Source of the DNA: Malachius bipustulatus
Taxonomy: Eukaryota; Arthropoda; Insecta; Coleoptera; Melyridae
Length of the DNA stretch: 64,000 nucleotides
Direction: 5' to 3'
NCBI GenBank assembly: GCA_910589415.1
Contig: OU342636.1
Location: forward strand, 5,996,437-6,060,436
A program made the position numbers and the translations under genes. The notes beneath the pieces are model-generated. The model saw nothing but the letters and a program-made list of their open reading frames with translations. It searched no databases and had not been told where the DNA came from. Of this stretch, positions 1-64,000 are shown in pieces. Each line of letters begins with the position of its first letter. Position 1 is the stretch's first letter.

Positions 1-1930
1 TTCACTAACACTGGTATGAAATATATCCAGAGAACCCTGAACGCGGGCGTAGTTGTTACAGAGTTGATGTAGGGGAGAAGTAATTAAAACACAAGTTCGT
101 GGAATCGGCAGCCAAAATGTGTTGGGGTGCCGTGCTCCAAGTCTTGGTATTTTAAGGTTTATCCAAGAGAGTAAATTAGGGCAATCGACACTGCCATTAA
201 TAAGCTTGAAGAGAAATATGAGGGCAAGAGTGTTACGTCGCTCTTCAAGACTGGTTTGACCGAATCTCTGAAGCAATAAACTTTCCTGATATCCGATCTC
301 TGGATAGCTACCATCTACACGAAAGGAGAGGTATTTTAAAAACTTCCTAAGTATACGTTCAATGGTTCCGATTGAACCGAGGGTAGCAGGAGACCATACA
401 ATAGAGCAGTATTCAAGCATTGGCCGAACCAATGAGTTAAATAGAGTGACCATAGTATTGTAGTCGGAAAACTCTCTGGAGTTATGGATAATAAATCCGA
501 GGGATTTAAGAGCTCTCGAAGTCACATGTTCAATATGTGGTTTAAACGACAGTGAGGAGGTAAATGTAACCCCGAGATCAGTTACTTGATTTGTACGAGG
601 AATAGGGGATGTATTTATCTCGTAAGGATACAAAAAAGGTGTTTTATTACGAGTGTAGGTGACCACGGTACATTTGGAAACATTCAGATCCATTCCATTA
701 CGTGTGCACCATTCGGAGAATCTCCCCAAATCCTCCTGCAACAGGAGAGCATCTGCCATAGAGCGAATCTGCGAATATATTTTCATGTCGTCAGCGTATA
801 GCAGGTGCTTAACCCTGAACACATCAGCGACATCATCACCGAGAATAGTAGAGGGCCGAGTACAGAGCCTTGCGGGACACCGGAGGGAGAGTTCAGCAAC
901 CTAGACTTATGACCAGCGATCTCAACGTACTGGGAACGATCGTGCAGATAACATCGTATTAATGAAATCAGGTGGGGAGGTAGGCCATACCGCCCTAATT
1001 TCTTTACAAGAAGTTGGTGATTCAATCGATCGAAAGCCTTGCTGAAATCTGTATAGATTACATCCACTTGGATACCCTCATCCATAGATTTTGACAGGAA
1101 TTGCGTGATGACTGCTAGATTCGTTGTCGTGGATCTACCTTTTAAGAAACCGTGCTGATTATGGGAAAGTCTATGAGAAATGTGTTTTATTATCAGATCG
1201 TGAATTGTAAATTCGAAGAGTTTGGATATCGTACTCAGCAATGCAATCGGGCGATAATTCGCAACATCCCCTCTATCTCCCTTTTTGAAGACAGGAGTAA
1301 TTCTAGCAATTTTCCACTGACCCGGAAAGCATGATGTAGTGAGTAGCAGGTTGAATATATGTAAAATGGGAACGATTAACAAAGGGAAGCAGTCTTTCAA
1401 AAAGAATCCAGGAATGTTATCAGCTCCTGTGGAGATGCTAGGTTACAATCTACGGACAGCTTGTCTTAAGTTATCCTCGGTGAATCTAGAAGGAAACGAC
1501 AGAGTAAACGAGTCCTCCTCAGAAACAGTTGAGGAGCCGCAGTCCAGGGTTGAAGTCTTTATGAAACTCTCATTGAAAAACGATTGGAATGCATCGACAA
1601 TTTCCTGTTGCGACGAGAATGATTTGTTATTGTGGCTGATATTAGAGGGGACAGTGGAGGTTTTAGTTCGGTTGCTTATGTAGGACCAGAACTTATTTGG
1701 ATTTCTATTAAGATCACTCTCGGTTCTCCTGACGAACATCTGGTGACTCAAACTGATGTCATCTTTCAATTGCTTACGCTGTTGCTGAAAAAGGTGATAG
1801 AACTTGCTGTTACCGGAGGATTTGTATTTTCGTAGATAAGAGTACTTTAGTTTAATACTAGTAATGATTTCTCTGCTAAACCAAGGTGGATACCTGCGTG
1901 TTTTCAGAGGTGATGTCCTGGGTATATAGG
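1..1930 (-). pseudogene. Jockey-like reverse transcriptase, broken
   Basis: RT of the jockey/CR1 group, which would copy element RNA at a nicked target. Visible motifs on the minus strand are YRPIALLSTISK (about 1260), NQHGFLKGRST, DFSKAFDRLNH, SGVPQGSVLGPLLF (about 860) and the catalytic YADD (about 795). The thumb and C-terminal domain continue to the edge. Two lesions break it. An in-frame stop lies at 1443-1445. A small deletion near 840, just before YADD, moves the rest into another frame. The remainder is open to position 1, so decay is recent or light. The assignment to the RT family is firm; the clade label is by motif resemblance. Confidence 0.85.
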
Positions 1931-1961
1931 CATCAAATGCAGAGTAAATAGAATTGACACT
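1..1961 (-). mobile_element. Jockey-like non-LTR retrotransposon, truncated, running off the left edge
   Basis: A continuous minus-strand retroelement body runs from about 1961 to the window edge. Its 5' part encodes the linker between endonuclease and RT (a YPPWFSRE motif near 1880), followed by the RT. The endonuclease and ORF1 are absent, so the copy is 5'-truncated, as is usual for target-primed insertion. Its right end abuts a Ty3/gypsy RT at about 1950-1965, so it most likely inserted into that element. The 3' end is outside the window, so target-site duplications cannot be checked. Confidence 0.85.
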
Positions 1962-3390
1962 TTTGAGGATTAAGCTTCAGATTGGCTTTTTGCAGTCTGA
2001 GTAGAACTTTGTTGAGATTTACATTATGTTGTTCTAAGTTGTTACCAAAAACGATTAGATCGTCTAGGTAAATGAAACAACTTTCGTAGTTTAATCCAGC
2101 CATAGCAGTCATGGCTCGAGAAAAACTGCTTGGGCTCGTTTTGAGACCCATTGGCGCTCTAGTCATTTGAAATTGACCCTTGTCGGTCGTGAACGCCGTG
2201 TAAGGTCTAGAGCTTTCCTCCAGTTCTAGCTGATGGTATCCTTGATAAAGGTCTAGATGTGTGAAGTATATTGCACCTGATAAAGCATCTAAGATCTCGT
2301 CGATGCATGGTAGTGGAAACTTGTCGTTTTCTATCCGTTTATTTAACTGACGATAGTCAATGACAACTCTCCATTTTTTGTTACCATTATTGTCCGTTTT
2401 TTTCGGCACTATGAGAAGAGGTGCTGACCATTCTGAGCAAGCTGGCTCAATTATTCGGTCAGCGAGCATTTTATCAATCTGATTATTAATTTCGCTCTTC
2501 TGTGCGTGTGGTAGCCGATATGGTTTAATGTATGACGCATTAGCACCTGGTTGCAATTTAATGCTTTGTTTACATGCGGTTGTTACTGAAAGTGCATCGC
2601 CTTCTAAAAAGAACACGTCTGCATATTTCGCACATAACTTCTGAATGGATTGTTGTTCTTCCTGGTTCAGTGCATTTGTATTAATTATGTCAAACAGTCT
2701 TTCGATTCTTTCAACGGTCATTCTGGGTTTCTCTATTTTTTGGAGCTCGTAATTTGAAAATTGTTCAGTTTTGGGCTTAAAATTCTTTATTTTAACTTCC
2801 TTGGTTGTTGTGTTTAAAATTTTTACTGGAATTATATTATTTCTAGGTTTTACTAGCGTGCTTGCAATAAAGACTCCTTCGCATACCTGCTCTGGTATGA
2901 TGACACATTCGCTTGTGCCGTTCCACTTTAGATATCTTATTACCTCGCATCTTGCGGGTATTGACAGACAATCGTCGTATTTTGATTCTAAAGGAATGGT
3001 GGTTTCCTCGTAATCCTTTTGGAATGAGAATGTGAATTTTTCATAGTCTAGCACACACATAAATTTTTGGAAAAAATCTGCTCCTAGAACTCCGTTTGTT
3101 CCGGTTCCAAAATCATTTACTACTAGAAATTCGTGATTAAGATTCTTATTTCCTATGCTACAATTAATATTAGTAGTCCCCAATGAGTAAATTGCTCCGT
3201 TCACTCCTTCGATTCTTATTCTATTTTTCCTATTTACTCTATTTTGTTCGTCTAGGCATGACGAAATATGACGCTAACTGATGCGCCTGAATCTAAAGAA
3301 ATCTTAATTCTCTATTTCCTATATTTAATCTTATGCTATTAAGTCCATTCAAGCTTAGAATTACATTCGTACTGCTATTTAGTTCATTGG
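1952..3390 (-). pseudogene. Ty3/gypsy pol: protease and reverse transcriptase, truncated
   Basis: The main open stretch (1933-3204) carries the end of the protease (GVLGADFFQKF) and an RT with WRVVIDYRQLN, LDLYQGYHQL and the catalytic YLDD (about 2060). The protease active-site triad DSGA is readable at 3282-3293 but in a different frame, followed by a stop, so protease and RT are separated by at least one frameshift. Codons stop matching Ty3/gypsy after NPQKCQF at about 1955, where the jockey-like element begins. RNase H and integrase are therefore missing. Motif style and the gag upstream suggest the errantivirus/17.6 branch. This RT is distinct from the element repeated to the right, which has no RT. 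Confidence 0.85.
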
Positions 3391-3447
3391 GCTTTTCTGA
3401 AAAAACTTATCTTTGTTTTTTGTTTCGGTTTCCTCCCAATTCGAATT

Positions 3448-4599
3448 TCAGGGATCCGTATTATTGGCCATGAAGTAGCTAGTTCTCTGGTTACCGCGCT
3501 TGTTACGCGTATTTGGAACACCACGGTTTTTCCAATTTCCTCTACCATTTCCTTGATGTTGGCTAAGGTTAGGGTTTCCCATCTTATTGTTATTATAACC
3601 GAAGTTATTATAATGGGTCGGATTCTTTTGGAATCCTCTGGGATTGTTTCTTCTGAAGACGTTGTTATTAGGGCCGCTATAAAATTTTCTGTTACCTCTT
3701 TGGGAATGGTGCATTCCGAAAATCTTTTGCGATGTTCTATCGCCTTTGCTGGTAATTTCTTCATCCAGTGCTGCCGTAATTGACTCTTTTAGAGTTTCGT
3801 AATTTCTGGCTTTGATAATGGTGTTGATAGCATTATCATTTAATTCATTTGAAAATGAGCTAATTGCCAATTTTTCATTGGTCTTTCTAAGACTCCTCGA
3901 TAGTTCCTCATTGCCATCTGCTTGGGCAATCGTGAGGTTTATCATTAAGTCCTCGATTTTTCTACCAAAATCGGAGATGGACTTATTGTTTTGTCGAGCG
4001 GTGTGGAGCTCCAAAGAAATCGATGGTGCCGATTTCTTTGTCAAAAGGTGCTTGTTCATGTCAGCCATAAGTGCCTCTACTGAATCATACGTCGAGCTGA
4101 GACGCACTTTCGCTGCTTGCGACAGCTTGGTCATGAGTACGTAATTGATAAGCATTTTCTTTCCTTCATTGTTTAGCATTGCCTCATAAAATTTAATTCC
4201 ATCTATCAATTGCCTTGTGGTATTTTCTGAATTGTCCATGTTGGGTAATAACCCGGAGGCGGTTTTGATATCAAACGCTTCCCCCATTGTTAAAATATTC
4301 TCAGAAATAATTGACACCCTATCGTTTAAAATCGCTCCAATTTGTATAAATAGTCTGTCTGTTTCACCTATATATCGTCTAATTTCGTCTTTAAGGTCTG
4401 TGCCTGGTAGACTTTTATTAAAATTTTCCCTACTTTGCTTAAAAATCTGTTTATATTTATTAAGTTTCTCTATATATTTATTTACGACTTGCCTATTCTC
4501 TCTTCTACTTTGATTATCTTTACTAATATTTTTTGAAAAATTTGCTAAGTCTGCATAAATTTTCCTTAACGTTTCAGCTAAGTCTTCTGGATTATTCAT
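3448..4599 (-). CDS. Gag-like protein of the Ty3/gypsy element
   Basis: A 383-codon ATG-initiated ORF sits directly upstream (in transcription) of the pol remnant. The N-terminal ~280 residues are helical and charged. The last ~85 are rich in Asn, Gly and Arg with no CCHC zinc knuckle. Errantivirus-type gags typically lack the knuckle and use a basic tail for nucleic-acid binding. It would form the particle that packages element RNA. The stop lies about 60 nt before the first recognisable protease frame, so pol would need frameshifting or re-initiation. The ORF is uninterrupted although its pol partner is broken. Function rests on position, size and composition, not a motif match. Confidence 0.7.
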   Translation of the reverse strand: MNNPEDLAETLRKIYADLANFSKNISKDNQSRRENRQVVNKYIEKLNKYKQIFKQSRENFNKSLPGTDLKDEIRRYIGETDRLFIQIGAILNDRVSIISENILTMGEAFDIKTASGLLPNMDNSENTTRQLIDGIKFYEAMLNNEGKKMLINYVLMTKLSQAAKVRLSSTYDSVEALMADMNKHLLTKKSAPSISLELHTARQNNKSISDFGRKIEDLMINLTIAQADGNEELSRSLRKTNEKLAISSFSNELNDNAINTIIKARNYETLKESITAALDEEITSKGDRTSQKIFGMHHSQRGNRKFYSGPNNNVFRRNNPRGFQKNPTHYNNFGYNNNKMGNPNLSQHQGNGRGNWKNRGVPNTRNKRGNQRTSYFMANNTDP

Positions 4600-5044
4600 T
4601 TATTGTACTAATAAAAAAAATTTTAAGTATAAGTAAAACTATTTAAATTACAGACACATCCTATCAATGATTATAGAAAATACCATAGCAAAAAAAAATT
4701 ATATACTAAAACGATAGATTTTTACATAATAAAATGAAATAAAATAAAATAAAATAAAATATTCTAATAAATATTAAATAAAATAGATGGTGCTTCTTGT
4801 AAATGTTCATTCATAACAAAGTTTATAGTTAAAAGTACTCACTCAGTAATTTACTAAACACAGTAGACGTGTTATACCAGTTCTTGTCTCTTCCCGATTT
4901 CCTTCCTGATTTTCCTCGTGAGATGCTTCCTCAATCGGTGGTATCCCCAATACAGGATAATGAGTAGACCCAGTCCGAAGCCGATGACTCCTAGTATCTC
5001 TGACACGGTGAAGCCTTGTTCCATGTTGGTCTTCGTTGTTAACT
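4600..5044 (-). other. 5' leader / possible LTR remnant of the Ty3/gypsy element
   Basis: AT-rich sequence upstream of gag. Reading on the minus strand from 5044, it begins AGTTAACAAC, which resembles the start of gypsy-group LTRs. It also contains TATAAAC near 4825 and a (TTTTA)n run at about 4737-4760. No tRNA primer-binding site or second LTR copy could be found to prove an LTR. The small ORF at 4872-5024 lies inside it. Confidence 0.3.
4872..5024 (-). CDS. 50-residue single-pass membrane micro-ORF upstream of gag
   Basis: An ATG ORF of 50 codons, too short for usual ORF calling. Residues 10-26 form one hydrophobic segment (LGVIGFGLGLLIILYWG) followed by a strongly basic tail (HRLRKHLTRKIRKEIGKR). 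That architecture fits a one-pass membrane peptide with a cytoplasmic basic tail. It could be the C-terminal end of an envelope-type protein left by an upstream copy, a leader ORF inside the LTR, or chance. In-frame sequence is open for only seven codons before the ATG, so no larger protein survives. Family not recognised. Confidence 0.35.
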   Translation of the reverse strand: MEQGFTVSEILGVIGFGLGLLIILYWGYHRLRKHLTRKIRKEIGKRQELV

Positions 5045-5100
5045 TACGAAAATCCTACAATTTATATTGAAAATATAAATTTTAGAAATTTTTCGTAAGT
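5042..5100. repeat. Imperfect inverted repeat (foldback), about 27-bp arms
   Basis: The stretch starts ACTTACGAAAA and ends TTTTTCGTAAGT, with inner arms AATTTATATT / AAATATAAATT. It can fold into one long stem and lies exactly where the gypsy leader meets unrelated repetitive DNA. Confidence 0.7.
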
Positions 5101-5158
5101 ATCTGGAAAGTACGCGCCTATTTTTGAGTGTCGGTCGGTCTGTGTGTCTGTTCGCTTT

Positions 5159-5421
5159 TCTAGGAAACACTCTACAGCCGCCAGTTTTCATCTGGGAAAG
5201 TTGAAATTTGGCCCGATTGAAGCGGCGCACGGTCCCACGATGCCTATTGAAAATGAGCGGGATCCGTTCCCGGGAAGTGTCATTTTTTCGGGAATTTCGG
5301 GATTTTTCGGGAATCTGCTAGGAAACACTCTAAGTATCCGAAAGTTGTATCGATCGGGATGAAACTTGGTGGGGACGTACCTGGGGACCCCCAAATACGA
5401 CCTATTGAAAATGGGCCGGAT
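5159..5421 (+). repeat. Diverged direct repeat, two copies of about 110 bp
   Basis: Both copies start CTAGGAAACACTCTA (5159 and 5318) and end in CTATTGAAAATG followed by a GGATCCG box (ending near 5270 and 5421). The interiors differ, so this is an old tandem duplication. Confidence 0.65.
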
Positions 5422-5629
5422 CCGAGAATTTAAAGGCCCCCGTTCAGGGCCGTATTTTTTTTAAAACGTCCCGACATAAGGATTTGTTTCTCGGTAACGG
5501 TACATAGCGGGGAGATTCCGTTTGCACAGTTACTTGGGGAAAGCATAGACGTACAATCTTTGTGGAGATCGTTTTACCAAAAAATAATTAGGAGAGCGGA
5601 AAATTAAAAATAAGTGAAAAATTGGAATG

Positions 5630-6235
5630 TTGCTTCACTTTCTGCGCATGATTTCGAATTTTTTTCGAAATTTCTCAAATAGATCGGAAAAACGACAAAG
5701 CAGTGTGTTAGAGTCGTTCATTGCCTACAAAAAAGATAATGTTGAAATTTCACGTGAAAAGTCGACAAAAGCGACTTATTCAAAAAACAAAAAAGTCTGT
5801 TGTTTTTTCTAAACACAAAAAAAAATTTTTTTCACAGAAACGGTGCATCCTAACGAAATATTCAATCAGAGCTTTCTTGAGTAGTTCCTTAAGTGCTATA
5901 TTTTTTATTTGAAAAATTTTCCCGGAAAATTCTCCGTTTGTGAGCGGCAATCGTCTTTTTAAAATACGATTGAGAAGATGCTACTTTTAAACGCGAGTTT
6001 TGAAATTTTTCTCGAAATGTTTTTGACCGATCAAAAAGATAACAAAACAGTATGATAGAGACATTCTTTGTCTAAAAAAAAGGTAGATACGGTTTTTCAC
6101 GTCAAAGGTCGGCAAAAACGACTTATTCGAAAAAAACTCCATTGCGGATTTTTTTTCAAAATCATTTAAAAATTATTTTCTCGGAAACGGTGCATCCAAG
6201 CGAAATATTCAATCAGAGCTTTTTCAGAGCACGCG
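5630..6235 (+). repeat. Diverged direct repeat, two copies of about 240 bp
   Basis: Copy one (about 5640-5880) and copy two (about 6000-6225) share an ordered series of blocks: a GAAATTT-rich start, a CACGT box, CGACTTATTC, GAAACGGTGCATCC and GAAATATTCAATCAGAGCTTT. Spacing is kept while bases differ. Confidence 0.65.
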
Positions 6236-6417
6236 TACCCGCACAGTTTTATCGTCAGTTTCAGCTCAGATTTCGCGATCGAATCCCAGCAAAACCTCTT
6301 TTCACTTTTTTTTTTAAATTTTTAATTTAAAAAAAAAATTTTTTTGACAGGTAGGTATGTAGATAATTTTTCGTTTGTTTTTTATTTAATAAAAAGAAAA
6401 TGCGCCGTCCATTTTGA

Positions 6418-6679
6418 GAGCTGTCAAAAAAAAATTCACGCTTCACGCCGCAAGTAGGCGAACTTTCAGCGTGACTTCAACTTGAAATTCGACATGTTTG
6501 ACAGCTGTCACATTTGAAATTTGACAGCCGTCAGTTTGACATTTGACAGCTGTCAAAATTTTTCGCGCTTCGCGCTCAACCGTATAGCCGACCTGTTCGC
6601 ATAACCTTAACTTAAGATTTGATATATTTTATCACTGACATATTTGACAGCTGTCAGATTTGACATTTGACAGCTGTCA
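6418..6679. repeat. Cluster of TGACAGCTGTCA palindromes
   Basis: The perfect 12-bp palindrome occurs at 6499-6510, 6544-6555, 6645-6656 and 6668-6679. There is a one-mismatch copy (TGACAGCCGTCA) at 6521-6532 and a half-site at about 6418. Copies sit in a TTTGACA-rich context. The sequence matches the known dimeric TALE-homeodomain (TGIF/Meis-type) site, but binding is only inferred. Confidence 0.7.
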
Positions 6680-6951
6680 AAATTTTTAGCTTCGCGTATC
6701 CCTAGGTCGCGTTTACGTTTTTTCTGCATAATTAGATATTCGAATGCCATTTTCTCCGAAATTAAGAGAGTAAGCGAGAATTTTCGAATCGTCCGAAACA
6801 CGGATTTTAGCGTAATAATTGCCCGAAAACAATCGATTTTCGAGAATTTTTTGTTCGACGAAAAAAGGTTCGAAACGTGTTCGGACCAGTTTTGCGGGAT
6901 TGAGGAAGAGTCTAAATTGTGTTTATGTCAAAGAAAGTCGCGATTTTACGG

Positions 6952-8001
6952 AAAAATGGCGGAGCTGCGAGCGTTTAAAAATGTGCGATTTTTTTCGAAA
7001 AATCGAAATTTTGACATTTAAAAAGTGACAGTTGCGGGTATCCGGGAAAGCTCTTGCATCAATATGCTATGGCTGAATTTCTTCCATTTACGGCGACACC
7101 AAAATTTGGCCGCCATCTTGATTCTACGATTTTATCTAACTTTTCAAGTGTGAAAAAATTCACAATCTCTCTCCGACAGTTCGGATTGGTTTTTCGGAAA
7201 ATTTTTACCTGGGTGTGATGGCGGGAAGCCCATTGGTTGCGACAAAATTTTAAAATGGCCGCCATCGTGATCTTTAATATCGGAAAAAAATTATTTTCCG
7301 TAGGCGTGTTTACGGAAATTCCGAGTAATGTAATATTTGGACGCCATTTTCTCCGAAATTATGCCCGAAATCGAAAAAAGCTCTTCGGTTCTAATTTTGC
7401 AATTATTTCATGATGCCCTTTTGTGAATTTCAGCCGTTTTTATTTTTTTTTCATATTATCCCAAAAAAACGTAGGGCCCTATCGATTATTTTTGCCACAA
7501 ATTGATGTGCCATTTTCTTCGAAACGGTGCAAATTTCAGACGGACGGTTTTTTTGGGTCGACAGACATCGTCGATAAGAAGCGTAACGTCAAATTGCAAT
7601 CGCGAAATTTTTCAAAATGGCCGCTACAGACGCTTTTGAAAATTTGAAAAAAAAATATGAAAATCGACTTTGACGGGTTAGAGCTGGCAGACGGTTGTCG
7701 CGATTGAGACTAAATTTTTTTTATTTTGAAGAGAAATTTCTTGGCTGGACGCCGATACCTTTGCGATGTTCCCCCTATCTAAGAGGCCAAAGTTGCGGTA
7801 AAAAAAGTGCGAGCGGTACAGAAACCCGTTCAAAATTTTCACGATTTACGAGCAAAAGCACTGAAAATCAGACATATTTCGAAAAAAAAATTCTCGGTCA
7901 TTTTTGCACACAGGGACTCGGGGATTGTTTCTGCGGGATAGCGAAAGAGCTGTTCTGTCGGAATTTTCAATTTTCGTCGCTTAAATTTCCAAAATGGCGG
8001 C
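6952..8001. promoter_or_regulatory. Cluster of YY1/Pho-like ATGGC motifs
   Basis: ATGGC or its complement recurs at about 6955, 7112, 7218, 7256-7265 (both strands), 7343, 7510, 7617 and 7994. Two copies equal the full YY1 consensus (CAAGATGGCGGC on the minus strand at 7109-7120; CAAAATGGCGGC at 7990-8001). These may be shared parts of a decayed repeat rather than functional sites. Confidence 0.35.
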
Positions 8002-8540
8002 GCTGTGATTTTTAGAAAATGACCGATTTTTGATGGTGATTTTTCGACTTTGACGTTTCAAAAAATGCATTTTAGTTTTAACTTCTGTTTAATATAACCG
8101 CCGACTTTGTTTGAACGATTTTAATAATATGGCGTGGGATTTAGTCGGTTGGAAGCAAAAATTTCCAATGGTCATTCATGTTCTCAAAGGAAAAAGTGTT
8201 TTTCGCACATTTTTCGATGTAAATCTGTTCGCGGTGATCCAAATAAGATCTCGGAGGTACTAACTTGCATGTGATTAAGAAAAGGGTCTCTCCGCTCACC
8301 CTCCACTCAAACTAACACGAAAGTAACTTTTACGTGTATCTAACTTCCACGCGAATTTTCGTAAGTTCACATATTGGTCCTTCAGGAGCAATATAGAAAA
8401 AATAGTAAAAAAAAGGAGGTGACAGGCGTTAACTTTGACAGGAAATCTAATGCTTTCAGGGCCGTACTGATATAGAAAAACTGCAATAAAAAAAAAACTG
8501 ATGACAAATTTCAACTTTGACTGGGATCTACTGACACTAC

Positions 8541-8615
8541 GGGCCGAAGGCCCGCCATGGAGGGCCGAAGGCCCGACGCCGCCGGCAGGCCAAGATTTTC
8601 GTAAGGAAAATCTTG
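8541..8615. repeat. Two GGGCCGAAGGCCC hairpins followed by a perfect 10-bp-arm hairpin
   Basis: GGGCCGAAGGCCC occurs at 8541-8553 and 8562-8574 (5-bp arms, GAA loop). CAAGATTTTC-GTAAG-GAAAATCTTG follows at 8591-8615. The GC content is far above the surroundings. The last stem is terminator-like in shape, but no transcript is evident. Confidence 0.6.
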
Positions 8616-10106
8616 TTTGCCCTCCTGAGTTTCCGGCTTGGGAGATGATTACCTCTTCTTTAGATTCTGTACCTCCCATGTTGTATCAATGAAATGACAG
8701 CCAATGGTTGCTTACGTCTGGTGGCGGGATCAGGAGCTTGGGTCCGTTCCGAATGCAGGATCAGAAGCCAGGGTCCTTTTAGAAGGCAGGATCGCCCTGT
8801 GATAAACTCGCAATCTCGGCATGCGATAGATTGGGTTTATTGGTCCATTAAGGTCAGGATCGCCATTCGGTAGAAGGTGGTGGAGAGGTTGGAGACACTT
8901 ACTTTGTTTTAATGGGTTTTATTAACAATTAACAAGTACATGGTTAAACTTAACTAATAAGATTAATTGAATACTGATTAATCGAACTAATCAGCATCAT
9001 GATAATAATAATACTCTTCTGTTACATTACATATCTAGCTCTATTTATATTCTATGTGGTTCGAGGTCGCTGGAGGTGCTTACATGTCTAGAAACCCAAA
9101 GACGCTTAAGTCGGCAGGGCCGCGTGATTGTTTATAAACAAGTTTGTTTTATTAGTTCAATGCCAGGCTACGCAAGACATCTGTTTGTATACTTTAATTG
9201 TCTTATTGATAATATTTAGTTGTTACCAATTCAGGTAATAATCTTTGGTTTCCCTTACAAATCCTTTGGATTCCTTTTTCAGGAGCTTTTTAGAGTAAAA
9301 TACCACGTACCTGTTTTTAATCCAAAATATGTATAGGCTGATTCTTCAGACTAAAATAATGAAAAAAATGTATAGATGCAGGGGTATCCGGAAACACTTT
9401 CTAAGAAAGATATACGCCTTCAAAGTTTCAAGAATTTCATTTTAAAAATGTATGAAAGGATAAAAATAGTAACGGAACAACCTTACATTAAACACCCTGT
9501 ATATAAGAATTATTAGTAACCATTCAGTTTCTCTAATACACTTATAGCCGGGAAAGCTTCCTTTTCAAGATACAGGGCGTTGAAGTTTTGGGAAAAAATA
9601 ATGTTTTGAGAATATTGTCAAAACGGCTGCTTTCAAAAAATTGAAATTTGGCACGCAGCATGAGCTAAGTATCTTTCATGATTTACGGCTTATGGTGATA
9701 AATTGCAAAAGCCAGCGGCAAAGATATCATGGGTGTGCCATCGCCCCTTTTCAAAAAAAAAAAATTGACGCCACTGACTCTATGGCAAATTAATAATACC
9801 AAATACCTTAAAATATTAATACCGGACACTTCCTCTCAAAACCTCCGTCCATTTTTACAGCGCCCTCATGCAGGAACTGGGGCCACTAAGCTGTTTTTAA
9901 ATTCAAAGTTAGGTAACTTTTCACGGTTTTTGACAGCAGCAGTCAATCATAATTATTAATAATTTGTCATTAGTAATTGAACGTTTTAGTTTCAAGTATA
10001 ATTTCAATTTAAAATTACTCTCAAAGCATTATATCAGCGGATAATTTTGTTGCGTACCAGTTCAATAGGCATTTATAATGTACAGCTGTATTAAAGTGAA
10101 CATATT
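8616..10106. other. Intergenic sequence, no gene recognised
   Basis: Contains four CAGGATC-type boxes between 8728 and 8870 and an AT-rich stretch at 8900-9250. At about 9490 there is an ACACCCTGTATATAAG motif of the kind found at the ends of common insect repeats. A poly-A run lies near 9765. No protein domain, tRNA or terminal repeat pair could be supported. Confidence 0.5.
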
Positions 10107-10451
10107 ATGTCTGGAAAATATGTGCTGTGTGCTGTGTGCGGTTGCTCCAACTATGGATTGTTAAGCATGTCCAGATCTCCAGAACAAATTTCAAGAAATA
10201 AGGCCTTTCACCTATCACTAGGTTCCCTGCATAATGCTTACGGCATTTGCGACAAACTATCCAAGTCAATCAGAGGCTCTTTGTTTCCAACAAATCTGAC
10301 TGTACAACCTTCAAAAATGCAGAAGACCAAAAATAACCCATTAATATCATTTTCTAACATTTCGAGAACGTATATTTTTCATATATGGACAGGTGTTTTA
10401 CATTCACTGCCACACAGTCACACTTTACCTACCTATTCTTATCTTAACTAA
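10107..10451 (+). CDS. Hypothetical ORF, 114 codons, weak THAP-like start
   Basis: ATG-initiated. Residues 8-14 read CAVCGCSN and are followed about 20 residues later by AFHLS, loosely resembling the C-x-C...FH start of a THAP zinc finger. The rest is Ser/His/Lys-rich and shows nothing recognisable, and the second half of a THAP domain is absent. If real it would be a truncated exon of a THAP-type or transposase-derived gene. Chance is equally possible. Confidence 0.15.
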   Translation: MSGKYVLCAVCGCSNYGLLSMSRSPEQISRNKAFHLSLGSLHNAYGICDKLSKSIRGSLFPTNLTVQPSKMQKTKNNPLISFSNISRTYIFHIWTGVLHSLPHSHTLPTYSYLN

Positions 10452-10831
10452 CTTTTCTAATTTATGTTTATGGTTTTCCAATCATTGGCTTTTTTATACA
10501 CACGCTCTTCACAAATTGCTTTGCGAAAAGCCCCTGGCGTCATATACAAAGACACATACGTTCATAGGAGTTTTGTCTTTAGTGATGATGATTGCTGATC
10601 AATTAAGCCAAACTCCCAGTCGCGATTTCTATGAGAGAAAAAATCACATATCTGACTTTTATCTTGGGAAAACTAGGTCGTTATAATTATTTTGTAAAGA
10701 TAGAGATGCAGGCATAGCATACAGGCCCCACCCTCTACCCATGTGCATTCTATTATCATAATATTTATTCATAAAAGCTTATAGCTTATTTCATTTTAAT
10801 TCATGTTTAAATGTCATGTAGACAAATTTCA
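10452..10831. other. AT-rich spacer left of the tandem array
   Basis: No gene. The sequence ends where homology to the array begins (AAGAATCCTCAGAAC at about 10832), so it marks the left boundary of the array. Confidence 0.6.
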
Positions 10832-11086
10832 TAAGAATCCTCAGAACTTAGTTTTGCAGTTTTAAGATTGAAATTTGGTATCCACATGGAGAAAGCCAGG
10901 TCTATCATCGCGATATAATAAGACTGAGATCTACTATACAGGTGAGTCACAAATAACTGTCAAATTTTGCTTACTTCGGAAGGTCATAACTTCACTTTTT
11001 CAAATGACACACTCGGTATTTTTTTCCACAATTAGATCCACCTCTGATCTGACTACATTTTTTATCTAGTATGTCATATACCTAAA

Positions 11087-11260
11087 ATGCACAGCATTGC
11101 TCTTATGGCGCTCATAGTTGCCGCTTTTGTCGTACTTCTGGGAAGCAAGCGTCCACGAGCGTACGCTCTTCATTTTGAAAATTATTTAATTCATTGCACT
11201 TCTGTAACGTTTTGTACCTCCGCAGACTGCCCTTTTAACATTGATATCGTTCATAAGTGA
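11087..11260 (+). CDS. Small secreted/membrane peptide, 57-codon version (U1)
   Basis: The ATG ORF starts MHSIALMALIVAAFVVLLGS, a textbook signal peptide or membrane anchor, and continues with KRPRAYA, where cleavage could occur. The last 30 residues hold three Cys (IHC, TFC, ADC) and end NIDIVHK. Upstream, CAG|GTGAGT at 10942 and a TTTTTTATCTAG acceptor ending at 11069 delimit a possible 128-nt intron, leaving the ATG 18 nt into the second exon. Only U1 and U10 keep this reading frame to the TGA; the other units have shorter ends after small deletions. Family not recognised. The donor-like box also resembles ends of common insect repeats, so the intron is not certain. Confidence 0.4.
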   Translation: MHSIALMALIVAAFVVLLGSKRPRAYALHFENYLIHCTSVTFCTSADCPFNIDIVHK

Positions 11261-11331
11261 GGATTGCACAACATGGAACAGCACAGTAGAGTTTATAACT
11301 TCATACATTATTACAATATTCAGATAATTAT

Positions 11332-11743
11332 TTATATTCTTTTGAATCCAACCGTGAATTTAATATAAAAATCTATAATCACATCGGTTAAAAATTGATC
11401 TTGTGCCAAGCACATATAATCTTCCGTGTTGATCGGGATTCGAACTCTACCTTCAGGTGGGTAAGTCAAAAGATCTGTACAAGACCTGAAAAAAAATTGA
11501 ATGAAAACCTAATTTAAAAGAAACTCTGTTACAAACACTTGAATAAATAATAAAGTAAGGTTACATTGCGTTCTTTTGAAGAGCTTCTGAGTTTTTCGTT
11601 AATCGCAATCTTCTAGACTTCCTAGTCCTAGAGGTTCTTAATTTCTTAACATGCTTATTTTTATTTCTAACCATATTTTTCCATTTTTTCGCTTTGCATC
11701 TTAAAACTTTGACTTGCAAAATTGTATTGCACAATAACAACAT
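11332..11743 (-). CDS. Two-exon gene with SENP6/7-like second exon (U1)
   Basis: Exon 1 (11565-11743) and exon 2 (11332-11485) flank a 79-nt intron; the model is described fully for the U2 copy. Here exon 2 reads FLTDV where other copies read FLNDV, at a position that is nearly always Asn in SENP/Ulp1 proteases. The frame is open throughout. Confidence 0.45.
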
Positions 11744-11821
11744 TCCGACAATGTACCACTTATTCACGGCTTCAAGTTGAAATACTTGAAATTATAAAAA
11801 TCAGGAGCACAATATTTATTT

Positions 11822-11948
11822 ACATTACAAGCTACGAAAGTTCACTTTTAGGTGTGAGGTGTATTTAAATACCCGAGGCGAAGCGTAGCGTAGCCGAGGG
11901 TATTTAAAAACTCCGAGCACCTGAAAGAGCTTTCGTAGCGTGTGATGT
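11822..11948. repeat. Foldback hairpin (U1)
   Basis: The left arm ACATTACAAGCTACGAAAG pairs with a right arm in which two bases have changed (CTTTCGTAGCGTGTGATGT). The centre holds GAGGCGAAGCGTAGCGTAGC between two GTATTTAAA boxes. Confidence 0.75.
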
Positions 11949-12233
11949 ATTAAACTTTTCATTCTCCCCTTGCCATATTGAACCACGGATTAAGAAGAAA
12001 TTAGTAAAATAATACTGTAACAATTTTTACTTAATTGTTCTTCGGGTTCGTTTATCGATTGGTAAAACTCAGATCTTATTTTCAACTAATTTAATAACAT
12101 TTGAATATTTATTTTTACAACACCAAATAAGTACTACTTATCTATTTTCATTTATATTGCACCACTAATTACGGCTTATTCTTTTATCTGTCATTTTTCG
12201 GAGAGACGCCATCCAGACGGTTACTCCGGAAAC

Positions 12234-15200
12234 CTACGTCAGGGTCGCACCAGCTGCCGGCGCCTCTAATAGACCGCGGGCATTTGTGAGCGGAATCTCG
12301 TTACACTGCCCTCTCCTTAAAGACCTTTCGTCCCGAAAGGTAGTCCTTTCCGGACGATGTAAATATCTGCAGGCTGATCCGTTTCTGCAGCTTGATGTCT
12401 GGTAGAAGTAGCAGTCAATGGTCTTCTTTCCTCCGACCCTTCGGTTAAAGCTGCACACCAGCACGTCAATCCCCGTATGTCGGAACAGGACCTCCAACAT
12501 ACTACGGACAACACGCCAATCCAAATTATCCCTTCCATATGCCAATTTTGGTATCGCTAAGTTAGTCTCATTGCTGGCCACCATCACTTCCCTAAGTCTG
12601 GTGAGTGCATTCCATAAATCGTGGTAGGTGGGTTTTTCTTGTGACTTTTCTTTGATGACTAAGGGATAGATACTTCTTCTCACTCCACCTTTCACGTGCT
12701 CAATGCTTAGTGCGTCTCCTAACCGAGGGTTCTGCTTCCGTAGCTCATCAAGCTGGCCAAATTTTGCTCGGAAGACATTTGCGATTCCTCGGTACATCAG
12801 AAGGTCTCTTGCGACGCAATGAGCCAGGCTGTAATGCGAGGGTACTTCAAAAAGGCCACCGGGCTCCTCTCGAACCACACCAAACCGAGACCTATGTGTG
12901 CCTGTGTGCAAAGCCATGAAGTCTTCGAATGAGCAGGCGTTGTCTCGTTTGATCACCCTGGCTTCTGCTATCGGATCGTCATTGTCCCCAACATAAGGTG
13001 TTAATCGGCTGAAGTGGACAACTCTTGGTTTTCCCCTGGCCTGCTTCTGGATTCTATATACCACATCGTTGATCCTTGCTAGCACTCGATATGGACCCTC
13101 CCACGACGACTGTAGTTTTGGTGATAGACCTCGACGTCGTTGAGGATTATGAAGCCAGACCATATCTCCGGGTTGATAGCCGCCTTCCTGCGCCTTGATG
13201 TCATAAGCCTCCTTCATTCGGTCGCTAGCACCCTGTATATGAACTCGTACTCGTTCATGCATATCGTCCATCTTCTTGCGGAGCTCGCTGACGTAGTCCT
13301 CTCCAGAAACCTCTGCTCCGGGAGGGCACCCAAACTGCAAGTCGCAAGGCAACCTCAATTCTCGTCCCATTACGATCTTCGCCGGTTTTTGGCCCGTGGT
13401 TTCGTGTACGGCAGATCTGTAGGCTAACAGAAAGAGGTGCAGACATTTGTCCCAGTCTCTTTGGTGGTCAGAGACAACCTTTGATAAATATCGGTTCATG
13501 GTGCGGTTCATGCGTTCCACCATTCCATCAGATTGCGGATGCAAGGCAGTTGTTCTTGTCTTGCGTATACCCAGAAGTCTGCAGATATTTTGAAACAGGC
13601 TGGACTCAAAATTTCTACCCTGGTCGGAATGAAGCCCAAGTAACAATTTAAATGTTATTTAGTCCTGAGTATGGTTTATGAAGGTTTTATAATGGTTGGT
13701 AGAAGAGCAATTGACTTTAAAGTATCTTTATTTAAAACCAAATGTATTTCAAGTGCGTAAGGATTTATTGAACAGCCTTGCAGTATGTTTTAAAACTAAA
13801 TTATAAAACTATTTAGATTTGCTTAGGCTGATGTTTAATGATAGTTTTATGAGAACTTTTATTTTTAGTTAATAAATCCTTCTAGACTTAAAGAATCTTT
13901 TAAAGCAAGTTTGCTTTAATATGATGACAATAAAAACTCGATAGTCTTAAAAATGTTTTTTAATTGCTTTCGTAGTAATCTTGTAGGTGTTCTCAATGTC
14001 GTTTTAAAACTTTGCGTGTTCAAAAATTGTAGCCTTTATAAAATGTTCCATAAGAAGAAAGTGCCTCGCTCTAATACATATTAAATTCATTAAGTCTTAA
14101 ATAAAACCATATCTTCTTGAAAAGTTAGGTTAGGGGGAATTGTTATTATTCTATTGCAAATTGGAATTCGTGACTAGAAAAAAACAAAAAAACAGCGGTC
14201 ATTTCAAAAGAAAAACAAAAGTGATTTTAAGACTTATCAATATATGTACATAATAGTATCTCAAGAATTCAAACATCGCCATCAGTGGCACCGGCACCTG
14301 AAGAAACAGTGGTAAAATGAGAACTAACTTTTTTTAATGGAATAGAAATTTATTTAATAATAAATCTTTTATTAGGTATCTATTGTCCAACACCTTCAAT
14401 CTCCTAATAATTATGATGAACCACCTACAATTTTGCCTTTGTGTTATACACAAACACATTACCTATTTTTTAAATTGAATTGAGTGAGGAGTGAGGTTTG
14501 AGGTTATTTTGTCATTCTTCTTCTTTCTTGTTATGAATACCTATGGTCTTAAACGAGATTGTAGCATGCAGTCTTAAAACCGCATTAAAGTTATATAGTT
14601 TTAAGAGATTCTTGTCATAAAACCGTTTAGTTTTAACCAAAATTGTTGGAATTTAAACAAATCTAAGTTGTTTTGCACAGGAATATTTGTACGTCTCACT
14701 ACCTATATTAAGTATGAATATACTTAGTCCAGTCCTTACTGACTTATTCACTACCATTATAAAACCTTATCTTCTAAAGAATGATTTAAAGAAAGAATAA
14801 ATAGTATTATCACCAGAACGGCCATTTTTTTAAATATTTCATTTTAGCAAGGAGGCAGCCATTGTTCAATGTTTGCATAAAAACAAGTGAAATCCAATAA
14901 ATCCACCTAGTGTCATATTATTTCAGTATAAAAAACATTTCCCGATTGAATACACGTAATATAATTGCAGTTTTATATCAATAATGAAAATAATTTATAA
15001 TTTACCAAAATTTATTGTTTATTGAAAAACTCTTCAAATAATTTTATTCTGAGGGGGATCTTGTTTTTTGAAGCTATTTTCATATACTTCAACAGTAAAG
15101 TGTTGCTCGTTTGAAAAATTGAGAATACAAACAGCAAAAGTAGTCTCTTGCCAAGAGTATACCTACTGAACTACATATAGGTAGGTATAAGATAGCGAAA

Positions 15201-16859
15201 GACATCTTTGCATGTCCGTCTACAACATCCACCTTTCCTTATAGGTACCTACTTGAGATTCTTGATAAAACCATATGGTATAAAACCCCGTAACAAAATG
15301 AATACAATTTATCCAAAACTGTTTTATCTAAGACCAAATGTATTTATTTTGGGTTTTATTAAGCTCCTCAAGAGTGCAAGGAGCTAACACAGTCAAGACC
15401 TCTGTAAGACCAATAGGTTTTATGATCGATTTAAACAGTAGGTTTTGATAAGCTCTTGTAGAGCGTCAAAAGCTGGGCCTTTTTGGGATTTATGAGACTC
15501 CTGAAGTTACTGGTACAGCAAAGTAGATTTATAAATAATTTTATAATAAGTTCTTATGAAAGTTCTGAGGATTGTGATAAAACGTAAATTGTTACTTGGG
15601 AGCTCCAAAGGCACGCCAAATCGACAGACCCATTCTTTTACTAATACTTCTACGATCGTCACAGCCTCCTGGTTCGGCAACGCATACGCTTCGACCCATT
15701 TGCTAAAATAATCCATAACGACCACGATGCACTTGTTCCCCGCCTCGCTTTCCGGGAACGGTCCAGCTACATCGATTGCGATTCTCTCAAATGGGCTGCC
15801 TACGTTGTACTGCTTCATTGGGGCTCTCTTCCGCCTCTGGGGTCCATTGCTCGCTGCACAGGTAACGCATTTTCTGCACCAATCTTTCACGTCTTCCTTG
15901 CTGTTAACCCAGTAGAAGCGTTCTCTTAACTTGCCCAGCGTCTTCGTCACTCCAAGATGTCCGCCGGATGCGCCGTTATGCATTTCCCTGAGTACTTCAG
16001 CGACACGATTGTTAGGGACTATAATCTGCTTACGCTTCTCCCTGCCGTCTTCTCCTTCTAGGATGCGTTTCAGTATTCCATCATGGAGTATGATGGAATC
16101 CCGCTGTGCCCAGTAGCACTTTACAGCCGGGGAATGTCGTGCTACCTGTTGCCAAGCTGGTCTATGACCTGCTCTCTTCCAAGCCATCACAAGTCCTAAG
16201 ACAGGGTCACCTTCTTGGTCTACTTCAATTGCTGCTAGTTGCCAGTTGTCAGACACAACCGTTGTTCTTCTGCAGAGAACAGACTCTTTTTCTTCAGCTC
16301 GCTGGCAGTGTTTGCAGTCCGGAGGACAAGGTCTTCTGGACAAGGCGTCAGCATTCCCATGGATCTTCCCGGCACGATGCACTGTTTCGAAGTCGAATTC
16401 CTGTAGCCTTTCGATCCATCTGGCTACCTGTCCTTCCGGGTTCTTGAATTGTAGTAGCCATTTGAGAGCTGCGTGGTCGGTCCTGAGGAGAAAGTTCCTT
16501 CCATAGAGGTATTTATAGAAGTGTTCTACCGACTTCACGACTGCCAATAGTTCTCTGCGAGTCACACAATAATTCCGTTCTGGCTTGGATAAAGTTTTAC
16601 TGAAATACCCGATAACCCTTTCTTGGCCTCCCTGTATTTGTGACAAAACGGCACCTATTCCTACGTTGCTGGCATCTGTGTCTAAGATTTCCCTTTTTTG
16701 GTTGACGTTACGTACAACGTGCCTGATTTGCATGGTTCCTGTGGCGAACGGAGTAAACTGACGCAATGCATCGAACATCTCTAAAGTAGCCGCATTTAAA
16801 ATGTTTGCGTTGTTACAACGGTTCTTGCACATGCACATCCAAGAAATACAAATTTGCAT
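12234..16859 (-). pseudogene. RNase H-integrase-macrodomain-CCCH ORF, split by a transposon (U1)
   Basis: Same protein as the intact U2 copy, but broken after the integrase residues VPLEL by the 13635-15600 insertion. The N-terminal half is 15601-16859; the C-terminal half is 12234-13634, beginning at HSDQGRNF. The two halves join in frame across the 2-bp duplication, so the ORF was intact when the transposon landed. Private changes include FSRL before the GPY/F exit and IEHVKGG and YPLV in the macrodomain. Confidence 0.9.
13635..15600. mobile_element. Unclassified non-autonomous DNA transposon, 1966 bp
   Basis: Perfect 16-bp terminal inverted repeats (CCCAAGTAACAATTTA) flank AT-rich DNA without a transposase. 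The uninterrupted units read GAAGCTCC across the site, so the target duplication is only AG (13633-13634 and 15601-15602). Internal sequence is full of variants of TTTTATNA-AGCTCTT and of AAAAC/GTTTT boxes at both ends, as in elements with subterminal transposase-binding repeats. A 2-bp non-TA duplication does not fit Tc1/mariner, hAT or piggyBac; CACTA-like is possible but lacks the CACTA end. Confidence 0.85.
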
Positions 16860-17157
16860 AGCTCACCCTGCCAGCGGGATCGACAATGGGCTCATATTGT
16901 CTTATCTTGTACCTAACGGTACCGTGCACCCGTTCGCTAAAAGAAAAAAGTATACATATATTTTATTTTATTAACTATTTATGGTAATATTCATCAATGC
17001 AAAAGCAAATGAGGAACTGTATCGTCTGATTATTTCCAGAAATCCGCCATGCAATATACATGTTATTGGGGTCGAAGAATTCCTCAACTGATCAGGATAT
17101 TCGGGTCTTTGAATGGATACTGAGCCACTGAGACAACATTAATTAGGTGATTGAATT

Positions 17158-17182
17158 TAGTAAATGCGCATCGCATTTACTA
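17158..17182. repeat. Perfect leader hairpin, 11-bp arms (example from U1)
   Basis: Arms TAGTAAATGCG and CGCATTTACTA around a CAT loop. The same hairpin is present in the leader of every unit that retains a leader (for example 21987-22011 in U2), followed about 40 bp on by a poly-C run of 7-11 bases. Confidence 0.7.
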
Positions 17183-17885
17183 TCTAATCTATGTAATAAA
17201 CAGACTGATAAGTTTGAAAATATATCCCCCCCCCCCACAATCAATAGCAACTGTTCTAATAATTCCAATATTCATGAGGTAATTTTGGAATTTGTCACAA
17301 CTTTTAGATTGTCATTATACAGGGTGAGTCAATAGTGAGAGATCGGAACATTGCTATTCAACCGTACAAGATAAAACAAAATTTCAAACGCCATCCCAAA
17401 TCGTTTGTTACTCTGCATATTTCAAAAATATTTTCAATTATACAGAGTGGACCATATTTTGCCTACACGTATCCATTTTTTTTTTCAAATAGAACCCCCT
17501 ATATTTTATGACATATTCTTATTCGACTGTGAAATAGCTTTATGTCAACACATATTGTTTGACATTTAGGTGCGGCGTTGACATTTAAAAAAATGTTTTC
17601 AAAAAAATTCATGGCAAGCATGTATTTACTGAAAAGAATCCTCAGAACTTAGTTTTGCAGTTTTGATTGAAATTTGGTATCCACATGGAGAAAGCCAGGT
17701 CTATCATCGCGATATAATAAGACTGAGATCTACTATACAGGTGAGTCACAAATAACTGTCAAATTTTGCTTACTTCGGAAGGTCATAACTTCACTTTTTC
17801 AAATGACACACTCGGTATTTTTTTCCACAATTAGATCCACCTCTGATCTGACTACATTTTTTATCTAGTATGTCATATACCTAAA

Positions 17886-18035
17886 ATGCACAGCATTGCT
17901 CTTATGGCGCTCATAGTTGCCGCTTTTGTCGTACTTCTGGGAAGCAAGCGTCCACGAGCGTACGCTCTTCATTTTGAAAATTATTTAATTCTTCACTTCT
18001 GTAACGTTTTGTACCTCCGCAGACTGCCCTTTTAA
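17886..18035 (+). CDS. Small secreted/membrane peptide, 49-codon version (U2)
   Basis: Same first 35 residues as the U1 peptide. A small deletion after ENYLI shifts the frame, so the tail becomes LHFCNVLYLRRLPF with a single Cys. The possible intron is 17741-17868. Confidence 0.35.
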   Translation: MHSIALMALIVAAFVVLLGSKRPRAYALHFENYLILHFCNVLYLRRLPF

Positions 18036-18128
18036 CATTGATCTCGTTCATAAGTGAGGATTGCACAACATGGAACAGCACAGTAGAGTTTATAACTTCA
18101 TACATTATTACAATATTCAGATAATTAT

Positions 18129-18540
18129 TTATATTCTTTTGAATCCGACCGTGAATTTAATATAAAAATCTATAATCACGTCGTTTAAAAATTGATCTTG
18201 TGCCAAGCACATATAATCTTCCGTGTTGATCGGGATTCGAACTCTACCTTCAGGTGGATAAGTCAAAAGATCTGTACAAGACCTGAAAAAAAATTGAATG
18301 AAAACTTAATTTAAAAGAAACTCTGTTACAAACACTTGGATAAATAATAAAGTAAGGTTACATTGCGTTCTTTTGAAGAGCTTCTGAGTTTTTCGTTAAT
18401 CGCAATCTTCTAGACTTCCTAGTCCTAGAGGTTCTTAATTTCTTAACATGCTTATTTTTATTTCTAACCATATTTTTCCATTTTTTCGCTTTGCATCTTA
18501 AAACTTTGACTTGCAAAATTGTATTGCACAATAACAACAT
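18129..18540 (-). CDS. Two-exon gene with SENP6/7-like second exon (U2, reference model)
   Basis: Exon 1 (18362-18540) starts at the first ATG and encodes about 60 residues: a hydrophobic start (MLLLCNTILQV), then a very basic stretch (RTSRTRKSRRLRL). A GTAACC donor at 18361 and a TTTTTTTTCAG acceptor ending at 18283 bound a 79-nt intron, and the phases match (AT|G). Exon 2 (18129-18282) encodes 50 residues with LLTYPPEG, INTEDYMCLAQDQ and FLNDVIIDFYIK, which is the characteristic start of the SENP6/7 (insect Velo-like) SUMO-protease catalytic domain. A stop follows at once, so the catalytic His, Asp and Cys are absent; no protease activity is expected. It is probably a captured or relic host exon. 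The homology of exon 2 is strong; splicing and exon 1 are inference. Confidence 0.5.
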
Positions 18541-18618
18541 TCCGACAATGTACCACTTATTCACGGCTTCAAGTTGAAATACTTGAAATTATGAAAATCA
18601 GGAGCACAATAGTTATTT

Positions 18619-18745
18619 ACATTACAAGCTACGAAAGTTCACTTTTAGGTGTGAGGTGTATTTAAATACCCGAGGCGAAGCGTAGCGTAGCCGAGGGTAT
18701 TTAAAAACTCCGAGCACCTGAAAGAGCTTTCGTAGCGTGTAATGT
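18619..18745. repeat. Foldback hairpin (U2)
   Basis: 127 bp. Outer arms begin ACATTACAAGCTACGAAAG and end CTTTCGTAGCGTGTAATGT (one mismatch). The inner GTATTTAAA / TATTTAAAT boxes flank a GC-rich loop. Confidence 0.8.
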
Positions 18746-19030
18746 ATTAAACTTTTCATTCTCCCCTTGCCATATTGAACCACGGATTAAGAAGAAATTA
18801 GTAAAATAATACTGTAACAATTTTTACTTAATTGTTCTTCGGGTTCGTTTATCGATTGGTAAAACTCAGATCTTATTTTCAACTAATTTAATAACATTTG
18901 ACTATTTATTTTTACAACACCAAATAAGTACTACTTATCTATTTTCATTTATATTGCACCACTAATTAAGGCTTATTCTTTTATCTGTCATTTTTCGGAG
19001 AGACGCCATCCAGACGGTTACTCCGGAAAC

Positions 19031-21688
19031 CTACGTCAGGGTCGCACCAGCTGCCGGCGCCTCTAATAGACCGCGGGCATTTGTGAGCGGAATCTCGTTA
19101 CACTGCCCTCTCCTTAAAGACCTTTCGTCCCGAAAGGTAGTCCTTTCCGGACGATGTAAATATCTGCAGGCTGATCCGTTTCTGCAGCTTGATGTCTGGT
19201 AGAAGTAGCAGTCAATGGTCTTCTTTCCTCCGACCCTTCGGTTAAAGCTGCACACCAGCACGTCAATCCCCGTATGTCGGAACAGGACCTCCAACATACT
19301 ACGGACAACACGCCAATCCAAATTATCCCTTCCATATGCCAATTTTGGTATCGCTAAGTTAGTCTCATTGCTGGCCACCATCACTTCCCTGAGTCTGGTG
19401 AGTGCATTCCATAAATCGTGGTAGGTGGGTTTTTCTTGTGACTTTTCTTTGATGACTAAGTGATAGATACTTCTTCTCACTCCACCTTCCACGTGCTCAA
19501 TGCGTAGTGCGTCTCCTAACCGAGGGTTCTGCTTCCGTAGCTCATCAAGTTGGCCAAATTTTGCTCGGAAGACATTTGCGATTCCTCGGTACATCAGAAG
19601 GTCTCTTGCGACGCAATGAGCCAGGCTGTAATGCGAGGGTACTTCAAAAAGGCCACCGGGCTCCTCTCGAACCACACCAAACCGAGACCTATGTGTGCCT
19701 GTGTGCAAAGCCATGAAGTCTTCGAATGAGCAGTCGTTGTCTCGTTTGATCACCCTGGCTTCTGCTGTCGGATCGTCATTGTCCCCAACATAAGGTGTTA
19801 ATCGGTTGAAGTGGACAACTCTTGGTTTTCCCCTGGGCTGCTTCTGGATTCTATATACCACATCGTTGATCCTTGCTAGCACTCGATATGGACCCTCCCA
19901 CGACGACTGTAGTTTTGGTGATAGACCTCGACGTCGTTGAGGATTATGAAGCCAGACCATATCTCCGGGTTGATAGCCGCCTTCCTGCGCCTTGATGTCA
20001 TAAGCCTCCTTCATTCGGTCGCTAGCACCCTGTATATGAACTCGTACTCGTTCGTGCATATCGTCCATCTTCTTGCGGAGCTCGCTGACGTAGTCCTCTC
20101 CAGCAACCTCTGCTCCGGGAGGGCACCCAAACTGCAAGTCGCAAGGCAACCTCAATTCTCGTCCCATTACGATCTTCGCCGGTTTTTGGCCCGTGGTTTC
20201 GTGTACGGCAGATCTGTAGGCTAACAGAAAGAGGTGCAGACATTTGTCCCAGTCTCTTTGGTGGTCAGAGACAACCTTTGATAAATATCGGTTCATGGTG
20301 CGGTTCATGCGTTCCACCATTCCATCAGATTGCGGATGCAAGGCAGTTGTTCTTGTCTTGCGTATACCCAGAAGTCTGCAGATATTTTGAAACAGGTTGG
20401 ACTCAAAATTTCTACCCTGGTCGGAATGAAGCTCCAAAGGCACGCCAAATCGACAGACCCATTCTTTTACTAATACTTCTGCGATCGTCACAGCCTCCTG
20501 ATTCGGCAACGCATACGCTTCGACCCATTTGCTAAAATAATCCATAACGACCACGATGTACTTGCTCCCCGCCTCGCTTTCCGGGAACGGTCCAGCTACA
20601 TCGATTGCGATTCTCTCAAATGGGCTGCCTACGTTGTACTGCTTCATTGGGGCTCTCTTCCGCCTCTTGGGTCCATTGCTCGCTGCACAGGTAACGCATT
20701 TTCTGCACCAATCTTTCACGTCTTCCTTGCTGTTAACCCAGTAGAAGCGTTCTCTTAACTTGCCCAGCGTCTTCGCCACTCCAAGATGTCCGCCGGATGC
20801 GCCGTTATGCATTTCCCTGAGTACTTCAGCGACACGATTGTTAGGGACTATAATCTGCTTACGCTTCTCCCTGCCGTCTTCTCCTTCTAGGATGCGTTTC
20901 AGTATTCCATCATGGAGTATGATGGAATCCCACTGTGCCCAGTAGCACTTTACAGCCGGGGAATGTCGTGCTACCTGTTGCCAAGCTGGTCTATGGCCTG
21001 CTCTCTTCCAAGCCATCACAAGTCCTAAGACAGGGTCACCTTCTTGGTCTACTTCAATTGCTGCTAGTTGCCAGTTGTCAGACACAACCGTTGTTCTTCT
21101 GCAGAGAACAGACTCTTTTTCTTCAGCTCGCTGGCAGTGTTTGCAGTCCGGAGGACAAGGTCTTCTGGTCAAGGCGTCAGCATTCCCATGGATCTTCCCG
21201 GCACGATGCTCTGTTTCGAAGTCGAATTCCTGTAGCCTTTCGATCCATCTGGCTACCTGTCCTTCCGGGTTCTTGAATTGTAGTAGCCATTTGAGAGCTG
21301 CGTGGTCGGTCCTGAGGAGGAAGTTCCTTCCATAGAGGTATTTATAGAAGTGTTCTACCAACTTCACGACTGCCAAGAGTTCTCTGCGAGTCACACAATA
21401 ATTCCGTTCTGGCTTGGATAAAGTTTTACTGAAATACCCGATAACCCTTTCTTGGCCTCCCTGTATTTGTGACAAAACGGCACCTATTCCTACGTTGCTG
21501 GCATCTGTGTCTAAGATTTCCCTTTTTTGGTTGACGTTACGTACAACGTGCCTGATTTGCATGGTTCCTGTGGCGAACGGAGTAAACTGACGCAATGCAT
21601 CGAACATCTCTAAAGTAGCCGCATTTAAAATGTTTGCGTTGTTACAACGGTTCTTGCACATGCACATCCAAGAAAAACAAATTTGCAT
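19031..21688 (-). CDS. Ty3/gypsy RNase H-integrase fused to macrodomain and CCCH zinc finger (U2, intact)
   Basis: 885 codons, ATG start. Residues 1-56 match nothing. RNase H spans 57-175 (LDTDASNVGIGAVLSQ, RRELLAVV, RTDHAALKW, GNADAL). The integrase zinc-binding H2C2 uses H294, H301, C331 and C334. The catalytic core has D363, D423 and E459 (DD35E). A GPY/F module lies at 572-632. Residues 671-815 form a macrodomain closest in motif to TARG1/OARD1: SLAHCVARD, a GIANVFRAKFG loop, KEKSQEKPTY and AYGRDNLDW. K747 and D788 sit at the two TARG1 catalytic positions with identical 41-residue spacing. A CCCH finger follows (C827-x7-C835-x5-C841-x3-H845). Gag, protease and RT are absent. Whether it is a defective pol or a repurposed nuclear protein is open. 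Private changes: KLVEHF, DALTRRP. Confidence 0.9.
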   Translation of the reverse strand: MQICFSWMCMCKNRCNNANILNAATLEMFDALRQFTPFATGTMQIRHVVRNVNQKREILDTDASNVGIGAVLSQIQGGQERVIGYFSKTLSKPERNYCVTRRELLAVVKLVEHFYKYLYGRNFLLRTDHAALKWLLQFKNPEGQVARWIERLQEFDFETEHRAGKIHGNADALTRRPCPPDCKHCQRAEEKESVLCRRTTVVSDNWQLAAIEVDQEGDPVLGLVMAWKRAGHRPAWQQVARHSPAVKCYWAQWDSIILHDGILKRILEGEDGREKRKQIIVPNNRVAEVLREMHNGASGGHLGVAKTLGKLRERFYWVNSKEDVKDWCRKCVTCAASNGPKRRKRAPMKQYNVGSPFERIAIDVAGPFPESEAGSKYIVVVMDYFSKWVEAYALPNQEAVTIAEVLVKEWVCRFGVPLELHSDQGRNFESNLFQNICRLLGIRKTRTTALHPQSDGMVERMNRTMNRYLSKVVSDHQRDWDKCLHLFLLAYRSAVHETTGQKPAKIVMGRELRLPCDLQFGCPPGAEVAGEDYVSELRKKMDDMHERVRVHIQGASDRMKEAYDIKAQEGGYQPGDMVWLHNPQRRRGLSPKLQSSWEGPYRVLARINDVVYRIQKQPRGKPRVVHFNRLTPYVGDNDDPTAEARVIKRDNDCSFEDFMALHTGTHRSRFGVVREEPGGLFEVPSHYSLAHCVARDLLMYRGIANVFRAKFGQLDELRKQNPRLGDALRIEHVEGGVRRSIYHLVIKEKSQEKPTYHDLWNALTRLREVMVASNETNLAIPKLAYGRDNLDWRVVRSMLEVLFRHTGIDVLVCSFNRRVGGKKTIDCYFYQTSSCRNGSACRYLHRPERTTFRDERSLRRGQCNEIPLTNARGLLEAPAAGATLT

Positions 21689-21695
21689 AGCTCAC

Positions 21696-21765
21696 CCTGC
21701 CAGCGGGATCGACAATGGGCTCATATTGTCTTATCTTGTACCTAACGCTACCGTGCACCCGTTCG
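21696..21765 (-). other. Candidate 70-bp exon upstream of the integrase ORF
   Basis: Bounded by a strong acceptor (TTTTTTCTTTTAG) and a strong donor (GG|GTGAGC). One frame is open and reads ERVHGSVRYKIRQYEPIVDPAGR-like sequence (S or T at residue 6 depending on unit). It is conserved in all units that keep this part. The family is not recognised and no partner exon in the right phase was found; U8 lacks it by deletion. Confidence 0.3.
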
Positions 21766-22715
21766 CTAAAAGAAAAAAGTATACATATATTTTATTTTAT
21801 TAACTATTTATGGTAATATTCATCAATGCAAAAGCAAATGAGGAACTGTATCGTCTGATTATTTCCAGAAATCCGCCATGCAATATACATGTTATTGGGG
21901 TCGAAGAATTCCTCAACTGATCAGGATATTCGGGTCTTTGAATGGATACTGAGCCACTGAGACAACATTAATTAGGTGATTGAATTTAGTAAATGCGCAT
22001 CGCATTTACTATCTAATCTATGTAATAAACAGACTGATCAGTTTGGAAATATATCCCCCCCCCCCACAATCAATAGCAACTGTTCTAATAATTCCAATAT
22101 TCATGAGGTAATTTTGGAATTTGTCAGAACTTTTAGATTGTCATTATACAGGGTGAGTCAATAGTGAGAGATCGGAACATTGCTATTCAACCGTACAAGA
22201 TAAAACAAAATTTCAAACGCCATCCCAAATCGTTTGTTACTCTGCATATTTCAAAAATATTTTCAATTATACAGAGTGGACCATATTTTGCCTACACGTA
22301 TCCATTTTTTTTTTCAAATAGAACCCCCTATATTTTATGACATATTCTTATTCGACTGTGAAATAGCTTTATGTCAACACATATTGTTTGACATTTAGGT
22401 GCGGCGTTGATATTTAAAAAATGTTTTCAAAAAAATTCATCGCATGCATGTATTCACTGAAAAGAATCCTCAGAACTTAGTTTTGCAGTTTTAAGATTGA
22501 AATTTGGTATCCACATGGAGAAAGCCAGGTCTATCATCGCGATATAATAAGACTGAGATCTACTATACAGGTGAGTCACAAATAACTGTAAAATTTTGCT
22601 TACTTCGGAAGGTCATAACTTCACTTTTTCAAATGACACACTCGGTATTTTTTTCCACAATTAGATCCACCTCTGATCTGACTACATTTTTTATCTAGTA
22701 TGTCATATACCTAAA

Positions 22716-22823
22716 ATGCACAGCATTGCTCTTATGGCGCTCATAGTTGCCGCTTTTGTCGTACTTCTGGGACTTCTGTTGCACTTCTGTAACGTTTTGT
22801 ACCTCCGCAGACTGCCCTTTTAA
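22716..22823 (+). CDS. Small membrane peptide, 35-codon version (U3)
   Basis: An internal deletion removes KRPRAYA and the following segment but rejoins in frame to the 49-codon version's tail (LLLHFCNVLYLRRLPF). The hydrophobic start is unchanged. U9 has the same form. Confidence 0.3.
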   Translation: MHSIALMALIVAAFVVLLGLLLHFCNVLYLRRLPF

Positions 22824-22916
22824 CATTGATCTCGTTCATAAGTGAGGATTGCACAACATGGAACAGCACAGTAGAGTTTATAACTTCATACATTATTACA
22901 ATATTCAGATAATTAT

Positions 22917-23328
22917 TTATATTCTTTTGAATCCGACCGTGAATTTAATATAAAAATCTATAATCACGTCGTTTAAAAATTGATCTTGTGCCAAGCACAT
23001 ATAATCTTCCGTTTTGATCGGGATTTGAACTCTACCTTCAGGTGGGTAAGTCAAAAGATCTGTACAAGACCTGAAAAAAAATTGAATGAAAACCTAATTT
23101 AAAAGAAACTCTGTTACAAACACTTGGATAAATAATAAAGTAAGGTTACATTGCGTTCTTTTGAAGAGCTTCTGAGTTTTTCGTTAATCGCAATCTTCTA
23201 GACTTCCTAGTCCTAGAGGTTCTTAATTTCTTAACATGCTTATTTTTATTTCTAACCATATTTTTCCATTTTTTCGCTTTGCATCTTAAAACTTTGACTT
23301 GCAAAATTGTATTGCACAATAACAACAT
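22917..23328 (-). CDS. Two-exon gene with SENP6/7-like second exon (U3)
   Basis: Exon 1 23150-23328, exon 2 22917-23070, 79-nt intron; open. Exon 2 has two changes in the same stretch (RVQIPIKTED instead of RVRIPINTED). Confidence 0.45.
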
Positions 23329-23406
23329 TCCGACAATGTACCACTTATTCACGGCTTCAAGTTGAAATACTTGAAATTATGAAAATCAGGAGCACAATAG
23401 TTATTT

Positions 23407-23533
23407 ACATTACAAGCTACGAAAGTTCACTTTTAGGTGTGAGGTGTATTTAAATACCCGAGGCGAAGCGTAGCGTAGCCGAGGGTATTTAAAAACTCCG
23501 AGCACCTGAAAGAGCTTTCGTAGCTTGTAATGT
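23407..23533. repeat. Foldback hairpin (U3), perfect 19-bp arms
   Basis: Outer arms ACATTACAAGCTACGAAAG and its exact complement CTTTCGTAGCTTGTAATGT, enclosing the 39-bp GC-rich centre. Confidence 0.85.
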
Positions 23534-23818
23534 ATTAACCTTTTCATTCTCCCCTTGCCATATTGAACCACGGATTAAGAAGAAATTAGTAAAATAATAC
23601 TGTAACAATTTTTACTTAATTGTTCTTCGGGTTCGTTTATCGATTGGTAAAACTCAGATCTTATTTTCAACTAATTTAATAACATTTGACTATTTATTTT
23701 TACAACACCAAATAAGTACTACTTATCTATTTTCATTTATATTGCACCACTAATTACGGCTTATTCTTTTATCTGTCATTTTTCGGAGAGACGCCATCCA
23801 GACGGTTACTCCGGAAAC

Positions 23819-26474
23819 CTACGTCAGGGTCGCACCAGCTGCCGGCGCCTCTAATAGACCGCGGGCATTTGTGAGCGGAATCTCGTTACACTGCCCTCTC
23901 CTTAAAGACCTTTCGTCCCGAAAGGTAGTCCTTTCCGGACGATGTAAATATCTGCAGGCTGATCCGTTTCTGCAGCTTAATGTCTGGTAGAAGTAGCAGT
24001 CAATGGTCTTCTTTCCTCCGACCCTTCGGTTAAAGCTGCACACCAGCACGTCAATCCCCGTATGTCGGAACAGGACCTCCAACATACTACGGACAACACG
24101 CCAATCCAAATTATCCCTTCCATATGCCAATTTTGGTATCGCTAAGTTAGTCTCATTGCTGGCCACCATCACTTCCCTGAGTCTGGTGAGTGCATTCCAT
24201 AAATCGTGGTAGGTGGGTTTTTCTTGTGACTTTTCTTTGATGACTAAGTGATAGATACTTCTTCTCACTCCACCTTCCACGTGCTCAATGCGTAGTGCGT
24301 CTCCTAACCGAGGGTTCTGCTTCCGTAGCTCATCAAGTTGGCCAAATTTTGCTCGGAAGACATTTGCGATTCCTCGGTACATCAGAAGGTCTCTTGCGAC
24401 GCAATGAGCCAGGCTGTAATGCGAGGGTACTTCAAAAAGGCCACCGGGCTCCTCTCGAACCACACCAAACCGAGACCTATGTGTGCCTGTGTGCAAAGCC
24501 ATGAAGTCTTCGAATGAGCAGTCGTTGTCTCGTTTGATCACCCTGGCTTCTGCTGTCGGATCGTCATTGTCCCCAACATAAGGTGTTAATCGGTTGAAGT
24601 GGACAACTCTTGGTTTTCCCCTGGGCTGCTTCTGGATTCTATATACCACATCGTTGATCCTTGCTAGCACTCGATATGGACCCTCCCACGACGACTGTAG
24701 TTTTGGTGATAGACCTCGACGTCGTTGAGGATTATGAAGCCAGACCATATCTCCGGGTTGATAGCCGCCTTCCTGCGCCTTGATGTCATAAGCCTCCTTC
24801 ATTCGGTCGCTAGCACCCTGTATATGAACTCGTACTCGTTCGTGCATATCGTCCATCTTCTTGCGGAGCTCGCTGACGTAGTCCTCTCCAGCAACCTCTG
24901 CTCCGGGAGGGCACCCAAACTGCAAGTCGCAAGGCAACCTCAATTCTCGTCCCATTACGATCTTCGCCGGTTTTTGGCCCGTGGTTTCGTGTACGGCAGA
25001 TCTGTAGGCTAACAGAAAGAGGTGCAGACATTTGTCCCAGTCTCTTTGGTGGTCAGAGACAACCTTTGATAAATATCGGTTCATGGTGCGGTTCATGCGT
25101 TCCACCATTCCATCAGATTGCGGATGCAAGGCAGTTGTTCTTGTCTTGCGTATACCCAGAAGTCTGCAGATATTTTGAAGCAGGTTGGACTCAAAATTTC
25201 TACCCTGGTCGGAATGAAGCTCCAAAGGCACGCCAAATCGACAGACCCATTCTTTTACTAATACTTCTGCGATCGTCACAGCCTCCTGATTCGGCAACGC
25301 ATACGCTTCGACCCATTTGCTAAAATAATCCATAACGACCACGATGCACTTGTTCCCCGCCTCGCTTTCCGGGAACGGTCCAGCTACATCGATTGCGATT
25401 CTCTCAAATGGGCTGCCTAGGTTGTACTGCTTCATTGGGGCTCTCTTCCGCCTCTGGGGCCCATTGCTCGCTGCACAGGTAACGCATTTTCTGCACCAAT
25501 CTTTCACGTCTTCCTTGCTGTTAACCCAGTAGAAGCGTTCTCTTAACTTGCCCAGCGTCTTCGCCACTCCAAGATGTCCGCCGGATGCGCCGTTATGCAT
25601 TTCCCTGAGTACTTCAGCGACACGATTGTTAGGGACTATAATCTGCTTACGCTTCTCCCTGCCGTCTTCTCCTTCTAGGATGCGTTTCAGTATTCCATCA
25701 TGGAGTATGATGGAATCCCACTGTGCCCAGTAGCACTTTACAGCCGGGGAATGTCGTGCTACCTGTTGCCAAGCTGGTCTATGGCCTGCTCTCTTCCAAG
25801 CCATCACAAGTCCTAAGACAGGGTCACCTTCTTGGTCTACTTCAATTGCTGCTAGTTGCCAGTTGTCAGACACAACCGTTGTTCTTCTGCAGAGAACAGA
25901 CTCTTTTTCTTCAGCTCTGGCTGTGTTTGCAGTCCGGAGGACAAGGTCTTCTGGACAAGGCGTCAGCATTCCCATGGATCTTCCCGGCACGATGCTCTGT
26001 TTCGAAGTCGAATTCCTGTAGCCTTTCGATCCATCTGGCTACCTGTCCTTCCGGGTTCTTGAATTGTAGTAGCCATTTGAGAGCTGCGTGGTCGGTCCTG
26101 AGGAGGAAGTTCCTTCCATAGAGGTATTTATAGAAGTGTTCTACCGACTTCACGACTGCCAAGAGTTCTCTGCGAGTCACACAATAATTCCGTTCTGGCT
26201 TGGATAAAGTTTTACTGAAATACCCGATAACCCTTTCTTGGCCTCCCTGTATTTGTGACAAAACGGCACCTATTCCTACGTTGCTGGCATCTGTGTCTAA
26301 GATTTCCCTTTTTTGGTTGACGTTACGTACAACGTGCCTGATTTGCATGGTTCCTGTGGCGAACGGAGTAAACTGACGCAATGCATCGAACATCTCTAAA
26401 GTAGCCGCATTTAAAATGTTAGCGTTGTTACAACTGTTCTTGCACATGCACATCCAAGAAATACAAATTTGCAT
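23819..26474 (-). pseudogene. RNase H-integrase-macrodomain-CCCH ORF, frameshifted (U3)
   Basis: A net 2-bp loss at about 25913-25924, just after the RNase H (between PDCKH and AEEKE), splits the ORF into 25911-26474 and 23819-25990. The integrase, macrodomain and CCCH parts are otherwise complete; SSCRNG reads LSCRNG in the zinc finger without touching a ligand. Confidence 0.9.
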
Positions 26475-26932
26475 AGCTCACCCTGCCAGCGGGATCGACA
26501 ATGGGCTCATATTGTCTTATCTTGTACCTAACGCTACCGTGCACCCGTTCGCTAAAAGAAAAAAGTATACATATATTTTATTTTATTAACTATTTATGGT
26601 AATATTCATCAATGCAAAAGCAAATGAGGAACTGTATCGTCTGATTATTTCCAGAAATCCGCCATGCAATATACATGTTATTGGGGTCGAAGAATTCCTC
26701 AACTGATCAGGATATTCGGGTCTTTGAATGGATACTGAGCCACTGAGACAACATTAATTAGGTGATTGAATTTAGTAAATGCGCATCGCATTTACTATCT
26801 AATCTATGTAATAAACAGACTGATAAGTTTGAAAATATATCCCCCCCCCCACAATCAATAGCAACTGTTCTAATAATTCCAATATTCATGAGGTAATTTT
26901 GGAATTTGTCAGAACTTTTAGATTGTCATTAT

Positions 26933-27758
26933 TAGAGAACGGATTATAGGCAAAGAAAAAATGCAAAATAGGCGCCTTTATAGGCACATTTTTTGGGATA
27001 AAAAGGCTTAAACTTGAACCAAATAGGCAATAAAATAGGCAAATTTTACTACCAAATTTTCAATACATAGAAAAATTGAGTAACACAAATTTACGTTTAT
27101 ATGTGCCTTTAAAATTCCTGCCGATTTCCAAAAATTTACAGCAATTTTCCTAAGATTTTGTTTAACATCAAGCACGTTGTTTGATAAATAAAACAATTAC
27201 AAATATTACACTTTAGCATTTTGCTACAAGCTCGGATGAAAAATATTGTGTCGCCATCCAAGAATTCAGGATATGGTTTAATCCACGAAGAAATTTTGCT
27301 TGATTTAGGTACTCATTTTTATGTATTAAAATTTTATGCCAGCAAATTCTGGTCTACCAGTACCTTCATATTCATTCATGAGAAGTAAGAAAGTAACAGA
27401 TACATTTGGGATTCATTAAAACCAGATATGTGTAGTAAATGGAAACAATACTAATTTGAGAACTTGAAAAGATATGCCTCAGCCTTCACCACAGGTGTTC
27501 GGGTCAGTTATTATTTCTATAAGGGGTTATAGCTATTGACTTAGGACCTATAATAAATTATCTCAAGTAGGGTAGTAAAATTTTCAAATATTCTTTCAAA
27601 GTTAATAATTATTACCTACCATGAAATGTATTTTGAGGTGGATAAATTTAAATTTATTTGAATAGGCAAGAATAGGCATTTTTTGTCAAAATAAGCACCA
27701 GATACTCAAATAGGCAAAAAAGGCACAGATAGGCACTTTGCCTATAATCCGTTCTCTA
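26933..27758. mobile_element. hAT-type non-autonomous element, 826 bp (U3 leader)
   Basis: Perfect inverted ends of about 23 bp begin TAGAGAACGGATTATAGG. The 8-bp target duplication GTCATTAT lies at 26925-26932 and 27759-27766; units without the insertion have a single copy followed by ACAGGG. Eight-bp duplications and TAGAG-type ends are hallmarks of hAT transposons. There is no transposase. Many direct AATAGGCA/ATAGGCAC boxes lie in both subterminal regions, probably transposase-binding motifs. Confidence 0.9.
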
Positions 27759-28333
27759 GTCATTATACAGGGTGAGTCAATAGTGAGAGATCGGAACATT
27801 GCTATTCAACCGTACAAGATAAAACAAAATTTCAAACGCCATCCCAAATCGTTTGTTACTCTGCATATTTCAAAAATATTTTCAATTATACAGAGTGGAC
27901 CATATTTTGCCTACACGTATCCATTTTTTTTTTCAAATAGAACCCCCTATATTTTATGACATATTCTTATTCGACTGTGAAATAGCTTTATGTCAACACA
28001 TATTGTTTGACATTTAGGTGCGGCGTTGACATTTAAAAAAATGTTTTCAAAAAAATTCATCGCATGCATGTATTTACTGAAAAGAATCCTCAGAACTTAG
28101 TTTTGCAGTTTTGATTGAAATTTGGTATCCACATGGAGAAAGCCAGGTCTATCATCGCGATATAATAAGACTGAGATCTACTATACAGGTGAGTCACAAA
28201 TAACTGTAAAATTTTGCTTACTTCGGAAGGTCATAACTTCACTTTTTCAAATGACACACTCGGTATTTTTTTCCACAATTAGATCCACCTCTGATCTGAC
28301 TACATTTTTTATCTAGTATGTCATATACCTAAA

Positions 28334-28483
28334 ATGCACAGCATTGCTCTTATGGCGCTCATAGTTGCCGCTTTTGTCGTACTTCTGGGAAGCAAGCGTC
28401 CACGAGCGTACGCTCTTCATTTTGAAAATTATTTAATTCTTCACTTCTGTAACGTTTTGTACCTCCGCAGACTGCCCTTTTAA
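28334..28483 (+). CDS. Small secreted/membrane peptide, 49-codon version (U4)
   Basis: Same protein as the U2 copy; the donor and acceptor boxes upstream are unchanged. Confidence 0.3.
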   Translation: MHSIALMALIVAAFVVLLGSKRPRAYALHFENYLILHFCNVLYLRRLPF

Positions 28484-28576
28484 CATTGATCTCGTTCATA
28501 AGTGAGGATTGCACAACATGGAACAGCACAGTAGAGTTTATAACTTCATACATTATTACAATATTCAGATAATTAT

Positions 28577-28985
28577 TTATATTCTTTTGAATCCGACCGT
28601 GAATTTAATATAAAAATCTATAATCACGTCGTTTAAAAATTGATCTTGTGCCAAGCACATATAATCTTCCGTGTTGATCGGGATTCGAACTCTACCTTCA
28701 GGTGGGTAAGTCAAAAGATCTGTACAAGACCTGAAAAAAAATTGAATGAAAACTTAATAAAGAAACTCTGTTACAAACACTTGGATAAATTATAAAGTAA
28801 GGTTACATTGCGTTCTTTTGAAGAGCTTCTGAGTTTTTCGTTAATCGCAATCTTCTAGACTTCCTAGTCCTAGAGGTTCTTAATTTCTTAACATGCTTAT
28901 TTTTATTTCTAATCATATTTTTTCATTTTTTCGCTTTGCATCTTAAAACTTTGACTTGCAAAATTGTATTGCACAATAACAACAT
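28577..28985 (-). pseudogene. SENP6/7-like two-exon gene, nonsense in exon 1 (U4)
   Basis: Exon 2 (28577-28730) is open and identical in protein to U2. In exon 1 the Trp codon of KKW has become TGA (28923-28925), and the intron has lost 5 bp. Confidence 0.6.
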
Positions 28986-29063
28986 TCCGACAATGTACCA
29001 CTTATTCACGGCTTCAAGTTGAAATACTTGAAATTATGAAAATCAGGAGCACAATAGTTATTT

Positions 29064-29190
29064 ACATTACAAGCTACGAAAGTTCACTTTTAGGTGTGAG
29101 GTGTATTTAAATACCCGAGGCGAAGCGTAGCGTAGCCGAGGGTATTTAAAAACTCCGAGCACCTGAAAGAGCTTTCGTAGCTTGTAATGT
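29064..29190. repeat. Foldback hairpin (U4), perfect arms
   Basis: Same 127-bp form as in U3. Confidence 0.8.
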
Positions 29191-29475
29191 ATTAACCTTT
29201 TCATTCTCCCCTTGCCATATTGAACCACGGATTAAGAAGAAATTAGTAAAATAATACTGTAACAATTTTTACTTAATTGTTCTTCGGGTTCGTTTATCGA
29301 TTGGTAAAACTCAGATCTTATTTTCAACTAATTTAATAACATTTGACTATTTATTTTTACAACACCAAATAAGTACTACTTATCTATTTTCATTTATATT
29401 GCACCACTAATTACGGCTTATTCTTTTATCTGTCATTTTTCGGAGAGACGCCATCCAGACGGTTACTCCGGAAAC

Positions 29476-32133
29476 CTACGTCAGGGTCGCACCAGCTGCC
29501 GGCGCCTCTAATAGACCGCGGGCATTTGTGAGCGGAATCTCGTTACACTGCCCTCTCCTTAAAGACCTTTCGTCCCGAAAGGTAGTCCTTTCCGGACGAT
29601 GTAAATATCTGCAGGCTGATCCGTTTCTGCAGCTTGATGTCTGGTAGAAGTAGCAGTCAATGGTCTTCTTTCCTCCGACCCTTCGGTTAAAGCTGCACAC
29701 CAGCACGTCAATCCCCGTATGTCGGAACAGGACCTCCAACATACTACGGACAACAAGCCAATCCAAATTATCCCTTCCATATGCCAATTTTGGTATCGCT
29801 AAGTTAGTCTCATTGCTGGCCACCATCACTTCCCTGAGTCTGGTGAGTGCATTCCATAAATCGTGGTAGGTGGGTTTTTCTTGTGACTTTTCTTTGATGA
29901 CTAAGTGATAGATACTTCTTCTCACTCCACCTTCCACGTGCACAATGCGTAGTGCGTCTCCTAACCGAGGGTTCTGCTTCCGTAGCTCATCAAGTTGACC
30001 AAATTTTGCTCGGAAGACATTTGCGATTCCTCGGTACATCAGAAGGTCTCTTGCGACGCAATGAGCCAGGCTGTAATGCGAGGGTACTTCAAAAAGGCCA
30101 CCGGGCTCCTCTCGAACCACACCAAACCGAGACCTATGTGTGCCTGTGTGCAAAGCCATGAAGTCTTCGAATGAGCAGTCGTTGTCTCGTTTGATCACCC
30201 TGGCTTCTGCTGTCGGATCGTCATTGTCCCCAACATAAGGTGTTAATCGGTACAAGTGGACAACTCTTGGTTTTCCCCTGGGCTGCTTCTGGATTCTATA
30301 TACCACATCGTTGATCCTTGCTAGCACTCGATATGGACCCTCCCACGACGACTGTAGTTTTGGTGATAGACCTCGACGTCGTTGAGGATTATGAAGCCAG
30401 ACCATATCTCCGGGTTGATAGCCGCCTTCCTGCGCCTTGATGTCATAAGCCTCCTTCATTCGGTCGCTAGCACCCTGTATATGAACTCGTACTCGTTCGT
30501 GCATATCGTCCATCTTCTTGCGGAGCTCGCTGACGTAGTCCTCTCCAGCAACCTCTGCTCCGGGAGGGCACCCAAACTGCAAGTCGCAAGGCAACCTCAA
30601 TTCTCGTCCCATTACGATCTTCGTCGGTTTTTGGCCCGTGGTTTCGTGTACGGCAGATCTGTAGGCTAACAGAAAGAGGTGCAGACATTTGTCCCAGTCT
30701 CTTTGGTGGTCAGAGACAACCTTTGATAAATATCGGTTCATGGTGCGGTTCATGCGTTCCACCATTCCATCAGATTGCGGATGCAAGGCAGTTGTTCTTG
30801 TTGTGCGTATACCCAGAAGTCTGCAGATATTTTGAAACAGGTTGGACTCAAAATTTCTACCCTGGTCGGAATGAAGCTCCAAAGGCACGCCAAATCGACA
30901 GACCCATTCTTTTACTAATACTTCTGCGATCGTCACAGCCTCCTGATTCGGCAACGCATACGCTTCGACCCATTTGCTAAAATAATCCATAACGACCACG
31001 ATGCACTTGTTCCCCGCCTCGCTTTCCGGGAACGGTCCAGCTACATCGATTGCGATTCTCTCAAATGGGCTGCCTACGTTGTACTGCTTCATTGGGGCTC
31101 TCTTCCGCCTCTGGGGTCCATTGCTCGCTGCACAGGTAACGCATTTTCTGCACCAATCTTTCACGTCTTCCTTGCTGTTAACCCAGTAGAAGCGTTCTCT
31201 TAACTTGCCCAGCGTCTTCGCCACTCCAAGATGTCCGCCGGATGCGCCGTTATGCATTTCCCTGAGTACTTCAGCGACACGATTTTTAGGGACTATAATC
31301 TGCTTACGCTTCTCCCTGCCGTCTTCTCCTTCTAGGATGCGTTTCAGTATTCCATCATGGAGTATGATGGAATCCCACTGTGCCCAGTAGCACTTTACAG
31401 CCGGGGAATGTCGTGCTACCTGTTGAAAAGCTGGTCTATGGCCTGCTCTCTTCCAAGCCATCACAAGTCCTAAGACAGGGTCACCTTCTTGGTCTACTTC
31501 AATTGCTGCTAGTTGCCAGTTGTCAGACACAACCGTTGTTCTTCTGCAGAGAACAGACTCTTTTTCTTCAGCTCGCTGGCAGTGTTTGCAGTCCGGAGGA
31601 CAAGGTCTTCTGGACAAGGCGTCAGCATTCCCATGGATCTTCCCGGCACGATGCTCTGTTTCGAAGTCGAATTCCTGTAGCCTTTCGATCCATCTGGCTA
31701 CCTGTCCTTCCGGGTTCTTGAATTGTAGTAGCCATTTGAGAGCTGCGTGGTCGGTCCTGAGGAGGAAGTTCCTTCCATAGAGGTATTTATAGAAGTGTTC
31801 TACCGACTTCACGACTGCCAAGAGTTCTCTGCGAGTCACACAATAATTCCGTTCTGGCTTGGATAAAGTTTTACTGAAATACCCGATAACCCTTTCTTGG
31901 CCTCCCTGTATTTGTGACAAAACGGCACCTATTCCTACGTTGCTGGCATCTGTGTCTAAGATTTCCCTTTTTTGGTTGACGTTACGTACAACGTGCCTGA
32001 TTTGCATGGTTCCTGTGGCGAACGGAGTAAACTGACGCAATGCATCGAACATCTCTAAAGTAGCCGCATTTAAAATGTTAGCGTTGTTACAACTGTTCTT
32101 GCACATGCACATCCAAGAAATACAAATTTGCAT
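29476..32133 (-). CDS. RNase H-integrase-macrodomain-CCCH ORF, intact (U4)
   Basis: 885 codons, B-subfamily reference. All catalytic and zinc-ligand residues named for the U2 copy are kept, including the macrodomain Lys and Asp. Private change: VPKNRVAE. The leader upstream, where a promoter could lie, is interrupted by the hAT element. Confidence 0.9.
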   Translation of the reverse strand: MQICISWMCMCKNSCNNANILNAATLEMFDALRQFTPFATGTMQIRHVVRNVNQKREILDTDASNVGIGAVLSQIQGGQERVIGYFSKTLSKPERNYCVTRRELLAVVKSVEHFYKYLYGRNFLLRTDHAALKWLLQFKNPEGQVARWIERLQEFDFETEHRAGKIHGNADALSRRPCPPDCKHCQRAEEKESVLCRRTTVVSDNWQLAAIEVDQEGDPVLGLVMAWKRAGHRPAFQQVARHSPAVKCYWAQWDSIILHDGILKRILEGEDGREKRKQIIVPKNRVAEVLREMHNGASGGHLGVAKTLGKLRERFYWVNSKEDVKDWCRKCVTCAASNGPQRRKRAPMKQYNVGSPFERIAIDVAGPFPESEAGNKCIVVVMDYFSKWVEAYALPNQEAVTIAEVLVKEWVCRFGVPLELHSDQGRNFESNLFQNICRLLGIRTTRTTALHPQSDGMVERMNRTMNRYLSKVVSDHQRDWDKCLHLFLLAYRSAVHETTGQKPTKIVMGRELRLPCDLQFGCPPGAEVAGEDYVSELRKKMDDMHERVRVHIQGASDRMKEAYDIKAQEGGYQPGDMVWLHNPQRRRGLSPKLQSSWEGPYRVLARINDVVYRIQKQPRGKPRVVHLYRLTPYVGDNDDPTAEARVIKRDNDCSFEDFMALHTGTHRSRFGVVREEPGGLFEVPSHYSLAHCVARDLLMYRGIANVFRAKFGQLDELRKQNPRLGDALRIVHVEGGVRRSIYHLVIKEKSQEKPTYHDLWNALTRLREVMVASNETNLAIPKLAYGRDNLDWLVVRSMLEVLFRHTGIDVLVCSFNRRVGGKKTIDCYFYQTSSCRNGSACRYLHRPERTTFRDERSLRRGQCNEIPLTNARGLLEAPAAGATLT

Positions 32134-32592
32134 AGCTCACCCTGCCAGCGGGATCGACAATGGGCTCATATTGTCTTATCTTGTACCTAACGCTACCGTG
32201 CACCCGTTCGCTAAAAGAAAAAAGTATACATATATTTTATTTTATTAACTATTTATGGTAATATTCATCAATGCAAAAGCAAATGAGGAACTGTATCGTC
32301 TGATTATTTCCAGAAATCCGCCATGCAATATACATGTTATTGGGGTCGAAGAATTCCTCAACTGATCAGGATATTCGGGTCTTTGAATGGATACTGAGCC
32401 ACTGAGACAACATTAATTAGGTGATTGAATTTAGTAAATGCGCATCGCATTTACTATCTAATCTATGTAATAAACAGACTGATAAGTTTGAAAATATATC
32501 CCCCCCCCACACAATCAATAGCAACTGTTCTAATAATTCCAATATTCATGAGGTAATTTTGGAATTTGTCAGAACTTTTAGATTGTCATTAT

Positions 32593-33418
32593 TAGAGAAC
32601 GGATTATAGGCAAAGAAAAAATGCAAAATAGGCGCCTTTATAGGCACATTTTTTGGGATAAAAAGGCTTAAACTTGAACCAAATAGGCAATAAAATAGGC
32701 AAATTTTACTACCAAATTTTCAATACATAGAAAAATTGAGTAACACAAATTTACGTTTATATGTGCCTTTAAAATTCCTGCCGATTTCCAAAAATTTACA
32801 GCAATTTTCCTAAGATTTTGTTTAACATCAAGCACGTTGTTTGATAAATAAAACAATTACAAATATTACACTTTAGCATTTTGCTACAAGCTCGGATGAA
32901 AAATATTGTGTCGCCATCCAAGAATTCAGGATATGGTTTAATCCACGAAGAAATTTTGCTTGATTTAGGTACTCATTTTTATGTATTAAAATTTTATACC
33001 AGCAAATTCTGGTCTACCAGTACCTTCATATTCATTCATGAGAAGTAAGAAAGTAACAGATACATTTGGGATTCATTAAAACCAGATATGTGTAGTAAAT
33101 GGAAACAATACTAATTTGAGAACTTGAAAAGATATGCCTCAGCCTTCACCACAGGTGTCCGGGTCAGTTATCATTTCTATAAGGGGTTATAGCTATTGAC
33201 TTAGGACCTATAATAAATTATCTCAAGTAGGGTAGTAAAATTTTCAAATATTCTTTCAAAGTTAATAATTATTACCTACCATGAAATGTATTTTGAGGTG
33301 GATAAATTTAAATTTATTTGAATAGGCAAGAATAGGCATTTTTTGTCAAAATAAGCACCAGATACTCAAATAGGCAAAAAAGGCACAGATAGGCACTTTG
33401 CCTATAATCCGTTCTCTA
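32593..33418. mobile_element. hAT-type non-autonomous element (U4 leader)
   Basis: Same element and same site as in U3; duplication GTCATTAT at 32585-32592 and 33419-33426. Identity of site shows it was copied with the unit. Confidence 0.9.
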
Positions 33419-33993
33419 GTCATTATACAGGGTGAGTCAATAGTGAGAGATCGGAACATTGCTATTCAACCGTACAAGATAAAACAAAATTTCAAACGCC
33501 ATCCCAAATCGTTTGTTACTCTGCATATTTCAAAAATATTTTCAGTTATACAGAGTGGACCATATTTTGCCTACACGTATCCATTTTTTTTTTCAAATAG
33601 AACCCCCTATATTTTATGACATATTCTTATTCGACTGTGAAATAGCTTTATGTCAACACATATTGTTTGACATTTAGGTGCGGCGTTGACATTTAAAAAA
33701 ATGTTTTCAAAAAAATTCATCGCAAGCATGTATTTACTGAAAAGAATCCTCAGAACTTAGTTTTGCAGTTTTGATTGAAATTTGGTATCCACATGGAGAA
33801 AGCCAGGTCTATCATCGCGATATAATAAGACTGAGATCTACTATACAGGTGAGTCACAAATAACTGTAAAATTTTGCTTACTTCGGAAGGTCATAACTTC
33901 ACTTTTTCAAATGACACACTCGGTATTTTTTTCCACAATTAGATCCACCTCTGATCTGACTACATTTTTTATCTAGTATGTCATATACCTAAA

Positions 33994-34143
33994 ATGCACA
34001 GCATTGCTCTTATGGCGCTCATAGTTGCCGCTTTTGTCGTACTTCTGGGAAGCAAGCGTCCACGAGCGTACGCTCTTCATTTTGAAAATTATTTAATTCT
34101 TCACTTCTGTAACGTTTTGTACCTCCGCAGACTGCCCTTTTAA
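33994..34143 (+). CDS. Small secreted/membrane peptide, 49-codon version (U5)
   Basis: Identical to the U4 copy. Confidence 0.3.
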   Translation: MHSIALMALIVAAFVVLLGSKRPRAYALHFENYLILHFCNVLYLRRLPF

Positions 34144-34236
34144 CATTGATCTCGTTCATAAGTGAGGATTGCACAACATGGAACAGCACAGTAGAGTTTA
34201 TAACTTCATACATTATTACAATATTCAGATAATTAT

Positions 34237-34645
34237 TTATATTCTTTTGAATCCGACCGTGAATTTAATATAAAAATCTATAATCACGTCGTTTAAAAAT
34301 TGATCTTGTGCCAAGCACATATAATCTTCCGTGTTGATCGGGATTCGAACTCTACCTTCAGGTGGGTAAGTCAAAAGATCTGTACAAGACCTGAAAAAAA
34401 ATTGAATGAAAACTTAATAAAGAAACTCTGTTACAAACACTTGGATAAATTATAAAGTAAGGTTACATTGCGTTCTTTTGAAGAGCTTCTGAGTTTTTCG
34501 TTAATCGCAATCTTCTAGACTTCCTAGTCCTAGAGGTTCTTAATTTCTTAACATGCTTATTTTTATTTCTAATCATATTTTTTCATTTTTTCGCTTTGCA
34601 TCTTAAAACTTTGACTTGCAAAATTGTATTGCACAATAACAACAT
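34237..34645 (-). pseudogene. SENP6/7-like two-exon gene, nonsense in exon 1 (U5)
   Basis: Exon 2 (34237-34390) is open. It carries the same Trp-to-stop change in exon 1 as U4. Confidence 0.6.
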
Positions 34646-34723
34646 TCCGACAATGTACCACTTATTCACGGCTTCAAGTTGAAATACTTGAAATTATGAA
34701 AATCAGGAGCACAATAGTTATTT

Positions 34724-34850
34724 ACATTACAAGCTACGAAAGTTCACTTTTAGGTGTGAGGTGTATTTAAATACCCGAGGCGAAGCGTAGCGTAGCCGAG
34801 GGTATTTAAAAACTCCGAGCACCTGAAAGAGCTTTCGTAGCTTGTAATGT
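34724..34850. repeat. Foldback hairpin (U5), perfect arms
   Basis: 127-bp form. Confidence 0.8.
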
Positions 34851-35135
34851 ATTAACCTTTTCATTCTCCCCTTGCCATATTGAACCACGGATTAAGAAGA
34901 AATTAGTAAAATAATACTGTAACAATTTTTACTTAATTGTTCTTCGGGTTCGTTTATCGATTGGTAAAACTCAGATCTTATTTTCAACTAATTTAATAAC
35001 ATTTGACTATTTATTTTTACAACACCAAATAAGTACTACTTATCTATTTTCATTTATATTGCACCACTAATTACGGCTTATTCTTTTATCTGTCATTTTT
35101 CGGAGAGACGCCATCCAGACGGTTACTCCGGAAAC

Positions 35136-37794
35136 CTACGTCAGGGTCGCACCAGCTGCCGGCGCCTCTAATAGACCGCGGGCATTTGTGAGCGGAATCT
35201 CGTTACACTGCCCTCTCCTTAAAGACCTTTCGTCCCGAAAGGTAGTCCTTTCCGGACGATGTAAATATCTGCAGGCTGATCCGTTTCTGCAGCTTGATGT
35301 CTGGTAGAAGTAGCAGTCAATGGTCTTCTTTCCTCCGACCCTTCGGTTAAAGCTGCACACCAGCACGTCAATCCCCGTATGTCGGAACAGGACCTCCAAC
35401 ATACTACGGACAACAAGCCAATCCAAATTATCCCTTCCATATGCCAATTTTGGTATCGCTAAGTTAGTCTCATTGCTGGCCACCATCACTTCCCTGAGTC
35501 TGGTGAGTGCATTCCATAAATCGTGGTAGGTGGGTTTTTCTTGTGACTTTTCTTTGATGACTAAGTGATAGATACTTCTTCTCACTCCACCTTCCACGTG
35601 CACAATGCGTAGTGCGTCTCCTAACCGAGGGTTCTGCTTCCGTAGCTCATCAAGTTGACCAAATTTTGCTCGGAAGACATTTGCGATTCCTCGGTACATC
35701 AGAAGGTCTCTTGCGACGCAATGAGCCAGGCTGTAATGCGAGGGTACTTCAAAAAGGCCACCGGGCTCCTCTCGAACCACACCAAACCGAGACCTATGTG
35801 TGCCTGTGTGCAAAGCCATGAAGTCTTCGAATGAGCAGTCGTTGTCTCGTTTGATCACCCTGGCTTCTGCTGTCGGATCGTCATTGTCCCCAACATAAGG
35901 TGTTAATCGGTACAAGTGGACAACTCTTGGTTTTCCCCTGGGCTGCTTCTGGATTCTATATACCACATCGTTGATCCTTGCTAGCACTCGATATGGACCC
36001 TCCCACGACGACTGTAGTTTTGGTGATAGACCTCGACGTCGTTGAGGATTATGAAGCCAGACCATATCTCCGGGTTGATAGCCGCCTTCCTGCGCCTTGA
36101 TGTCATAAGCCTCCTTCATTCGGTCGCTAGCACCCTGTATATGAACTCGTACTCGTTCGTGCATATCGTCCATCTTCTTGCGGAGCTCGCTGACGTAGTC
36201 CTCTCCAGCAACCTCTGCTCCGGGAGGGCACCCAAACTGCAAGTCGCAAGGCAACCTCAATTCTCGTCCCATTACGATCTTCGTCGGTTTTTGGCCCGTG
36301 GTTTCGTGTACGGCAGATCTGTAGGCTAACAGAAAGAGGTGCAGACATTTGTCCCAGTCTCTTTGGTGGTCAGAGACAACCTTTGATAAATATCGGTTCA
36401 TGGTGCGGTTCATGCGTTCCACCATTCCATCAGATTGCGGATGCAAGGCAGTTGTTCTTGTTGTGCGTATACCCAGAAGTCTGCAGATATTTTGAAACAG
36501 GTTGGACTCAAAATTTCTACCCTGGTCGGAATGAAGCTCCAAAGGCACGCCAAATCGACAGACCCATTCTTTTACTAATACTTCTGCGATCGTCACAGCC
36601 TCCTGATTCGGCAACGCATACGCTTCGACCCATTTGCTAAAATAATCCATAACGACCACGATGCACTTGCTCCCCGCCTCGCTTTCCGGGAACGGTCCAG
36701 CTACATCGATTGCGATTCTCTCAAATGGGCTGCCTACGTTGTACTGCTTCATTGGGGCTCTCTTCCGCCTCTGGGGTCCATTGCTCGCTGCACAGGTAAC
36801 GCATTTTCTGCACCAATCTTTCACGTCTTCCTTGCTGTTAACCCAGTAGAAGCGTTCTCTTAACTTGCCCAGCGTCTTCGCCACTCCAAGATGTCCGCCG
36901 GATGCGCCGTTATGCATTTCCCTGAGTACTTCAGCGACACGATTGTTAGGGACTATAATCTGCTTACGCTTCTCCCTGCCGTCTTCTCCTTCTAGGATGC
37001 GTTTCAGTATTCCATCATGGAGTATGATGGAATCCCACTGTGCCCAGTAGCACTTTACAGCCGGGGAATGTCGTGCTACCTGTTGAAAAGCTGGTCTATG
37101 GCCTGCTCTCTTCCAAGCCATCACAAGTCCTAAGACAGGGTCACCTTCTTGGTCTACTTCAATTGCTGCTAGTTGCCAGTTGTCAGACACAACCGTTGTT
37201 CTTCTGCAGAGAACAGACTCTTTTTCTTCAGCTCGCTGGCAGTGTTTGCAGTCCGGAGGACAAGGTCTTCTGGACAAGGCGTCAGCATTCCCATGGATCT
37301 TCCCGGCACGATGCTCTGTTTCGCAGTCGAATTCCTGTAGCCTTTCGATCCATCTGGCTACCTGTCCCTTCCGGGTTCTTGAATTGTAGTAGCCATTTGA
37401 GAGCTGCGGGGTCGGTCCTGAGGAGGAAGTTCCTTCCATAGAGGTATTTATAGAAGTGTTCTACCGACTTCACGACTGCCAAGAGTTCTCTGCGAGTCAC
37501 ACAATAATGCCGTTCTGGCTTGGATAAAGTTTTACTGAAATACCCGATAACCCTTTCTTGGCCTCCCTGTATTTGTGACAAAACGGCACCTATTCCTACG
37601 TTGCTGGCATCTGTGTCTAAGATTTCCCTTTTTTGGTTGACGTTACGTACAACGTGCCTGATTTGCATGGTTCCTGTGGCGAACGGAGTAAACTGACGCA
37701 ATGCATCGAACATCTCTAAAGTAGCCGCATTTAAAATGTTTGCGTTGTTACAACGGTTCTTGCACATGCACATCCAAGAAATACAAATTTGCAT
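35136..37794 (-). pseudogene. RNase H-integrase-macrodomain-CCCH ORF, frameshifted (U5)
   Basis: One extra C in a CCC run at 37366-37368, inside the RNase H after FKNPEG, splits the ORF into 37282-37794 and 35136-37439. RNase H also reads RTDPAAL in place of RTDHAAL. Integrase to CCCH is open for more than 700 codons. Confidence 0.9.
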
Positions 37795-38252
37795 AGCTCA
37801 CTCTGCCAGCGGGATCGACAATGGGCTCATATTGTCTTATCTTGTACCTAACGCTACCGTGCACCCGTTCGCTAAAAGAAAAAAGTATACATATATTTTA
37901 TTTTATTAACTATTTATGGTAATATTCATCAATGCAAAAGCAAATGAGGAACTGTATCGTCTGATTATTTCCAGAAATCCGCCATGCAATATACATGTTA
38001 TTGGGGTCGAAGAATTCCTCAACTGATCAGGATATTCGGGTCTTTGAATGGATACTGAGCCACTGAGACAACATTAATTAGGTGATTGAATTTAGTAAAT
38101 GCGCATCGCATTTACTATCTAATCTATGTAATAAACAGACTGATAAGTTTGAAAATATATCCCCCCCCCCACAATCAATAGCAACTGTTCTAATAATTCC
38201 AATATTCATGAGGTAATTTTGGAATTTGTCAGAACTTTTAGATTGTCATTAT

Positions 38253-39079
38253 TAGAGAACGGATTATAGGCAAAGAAAAAATGCAAAATAGGCGCCTTTA
38301 TAGGCACATTTTTTGGGATAAAAAGGCTTAAACTTGAACCAAATAGGCAATAAAATAGGCAAATTTTACTACCAAATTTTCAATACATAGAAAAATTGAG
38401 TAACACAAATTTACGTTTATATGTGCCTTTAAAATTCCTGCCGATTTCCAAAAATTTACAGCAATTTTCCTAAGATTTTGTTTAACATCAAGCACGTTGT
38501 TTGATAAATAAAACAATTACAAATATTACACTTTAGCATTTTGCTACAAGCTCGGATGAAAAATATTGTGTCGCCATCCAAGAATTCAGGATATGGTTTA
38601 ATCCACGAAGAAATTTTGCTTGATTTAGGTACTCATTTTTATGTATTAAAATTTTATACCAGCAAATTCTGGTCTACCAGTACCTTCATATTCATTCATG
38701 AGAAGTAAGAAAGTAACAGATACATTTGGGATTCATTAAAACCAGATATGTGTAGTAAATGGAAACAATACTAATTTGAGAACTTGAAAAGATATGCCTC
38801 AGCCCTTCACCACAGGTGTCCGGGTCAGTTATCATTTCTATAAGGGGTTATAGCTATTGACTTAGGACCTATAATAAATTATCTCAAGTAGGGTAGTAAA
38901 ATTTTCAAATATTCTTTCAAAGTTAATAATTATTACCTACCATGAAATGTATTTTGAGGTGGATAAATTTAAATTTATTTGAATAGGCAAGAATAGGCAT
39001 TTTTTGTCAAAATAAGCACCAGATACTCAAATAGGCAAAAAAGGCACAGATAGGCACTTTGCCTATAATCCGTTCTCTA
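38253..39079. mobile_element. hAT-type non-autonomous element (U5 leader)
   Basis: 827 bp, one C longer than the other copies; duplications at 38245-38252 and 39080-39087. Confidence 0.9.
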
Positions 39080-39653
39080 GTCATTATACAGGGTGAGTCA
39101 ATAGTGAGAGATCGGAACATTGCTATTCAACCGTACAAGATAAAACAAAATTTCAAACGCCATCCCAAATCGTTTGTTACTCTGCATATTTCAAAAATAT
39201 TTTCAATTATACAGAGTGGACCATATTTTGCCTACACGTATCCATTTTTTTTTCAAATAGAACCCCCTATATTTTATGACATATTCTTATTCGACTGTGA
39301 AATAGCTTTATGTCAACACATATTGTTTGACATTTAGGTGCGGCGTTGACATTTAAAAAAATGTTTTCAAAAAAATTCATCGCAAGCATGTATTTACTGA
39401 AAAGAATCCTCAGAACTTAGTTTTGCAGTTTTGATTGAAATTTGGTATCCACATGGAGAAAGCCAGGTCTATCATCGCGATATAATAAGACTGAGATCTA
39501 CTATACAGGTGAGTCACAAATAACTGTCAAATTTTGCTTACTTCGGAAGGTCATAACTTCACTTTTTCAAATGACACACTCGGTATTTTTTTCCACAATT
39601 AGATCCACCTCTGATCTGACTACATTTTTTATCTAGTATGTCATATACCTAAA

Positions 39654-39803
39654 ATGCACAGCATTGCTCTTATGGCGCTCATAGTTGCCGCTTTTGTCGT
39701 ACTTCTGGGAAGCAAGCGTCCACGAGCGTACGCTCTTCATTTTGAAAATTATTTAATTCTTCACTTCTGTAACGTTTTGTACCTCCGCAGACTGCCCTTT
39801 TAA
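39654..39803 (+). CDS. Small secreted/membrane peptide, 49-codon version (U6)
   Basis: Identical to the U4 copy. Confidence 0.3.
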   Translation: MHSIALMALIVAAFVVLLGSKRPRAYALHFENYLILHFCNVLYLRRLPF

Positions 39804-39896
39804 CATTGATCTCGTTCATAAGTGAGGATTGCACAACATGGAACAGCACAGTAGAGTTTATAACTTCATACATTATTACAATATTCAGATAATTAT

Positions 39897-40306
39897 TTAT
39901 ATTCTTTTGAATCCGACCGTGAATTTAATATAAAAATCTATAATCACGTCGTTTAAAAATTGATCTTGTGCCAAGCACATATAATCTTCCGTGTTGATCG
40001 GGATTCGAACTCTACCTTCAGGTGGGTAAGTCAAAAGATCTGTACAAGACCTGAAAAAAAATTGAATGAAAACTTAATAAAGAAACTCTGTTACAAACAC
40101 TTGGATAAATTATAAAGTAAGGTTACATTGCGTTCTTTTGAAGAGCTTCTGAGTTTTTCGTTAATCGCAATCTTCTAGACTTCCTAGTCCTAGAGGTTCT
40201 TAATTTCTTAACATGCTTATTTTTATTTCTAACCATATTTTTCCATTTTTTTCGCTTTGCATCTTAAAACTTTGACTTGCAAAATTGTATTGCACAATAA
40301 CAACAT
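39897..40306 (-). pseudogene. SENP6/7-like two-exon gene, frameshift in exon 1 (U6)
   Basis: Exon 2 (39897-40050) is open. Exon 1 keeps the Trp codon but has gained one T in the T run at about 40246-40252, so it is broken differently from its neighbours. Confidence 0.6.
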
Positions 40307-40384
40307 TCCGACAATGTACCACTTATTCACGGCTTCAAGTTGAAATACTTGAAATTATGAAAATCAGGAGCACAATAGTTATTT

Positions 40385-40511
40385 ACATTACAAGCTACGA
40401 AAGTTCACTTTTAGGTGTGAGGTGTATTTAAATACCCGAGGCGAAGCGTAGCGTAGCCGAGGGTATTTAAAAACTCCGAGCACCTGAAAGAGCTTTCGTA
40501 GCTTGTAATGT
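40385..40511. repeat. Foldback hairpin (U6), perfect arms
   Basis: 127-bp form. Confidence 0.8.
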
Positions 40512-40796
40512 ATTAAACTTTTCATTCTCCCCTTGCCATATTGAACCACGGATTAAGAAGAAATTAGTAAAATAATACTGTAACAATTTTTACTTAATTG
40601 TTCTTCGGGTTCGTTTATCGATTGGTAAAACTCAGATCTTATTTTCAACTAATTTAATAACATTTGACTATTTATTTTTACAACACCAAATAAGTACTAC
40701 TTATCTATTTTCATTTATATTGCACCACTAATTACGGCTTATTCTTTTATCTGTCATTTTTCGGAGAGACGCCATCCAGACGGTTACTCCGGAAAC

Positions 40797-43454
40797 CTAC
40801 GTCAGGGTCGCACCAGCTGCCGGCGCCTCTAATAGACCGCGGGCATTTGTGAGCGGAATCTCGTTACACTGCCCTCTCCTTAAAGACCTTTCGTCCCGAA
40901 AGGTAGTCCTTTCCGGACGATGTAAATATCTGCAGGCTGATCCGTTTCTGCAGCTTGATGTCTGGTAGAAGTAGCAGTCAATGGTCTTCTTTCCTCCGAC
41001 CCTTCGGTTAAAGCTGCACACCAGCACGTCAATCCCCGTATGTCGGAACAGGACCTCCAACATACTACGGACAACAAGCCAATCCAAATTATCCCTTCCA
41101 TATGCCAATTTTGGTATCGCTAAGTTAGTCTCATTGCTGGCCACCATCACTTCCCTGAGTCTGGTGAGTGCATTTCATAAATCGTGGTAGGTGGGTTTTT
41201 CTTGTGACTTTTCTTTGATGACTAAGTGATAGATACTTCTTCTCACTCCACCTTCCACGTGCACAATGCGTAGTGCGTCTCCTAACCGAGGGTTCTGCTT
41301 CCGTAGCTCATCAAGTTGACCAAATTTTGCTCGGAAGACATTTGCGATTCCTCGGTACATCAGAAGGTCTCTTGCGACGCAATGAGCCAGGCTGTAATGC
41401 GAGGGTACTTCAAAAAGGCCACCGGGCTCCTCTCGAACCACACCAAACCGAGACCTATGTGTGCCTGTGTGCAAAGCCATGAAGTCTTCGAATGAGCAGT
41501 CGTTGTCTCGTTTGATCACCCTGGCTTCTGCTGTCGGATCGTCATTGTCCCCAACATAAGGTGTTAATCGGTACAAGTGGACAACTCTTGGTTTTCCCCT
41601 GGGCTGCTTCTGGATTCTATATACCACATCGTTGATCCTTGCTAGCACTCGATATGGACCCTCCCACGACGACTGTAGTTTTGGTGATAGACCTCGACGT
41701 CGTTGAGGATTATGAAGCCAGACCATATCTCCGGGTTGATAGCCGCCTTCCTGCGCCTTGATGTCATAAGCCTCCTTCATTCGGTCGCTAGCACCCTGTA
41801 TATGAACTCGTACTCGTTCGTGCATATCGTCCATCTTCTTGCGGAGCTCGCTGACGTAGTCCTCTCCAGCAACCTCTGCTCCGGGAGGGCACCCAAACTG
41901 CAAGTCGCAAGGCAACCTCAATTCTCGTCCCATTACGATCTTCGTCGGTTTTTGGCCCGTGGTTTCGTGTACGGCAGATCTGTAGGCTAACAGAAAGAGG
42001 TGCAGACATTTGTCCCAGTCTCTTTGGTGGTCAGAGACAACCTTTGATAAATATCGGTTCATGGTGCGGTTCATGCGTTCCACCATTCCATCAGATTGCG
42101 GATGCAAGGCAGTTGTTCTTGTTGTGCGTATACCCAGAAGTCTGCAGATATTTTGAAACAGGTTGGACTCAAAATTTCTACCCTGGTCGGAATGAAGCTC
42201 CAAAGGCACGCCAAATCGACAGACCCATTCTTTTACTAATACTTCTGCGATCGTCACAGCCTCCTGATTCGGCAACGCATACGCTTCGACCCATTTGCTA
42301 AAATAATCCATAACGACCACGATGTACTTGCTCCCCGCCTCGCTTTCCGGGAACGGTCCAGCTACATCGATTGCGATTCTCTCAAATGGGCTGCCTACGT
42401 TGTACTGCTTCATTGGGGCTCTCTTCCGCCTCTGGGGTCCATTGCTCGCTGCACAGGTAACGCATTTTCTGCACCAATCTTTCACGTCTTCCTTGCTGTT
42501 AACCCAGTAGAAGCGTTCTCTTAACTTGCCCAGCGTCTTCGCCACTCCAAGATGTCCGCCGGATGCGCCGTTATGCATTTCCCTGAGTACTTCAGCGACA
42601 CGATTGTTAGGGACTATAATCTGCTTACGCTTCTCCCTGCCGTCTTCTCCTTCTAGGATGCGTTTCAGTATTCCATCATGGAGTATGATGGAATCCCACT
42701 GTGCCCAGTAGCACTTTACAGCCGGGGAATGTCGTGCTACCTGTTGAAAAGCTGGTCTATGGCCTGCTCTCTTCCAAGCCATCACAAGTCCTAAGACAGG
42801 GTCACCTTCTTGGTCTACTTCAATTGCTGCTAGTTGCCAGTTGTCAGACACAACCGTTGTTCTTCTGCAGAGAACAGACTCTTTTTCTTCAGCTCGCTGG
42901 CAGTGTTTGCAGTCCGGAGGACAAGGTCTTCTGGACAAGGCGTCAGCATTCCCATGGATCTTCCCGGCACGATGCTCTGTTTCGAAGTCGAATTCCTGTA
43001 GCCTTTCGATCCATCTGGCTACCTGTCCTTCCGGGTTCTTGAATTGTAGTAGCCATTTGAGAGCTGCGTGGTCGGTCCTGAGGAGGAAGTTCCTTCCATA
43101 GAGGTATTTATAGAAGTGTTCTACCGACTTCACGACTGCCAAGAGTTCTCTGCGAGTCACACAATAATGCCGTTCTGGCTTGGATAAAGTTTTACTGAAA
43201 TACCCGATAACCCTTTCTTGGCCTCCCTGTATTTGTGACAAAACGGCACCTATTCCTACGTTGCTGGCATCTGTGTCTAAGATTTCCCTTTTTTGGTTGA
43301 CGTTACGTACAACGTGCCTGATTTGCATGGTTCCTGTGGCGAACGGAGTAAACTGACGCAATGCATCGAACATCTCTAAAGTAGCCGCATTTAAAATGTT
43401 TGCGTTGTTACAACGGTTCTTGCACATGCACATCCAAGAAATACAAATTTGCAT
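40797..43454 (-). pseudogene. RNase H-integrase-macrodomain-CCCH ORF, nonsense in macrodomain (U6)
   Basis: The Trp after PTYHDL has become TGA (41175-41177), cutting the protein at 759 residues, between the macrodomain catalytic Lys and Asp. The rest reads on to the normal stop. RNase H and integrase are complete, so a product of this copy would be an integrase without a working macrodomain or zinc finger. Confidence 0.9.
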
Positions 43455-43911
43455 AGCTCACTCTGCCAGCGGGATCGACAATGGGCTCATATTGTCTTAT
43501 CTTGTACCTAACGCTACCGTGCACCCGTTCGCTAAAAGAAAAAAGTATACATATATTTTATTTTATTAACTATTTATGGTAATATTCATCAATGCAAAAG
43601 CAAATGAGGAACTGTATCGTCTGATTATTTCCAGAAATCCGCCATGCAATATACATGTTATTGGGGTCGAAGAATTCCTCAACTGATCAGGATATTCGGG
43701 TCTTTGAATGGATACTGAGCCACTGAGACAACATTAATTAGGTGATTGAATTTAGTAAATGCGCATCGCATTTACTATCTAATCTATGTAATAAACAGAC
43801 TGATAAGTTTGAAAATATATCCCCCCCCCACAATCAATAGCAACTGTTCTAATAATTCCAATATTCATGAGGTAATTTTGGAATTTGTCAGAACTTTTAG
43901 ATTGTCATTAT

Positions 43912-44737
43912 TAGAGAACGGATTATAGGCAAAGAAAAAATGCAAAATAGGCGCCTTTATAGGCACATTTTTTGGGATAAAAAGGCTTAAACTTGAACCA
44001 AATAGGCAATAAAATAGGCAAATTTTACTACCAAATTTTCAATACATAGAAAAATTGAGTAACACAAATTTACGTTTATATGTGCCTTTAAAATTCCTGC
44101 CGATTTCCAAAAATTTACAGCAATTTTCCTAAGATTTTGTTTAACATCAAGCACGTTGTTTGATAAATAAAACAATTACAAATATTACACTTTAGCATTT
44201 TGCTACAAGCTCGGATGAAAAATATTGTGTCGCCATCCAAGAATTCAGGATATGGTTTAATCCACGAAGAAATTTTGCTTGATTTAGGTACTCATTTTTA
44301 TGTATTAAAATTTTATACCAGCAAATTCTGGTCTACCAGTACCTTCATATTCATTCATGAGAAGTAAGAAAGTAACAGATACATTTGGGATTCATTAAAA
44401 CCAGATATGTGTAGTAAATGGAAACAATACTAATTTGAGAACTTGAAAAGATATGCCTCAGCCTTCACCACAGGTGTCCGGGTCAGTTATCATTTCTATA
44501 AGGGGTTATAGCTATTGACTTAGGACCTATAATAAATTATCTCAAGTAGGGTAGTAAAATTTTCAAATATTCTTTCAAAGTTAATAATTATTACCTACCA
44601 TGAAATGTATTTTGAGGTGGATAAATTTAAATTTATTTGAATAGGCAAGAATAGGCATTTTTTGTCAAAATAAGCACCAGATACTCAAATAGGCAAAAAA
44701 GGCACAGATAGGCACTTTGCCTATAATCCGTTCTCTA
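43912..44737. mobile_element. hAT-type non-autonomous element (U6 leader)
   Basis: 826 bp; duplications at 43904-43911 and 44738-44745. Confidence 0.9.
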
Positions 44738-45314
44738 GTCATTATACAGGGTGAGTCAATAGTGAGAGATCGGAACATTGCTATTCAACCGTACAAGATA
44801 AAACAAAATTTCAAACGCCATCCCAAATCGTTTGTTACTCTGCATATTTCAAAAATATTTTCAATTATACAGAGTGGACCATATTTTGCCTACACGTATC
44901 CATTTTTTTTTTCAAATAGAACCCCCTATATTTTATGACATATTCTTATTCGACTGTGAAATAGCTTTATGTCAACACATATTGTTTGACATTTAGGTGC
45001 GGCGTTGACATTTAAAAAAATGTTTTAAATGCATTTAAATGCATGCATGTATTTACTGAAAAGAATCCTCAGAACTTAGTTTTGCAGTTTTAAGATTGAA
45101 ATTTGGTATCCACATGGAGAAAGCCAGGTCTATCATCGCGATATAATAAGACTGAGATCTACTATACAGGTGAGTCACAAATAACTGTCAAATTTTGCTT
45201 ACTTCGGAAGGTCATAACTTCACTTTTTCAAATGACACACTCGGTATTTTTTTCCACAATTAGATCCACCTCTGATCTGACTACATTTTTTATCTAGTAT
45301 GTCATATACCTAAA

Positions 45315-45464
45315 ATGCACAGCATTGCTCTTATGGCGCTCATAGTTGCCGCTTTTGTCGTACTTCTGGGAAGCAAGCGTCCACGAGCGTACGCTCTTCA
45401 TTTTGAAAATTATTTAATTCTTCACTTCTGTAACGTTTTGTACCTCCGCAGACTGCCCTTTTAA
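45315..45464 (+). CDS. Small secreted/membrane peptide, 49-codon version (U7)
   Basis: Identical to the U4 copy. Confidence 0.3.
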   Translation: MHSIALMALIVAAFVVLLGSKRPRAYALHFENYLILHFCNVLYLRRLPF

Positions 45465-45557
45465 CATTGATCTCGTTCATAAGTGAGGATTGCACAACAT
45501 GGAACAGCACAGTAGAGTTTATAACTTCATACATTATTACAATATTCAGATAATTAT

Positions 45558-45966
45558 TTATATTCTTTTGAATCCGACCGTGAATTTAATATAAAAATCT
45601 ATAATCACGTCGTTTAAAAATTGATCTTGTGCCAAGCACATATAATCTTCCGTGTTGATCGGGATTCGAACTCTACCTTCAGGTGGGTAAGTCAAAAGAT
45701 CTGTACAAGACCTGAAAAAAAATTGAATGAAAACTTAATAAAGAAACTCTGTTACAAACACTTGGATAAATTATAAAGTAAGGTTACATTGCGTTCTTTT
45801 GAAGAGCTTCTGAGTTTTTCGTTAATCGCAATCTTCTAGACTTCCTAGTCCTAGAGGTTCTTAATTTCTTAACATGCTTATTTTTATTTCTAACCATATT
45901 TTTTCATTTTTTCGCTTTGCATCTTAAAACTTTGACTTGCAAAATTGTATTGCACAATAACAACAT
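45558..45966 (-). pseudogene. SENP6/7-like two-exon gene, nonsense in exon 1 (U7)
   Basis: Exon 2 (45558-45711) is open; Trp-to-stop in exon 1 at 45904-45906 as in U4 and U5. Confidence 0.6.
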
Positions 45967-46044
45967 TCCGACAATGTACCACTTATTCACGGCTTCAAGT
46001 TGAAATACTTGAAATTATGAAAATCAGGAGCACAATAGTTATTT

Positions 46045-46132
46045 ACATTACAAGCTACGAAAGTTCACTTTTAGGTGTGAGGTGTATTTAAAAACTCCGA
46101 GCACCTGAAAGAGCTTTCGTAGCTTGTAATGT
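46045..46132. repeat. Foldback hairpin, short form (U7)
   Basis: 88 bp. The 39-bp centre between the two GTATTTAAA boxes is deleted, leaving one box and perfect outer arms. Confidence 0.85.
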
Positions 46133-46417
46133 ATTAAACTTTTCATTCTCCCCTTGCCATATTGAACCACGGATTAAGAAGAAATTAGTAAAATAATACT
46201 GTAACAATTTTTACTTAATTGTTCTTCGGGTTCGTTTATCGATTGGTAAAACTCAGATCTTATTTTCAACTAATTTAATAACATTTGACTATTTATTTTT
46301 ACAACACCAAATAAGTACTACTTATCTATTTTCATTTATATTGCACCACTAATTACGGCTTATTCTTTTATCTGTCATTTTTCGGAGAGACGCCATCCAG
46401 ACGGTTACTCCGGAAAC

Positions 46418-49075
46418 CTACGTCAGGGTCGCACCAGCTGCCGGCGCCTCTAATAGACCGCGGGCATTTGTGAGCGGAATCTCGTTACACTGCCCTCTCC
46501 TTAAAGACCTTTCGTCCCGAAAGGTAGTCCTTTCCGGACGATGTAAATATCTGCAGGCTGATCCGTTTCTGCAGCTTGATGTCTGGTAGAAGTAGCAGTC
46601 AATGGTCTTCTTTCCTCCGACCCTTCGGTTAAAGCTGCACACCAGCACGTCAATCCCCGTATGTCGGAACAGGACCTCCAACATACTACGGACAACAAGC
46701 CAATCCAAATTATCCCTTCCATATGCCAATTTTGGTATCGCTAAGTTAGTCTCATTGCTGGCCACCATCACTTCCCTGAGTCTGGTGAGTGCATTCCATA
46801 AATCGTGGTAGGTGGGTTTTTCTTGTGACTTTTCTTTGATGACTAAGTGATAGATACTTCTTCTCACTCCACCTTCCACGTGCACAATGCGTAGTGCGTC
46901 TCCTAACCGAGGGTTCTGCTTCCGTAGCTCATCAAGTTGACCAAATTTTGCTCGGAAGACATTTGCGATTCCTCGGTACATCAGAAGGTCTCTTGCGACG
47001 CAATGAGCCAGGCTGTAATGCGAGGGTACTTCAAAAAGGCCACCGGGCTCCTCTCGAACCACACCAAACCGAGACCTATGTGTGCCTGTGTGCAAAGCCA
47101 TGAAGTCTTCGAATGAGCAGTCGTTGTCTCGTTTGATCACCCTGGCTTCTGCTGTCGGATCGTCATTGTCCCCAACATAAGGTGTTAATCGGTACAAGTG
47201 GACAACTCTTGGTTTTCCCCTGGGCTGCTTCTGGATTCTATATACCACATCGTTGATCCTTGCTAGCACTCGATATGGACCCTCCCACGACGACTGTAGT
47301 TTTGGTGATAGACCTCGACGTCGTTGAGGATTATGAAGCCAGACCATATCTCCGGGTTGATAGCCGCCTTCCTGCGCCTTGATGTCATAAGCCTCCTTCA
47401 TTCGGTCGCTAGCACCCTGTATATGAACTCGTACTCGTTCGTGCATATCGTCCATCTTCTTGCGGAGCTCGCTGACGTAGTCCTCTCCAGCAACCTCTGC
47501 TCCGGGAGGGCACCCAAACTGCAAGTCGCAAGGCAACCTCAATTCTCGTCCCATTACGATCTTCGTCGGTTTTTGGCCCGTGGTTTCGTGTACGGCAGAT
47601 CTGTAGGCTAACAGAAAGAGGTGCAGACATTTGTCCCAGTCTCTTTGGTGGTCAGAGACAACCTTTGATAAATATCGGTTCATGGTGCGGTTCATGCGTT
47701 CCACCATTCCATCAGATTGCGGATGCAAGGCAGTTGTTCTTGTTGTGCGTATACCCAGAAGTCTGCAGATATTTTGAAACAGGTTGGACTCAAAATTTCT
47801 ACCCTGGTCGGAATGAAGCTCCAAAGGCACGCCAAATCGACAGACCCATTCTTTTACTAATACTTCTGCGATCGTCACAGCCTCCTGATTCGGCAACGCA
47901 TACGCTTCGACCCATTTGCTAAAATAATCCATAACGACCACGATGTACTTGCTCCCCGCCTCGCTTTCCGGGAACGGTCCAGCTACATCGATTGCGATTC
48001 TCTCAAATGGGCTGCCTACGTTGTACTGCTTCATTGGGGCTCTCTTCCGCCTCTGGGGTCCATTGCTCGCTGCACAGGTAACGCATTTTCTGCACCAATC
48101 TTTCACGTCTTCCTTGCTGTTAACCCAGTAGAAGCGTTCTCTTAACTTGCCCAGCGTCTTCGCCACTCCAAGATGTCCGCCGGATGCGCCGTTATGCATT
48201 TCCCTGAGTACTTCAGCGACACGATTGTTAGGGACTATAATCTGCTTACGCTTCTCCCTGCCGTCTTCTCCTTCTAGGATGCGTTTCAGTATTCCATCAT
48301 GGAGTATGATGGAATCCCACTGTGCCCAGTAGCACTTTACAGCCGGGGAATGTCGTGCTACCTGTTGCCAAGCTGGTCTATGGCCTGCTCTCTTCCAAGC
48401 CATCACAAGTCCTAAGACAGGGTCACCTTCTTGGTCTACTTCAATTGCTGCTAGTTGCCAGTTGTCAGACACAACCGTTGTTCTTCTGCAGAGAACAGAC
48501 TCTTTTTCTTCAGCTCGCTGGCAGTGTTTGCAGTCCGGAGGACAAGGTCTTCTGGACAAGGCGTCAGCATTCCCATGGATCTTCCCGGCACGATGCTCTG
48601 TTTCGAAGTCGAATTCCTGTAGCCTTTCGATCCATCTGGCTACCTGTCCTTCCGGGTTCTTGAATTGTAGTAGCCATTTGAGAGCTGCGTGGTCGGTCCT
48701 GAGGAGGAAGTTCCTTCCATAGAGGTATTTATAGAAGTGTTCTACCGACTTCACGACTGCCAAGAGTTCTCTGCGAGTCACACAATAATTCCGTTCTGGC
48801 TTGGATAAAGTTTTACTGAAATACCCGATAACCCTTTCTTGGCCTCCCTGTATTTGTGACAAAACGACACCTATTCCTACGTTGCTGGCATCTGTGTCTA
48901 AGATTTCCCTTTTTTGGTTGACGTTACGTACAACGTGCCTGATTTGCATGGTTCCTGTGGCGAACGGAGTAAACTGACGCAATGCATCGAACATCTCTAA
49001 AGTAGCCGCATTTAAAATGTTAGCGTTGTTACAACTGTTCTTGCACATGCACATCCAAGAAATACAAATTTGCAT
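46418..49075 (-). CDS. RNase H-integrase-macrodomain-CCCH ORF, intact (U7)
   Basis: 885 codons, all catalytic and ligand residues present. Mosaic: RTTRTTA, LYRL, RIVHV and LVVRSM in the C-terminal half match U4-U6, but AWQQ in the linker after RNase H matches the A units. Private change: GIGVVLSQ in RNase H. Confidence 0.9.
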   Translation of the reverse strand: MQICISWMCMCKNSCNNANILNAATLEMFDALRQFTPFATGTMQIRHVVRNVNQKREILDTDASNVGIGVVLSQIQGGQERVIGYFSKTLSKPERNYCVTRRELLAVVKSVEHFYKYLYGRNFLLRTDHAALKWLLQFKNPEGQVARWIERLQEFDFETEHRAGKIHGNADALSRRPCPPDCKHCQRAEEKESVLCRRTTVVSDNWQLAAIEVDQEGDPVLGLVMAWKRAGHRPAWQQVARHSPAVKCYWAQWDSIILHDGILKRILEGEDGREKRKQIIVPNNRVAEVLREMHNGASGGHLGVAKTLGKLRERFYWVNSKEDVKDWCRKCVTCAASNGPQRRKRAPMKQYNVGSPFERIAIDVAGPFPESEAGSKYIVVVMDYFSKWVEAYALPNQEAVTIAEVLVKEWVCRFGVPLELHSDQGRNFESNLFQNICRLLGIRTTRTTALHPQSDGMVERMNRTMNRYLSKVVSDHQRDWDKCLHLFLLAYRSAVHETTGQKPTKIVMGRELRLPCDLQFGCPPGAEVAGEDYVSELRKKMDDMHERVRVHIQGASDRMKEAYDIKAQEGGYQPGDMVWLHNPQRRRGLSPKLQSSWEGPYRVLARINDVVYRIQKQPRGKPRVVHLYRLTPYVGDNDDPTAEARVIKRDNDCSFEDFMALHTGTHRSRFGVVREEPGGLFEVPSHYSLAHCVARDLLMYRGIANVFRAKFGQLDELRKQNPRLGDALRIVHVEGGVRRSIYHLVIKEKSQEKPTYHDLWNALTRLREVMVASNETNLAIPKLAYGRDNLDWLVVRSMLEVLFRHTGIDVLVCSFNRRVGGKKTIDCYFYQTSSCRNGSACRYLHRPERTTFRDERSLRRGQCNEIPLTNARGLLEAPAAGATLT

Positions 49076-50100
49076 AGCTCACCCTGCCAGCGGGATCGAC
49101 AATGGGCTCATATTGTCTTATCTTGTACCTAACGGTACCGTGCACCCGTTCGCTAAAAGAAAAAAGTATACATATATTTTATTTTATTAACTATTTATGG
49201 TAATATTCATCAATGCAAAAGCAAATGGGGAACTGTATCGTCTGATTATTTCCAGAAATCCGCCATGCAATATACATGTTATTGGGGTCGAAGAATTCCT
49301 CAACTGATCAGGATATTCGGGTCTTTGAATGGATACTGAGCCACTGAGACAACATTAATTAGGTGATTGAATTTAGTAAATGCGCATCGCATTTACTATC
49401 TAATCTATGTAATAAACAGACTGATCAGTTTGGAAATATATCCCCCCCCCCACAATCAATAGCAACTGTTCTAATAATTCCAATATTCATGAGGTAATTT
49501 TGGAATTTGTCAGAACTTTTAGATTGTCATTATACAGGGTGAGTCAATAGTGAGAGATCGGAACATTGCTATTCAACCGTACAAGATAAAACAAAATTTC
49601 AAACGCCATCCCAAATCGTTTGTTACTCTGCATATTTCAAAAATATTTTCAATTATACAGAGTGGACCATATTTTGCCTACACGTATCCATTTTTTTTTT
49701 CAAATAGAACCCCCTATATTTTATGACACATTCTTATTCGACTGTGAAATAGCTTTATGTCAACACATATTGTTTGACATTTAGGTGCGGCGTTGACATT
49801 TAAAAAAATGTTTTCAAAAAAATTCATCGCAAGCATGTATTTACTGAAAAGAATCCTCAGAACTTAGTTTTGCAGTTTTGATTGAAATTTGGTATCCACA
49901 TGGAGAAAGCCAGGTCTATCATCGCGATATAATAAGACTGAGATCTACTATACAGGTGAGTCACAAATAACTGTCAAATTTTGCTTACTTCGGAAGGTCA
50001 TAACTTCACTTTTTCAAATGACACACTCGGTATTTTTTTCCACAATTAGATCCACCTCTGATCTGACTACATTTTTTATCTAGTATGTCATATACCTAAA

Positions 50101-50250
50101 ATGCACAGCATTGCTCTTATGGCGCTCATAGTTGCCGCTTTTGTCGTACTTCTGGGAAGCAAGCGTCCACGAGCGTACGCTCTTCATTTTGAAAATTATT
50201 TAATTCTTCACTTCTGTAACGTTTTGTACCTCCGCAGACTGCCCTTTTAA
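50101..50250 (+). CDS. Small secreted/membrane peptide, 49-codon version (U8)
   Basis: Identical to the U4 copy. Confidence 0.3.
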   Translation: MHSIALMALIVAAFVVLLGSKRPRAYALHFENYLILHFCNVLYLRRLPF

Positions 50251-50343
50251 CATTGATCTCGTTCATAAGTGAGGATTGCACAACATGGAACAGCACAGTA
50301 GAGTTTATAACTTCATACATTATTACAATATTCAGATAATTAT

Positions 50344-50717
50344 TTATATTCTTTTGAATTCGACCGTGAATTTAATATAAAAATCTATAATCACGTCGTT
50401 TAAAAATTGATCTTGTGCCAAGCACATATAATCTTCCGTGTTGATCGGGATTCGAACTCTACCTTCAGGTGGGTAAGTCAAAAGATCTGTACAAGACCTG
50501 AAAAAAAATTGAATGAAAACTTAATAAAGAAACTCTGTTACAAACACTTGGATAAATTATAAAGTAAGGTTACATTGCGTTTTTTGAAGAGCTTCTGAGT
50601 TTTTCGTTAATCGCAATCTTCTAGACTTCCTAGTCCTAGAGGTTCTTAATTTCTTAACATGCTTATTTTTATTTCTAACCATATTTTTTCATTTTTTCGC
50701 TTTGCATCTTAAAACTT
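50344..50717 (-). pseudogene. SENP6/7-like gene, exon 1 truncated by deletion (U8)
   Basis: Exon 2 (50344-50497) is open. Exon 1 has the B-type nonsense change, a 1-bp loss near 50580, and no start because the deletion removes it. Confidence 0.6.
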
Positions 50718-51746
50718 CGGCAACGCATACGCTTCGACCCATTTGCTAAAATAATCCATAACGACCACGATGCACTTGTTCCCCGCCTCGCTTTCCGGGA
50801 ACGGTCCAGCTACATCGATTGCGATTCTCTCAAATGGGCTGCTTACGTTGTACTGCTTCATTGGGGCTCTCTTCCGCCTCTGGGGTCCATTGCTCGCTGC
50901 ACAGGTAACGCATTTTCTGCACCAATCTTTCACGTCTTCCTTGCTGTTAACCCAGTAGAAGCGTTCTCTTAACTTGCCCAGCGTCTTCGCCACTCCAAGA
51001 TGTCCGCCGGATGCGCCGTTATGCATTTCCCTGAGTACTTCAGCGACACGATTGTTAGGGACTATAATCTGCTTACGCTTCTCCCTGCCGTCTTCTCCTT
51101 CTAGGATGCGTTTCAGTATTCCATCATGGAGTATGATGGAATCCCACTGTGCCCAGTAGCACTTTACAGCCGGGGAATGTCGTGCTACCTGTTGCCAAGC
51201 TGGTCTATGGCCTGCTCTCTTCCAAGCCATCACAAGTCCTAAGACAGGGTCACCTTCTTGGTCTACTTCAATTGCTGCTAGTTGCCAGTTGTCAGACACA
51301 ACCGTTGTTCTTCTGCAGAGAACAGACTCTTTTTCTTCAGCTCGCTGGCAGTGTTTGCAGTCCGGAGGACAAGGTCTTCTGGACAAGGCGTCAGCATTCC
51401 CATGGATCTTCCCGGCACGATGCTCTGTTTCGAAGTCGAATTCCTGTAGCCTTTCGATCCATCTGGCTACCTGTCCTTCCGGGTTCTTGAATTGTAGTAG
51501 CCATTTGAGAGCTGCGTGGTCGGTCCTGAGGAGGAAGTTCCTTCCATAGAGGTATTTATAGAAGTGTTCTACCGACTTCACGACTGCCAAGAGTTCTCTG
51601 CGAGTCACACAATAATTCCGTTCTGGCTTGGATAAAGTTTTACTGAAATACCCGATAACCCTTTCTTGGCCTCCCTGTATTTGTGACAAAACGGCACCTA
51701 TTCCTACGTTGCTGGCATCTGTGTCTAAGATTTCCCTTTTTTGGTT
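50709..51746 (-). pseudogene. RNase H and integrase fragment (U8)
   Basis: Open from REILDTDASN through RNase H and H2C2 to the first integrase Asp and KWVEAYALP, then ends after two foreign codons. It has no ATG, no DD35E completion, no macrodomain. The join at 50716-50717 has a 2-bp TT microhomology. Confidence 0.9.
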
Positions 51747-52683
51747 AAGTATACATATATTTTATTTTATTAACTATTTATGGTAATATTCATCAATGCA
51801 AAAGCAAATGAGGAACTGTATCGTCTGATTATTTCCAGAAATCCGCCATGCAATATACATGTTATTGGGGTCGAAGAATTCCTCAACTGATCAGGATATT
51901 CGGGTCTTTGAATGGATACTGAGCCACTGAGACAACATTAATTAGGTGATTGAATTTAGTAAATGCGCATCGCATTTACTATCTAATCTATGTAATAAAC
52001 AGACTGATCAGTTTGGAAATATATCCCCCCCCCACAATCAATAGCAACTGTTCTAATAATTCCAATATTCATGAGGTAATTTTGGAATTTGTCAGAACTT
52101 TTAGATTGTCATTATACAGGGTGAGTCAATAGTGAGAGATCGGAACATTGCTATTCAACCGTACAAGATAAAACAAAATTTCAAACGCCATCCCAAATCG
52201 TTTGTTACTCTGCATATTTCAAAAATATTTTCAATTATACAGAGTGAACCATATTTTGCCTACACGTATCCATTTTTTTTTCAAATAGAACCCCCTATAT
52301 TTTATGACATATTCTTATTCGACTGTGAAATAGCTTTATGTCAACACATATTGTTTGACATTTAGGTGCGGCGTTGACATTTAAAAAAATGTTTTCAAAA
52401 AAATTCATCGCATGCATGTATTCACTGAAAAGAATCCTCAGAACTTAGTTTTGCAGTTTTAAGATTGAAATTTGGTATCCACATGGAGAAAGCCAGGTCT
52501 ATCATCGCGATATAATAAGACTGAGATCTACTATACAGGTGAGTCACAAATAACTGTCAAATTTTGCTTACTTCGGAAGGTCATAACTTCACTTTTTCAA
52601 ATGACACACTCGGTATTTTTTTCCACAATTAGATCCACCTCTGATCTGACTACATTTTTTATCTAGTATGTCATATACCTAAA

Positions 52684-52791
52684 ATGCACAGCATTGCTCT
52701 TATGGCGCTCATAGTTGCCGCTTTTGTCGTACTTCTGGGACTTCTGTTGCACTTCTGTAACGTTTTGTACCTCCGCAGACTGCCCTTTTAA
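52684..52791 (+). CDS. Small membrane peptide, 35-codon version (U9)
   Basis: Same in-frame internal deletion as U3. Confidence 0.3.
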   Translation: MHSIALMALIVAAFVVLLGLLLHFCNVLYLRRLPF

Positions 52792-52884
52792 CATTGATCT
52801 CGTTCATAAGTGAGGATTGCACAACATGGAACAGCACAGTAGAGTTTATAACTTCATACATTATTACAATATTCAGATAATTAT

Positions 52885-53295
52885 TTATATTCTTTTGAAT
52901 CCGACCGTGAATTTAATATAAAAATCTATAATCACGTCGTTTAAAAATTGATCTTGTGCCAAGCACATATAATCTTCCGTGTTGATCGGGATTCGAACTC
53001 TACCTTCAGGTGGGTAAGTCAAAAGATCTGTACAAGACCTGAAAAAAATTGAATGAAAACCTAATTTAAAAGAAACTCTGCTACAAACACTTGGATAAAT
53101 AATAAAGTAAGGTTACATTGCGTTCTTTTGAAGAGCTTCTGAGTTTTTCGTTAATCGCAATCTTCTAGACTTCCTAGTCCTGGAGGTTCTTAATTTCTTA
53201 AGATGCTTATTTTTATTTCTAACCATATTTTTCCATTTTTTCGCTTTGCATCTTAAAACTTTGACTTGCAAAATTGTATTGCACAATAACAACAT
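52885..53295 (-). CDS. Two-exon gene with SENP6/7-like second exon (U9)
   Basis: Exon 1 53117-53295 (KHLKK in place of KHVKK), exon 2 52885-53038, intron 78 nt; open throughout. Confidence 0.45.
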
Positions 53296-53373
53296 TCCGA
53301 CAATGTACCACTTATTCACGGCTTCAAGTTGAAATACTTGAAATTATGAAAATCAGGAGCACAATAGTTATTT

Positions 53374-53500
53374 ACATTACAAGCTACGAAAGTTCACTTT
53401 TAGGTGTGAGGTGTATTTAAATACCCGAGGCGAAGCGTAGCGTAGCCGAGGGTATTTAAAAACTCCGAGCACCTGAAGGAGCTTTCGTAGCGTGTAATGT
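53374..53500. repeat. Foldback hairpin (U9)
   Basis: 127-bp form with one arm mismatch, as in U2. Confidence 0.8.
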
Positions 53501-55625
53501 ATTAAACTTTTCATTCTCCCCTTGCCATATTTAACCACGGATTAAGAAGAAATTAGTAAAATAATACTGTAACAATTTTTACTTAATTGTTCTTCGGGTT
53601 CGTTTATCGATTGGTAAAACTCAGATCTTATTTTCAACTAATTTAATAACATTTGACTATTTATTTTTACAACACCAAATAAGTACTACTTATCTATTTT
53701 CATTTATATTGCACCACTAATTACGGCTTATTCTTTTATCTGTCATTTTTCGGAGAGACGCCATCCAGACGGTTACTCCGGAAACCTACGTCAGGGTCGC
53801 ACCAGCTGCCGGCGCCTCTAATAGACCGCGGGCATTTGTGAGCGGAATCTCGTTACACTGCCCTCTCCTTAAAGACCTTTCGTCCCGAAAGGTAGTCCTT
53901 TCCGGACGATGTAAATATCTGCAGGCTGATCCGTTTCTGCAGCTTGATGTCTGGTAGAAGTAGCAGTCAATGGTCTTCTTTCCTCCGACCCTTCGGTTAA
54001 AGCTGCACACCAGCACGTCAATCCCCGTATGTCGGAACAGGACCTCCAACATACTACGGACAACACGCCAATCCAAATTATCCCTTCCATATGCCAATTT
54101 TGGTATCGCTAAGTTAGTCTCATTGCTGGCCACCATCACTTCCCTGAGTCTGGTGAGTGCATTCCATAAATCGTGGTAGGTGGGTTTTTCTTGTGACTTT
54201 TCTTTGATGACTAAGTGATAGATACTTCTTCTCACTCCACCTTCCACGTGCTCAATGCGTAGTGCGTCTCCTAACCGAGGGTTCTGCTTCCGTAGCTCAT
54301 CAAGTTGACCAAATTTTGCTCGGAAGACATTTGCGATTCCTCGGTACATCAGAAGGTCTCTTGCGACGCAATGAGCCAGGCTGTAATGCGAGGGTACTTC
54401 AAAAAGGCCACCGGGCTCCTCTCGAACCACACCAAACCGAGACCTATGTGTGCCTGTGTGCAAAGCCATGAAGTCTTCGAATGAGCAGTCGTTGTCTCGT
54501 TTGATCACCCTGGCTTCTGCTGTCGGATCGTCATTGTCCCCAACATAAGGTGTTAATCGGTTGAAGTGGACAACTCTTGGTTTTCCCCTGGGCTGCTTCT
54601 GGATTCTATATACCACATCGTTGATCCTTGCTAGCACTCGATATGGACCCTCCCACGACGACTGTAGTTTTGGTGATAGACCTCGACGTTGTTGAGGATT
54701 ATGAAGCCAGACCATATCTCCGGGTTGATAGCCGCCTTCCTGCGCCTTGATGTCATAAGCCTCCTTCATTCGGTCGCTAGCACCCTGTATATGAACTCGT
54801 ACTCGTTCGTGCATATCGTCCATCTTCTTGCGGAGCTCGCTGACGTAGTCCTCTCCAGCAACCTCTTCTCCGGGAGGGCACCCAAACTGCAAGTCGCAAG
54901 GCAACCTCAATTCTCGTCCCATTACGATCTTCGCCGGTTTTTGGCCCGTGGTTTCGTGTACGGCAGATCTGTAGGCTAACAGAAAGAGGTGCAGACATTT
55001 GTCCCAGTCTCTTTGGTGGTCAGAGACAACCTTTGATAAATATTGGTTCATGGTGCGGTTCATGCGTTCCACCATTCCATCAGATTGCGGATGCAAGGCA
55101 GTTGTTCTTGTCTTGCGTATACCCAGAAGTCTGCAGATATTTTGAAACAGGTTGGACTCAAAATTTCTACACTGGTCGGAATGAAGCTCCAAAGGCACGC
55201 CAAATCGACAGACCCATTCTTTTACTAATACTTCTGCGATCGTCACAGCCTCCTGATTCGGCAACGCATACGCTTCGACCCATTTGCTAAAATAATCCAT
55301 AACGACCACGATGCACTTGTTCCCCGCCTCGCTTTCCGGGAACGGTCCAGCTACATCGATTGCGATTCTCTCAAATGGGCTGCCTACGTTGTACTGCTTC
55401 ATTGGGGCTCTCTTCCGCCTCTGGGGTCCATTGCTCGCTGCACAGGTAACGCATTTTCTGCACCAATCTTTCACGTCTTCCTTGCTGTTAACCCAGTAGA
55501 AGCGTTCTCTTAACTTGCCCAGCGTCTTCGCCACTCCAAGATGTCCGCCGGATGCGCCGTTATGCATTTCCCTGAGTACTTCAGCGACACGATTGTTAGG
55601 GACTATTTAGTAGTAGTATGGTGGG

Positions 55626-55644
55626 TTGGGGTGGTACACCCCAA
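55626..55644 (-). repeat. Stem-loop in the 3' UTR of the non-LTR element
   Basis: Perfect 8-bp arms (TTGGGGTG / CACCCCAA) with a 3-base loop, about 20 bp from the 3' tail. Position suggests a recognition structure for the element's RT; this is inference. Confidence 0.5.
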
Positions 55645-55697
55645 GCGACTAGGCCACCGAGGGCCCTTTTCGCCTTACCCGAACCATGGTGAAACTC

Positions 55698-58600
55698 CTA
55701 CTCGAACCTCCCCGACCTTTTAATAAAGGCCAGAAGGTTGTTGTATGAGAGGAGTTTTATTTCTTCCTCTTGTAGCTCCTCAGACCCAAAGATGTTGAGC
55801 CTGAGGTTACTGTATACCTCGCATACGCCCACGTAATGGTGGGAGTCCTCGTCATCCATTCCGCATTTAGGGCAGACCGGGTCCCGAGTGACCCCCATCA
55901 CTTGCAGGTGTCTGTTCAGACTGCTGTGACCGGTGAGAACCCCGACTAGTAGTCTGAGTTCCTTCCGGTTCATTCTGGACATGCTGGTCCATCTGTTTCC
56001 GATCGGACCAGCCAGAAACAGCCTGGTCTGTCTGCAGCCTGGTGCTGTTTCCCAGTGGTTCTCTAAACCCTTGCGAGTCCATTCTTTTATAGATTCTTTC
56101 AGAAGATTTTTGGTCAGACCCAGGACGGGCTCCGGCCCACAAAAGGTTTCCCTGGTCCCGAGCTTCGCGTAATGATCTGCTAGCTCATTACCTGGTACAC
56201 CTGAGTGTGCGGGAACCCACACGATATGCACCGATTTTCTGTCCGCCAGTCTGTTCAGCGCCTCGACACACTCCTGGACCAGTGGGGAGCTGGTTCCGTG
56301 TGTGCCCAGCGCTTTCGCGGCGGCCTGACTATCCGTGCATATGTATATCGTCCGTTCCCCGGCTTCTGTTATCTGCTCCAGTCTAGCTGCTTGCAGGATG
56401 GCATAAATCTCCGCCTGGAAGACGGTTGCGGTGGACCCAAGAGGGTAGGATCTTCCCAGTTTCCGTCCAGCCAGGTAGAGCCCCGCTCCTACGTGGCCAT
56501 TTTTGTTCCTGGAGCCGTCTGTGAAACAGACTAGTCCTCCTGGTTCGAAGGCTACCTCCCTTTTTTCCCACTTTTCCTTTTCAGGAATTTGCAGGGTAAA
56601 TTTCTTGTTTTCTCTGTTGTTTCTTGTTTTTGAGGTAGACATAAGGTTTGAGATTGGTATCTCCATCTCGGCAACCTTGGCTATCTCTGTGTGTCCTTTG
56701 TAACCTCCGCCTTTCCATAGTCCCGAATCACGCATTCTTAGATGGGCCGCCATGGCCTCCCCTTTTATCCAAATGGGAAGCGGTGGCAGCTCCAGAATGA
56801 CATTCAGGGCTGCTGACGGGGTGGTTCTCATTGCACTTGTTATTAGCAAACTGGCGAGCCGTTGGAGTTTAGCTAGCCTGTTTGCAACGGTATTGCTTGT
56901 GGTTGTTTTCCACCAGACCACCGAACCATAACTGATTCTCGGTCTGATGATGGCCGTGTATAACCAGTGCATTATCTTCGGTTTTAGCCCCCACACCTTG
57001 CCTATTGTCCCTCTTAGCTGCCATAGAGATGACACAGTTTTTGTGACTATTCTGTCAATCTGTGGTTTCCAGGTCAGCTTTTCGTCTAGTACCATTCCAA
57101 GGTATTTGGCCTCCCCACTAAGAGTTAGGAGTTTGCCAAACAGCCTGGGTGGTTGGAATCCTCTTTTTTCCCTTCTCCTTGTGAAGAGGACCATGTCGGT
57201 CTTTCCGGGGTTGATGGTCAGCCCCGCCTCTTCACACCATTTTTCAATTATCTTACATGCACTCTGCATGCGATCGCAGACCACGCTTAGGAATTGGCCG
57301 GTTACTAGAACCAGCCCGTCGTCAGCGTATGCCTGTGCATACAGTCCGTCATCTGTCAGGCGCTTTAGGAGGCCGTCCATGATCAGGCACCACAGGTGAG
57401 GTGATAGGCAGCTGCCTTGGGGGCATCCACCACTCACCGCAATGCCCACTCGAACTTCTCCCGCACCCGACGACACCTGCCTGCTTTCGATCGCTGAAGC
57501 AATCCAGTCAATCAGGACCGGGGGGGTACCCCTGGATTGCAGCTCTGTGCATATGGTTCTTGTTCTTGCCTTGTCAAAAGCGCCTTCCACATCAAAGAAA
57601 ATGGCCAAGGCCCAGTTCTCGTGATGCAGCGCTTTTTCAATTTCTCTAGTCACTGCGTGTAGAGCAGTTTCCGTGGATCTTTGCTTCAGGTAAGCATGTT
57701 GACCCCTGTGAAACGGGAACTCACGCAGTGTGTTTTCTATCAGGTATCTGTCGACTATCCTTTCTAGCATTTTCAGCATGAAGGATGTCAGACTGATAGG
57801 CCTGAATGACTTAGCTAAAGTGTAGTCCTCTTTTCCTTGTTTGGGAATGAAGACCACATTTGCTTTTCTCCATGCCTGGGGCACATATCCCGTTGCTAGG
57901 CTAGCCCGGAATATCGTTGGGGATAATCGTTTCCAGGCCCGCCTGCAGCAATGCTGGGAAAATGCCATCAGGTCCTGCTGTCTTGTATGGACGGAACTCT
58001 TTGCTTACCCTTCGTATGACCTCGTCGTTTACCAGATTTTCGGCTAGCTGCCAGTCCGAGGTTGGCTCCGCCCGCCTCTCTGGGTCGACTTGGTCTGTTC
58101 CCGGGAAGTGGATTCTGAGGAGGTGCTCAATTGTCTCCTCCTCCGTTTCTGTCCAGGTTCCGTCCTCTTTCTTGATCGAGCCTATTTCGTTGCGTTTTGA
58201 GGCACTAAGCAATTTTGCGAGCCTGGCAGCCTCCGGGAGGGAGGTTATCTCCTCGCAGAATTCTCGCCAGCTCGCTCTCTTGCTGTGCCTTATCTCTCTC
58301 TTAAATTCTCTTCTGGCTTCTCGAAAACAGTCCCATTGAGTGTCCTCTCCTGAGGTCACGGCCTGTCGAAGTGACCTCCTCGCTGACCTCCTGAGGTGAT
58401 GGAGTTCTTTGCTCCACCACCTGATTTTCTTTTCTGGAGGCCTTCTCAAGGGACACGCCTTTTCGTACGCCTCGGTTATCTTTTTGCTTAATTTCTCTAC
58501 CTCTTGGTCTATGTTTTCCTGTGTGATTTGAGGTGGGGGACCCTTGAACCTTATTTGGAGATCTTTTGTAAAGATCTCCCAATTAGTTGTCCTTGGGTTT

Positions 58601-59307
58601 CGTTTGGGCTTGTCTGCCGCCATCCCCGCTTTGATCTTGAATCGGATCATGCGGTGGTCGGACAGCAGGACATCGCCCGTCACTTGCCATTCTCGTACAT
58701 CACAGGTTATGCTTTTGGAGGCTAGGGTTATGTCAATCACCTCCTTGCGGTTGCGATTGACAAAGGTTGGTTCCCTGCCTCTATTACTTATTTCAAGGTC
58801 TGTAGTTGCTAGATATTCCAGTAGGGCCTCTCCGCGTGTGTTGACGTCGGTGCTGCCCCATAGGGTGTGATGCGCGTTGGCGTCACACCCTATTACTACT
58901 GGGATCCCTCTGCTTTCCCCAAACGTGGTTATATCTGCCATCTCTTGCGATGGCAGACGTTCACCGTCGTATGGGAGATATAAGCTACTTAGAATTATCT
59001 TATGTGAGATGTCACTTACTTTGTATTCCAGAAGCATTGCTGTGGCGTCCCTGGTCCCCAGCTGCGGTAAGGGTACCGAGCTTAGCCTCTTGGACACCAG
59101 TATGCAGCTTCTGGGTGTCTCTCCTGCCTTGGCTCCCACCAGAAGTTTGAAGCCCAGGCCTGACAGTCCTTTTATTTGGCTCCTAAAGACATATGGTTCC
59201 TGAATTAGTATCACATCTGCAGGTTTTTTTACCAGGCTGCTTAGCATTTCTGCTGTGGCATCCCGGCTGTGCTGCAGATTGATCTGACTTACCTTTATTT
59301 CCTCCAT
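55698..59307 (-). pseudogene. Non-LTR ORF2: endonuclease, reverse transcriptase, RNase H
   Basis: The endonuclease (57901-59307, ATG start) has INLQHSRDA, IQEPYV, CDANAHHTLWGS and SDHRMIRF, all catalytic positions of the APE-like fold. The RT part (55698-57968) has SFRPISL, FDVEGAFD, PQGSCLSPHLW and YADD (residues 214-217 of that frame). RNase H follows with D484, E520, D546 and D598, then a C-terminal CPKC...H...C knuckle. A single-base frame change at about 57915-57935, near a CCCC run between PALLQAGLE and FRASLATGYVP, separates the two frames. It would nick the target and reverse-transcribe there. RNase H and RT style place it in the I/LOA/R1 group rather than jockey. Confidence 0.9.
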
Positions 59308-59339
59308 GGGTGGTTACTTTTTGTTCTCGGTGGCTCATC

Positions 59340-59831
59340 TTAGGCCTGCTTGGAGGTGCTTGGTGCATTTCCAATGGCTGCGGGACCCCAGAGTGTCACC
59401 CGACGCACTGTCAGGGTGGTCAACTCGTAGTTGAGTTCCCAGCCGCCGCTTTCTATGCTCCTGGCGTCCTCCTGGCTGACCCGAAAGATGAGCTGCCATC
59501 CTCCCAGGCCTTCTCTGGTGTCGAGATGCTGCCAGTTGTTAACGTCCAGCCTCCTATTTTGGAGGCTCAGCATCTCTACCACTTCAGAGACATCGACCGG
59601 TTTCGGACTGCTAATCCAGAAGCCGATCACCACTGGCCAGGGAGCTTCCGTTGCCCTTACTTGGGTGAACGTGTTTCCTCCCACTGCCTGTGGTGTCCAG
59701 CCTCTCAGCAGCCAGTCCGCCGATGTCTCGTCTTTTGCCGTGATCAGGAACCAGCCGGGTTCGACTATTCCTGATTTCTGGAAGCTGAGCTCAAGCTCCC
59801 GATTTGTAGTCAGGGCTTTTTTCAGCTCAGC
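59340..59831 (-). pseudogene. Non-LTR ORF1, C-terminal fragment
   Basis: Open from the truncation point (AELKKALTTNRELEL...) to a stop 32 bp before ORF2. Motifs such as DETSADWLLRGW, WPVVIGFWISSP and GGWQLIFRVSQEDA recall the RNA-binding ORF1 domain of insect non-LTR elements (DUF4780-like), where it packages element RNA. The N-terminus is missing because the copy is 5'-truncated. Confidence 0.65.
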
Positions 59832-61708
59832 CAGTTAGGGACTATAATCTGCTTACGCTTCTCCCTGCCGTCTTCTCCTTCTAGGATGCGTTTCAGTATT
59901 CCATCATGGAGTATGATGGAATCCCACTGTGCCCAGTAGCACTTTACAGCCGGGGAATGTCGTGCTACCTGTTGCCAAGCTGGTCTATGGCCTGCTCTCT
60001 TCCAAGCCATCACAAGTCCTAAGACAGGGTCACCTTCTTGGTCTACTTCAATTGCTGCTAGTTGCCAGTTGTCAGACACAACCGGTGTTCTTCTGCAGAG
60101 AACAGACTCTTTTTCTTCAGCTCGCTGGCAGTGTTTGCAGTCCGGAGGACAAGGTCTTCTGGACAAGGCGTCAGCATTCCCATGGATCTTCCCGGCACGA
60201 TGCTCTGTTTCGAAGTCGAATTCCTGTAGCCTTTCGATCCATCTGGCTACCTGTCCTTCCGGGTTCTTGAATTGTAGTAGCCATTTGAGAGCTGCGTGGT
60301 CGGTCCTGAGGAGGAAGTTCCTTCCATAGAGGTATTTATAGAAGTGTTCTACCGACTTCACGACTGCCAAGAGTTCTCTGCGAGTCACACAATAATTCCG
60401 TTCTGGCTTGGATAAAGTTTTACTGAAATACCCGATAACCCTTTCTTGGCCTCCCTGTATTTGTGACAAAACGGCACCTATTCCTACGTTGCTGGCATCT
60501 GTGTCTAAGATTTCCCTTTTTTGGTTGGCGTTACGTACAACGTGCCTGATTTGCATGGTTCCTGTGGCGAACGGAGTAAACTGACGCAATGCATCGAACA
60601 TCTCTAAAGTAGCCGCATTTAAAATGTTAGCGTTGTTACAACTGTTCTTGCACATGCACATCCAAGAAATACAAATTTGCATAGCTCACCCTGCCAGCGG
60701 GATCGACAATGGGCTCATATTGTCTTATCTTGTACCTAACGCTACCGTGCACTCGTTCGCTAAAAGAAAAAAGTATACATATATTTTATTTTATTAACTA
60801 TTTATGGTAATATTCATCAATGCAAAAGCAAATGAGGAACTGTATCGTCTGATTATTTCCAGAAATCCGCCATGCAATATACATGTTATTGGGGTCGAAG
60901 AATTCCTCAACTGATCAGGATATTCGGGTCTTTGAATGGATACTGAGCCACTGAGACAACATTAATTAGGTGATTGAATTTAGTAAATGCGCATCGCATT
61001 TACTATCTAATCTATGTAATAAACAGACTGATAAGTTTGAAAATATATCCCCCCCCCACAATCAATAGCAACTGTTCTAATAATTCCAATATTCATGAGG
61101 TAATTTTGGAATTTGTCAGAACTTTTAGATTGTCATTATACAGGGTGAGTCAATAGTGAGAGATCGGAACATTGCTATTCAACCGTACAAGATAAAACAA
61201 AATTTCAAACGCCATCCCAAATCGTTTGTTACTCTGCATATTTCAAAAATATTTTCAATTATACAGAGTGGACCATATTTTGCCTACACGTATCCATTTT
61301 TTTTTTCAAATAGAATCCCCTATATTTTATGACATATTCTTATTCGACTGTGAAATAGCTTTATGTCAACACATATTGTTTGACATTTAGGTGCGGCGTT
61401 GACATTTAAAAAAATGTTTTCAAAAAAATTCATCACATGCATGTATTTACTGAAAAGAATCCTCAGAACATAGTTTTGCAGTTTTAAGATTGAAATTTGG
61501 TATCCACATGGAGAAAACCAGGTCTATCATCGCGATATAATAAGATTGAGATCTACTATACAGGTGAGTCACAAATAACTGTCAAATTTTGCTTACTTCG
61601 GAAGGTCATAACTTCACTTTTTCAAATGACACACTCGGTATTTTTTTCCACAATTAGATCCACCTCTGATCTGACTACATTTTTTATCTAGTATGTCATA
61701 TACCTAAA

Positions 61709-61882
61709 ATGCACAGCATTGCTCTTATGGCGCTCATAGTTGCCGCTTTTGTCGTACTTCTGGGAAGCAAGCGTCCACGAGCGTACGCTCTTCATTTTGA
61801 AAATTATTTAATTCATTGCACTTCTGTAACGTTTTGTACCTCCGCAGACTGCCCTTTTAACATTGATCTCGTTCATAAGTGA
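61709..61882 (+). CDS. Small secreted/membrane peptide, 57-codon version (U10)
   Basis: Long form as in U1, with NIDLVHK at the end (Leu for Ile). Its presence in the two outermost visible units suggests this is the ancestral form. Confidence 0.4.
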   Translation: MHSIALMALIVAAFVVLLGSKRPRAYALHFENYLIHCTSVTFCTSADCPFNIDLVHK

Positions 61883-61953
61883 GGATTGCACAACATGGAA
61901 CAGCACAGTAGAGTTTATAACTTCATACATTATTACAATATTCAGATAATTAT

Positions 61954-62365
61954 TTATATTCTTTTGAATCCGACCGTGAATTTAATATAAAAATCTATAA
62001 TCACGTCGTTTAAAAATTGATCTTGTGCCAAGCACATATAATCTTACGTGTTGATCGGGATTCGAACTCTACCTTCAGGTGGGTAAGTCAAAAGATCTGT
62101 ACAAGACCTGAAAAAAAATTGAATGAAAACCTAATTTAAAAGAAACTCTGCTACAAACACTTGGATGAATAATAAAGTAAGGTTACATTGCGTTCTTTTG
62201 AAGAGCTTCTGAGTTTTTCGTTAATCGCAATCTTCTAGACTTCCTAGTCCTAGAGGTTCTTAATTTCTTAACATGCTTATTTTTATTTCTAACCATATTT
62301 TTCCATTTTTTCGTTTTGCATCTTAAAACTTTGACTTGCAAAATTGTATTGCACAATAACAACAT
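61954..62365 (-). pseudogene. SENP6/7-like two-exon gene, nonsense in exon 2 (U10)
   Basis: Exon 1 (62187-62365) is open. In exon 2 (61954-62107) the Glu codon of NTEDY has become TAA (62044-62046). Confidence 0.6.
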
Positions 62366-62443
62366 TCCGACAATGTACCACTTATTCACGGCTTCAAATT
62401 GAAATACTTGAAATTATGAAAATCAGGAGCACAATAGTTATTT

Positions 62444-62531
62444 ACATTACAAGCTACGAAAGTTCACTTTTAGGTGTGAGGGGTATTTAAAAACTCCGAG
62501 CACCTGAAAGAGCTTTCGTAGCGTGTAATGT
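62444..62531. repeat. Foldback hairpin, short form (U10)
   Basis: 88 bp, same central 39-bp loss as U7, but with the A-type arm mismatch, so the deletion may have happened twice. Confidence 0.8.
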
Positions 62532-62816
62532 ATTAAACTTTTCATTCTCCCCTTGCCATATTGAACCACGGATTAAGAAGAAATTAGTAAAATAATACTG
62601 TAACAATTTTTACTTAATTGTTCTTCGGGTTCGTTTATCGATTGGTAAAACTCAGATCTTATTTTCAACTAATTTAATAACATTTGACTATTTATTTTTA
62701 TAACACCAAATAAGTACTACTTATCTATTTTCATTTATATTGCACCACTAATTACGGCTTATTCTTTTATCTGTCATTTTTCGGAGAGACGCCATCCAGA
62801 CGGTTACTCCGGAAAC

Positions 62817-63786
62817 CTACGTCAGGGTCGCACCAGCTGCCGGCGCCTCTAATAGACCGCGGGCATTTGTGAGCGGAATCTCGTTACACTGCCCTCTCCT
62901 TAAAGACCTTTCGTCCCGAAAGGTAGTCCTTTCCGGACGATGTAAATATCTGCAGGCTGATCCGTTTCTGCAGCTTGATGTCTGGTAGAAGTAGCAGTCA
63001 ATGGTCTTCTTTCCTCCGACCCTTCGGTTACAGCTGCACACCAGCACGTCAATCCCCGTATGTCGGAACAGGACCTCCAACATACTACGGACAAGACGCC
63101 AATCCAAATTATCCCTTCCATATGCCAATTTTGGTATCGCTAAGTTAGTCTCATTGCTGGCCACCATCACTTCCCTGAGTCTGGTGAGTGCATTCCATAA
63201 TACGTGGTAGGTAGGTTTTTCTTGTGACTTTTCTTTGATGACTAAGTGATAGATACTTCTTCTCACTCCACGTTCCACGTGCTCAATGCGTAGTGCGTCT
63301 CCTAACCGAGGGTTCTGCTTCCGTAGCTCATCAAGTTGGCCAAATTTTGCTCGGAAGACATTTGCGATTTCTCGGTACATCAGAAGGTCTCTTGCGACGC
63401 AATGAGCCAGGCTGTAATGCGAGGGTACTTCAAAAAGGCCACCGGGCTCCTCTCGAACCACACCAAACCGAGACCTATGTGTGCCTGAGTGCAAAGCCAT
63501 GAAGTCTTCGAATGAGCAGTCGTTGTCTCGTTTGATCACCCTGGCTTCTGCTGTCGGATCGTCATTGTCCCCAACATAAGGTGTTAATCGGTTGAAGTGG
63601 ACAACTCTTGGTTTTCCCCTGGGCTGCTTCTGGATTCTATATACCACATCGTTGATCCTTGCTAGCACTCGATATGGACCCTCCCACGACGACTGTAGTT
63701 TTGGTGATAGACCTCGACGTCGTTGAGGATTATGAAGCCAGACCATATCTCCGGGTTGATAGCCGCCTTCCTGCGCCTTGATGTCA
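62817..63786 (-). pseudogene. GPY/F-macrodomain-CCCH fragment (U10)
   Basis: Open from the GPY/F region (AQEGGYQPGD) to the normal stop; the integrase core is deleted. In the macrodomain a conserved loop glycine is lost (MYREIANVF instead of MYRGIANVF). The catalytic Lys and Asp and all four CCCH ligands remain. Confidence 0.85.
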
Positions 63787-64000
63787 TGTTTCCAGAAATC
63801 CGCCATGCAATATACATGTTATTGGGGTCGAAGAATTCCTCAACTGATCAGGATATTCGGGTCTTTGAATGGATACTGAGCCACTGAGACAACATTAATT
63901 AGGTGATTGAATTTAGTAAATGCGCATCGCATTTACTATCTAATCAATGTAATAAACAGACTGATAAGTTTGAAAATATATCCCCCCCCCACAATCAATA

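What the first reader, a model, noticed from the sequence alone, without database searches (positions are those of the whole stretch)
19031..21688. Ty3/gypsy integrase fused to a TARG1/OARD1-like macrodomain
Seen: after the GPY/F module, residues 671-815 contain SLAHCVARD, GIANVFRAKFG, KEKSQEKPTY and AYGRDNLDW. In human TARG1 (OARD1) the corresponding motifs carry catalytic K84 and D125. Here K747 and D788 occupy those places with the same 41-residue spacing. Known: TARG1 removes ADP-ribose from glutamate. Inference: the integrase may reverse or read ADP-ribosylation at sites of DNA breakage or chromatin, aiding integration or evading PARP-based defence. The domain is open in three full copies and most broken ones. 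I do not know whether this fusion has been described.
Basis: partly seen in the sequence, partly recalled or inferred. Interest (0 to 1): 0.88.

Follow-up and report, generated by a model that had tools for sequence, protein, structure and literature searches.

The report
Retrotransposon integrase fused to TARG1-like macrodomain
A jumping-gene family, seen so far mainly in beetles, carries at the end of its DNA-inserting enzyme a relative of an animal enzyme that strips ADP-ribose tags from proteins and DNA ends, which suggests that the element edits the cell's DNA-damage signal where it inserts.

Summary

The window copies are 5'-truncated fragments in a tandem array. Elsewhere in the genome, gag, protease, RT, RNase H, integrase, macrodomain and CCCH finger lie in order in 2 of 6 dispersed copies, both with frame changes; one has LTRs 99% alike. 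The domain occurs in seven named beetle genera and forms one supported set with unnamed sequences and one leafhopper protein. A related family in the same genome lacks it in 4 of 4 loci read. Between dispersed copies it is under purifying selection (pN/pS 0.29; linker 0.74).

Caution: in this species the residue matching TARG1 D20 is glycine. Most likely an integrase-linked ADP-ribose eraser; activity is untested. Fish retroviruses with macro-domain ORFs are a precedent (PMC4977317, passages).

The parts
19031..21688 (-). 885-aa ORF of the finding: ~57 residues without match in the other element copies, then RNase H, integrase, GPY/F, linker, macrodomain, CCCH finger
18809..21517 (-). stretch that matches the 3' part of dispersed element copies (96% to L012 and L009): 5'-truncated element
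21224..21526 (-). RNase H (residues 55-155)
   Evidence: PF17917 E 3.7e-33
20339..20848 (-). integrase H2C2 zinc-binding and DDE core (residues 281-450)
   Evidence: PF17921 and PF00665, Ty3-G Gag-Pol 7q5b E 1.5e-52
19769..19966 (-). GPY/F module (residues 575-640)
   Evidence: PF24626 and PF22938; strands
19679..19768 (-). linker (residues 641-670): low-confidence stretch, then a helix with motif FEDFM
   Evidence: residues 641-675 pN/pS 0.74
19244..19678 (-). TARG1/OARD1-like macrodomain (residues 671-815)
19448..19450 (-). K747, aligned with catalytic TARG1 K84
19325..19327 (-). D788, aligned with catalytic TARG1 D125
19652..19654 (-). G679, aligned with TARG1 D20 (Asp in the six other element families compared)
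19154..19210 (-). CCCH zinc finger ligands C827, C835, C841, H845
   Evidence: PF00642 E 2e-4, 21.6 bits against cut-off 20.5
18813..19102 (-). 3' LTR of the unit; the ORF ends inside it
   Evidence: 89.5% to the L009 LTR
12432..12884 (-). macrodomain copy, open
24017..24469 (-). macrodomain copy, open
29674..30126 (-). macrodomain copy, open, in a full 885-aa ORF
35334..35786 (-). macrodomain copy, open
40995..41447 (-). macrodomain copy with one stop
46616..47068 (-). macrodomain copy, open, in a full 885-aa ORF
53984..54436 (-). macrodomain copy, open
63015..63467 (-). macrodomain copy, open

Best explanation
A Ty3/gypsy LTR retrotransposon lineage took up an animal TARG1-type macrodomain at the C-terminus of its integrase, at the place where chromoviruses carry a chromodomain, together with a CCCH zinc finger. 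Shown: homology, predicted fold, dyad residues, position behind GPY/F, presence in one element with gag and RT, one supported set across beetle genera, purifying selection between dispersed copies. Inferred: the domain is an active (ADP-ribosyl)hydrolase held at the integration complex by a flexible linker. There it would remove mono-ADP-ribose, or whole chains, from glutamate/aspartate or from DNA ends that host PARPs modify at the nicks left by strand transfer or on linear cDNA, and so blunt PARP signalling or free the integrase; the CCCH finger would hold RNA or single-stranded DNA. In the species of the window the residue matching TARG1 D20 is lost, so its copies may bind or hydrolyse differently.
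Against: No activity was measured. The D20-equivalent is Gly in 9 of 9 window copies and 6 of 6 dispersed copies, and the L124-equivalent is Arg in the same copies; Arg there also occurs in Callosobruchus P0144. Pfam's Macro model does not reach E 0.1 in the window ORF or in P0129, and is below its cut-off in P0001, P0127, P0019 and P0123; it passes in P0140. Within the window array pN/pS is 0.83 for the macrodomain and 1.99 for integrase on few changes, so the array copies show no constraint. L009 and L012 both have frame changes in pol, so no copy with all genes open was seen among the six.
Confidence: 0.5

Rival explanations
1. One reading: the macrodomain binds ADP-ribosylated chromatin or proteins and steers integration, as a chromodomain does, with no need for hydrolysis.
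For: Same place as the chromodomain, which lies at the integrase C-terminus in chromoviruses (PMC3605345, passages). A low-confidence linker separates it from GPY/F. Altered pocket residues in this species.
Against: The catalytic dyad is kept in nearly every copy, which reading alone would not need. Loss of the D20-equivalent would be expected to weaken binding too (recalled, not tested).
Confidence: 0.25
2. Released accessory protein: the protease cuts the macrodomain-CCCH part off the integrase and it acts on its own against ADP-ribosylation-based or RNA-based defence, like viral macrodomains.
For: About 20 low-confidence residues before the domain. MacroD-type domains of several RNA viruses are active hydrolases, and ADP-ribosylation is tied to the antiviral response (PMC7050489 passages). 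ZAP restricts retrotransposition (PMC4441479, title and listing only); that ZAP is a PARP-family protein is recalled.
Against: No cleavage site was tested. In P0001, P0127 and P0129 the domain is in one frame with integrase.
Confidence: 0.18
3. Passenger: the domain was captured and persists without function.
For: pN/pS near 1 inside the window array; altered pocket residues in this species.
Against: pN/pS 0.29 between dispersed copies, like integrase and unlike the linker. Dyad kept among families 50-63% identical to the window domain.
Confidence: 0.06

Closest known systems
TARG1/OARD1/C6orf130 (ALC1-like macrodomain hydrolase of animals)
   Same: Sequence, predicted fold, Lys/Asp dyad
   Different: Fused to an integrase and followed by a CCCH finger; in this species the D20-equivalent is Gly and the loop is (C/Y/S)GRD instead of CGLD
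Chromoviruses (Ty3/gypsy with a chromodomain behind GPY/F)
   Same: Extra domain at the integrase C-terminus after GPY/F
   Different: Enzyme-type macrodomain in place of a chromodomain; no chromodomain found by Pfam
Fish epsilon-like endogenous retroviruses with macro-domain ORFs (Basta et al. 2009, as cited in PMC4977317)
   Same: Retroelement that took up a macro domain
   Different: There described as additional open reading frames; here joined in frame to a Ty3 integrase. The original paper was not held, so the type of macrodomain there was not checked
DarG antitoxin macrodomain
   Different: About 20% identity; keeps only the lysine of the dyad (PMC9411070, passages)

Membership tests
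TARG1/OARD1 (ALC1-like macrodomain) | Macrodomain fold of the minimal ALC1-like type | tested here: met
TARG1/OARD1 (ALC1-like macrodomain) | Sequence closer to TARG1 than to other macrodomains of known structure | tested here: met
   TARG1 E 4.5e-22, next macrodomain 5m3i E 0.96
TARG1/OARD1 (ALC1-like macrodomain) | Lys84/Asp125 dyad | tested here: met
   roles from PMC9411070 and PMC7050489 passages
TARG1/OARD1 (ALC1-like macrodomain) | Asp20-equivalent on the adenine side (role recalled) | tested here: not met
   Gly in 9 of 9 window and 6 of 6 dispersed copies; Asp in the six other element families among the first seven rows of A2. I do not treat it as defining, as 5 of 41 rows carry Asn
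TARG1/OARD1 (ALC1-like macrodomain) | Hydrolysis of acyl-linked ADP-ribose | not testable with these tools
   needs a biochemical assay
Ty3/gypsy LTR retrotransposon (Metaviridae) | Gene order PR-RT-RNase H-integrase with GPY/F | tested here: met
   P0001, P0127, P0129; L009 and L012; 7q5b match. The clade within Ty3/gypsy was not worked out
Ty3/gypsy LTR retrotransposon (Metaviridae) | Paired LTRs, short target-site duplication, purine tract | tested here: met
   L009: 296-nt repeats with 3 differences; ATAA duplication and purine tract by my reading of the printed flanks. One LTR match per window unit, 9 in all
Chromovirus | Chromodomain behind integrase | tested here: not met
   no chromodomain hit up to E 0.1 in the 17 proteins scanned, 3 of which are other elements

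The most novel reading that the evidence does not exclude
A retroelement integrase that carries its own ADP-ribose eraser: captured once from a TARG1 gene of an insect, kept in beetle lineages as distant as longhorn beetles, pollen beetles and fireflies, and used inside the integration complex to remove PARP-laid ADP-ribose at the DNA breaks that integration makes. In one species the pocket has since been remodelled under selection for another ligand or substrate.
Probability: 0.4. Interest if true: 0.86.

Novelty: new variant of a known kind. Interest (0 to 1): 0.72.

Why it matters
How integrating elements cope with the PARP response to the breaks they make is, as far as I know, little understood. 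An integrase fused to a TARG1-type eraser would make that link direct and testable in vitro. It also adds an enzyme to the domains recruited at the integrase C-terminus, and may explain why public databases hold beetle entries named OARD1-like or cleavage-and-polyadenylation factor that look like pieces of retrotransposons.

Tried and rejected
Chance resemblance: rejected. Fusion made only by a chimeric local ORF: rejected, as the fusion is in three different 1372-1379 aa ORFs, in Aromia, Molorchus and Gonioctena proteins and in dispersed copies. Selection read from the window array alone: misleading; the array copies show no constraint, the dispersed copies do.

Led nowhere: viral-contig scan with A1, 44 stretches matched a pattern, none confirmed. 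The host TARG1 gene of this genome was not found, because that search did not complete; the donor of the domain rests on the tree alone. Literature: searches gave no paper. Searches (5 listed of 5; 20 of 41; 2 of 2; 20 of 93; 12 of 1,537) showed no title or abstract start on an integrase-macrodomain fusion; I did not read those papers, apart from passages of PMC4977317 and PMC2577118. Only open-licence PMC text was searched. Basta et al. 2009 and two TARG1 papers are not held.

Limits: rows come mostly from Aromia, so they are not independent; 11 of the 137 proteins were dropped there for incomplete coverage. One search used 7 of 11 integrase copies, 9 of 9 macrodomain copies and 6 of 9 RNase H copies (partial or gapped ones left out) and rests on 2 to 4 synonymous changes each. 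The tree has few columns, its bootstrap had not settled, and its rows are 93 representatives of 240 domains. The CCCH label needs 6 changes on the tree, at least 3 of them forced by starred forks; I ascribe this to short gene models and one lost cysteine, not tested further. The binomial test used site numbers that I put in by hand and ignores transition bias. The D20 role and human residue numbers are recalled; the alignment is. That Molorchus, Gonioctena, Callosobruchus and Diabrotica are beetles is recalled; Aromia, Brassicogethes and Aquatica were looked up.

Full report
WHAT IS THERE. The finding's ORF lies on the minus strand, 21688 to 19031, 885 aa. Pfam finds RNase H (55-155), integrase H2C2 (281-338), integrase core (356-449), GPY/F-type C-terminal modules (575-633) and a CCCH zinc finger (823-845, E 2e-4, above its cut-off), but no Macro hit at E 0.1. 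The RNase H-integrase part matches the Ty3-G Gag-Pol structure 7q5b at E 1.5e-52. Residues 677-812 match human TARG1/OARD1 at E 4.5e-22, 81.9 bits. K747 and D788 stand at the places of TARG1 K84 and D125 (numbering recalled; roles from PMC9411070 passages).

THE WINDOW COPIES ARE FRAGMENTS. Ten repeat copies in the window are spaced 5,660-5,661 bases four times, 4,786-4,788 twice, and 2,541, 6,797 and 9,069 once each. In the unit of the finding the part shared with other element copies is 18809-21517 (96% to L012 and L009): it begins inside RNase H and ends with one LTR. The first ~57 residues of the ORF therefore lie outside it. With tblastn no gag, protease or RT of this family was found in the window; one 29% match to pol at 1948-3180 belongs to another element. 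There are 9 macrodomain copies, 8 of 9 open. Within the array pN/pS is 1.99 for integrase (2 synonymous, 14 non-synonymous changes), 0.83 for the macrodomain (4, 11 and one stop) and 0.85 for RNase H (3, 9): no sign of constraint, on few changes.

ELEMENTS WITH ALL GENES. The genome (unnamed, 544 Mb) gave 54 matches in one search, a lower bound. The six macrodomain-bearing places outside contig C7 were fetched. In 2 of 6, L009 and L012, gag, protease, RT, RNase H-integrase, macrodomain and CCCH lie in order; both have frame changes, one in RT for L009 and several for L012. L014 has parts of gag with RNase H-integrase and macrodomain, and stops. L010, L011 and L013 gave no gag, protease or RT match. 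L009 has direct repeats of 296 nt with 3 differences. By my reading of the printed flanks the LTR ends are TGTAAC and GTTACA, with a 4-bp duplication ATAA and a purine tract before the 3' LTR. Pol ends inside the 3' LTR, so the C-terminal motif RRGQC reads the purine tract and the LTR start; a match to it occurs in 114 of 257 proteins collected.

RELATIVES. Protein searches gave 110, 111 and 456 proteins (best 120 listed). The fusion with integrase or other pol parts is seen in Aromia moschata, Molorchus minor and Gonioctena quinquepunctata, and in three unnamed 1372-1379 aa ORFs with protease, RT, RNase H, integrase, macrodomain and CCCH. Aquatica leii proteins P0155 and P0190 carry what I read as integrase remnants next to macrodomain pieces. 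Brassicogethes P0139 and Callosobruchus P0144 and P0148 carry the macrodomain and the RRGQC tail; the CCCH pattern is met in P0144 and P0148, not in P0139. In a tree of 93 macrodomains, 18 rows form one set with support 100/99: the window, 7 rows from named beetles, 1 leafhopper row (Macrosteles; no integrase seen), 9 unnamed; 13 of 18 have the CCCH pattern. The set stands beside three unnamed macrodomains (90/81, not starred) in a 36-row group that also holds fly OARD1 proteins (81/88, not starred). This fits one capture from an insect TARG1 but does not prove it.

GAIN AT A DEFINED PLACE. 36 of the 54 matches are 58-62% identical and end at residues 640-660. I read 4 of these 36: none has a macrodomain by tblastn, and the frame meets a stop within about 15 codons of the GPY/F module. 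The macrodomain and finger were thus most likely added where chromoviruses carry a chromodomain (PMC3605345 passages). No tree of pol was made, so loss in the related family is not excluded.

SELECTION. Between the window copy and six dispersed copies, pooled pN/pS is 0.29 for the macrodomain, 0.35 for integrase 430-640, 0.47 for the CCCH part and 0.74 for the linker. L009 against L012: 11 synonymous and 11 non-synonymous changes in the macrodomain where 17.0 non-synonymous are expected under neutrality, p 0.0046; integrase p 0.021; linker p 0.66. The pairs in the pooled values are not independent, and pairs within a subfamily reach ratios near 1 on few changes.

RESULTS AGAINST. In this species the D20-equivalent is glycine in 9 of 9 window copies and 6 of 6 dispersed copies and the loop reads (C/Y/S)GRD instead of CGLD. 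In the 41-row alignment that place is D 30, N 5, S 1, G 1, gap 4. So this species may have a remodelled or weakened pocket, while the six other families compared keep Asp. Because selection still holds the domain, decay is not the simplest reading.

MECHANISM. TARG1 interacts with PARP1, hydrolyses O-acyl-ADPr, ADPr phosphoesters at nucleic-acid ends and modified proteins, and releases whole polymers (PMC7050489, passages and section 17). An integrase-borne domain of this kind would sit where PARPs could act on integration intermediates or cDNA ends. This step is inference. I put the eraser reading at 0.5, reader/tether at 0.25, released accessory protein at 0.18 and passenger at 0.06. The architecture itself I hold at about 0.98.

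NOVELTY. I found no paper on an integrase-macrodomain fusion in the listings (open-licence PMC only, lists partly capped). A review says that some fish epsilon-like retroviral sequences include additional ORFs for macro domain proteins, citing Basta et al. 2009 (PMC4977317, passages; original not held). Hence a new variant of a known kind: a retroelement that recruited a macrodomain, here as part of integrase.

Noticed in passing
window 10833-63806: Tandem array of truncated element units (ten repeat copies). In the unit read, about 2 kb (21518-23596) does not match the element copies, and an imperfect palindrome of ~130 nt recurs at 18618-18746 and 23406-23534.
   Followed up: partly
window 55698-59307: Non-LTR retrotransposon with an endonuclease ORF and an RT-RNase H ORF, lying between array units.
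   Followed up: no
window 783-4599: Pieces of other retroelements: an RT ORF (783-1400), an RT ORF 29% identical to P0001 pol (1933-3204), and a neighbouring ORF that I take for gag without Pfam support (3448-4599).
   Followed up: no
P0028, P0092: Aromia gene models that join the macrodomain piece to sequences tagged PF00151 and PF00067 (lipase and cytochrome P450, names recalled); probably annotation artefacts, possibly exonised element copies.
   Followed up: no
P0142, P0146: Leafhopper (Macrosteles) proteins named OARD1-like; P0142 falls in the beetle-element set of the tree, so horizontal transfer or an older element lineage is possible.
   Followed up: partly
L013: LTR matches on both sides (139-435 and 2891-3189) of a copy that begins in RNase H, as if the middle of the element were deleted.
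   Followed up: no
P0114 and related entries: Public entries of element pol pieces are named cleavage and polyadenylation specificity factor or C3H1-type domain protein, probably because of the CCCH finger.
   Followed up: no
PMC7050489 section 17: The review writes Glu125 for the TARG1 dyad residue that PMC9411070 gives as Asp125.
   Followed up: no
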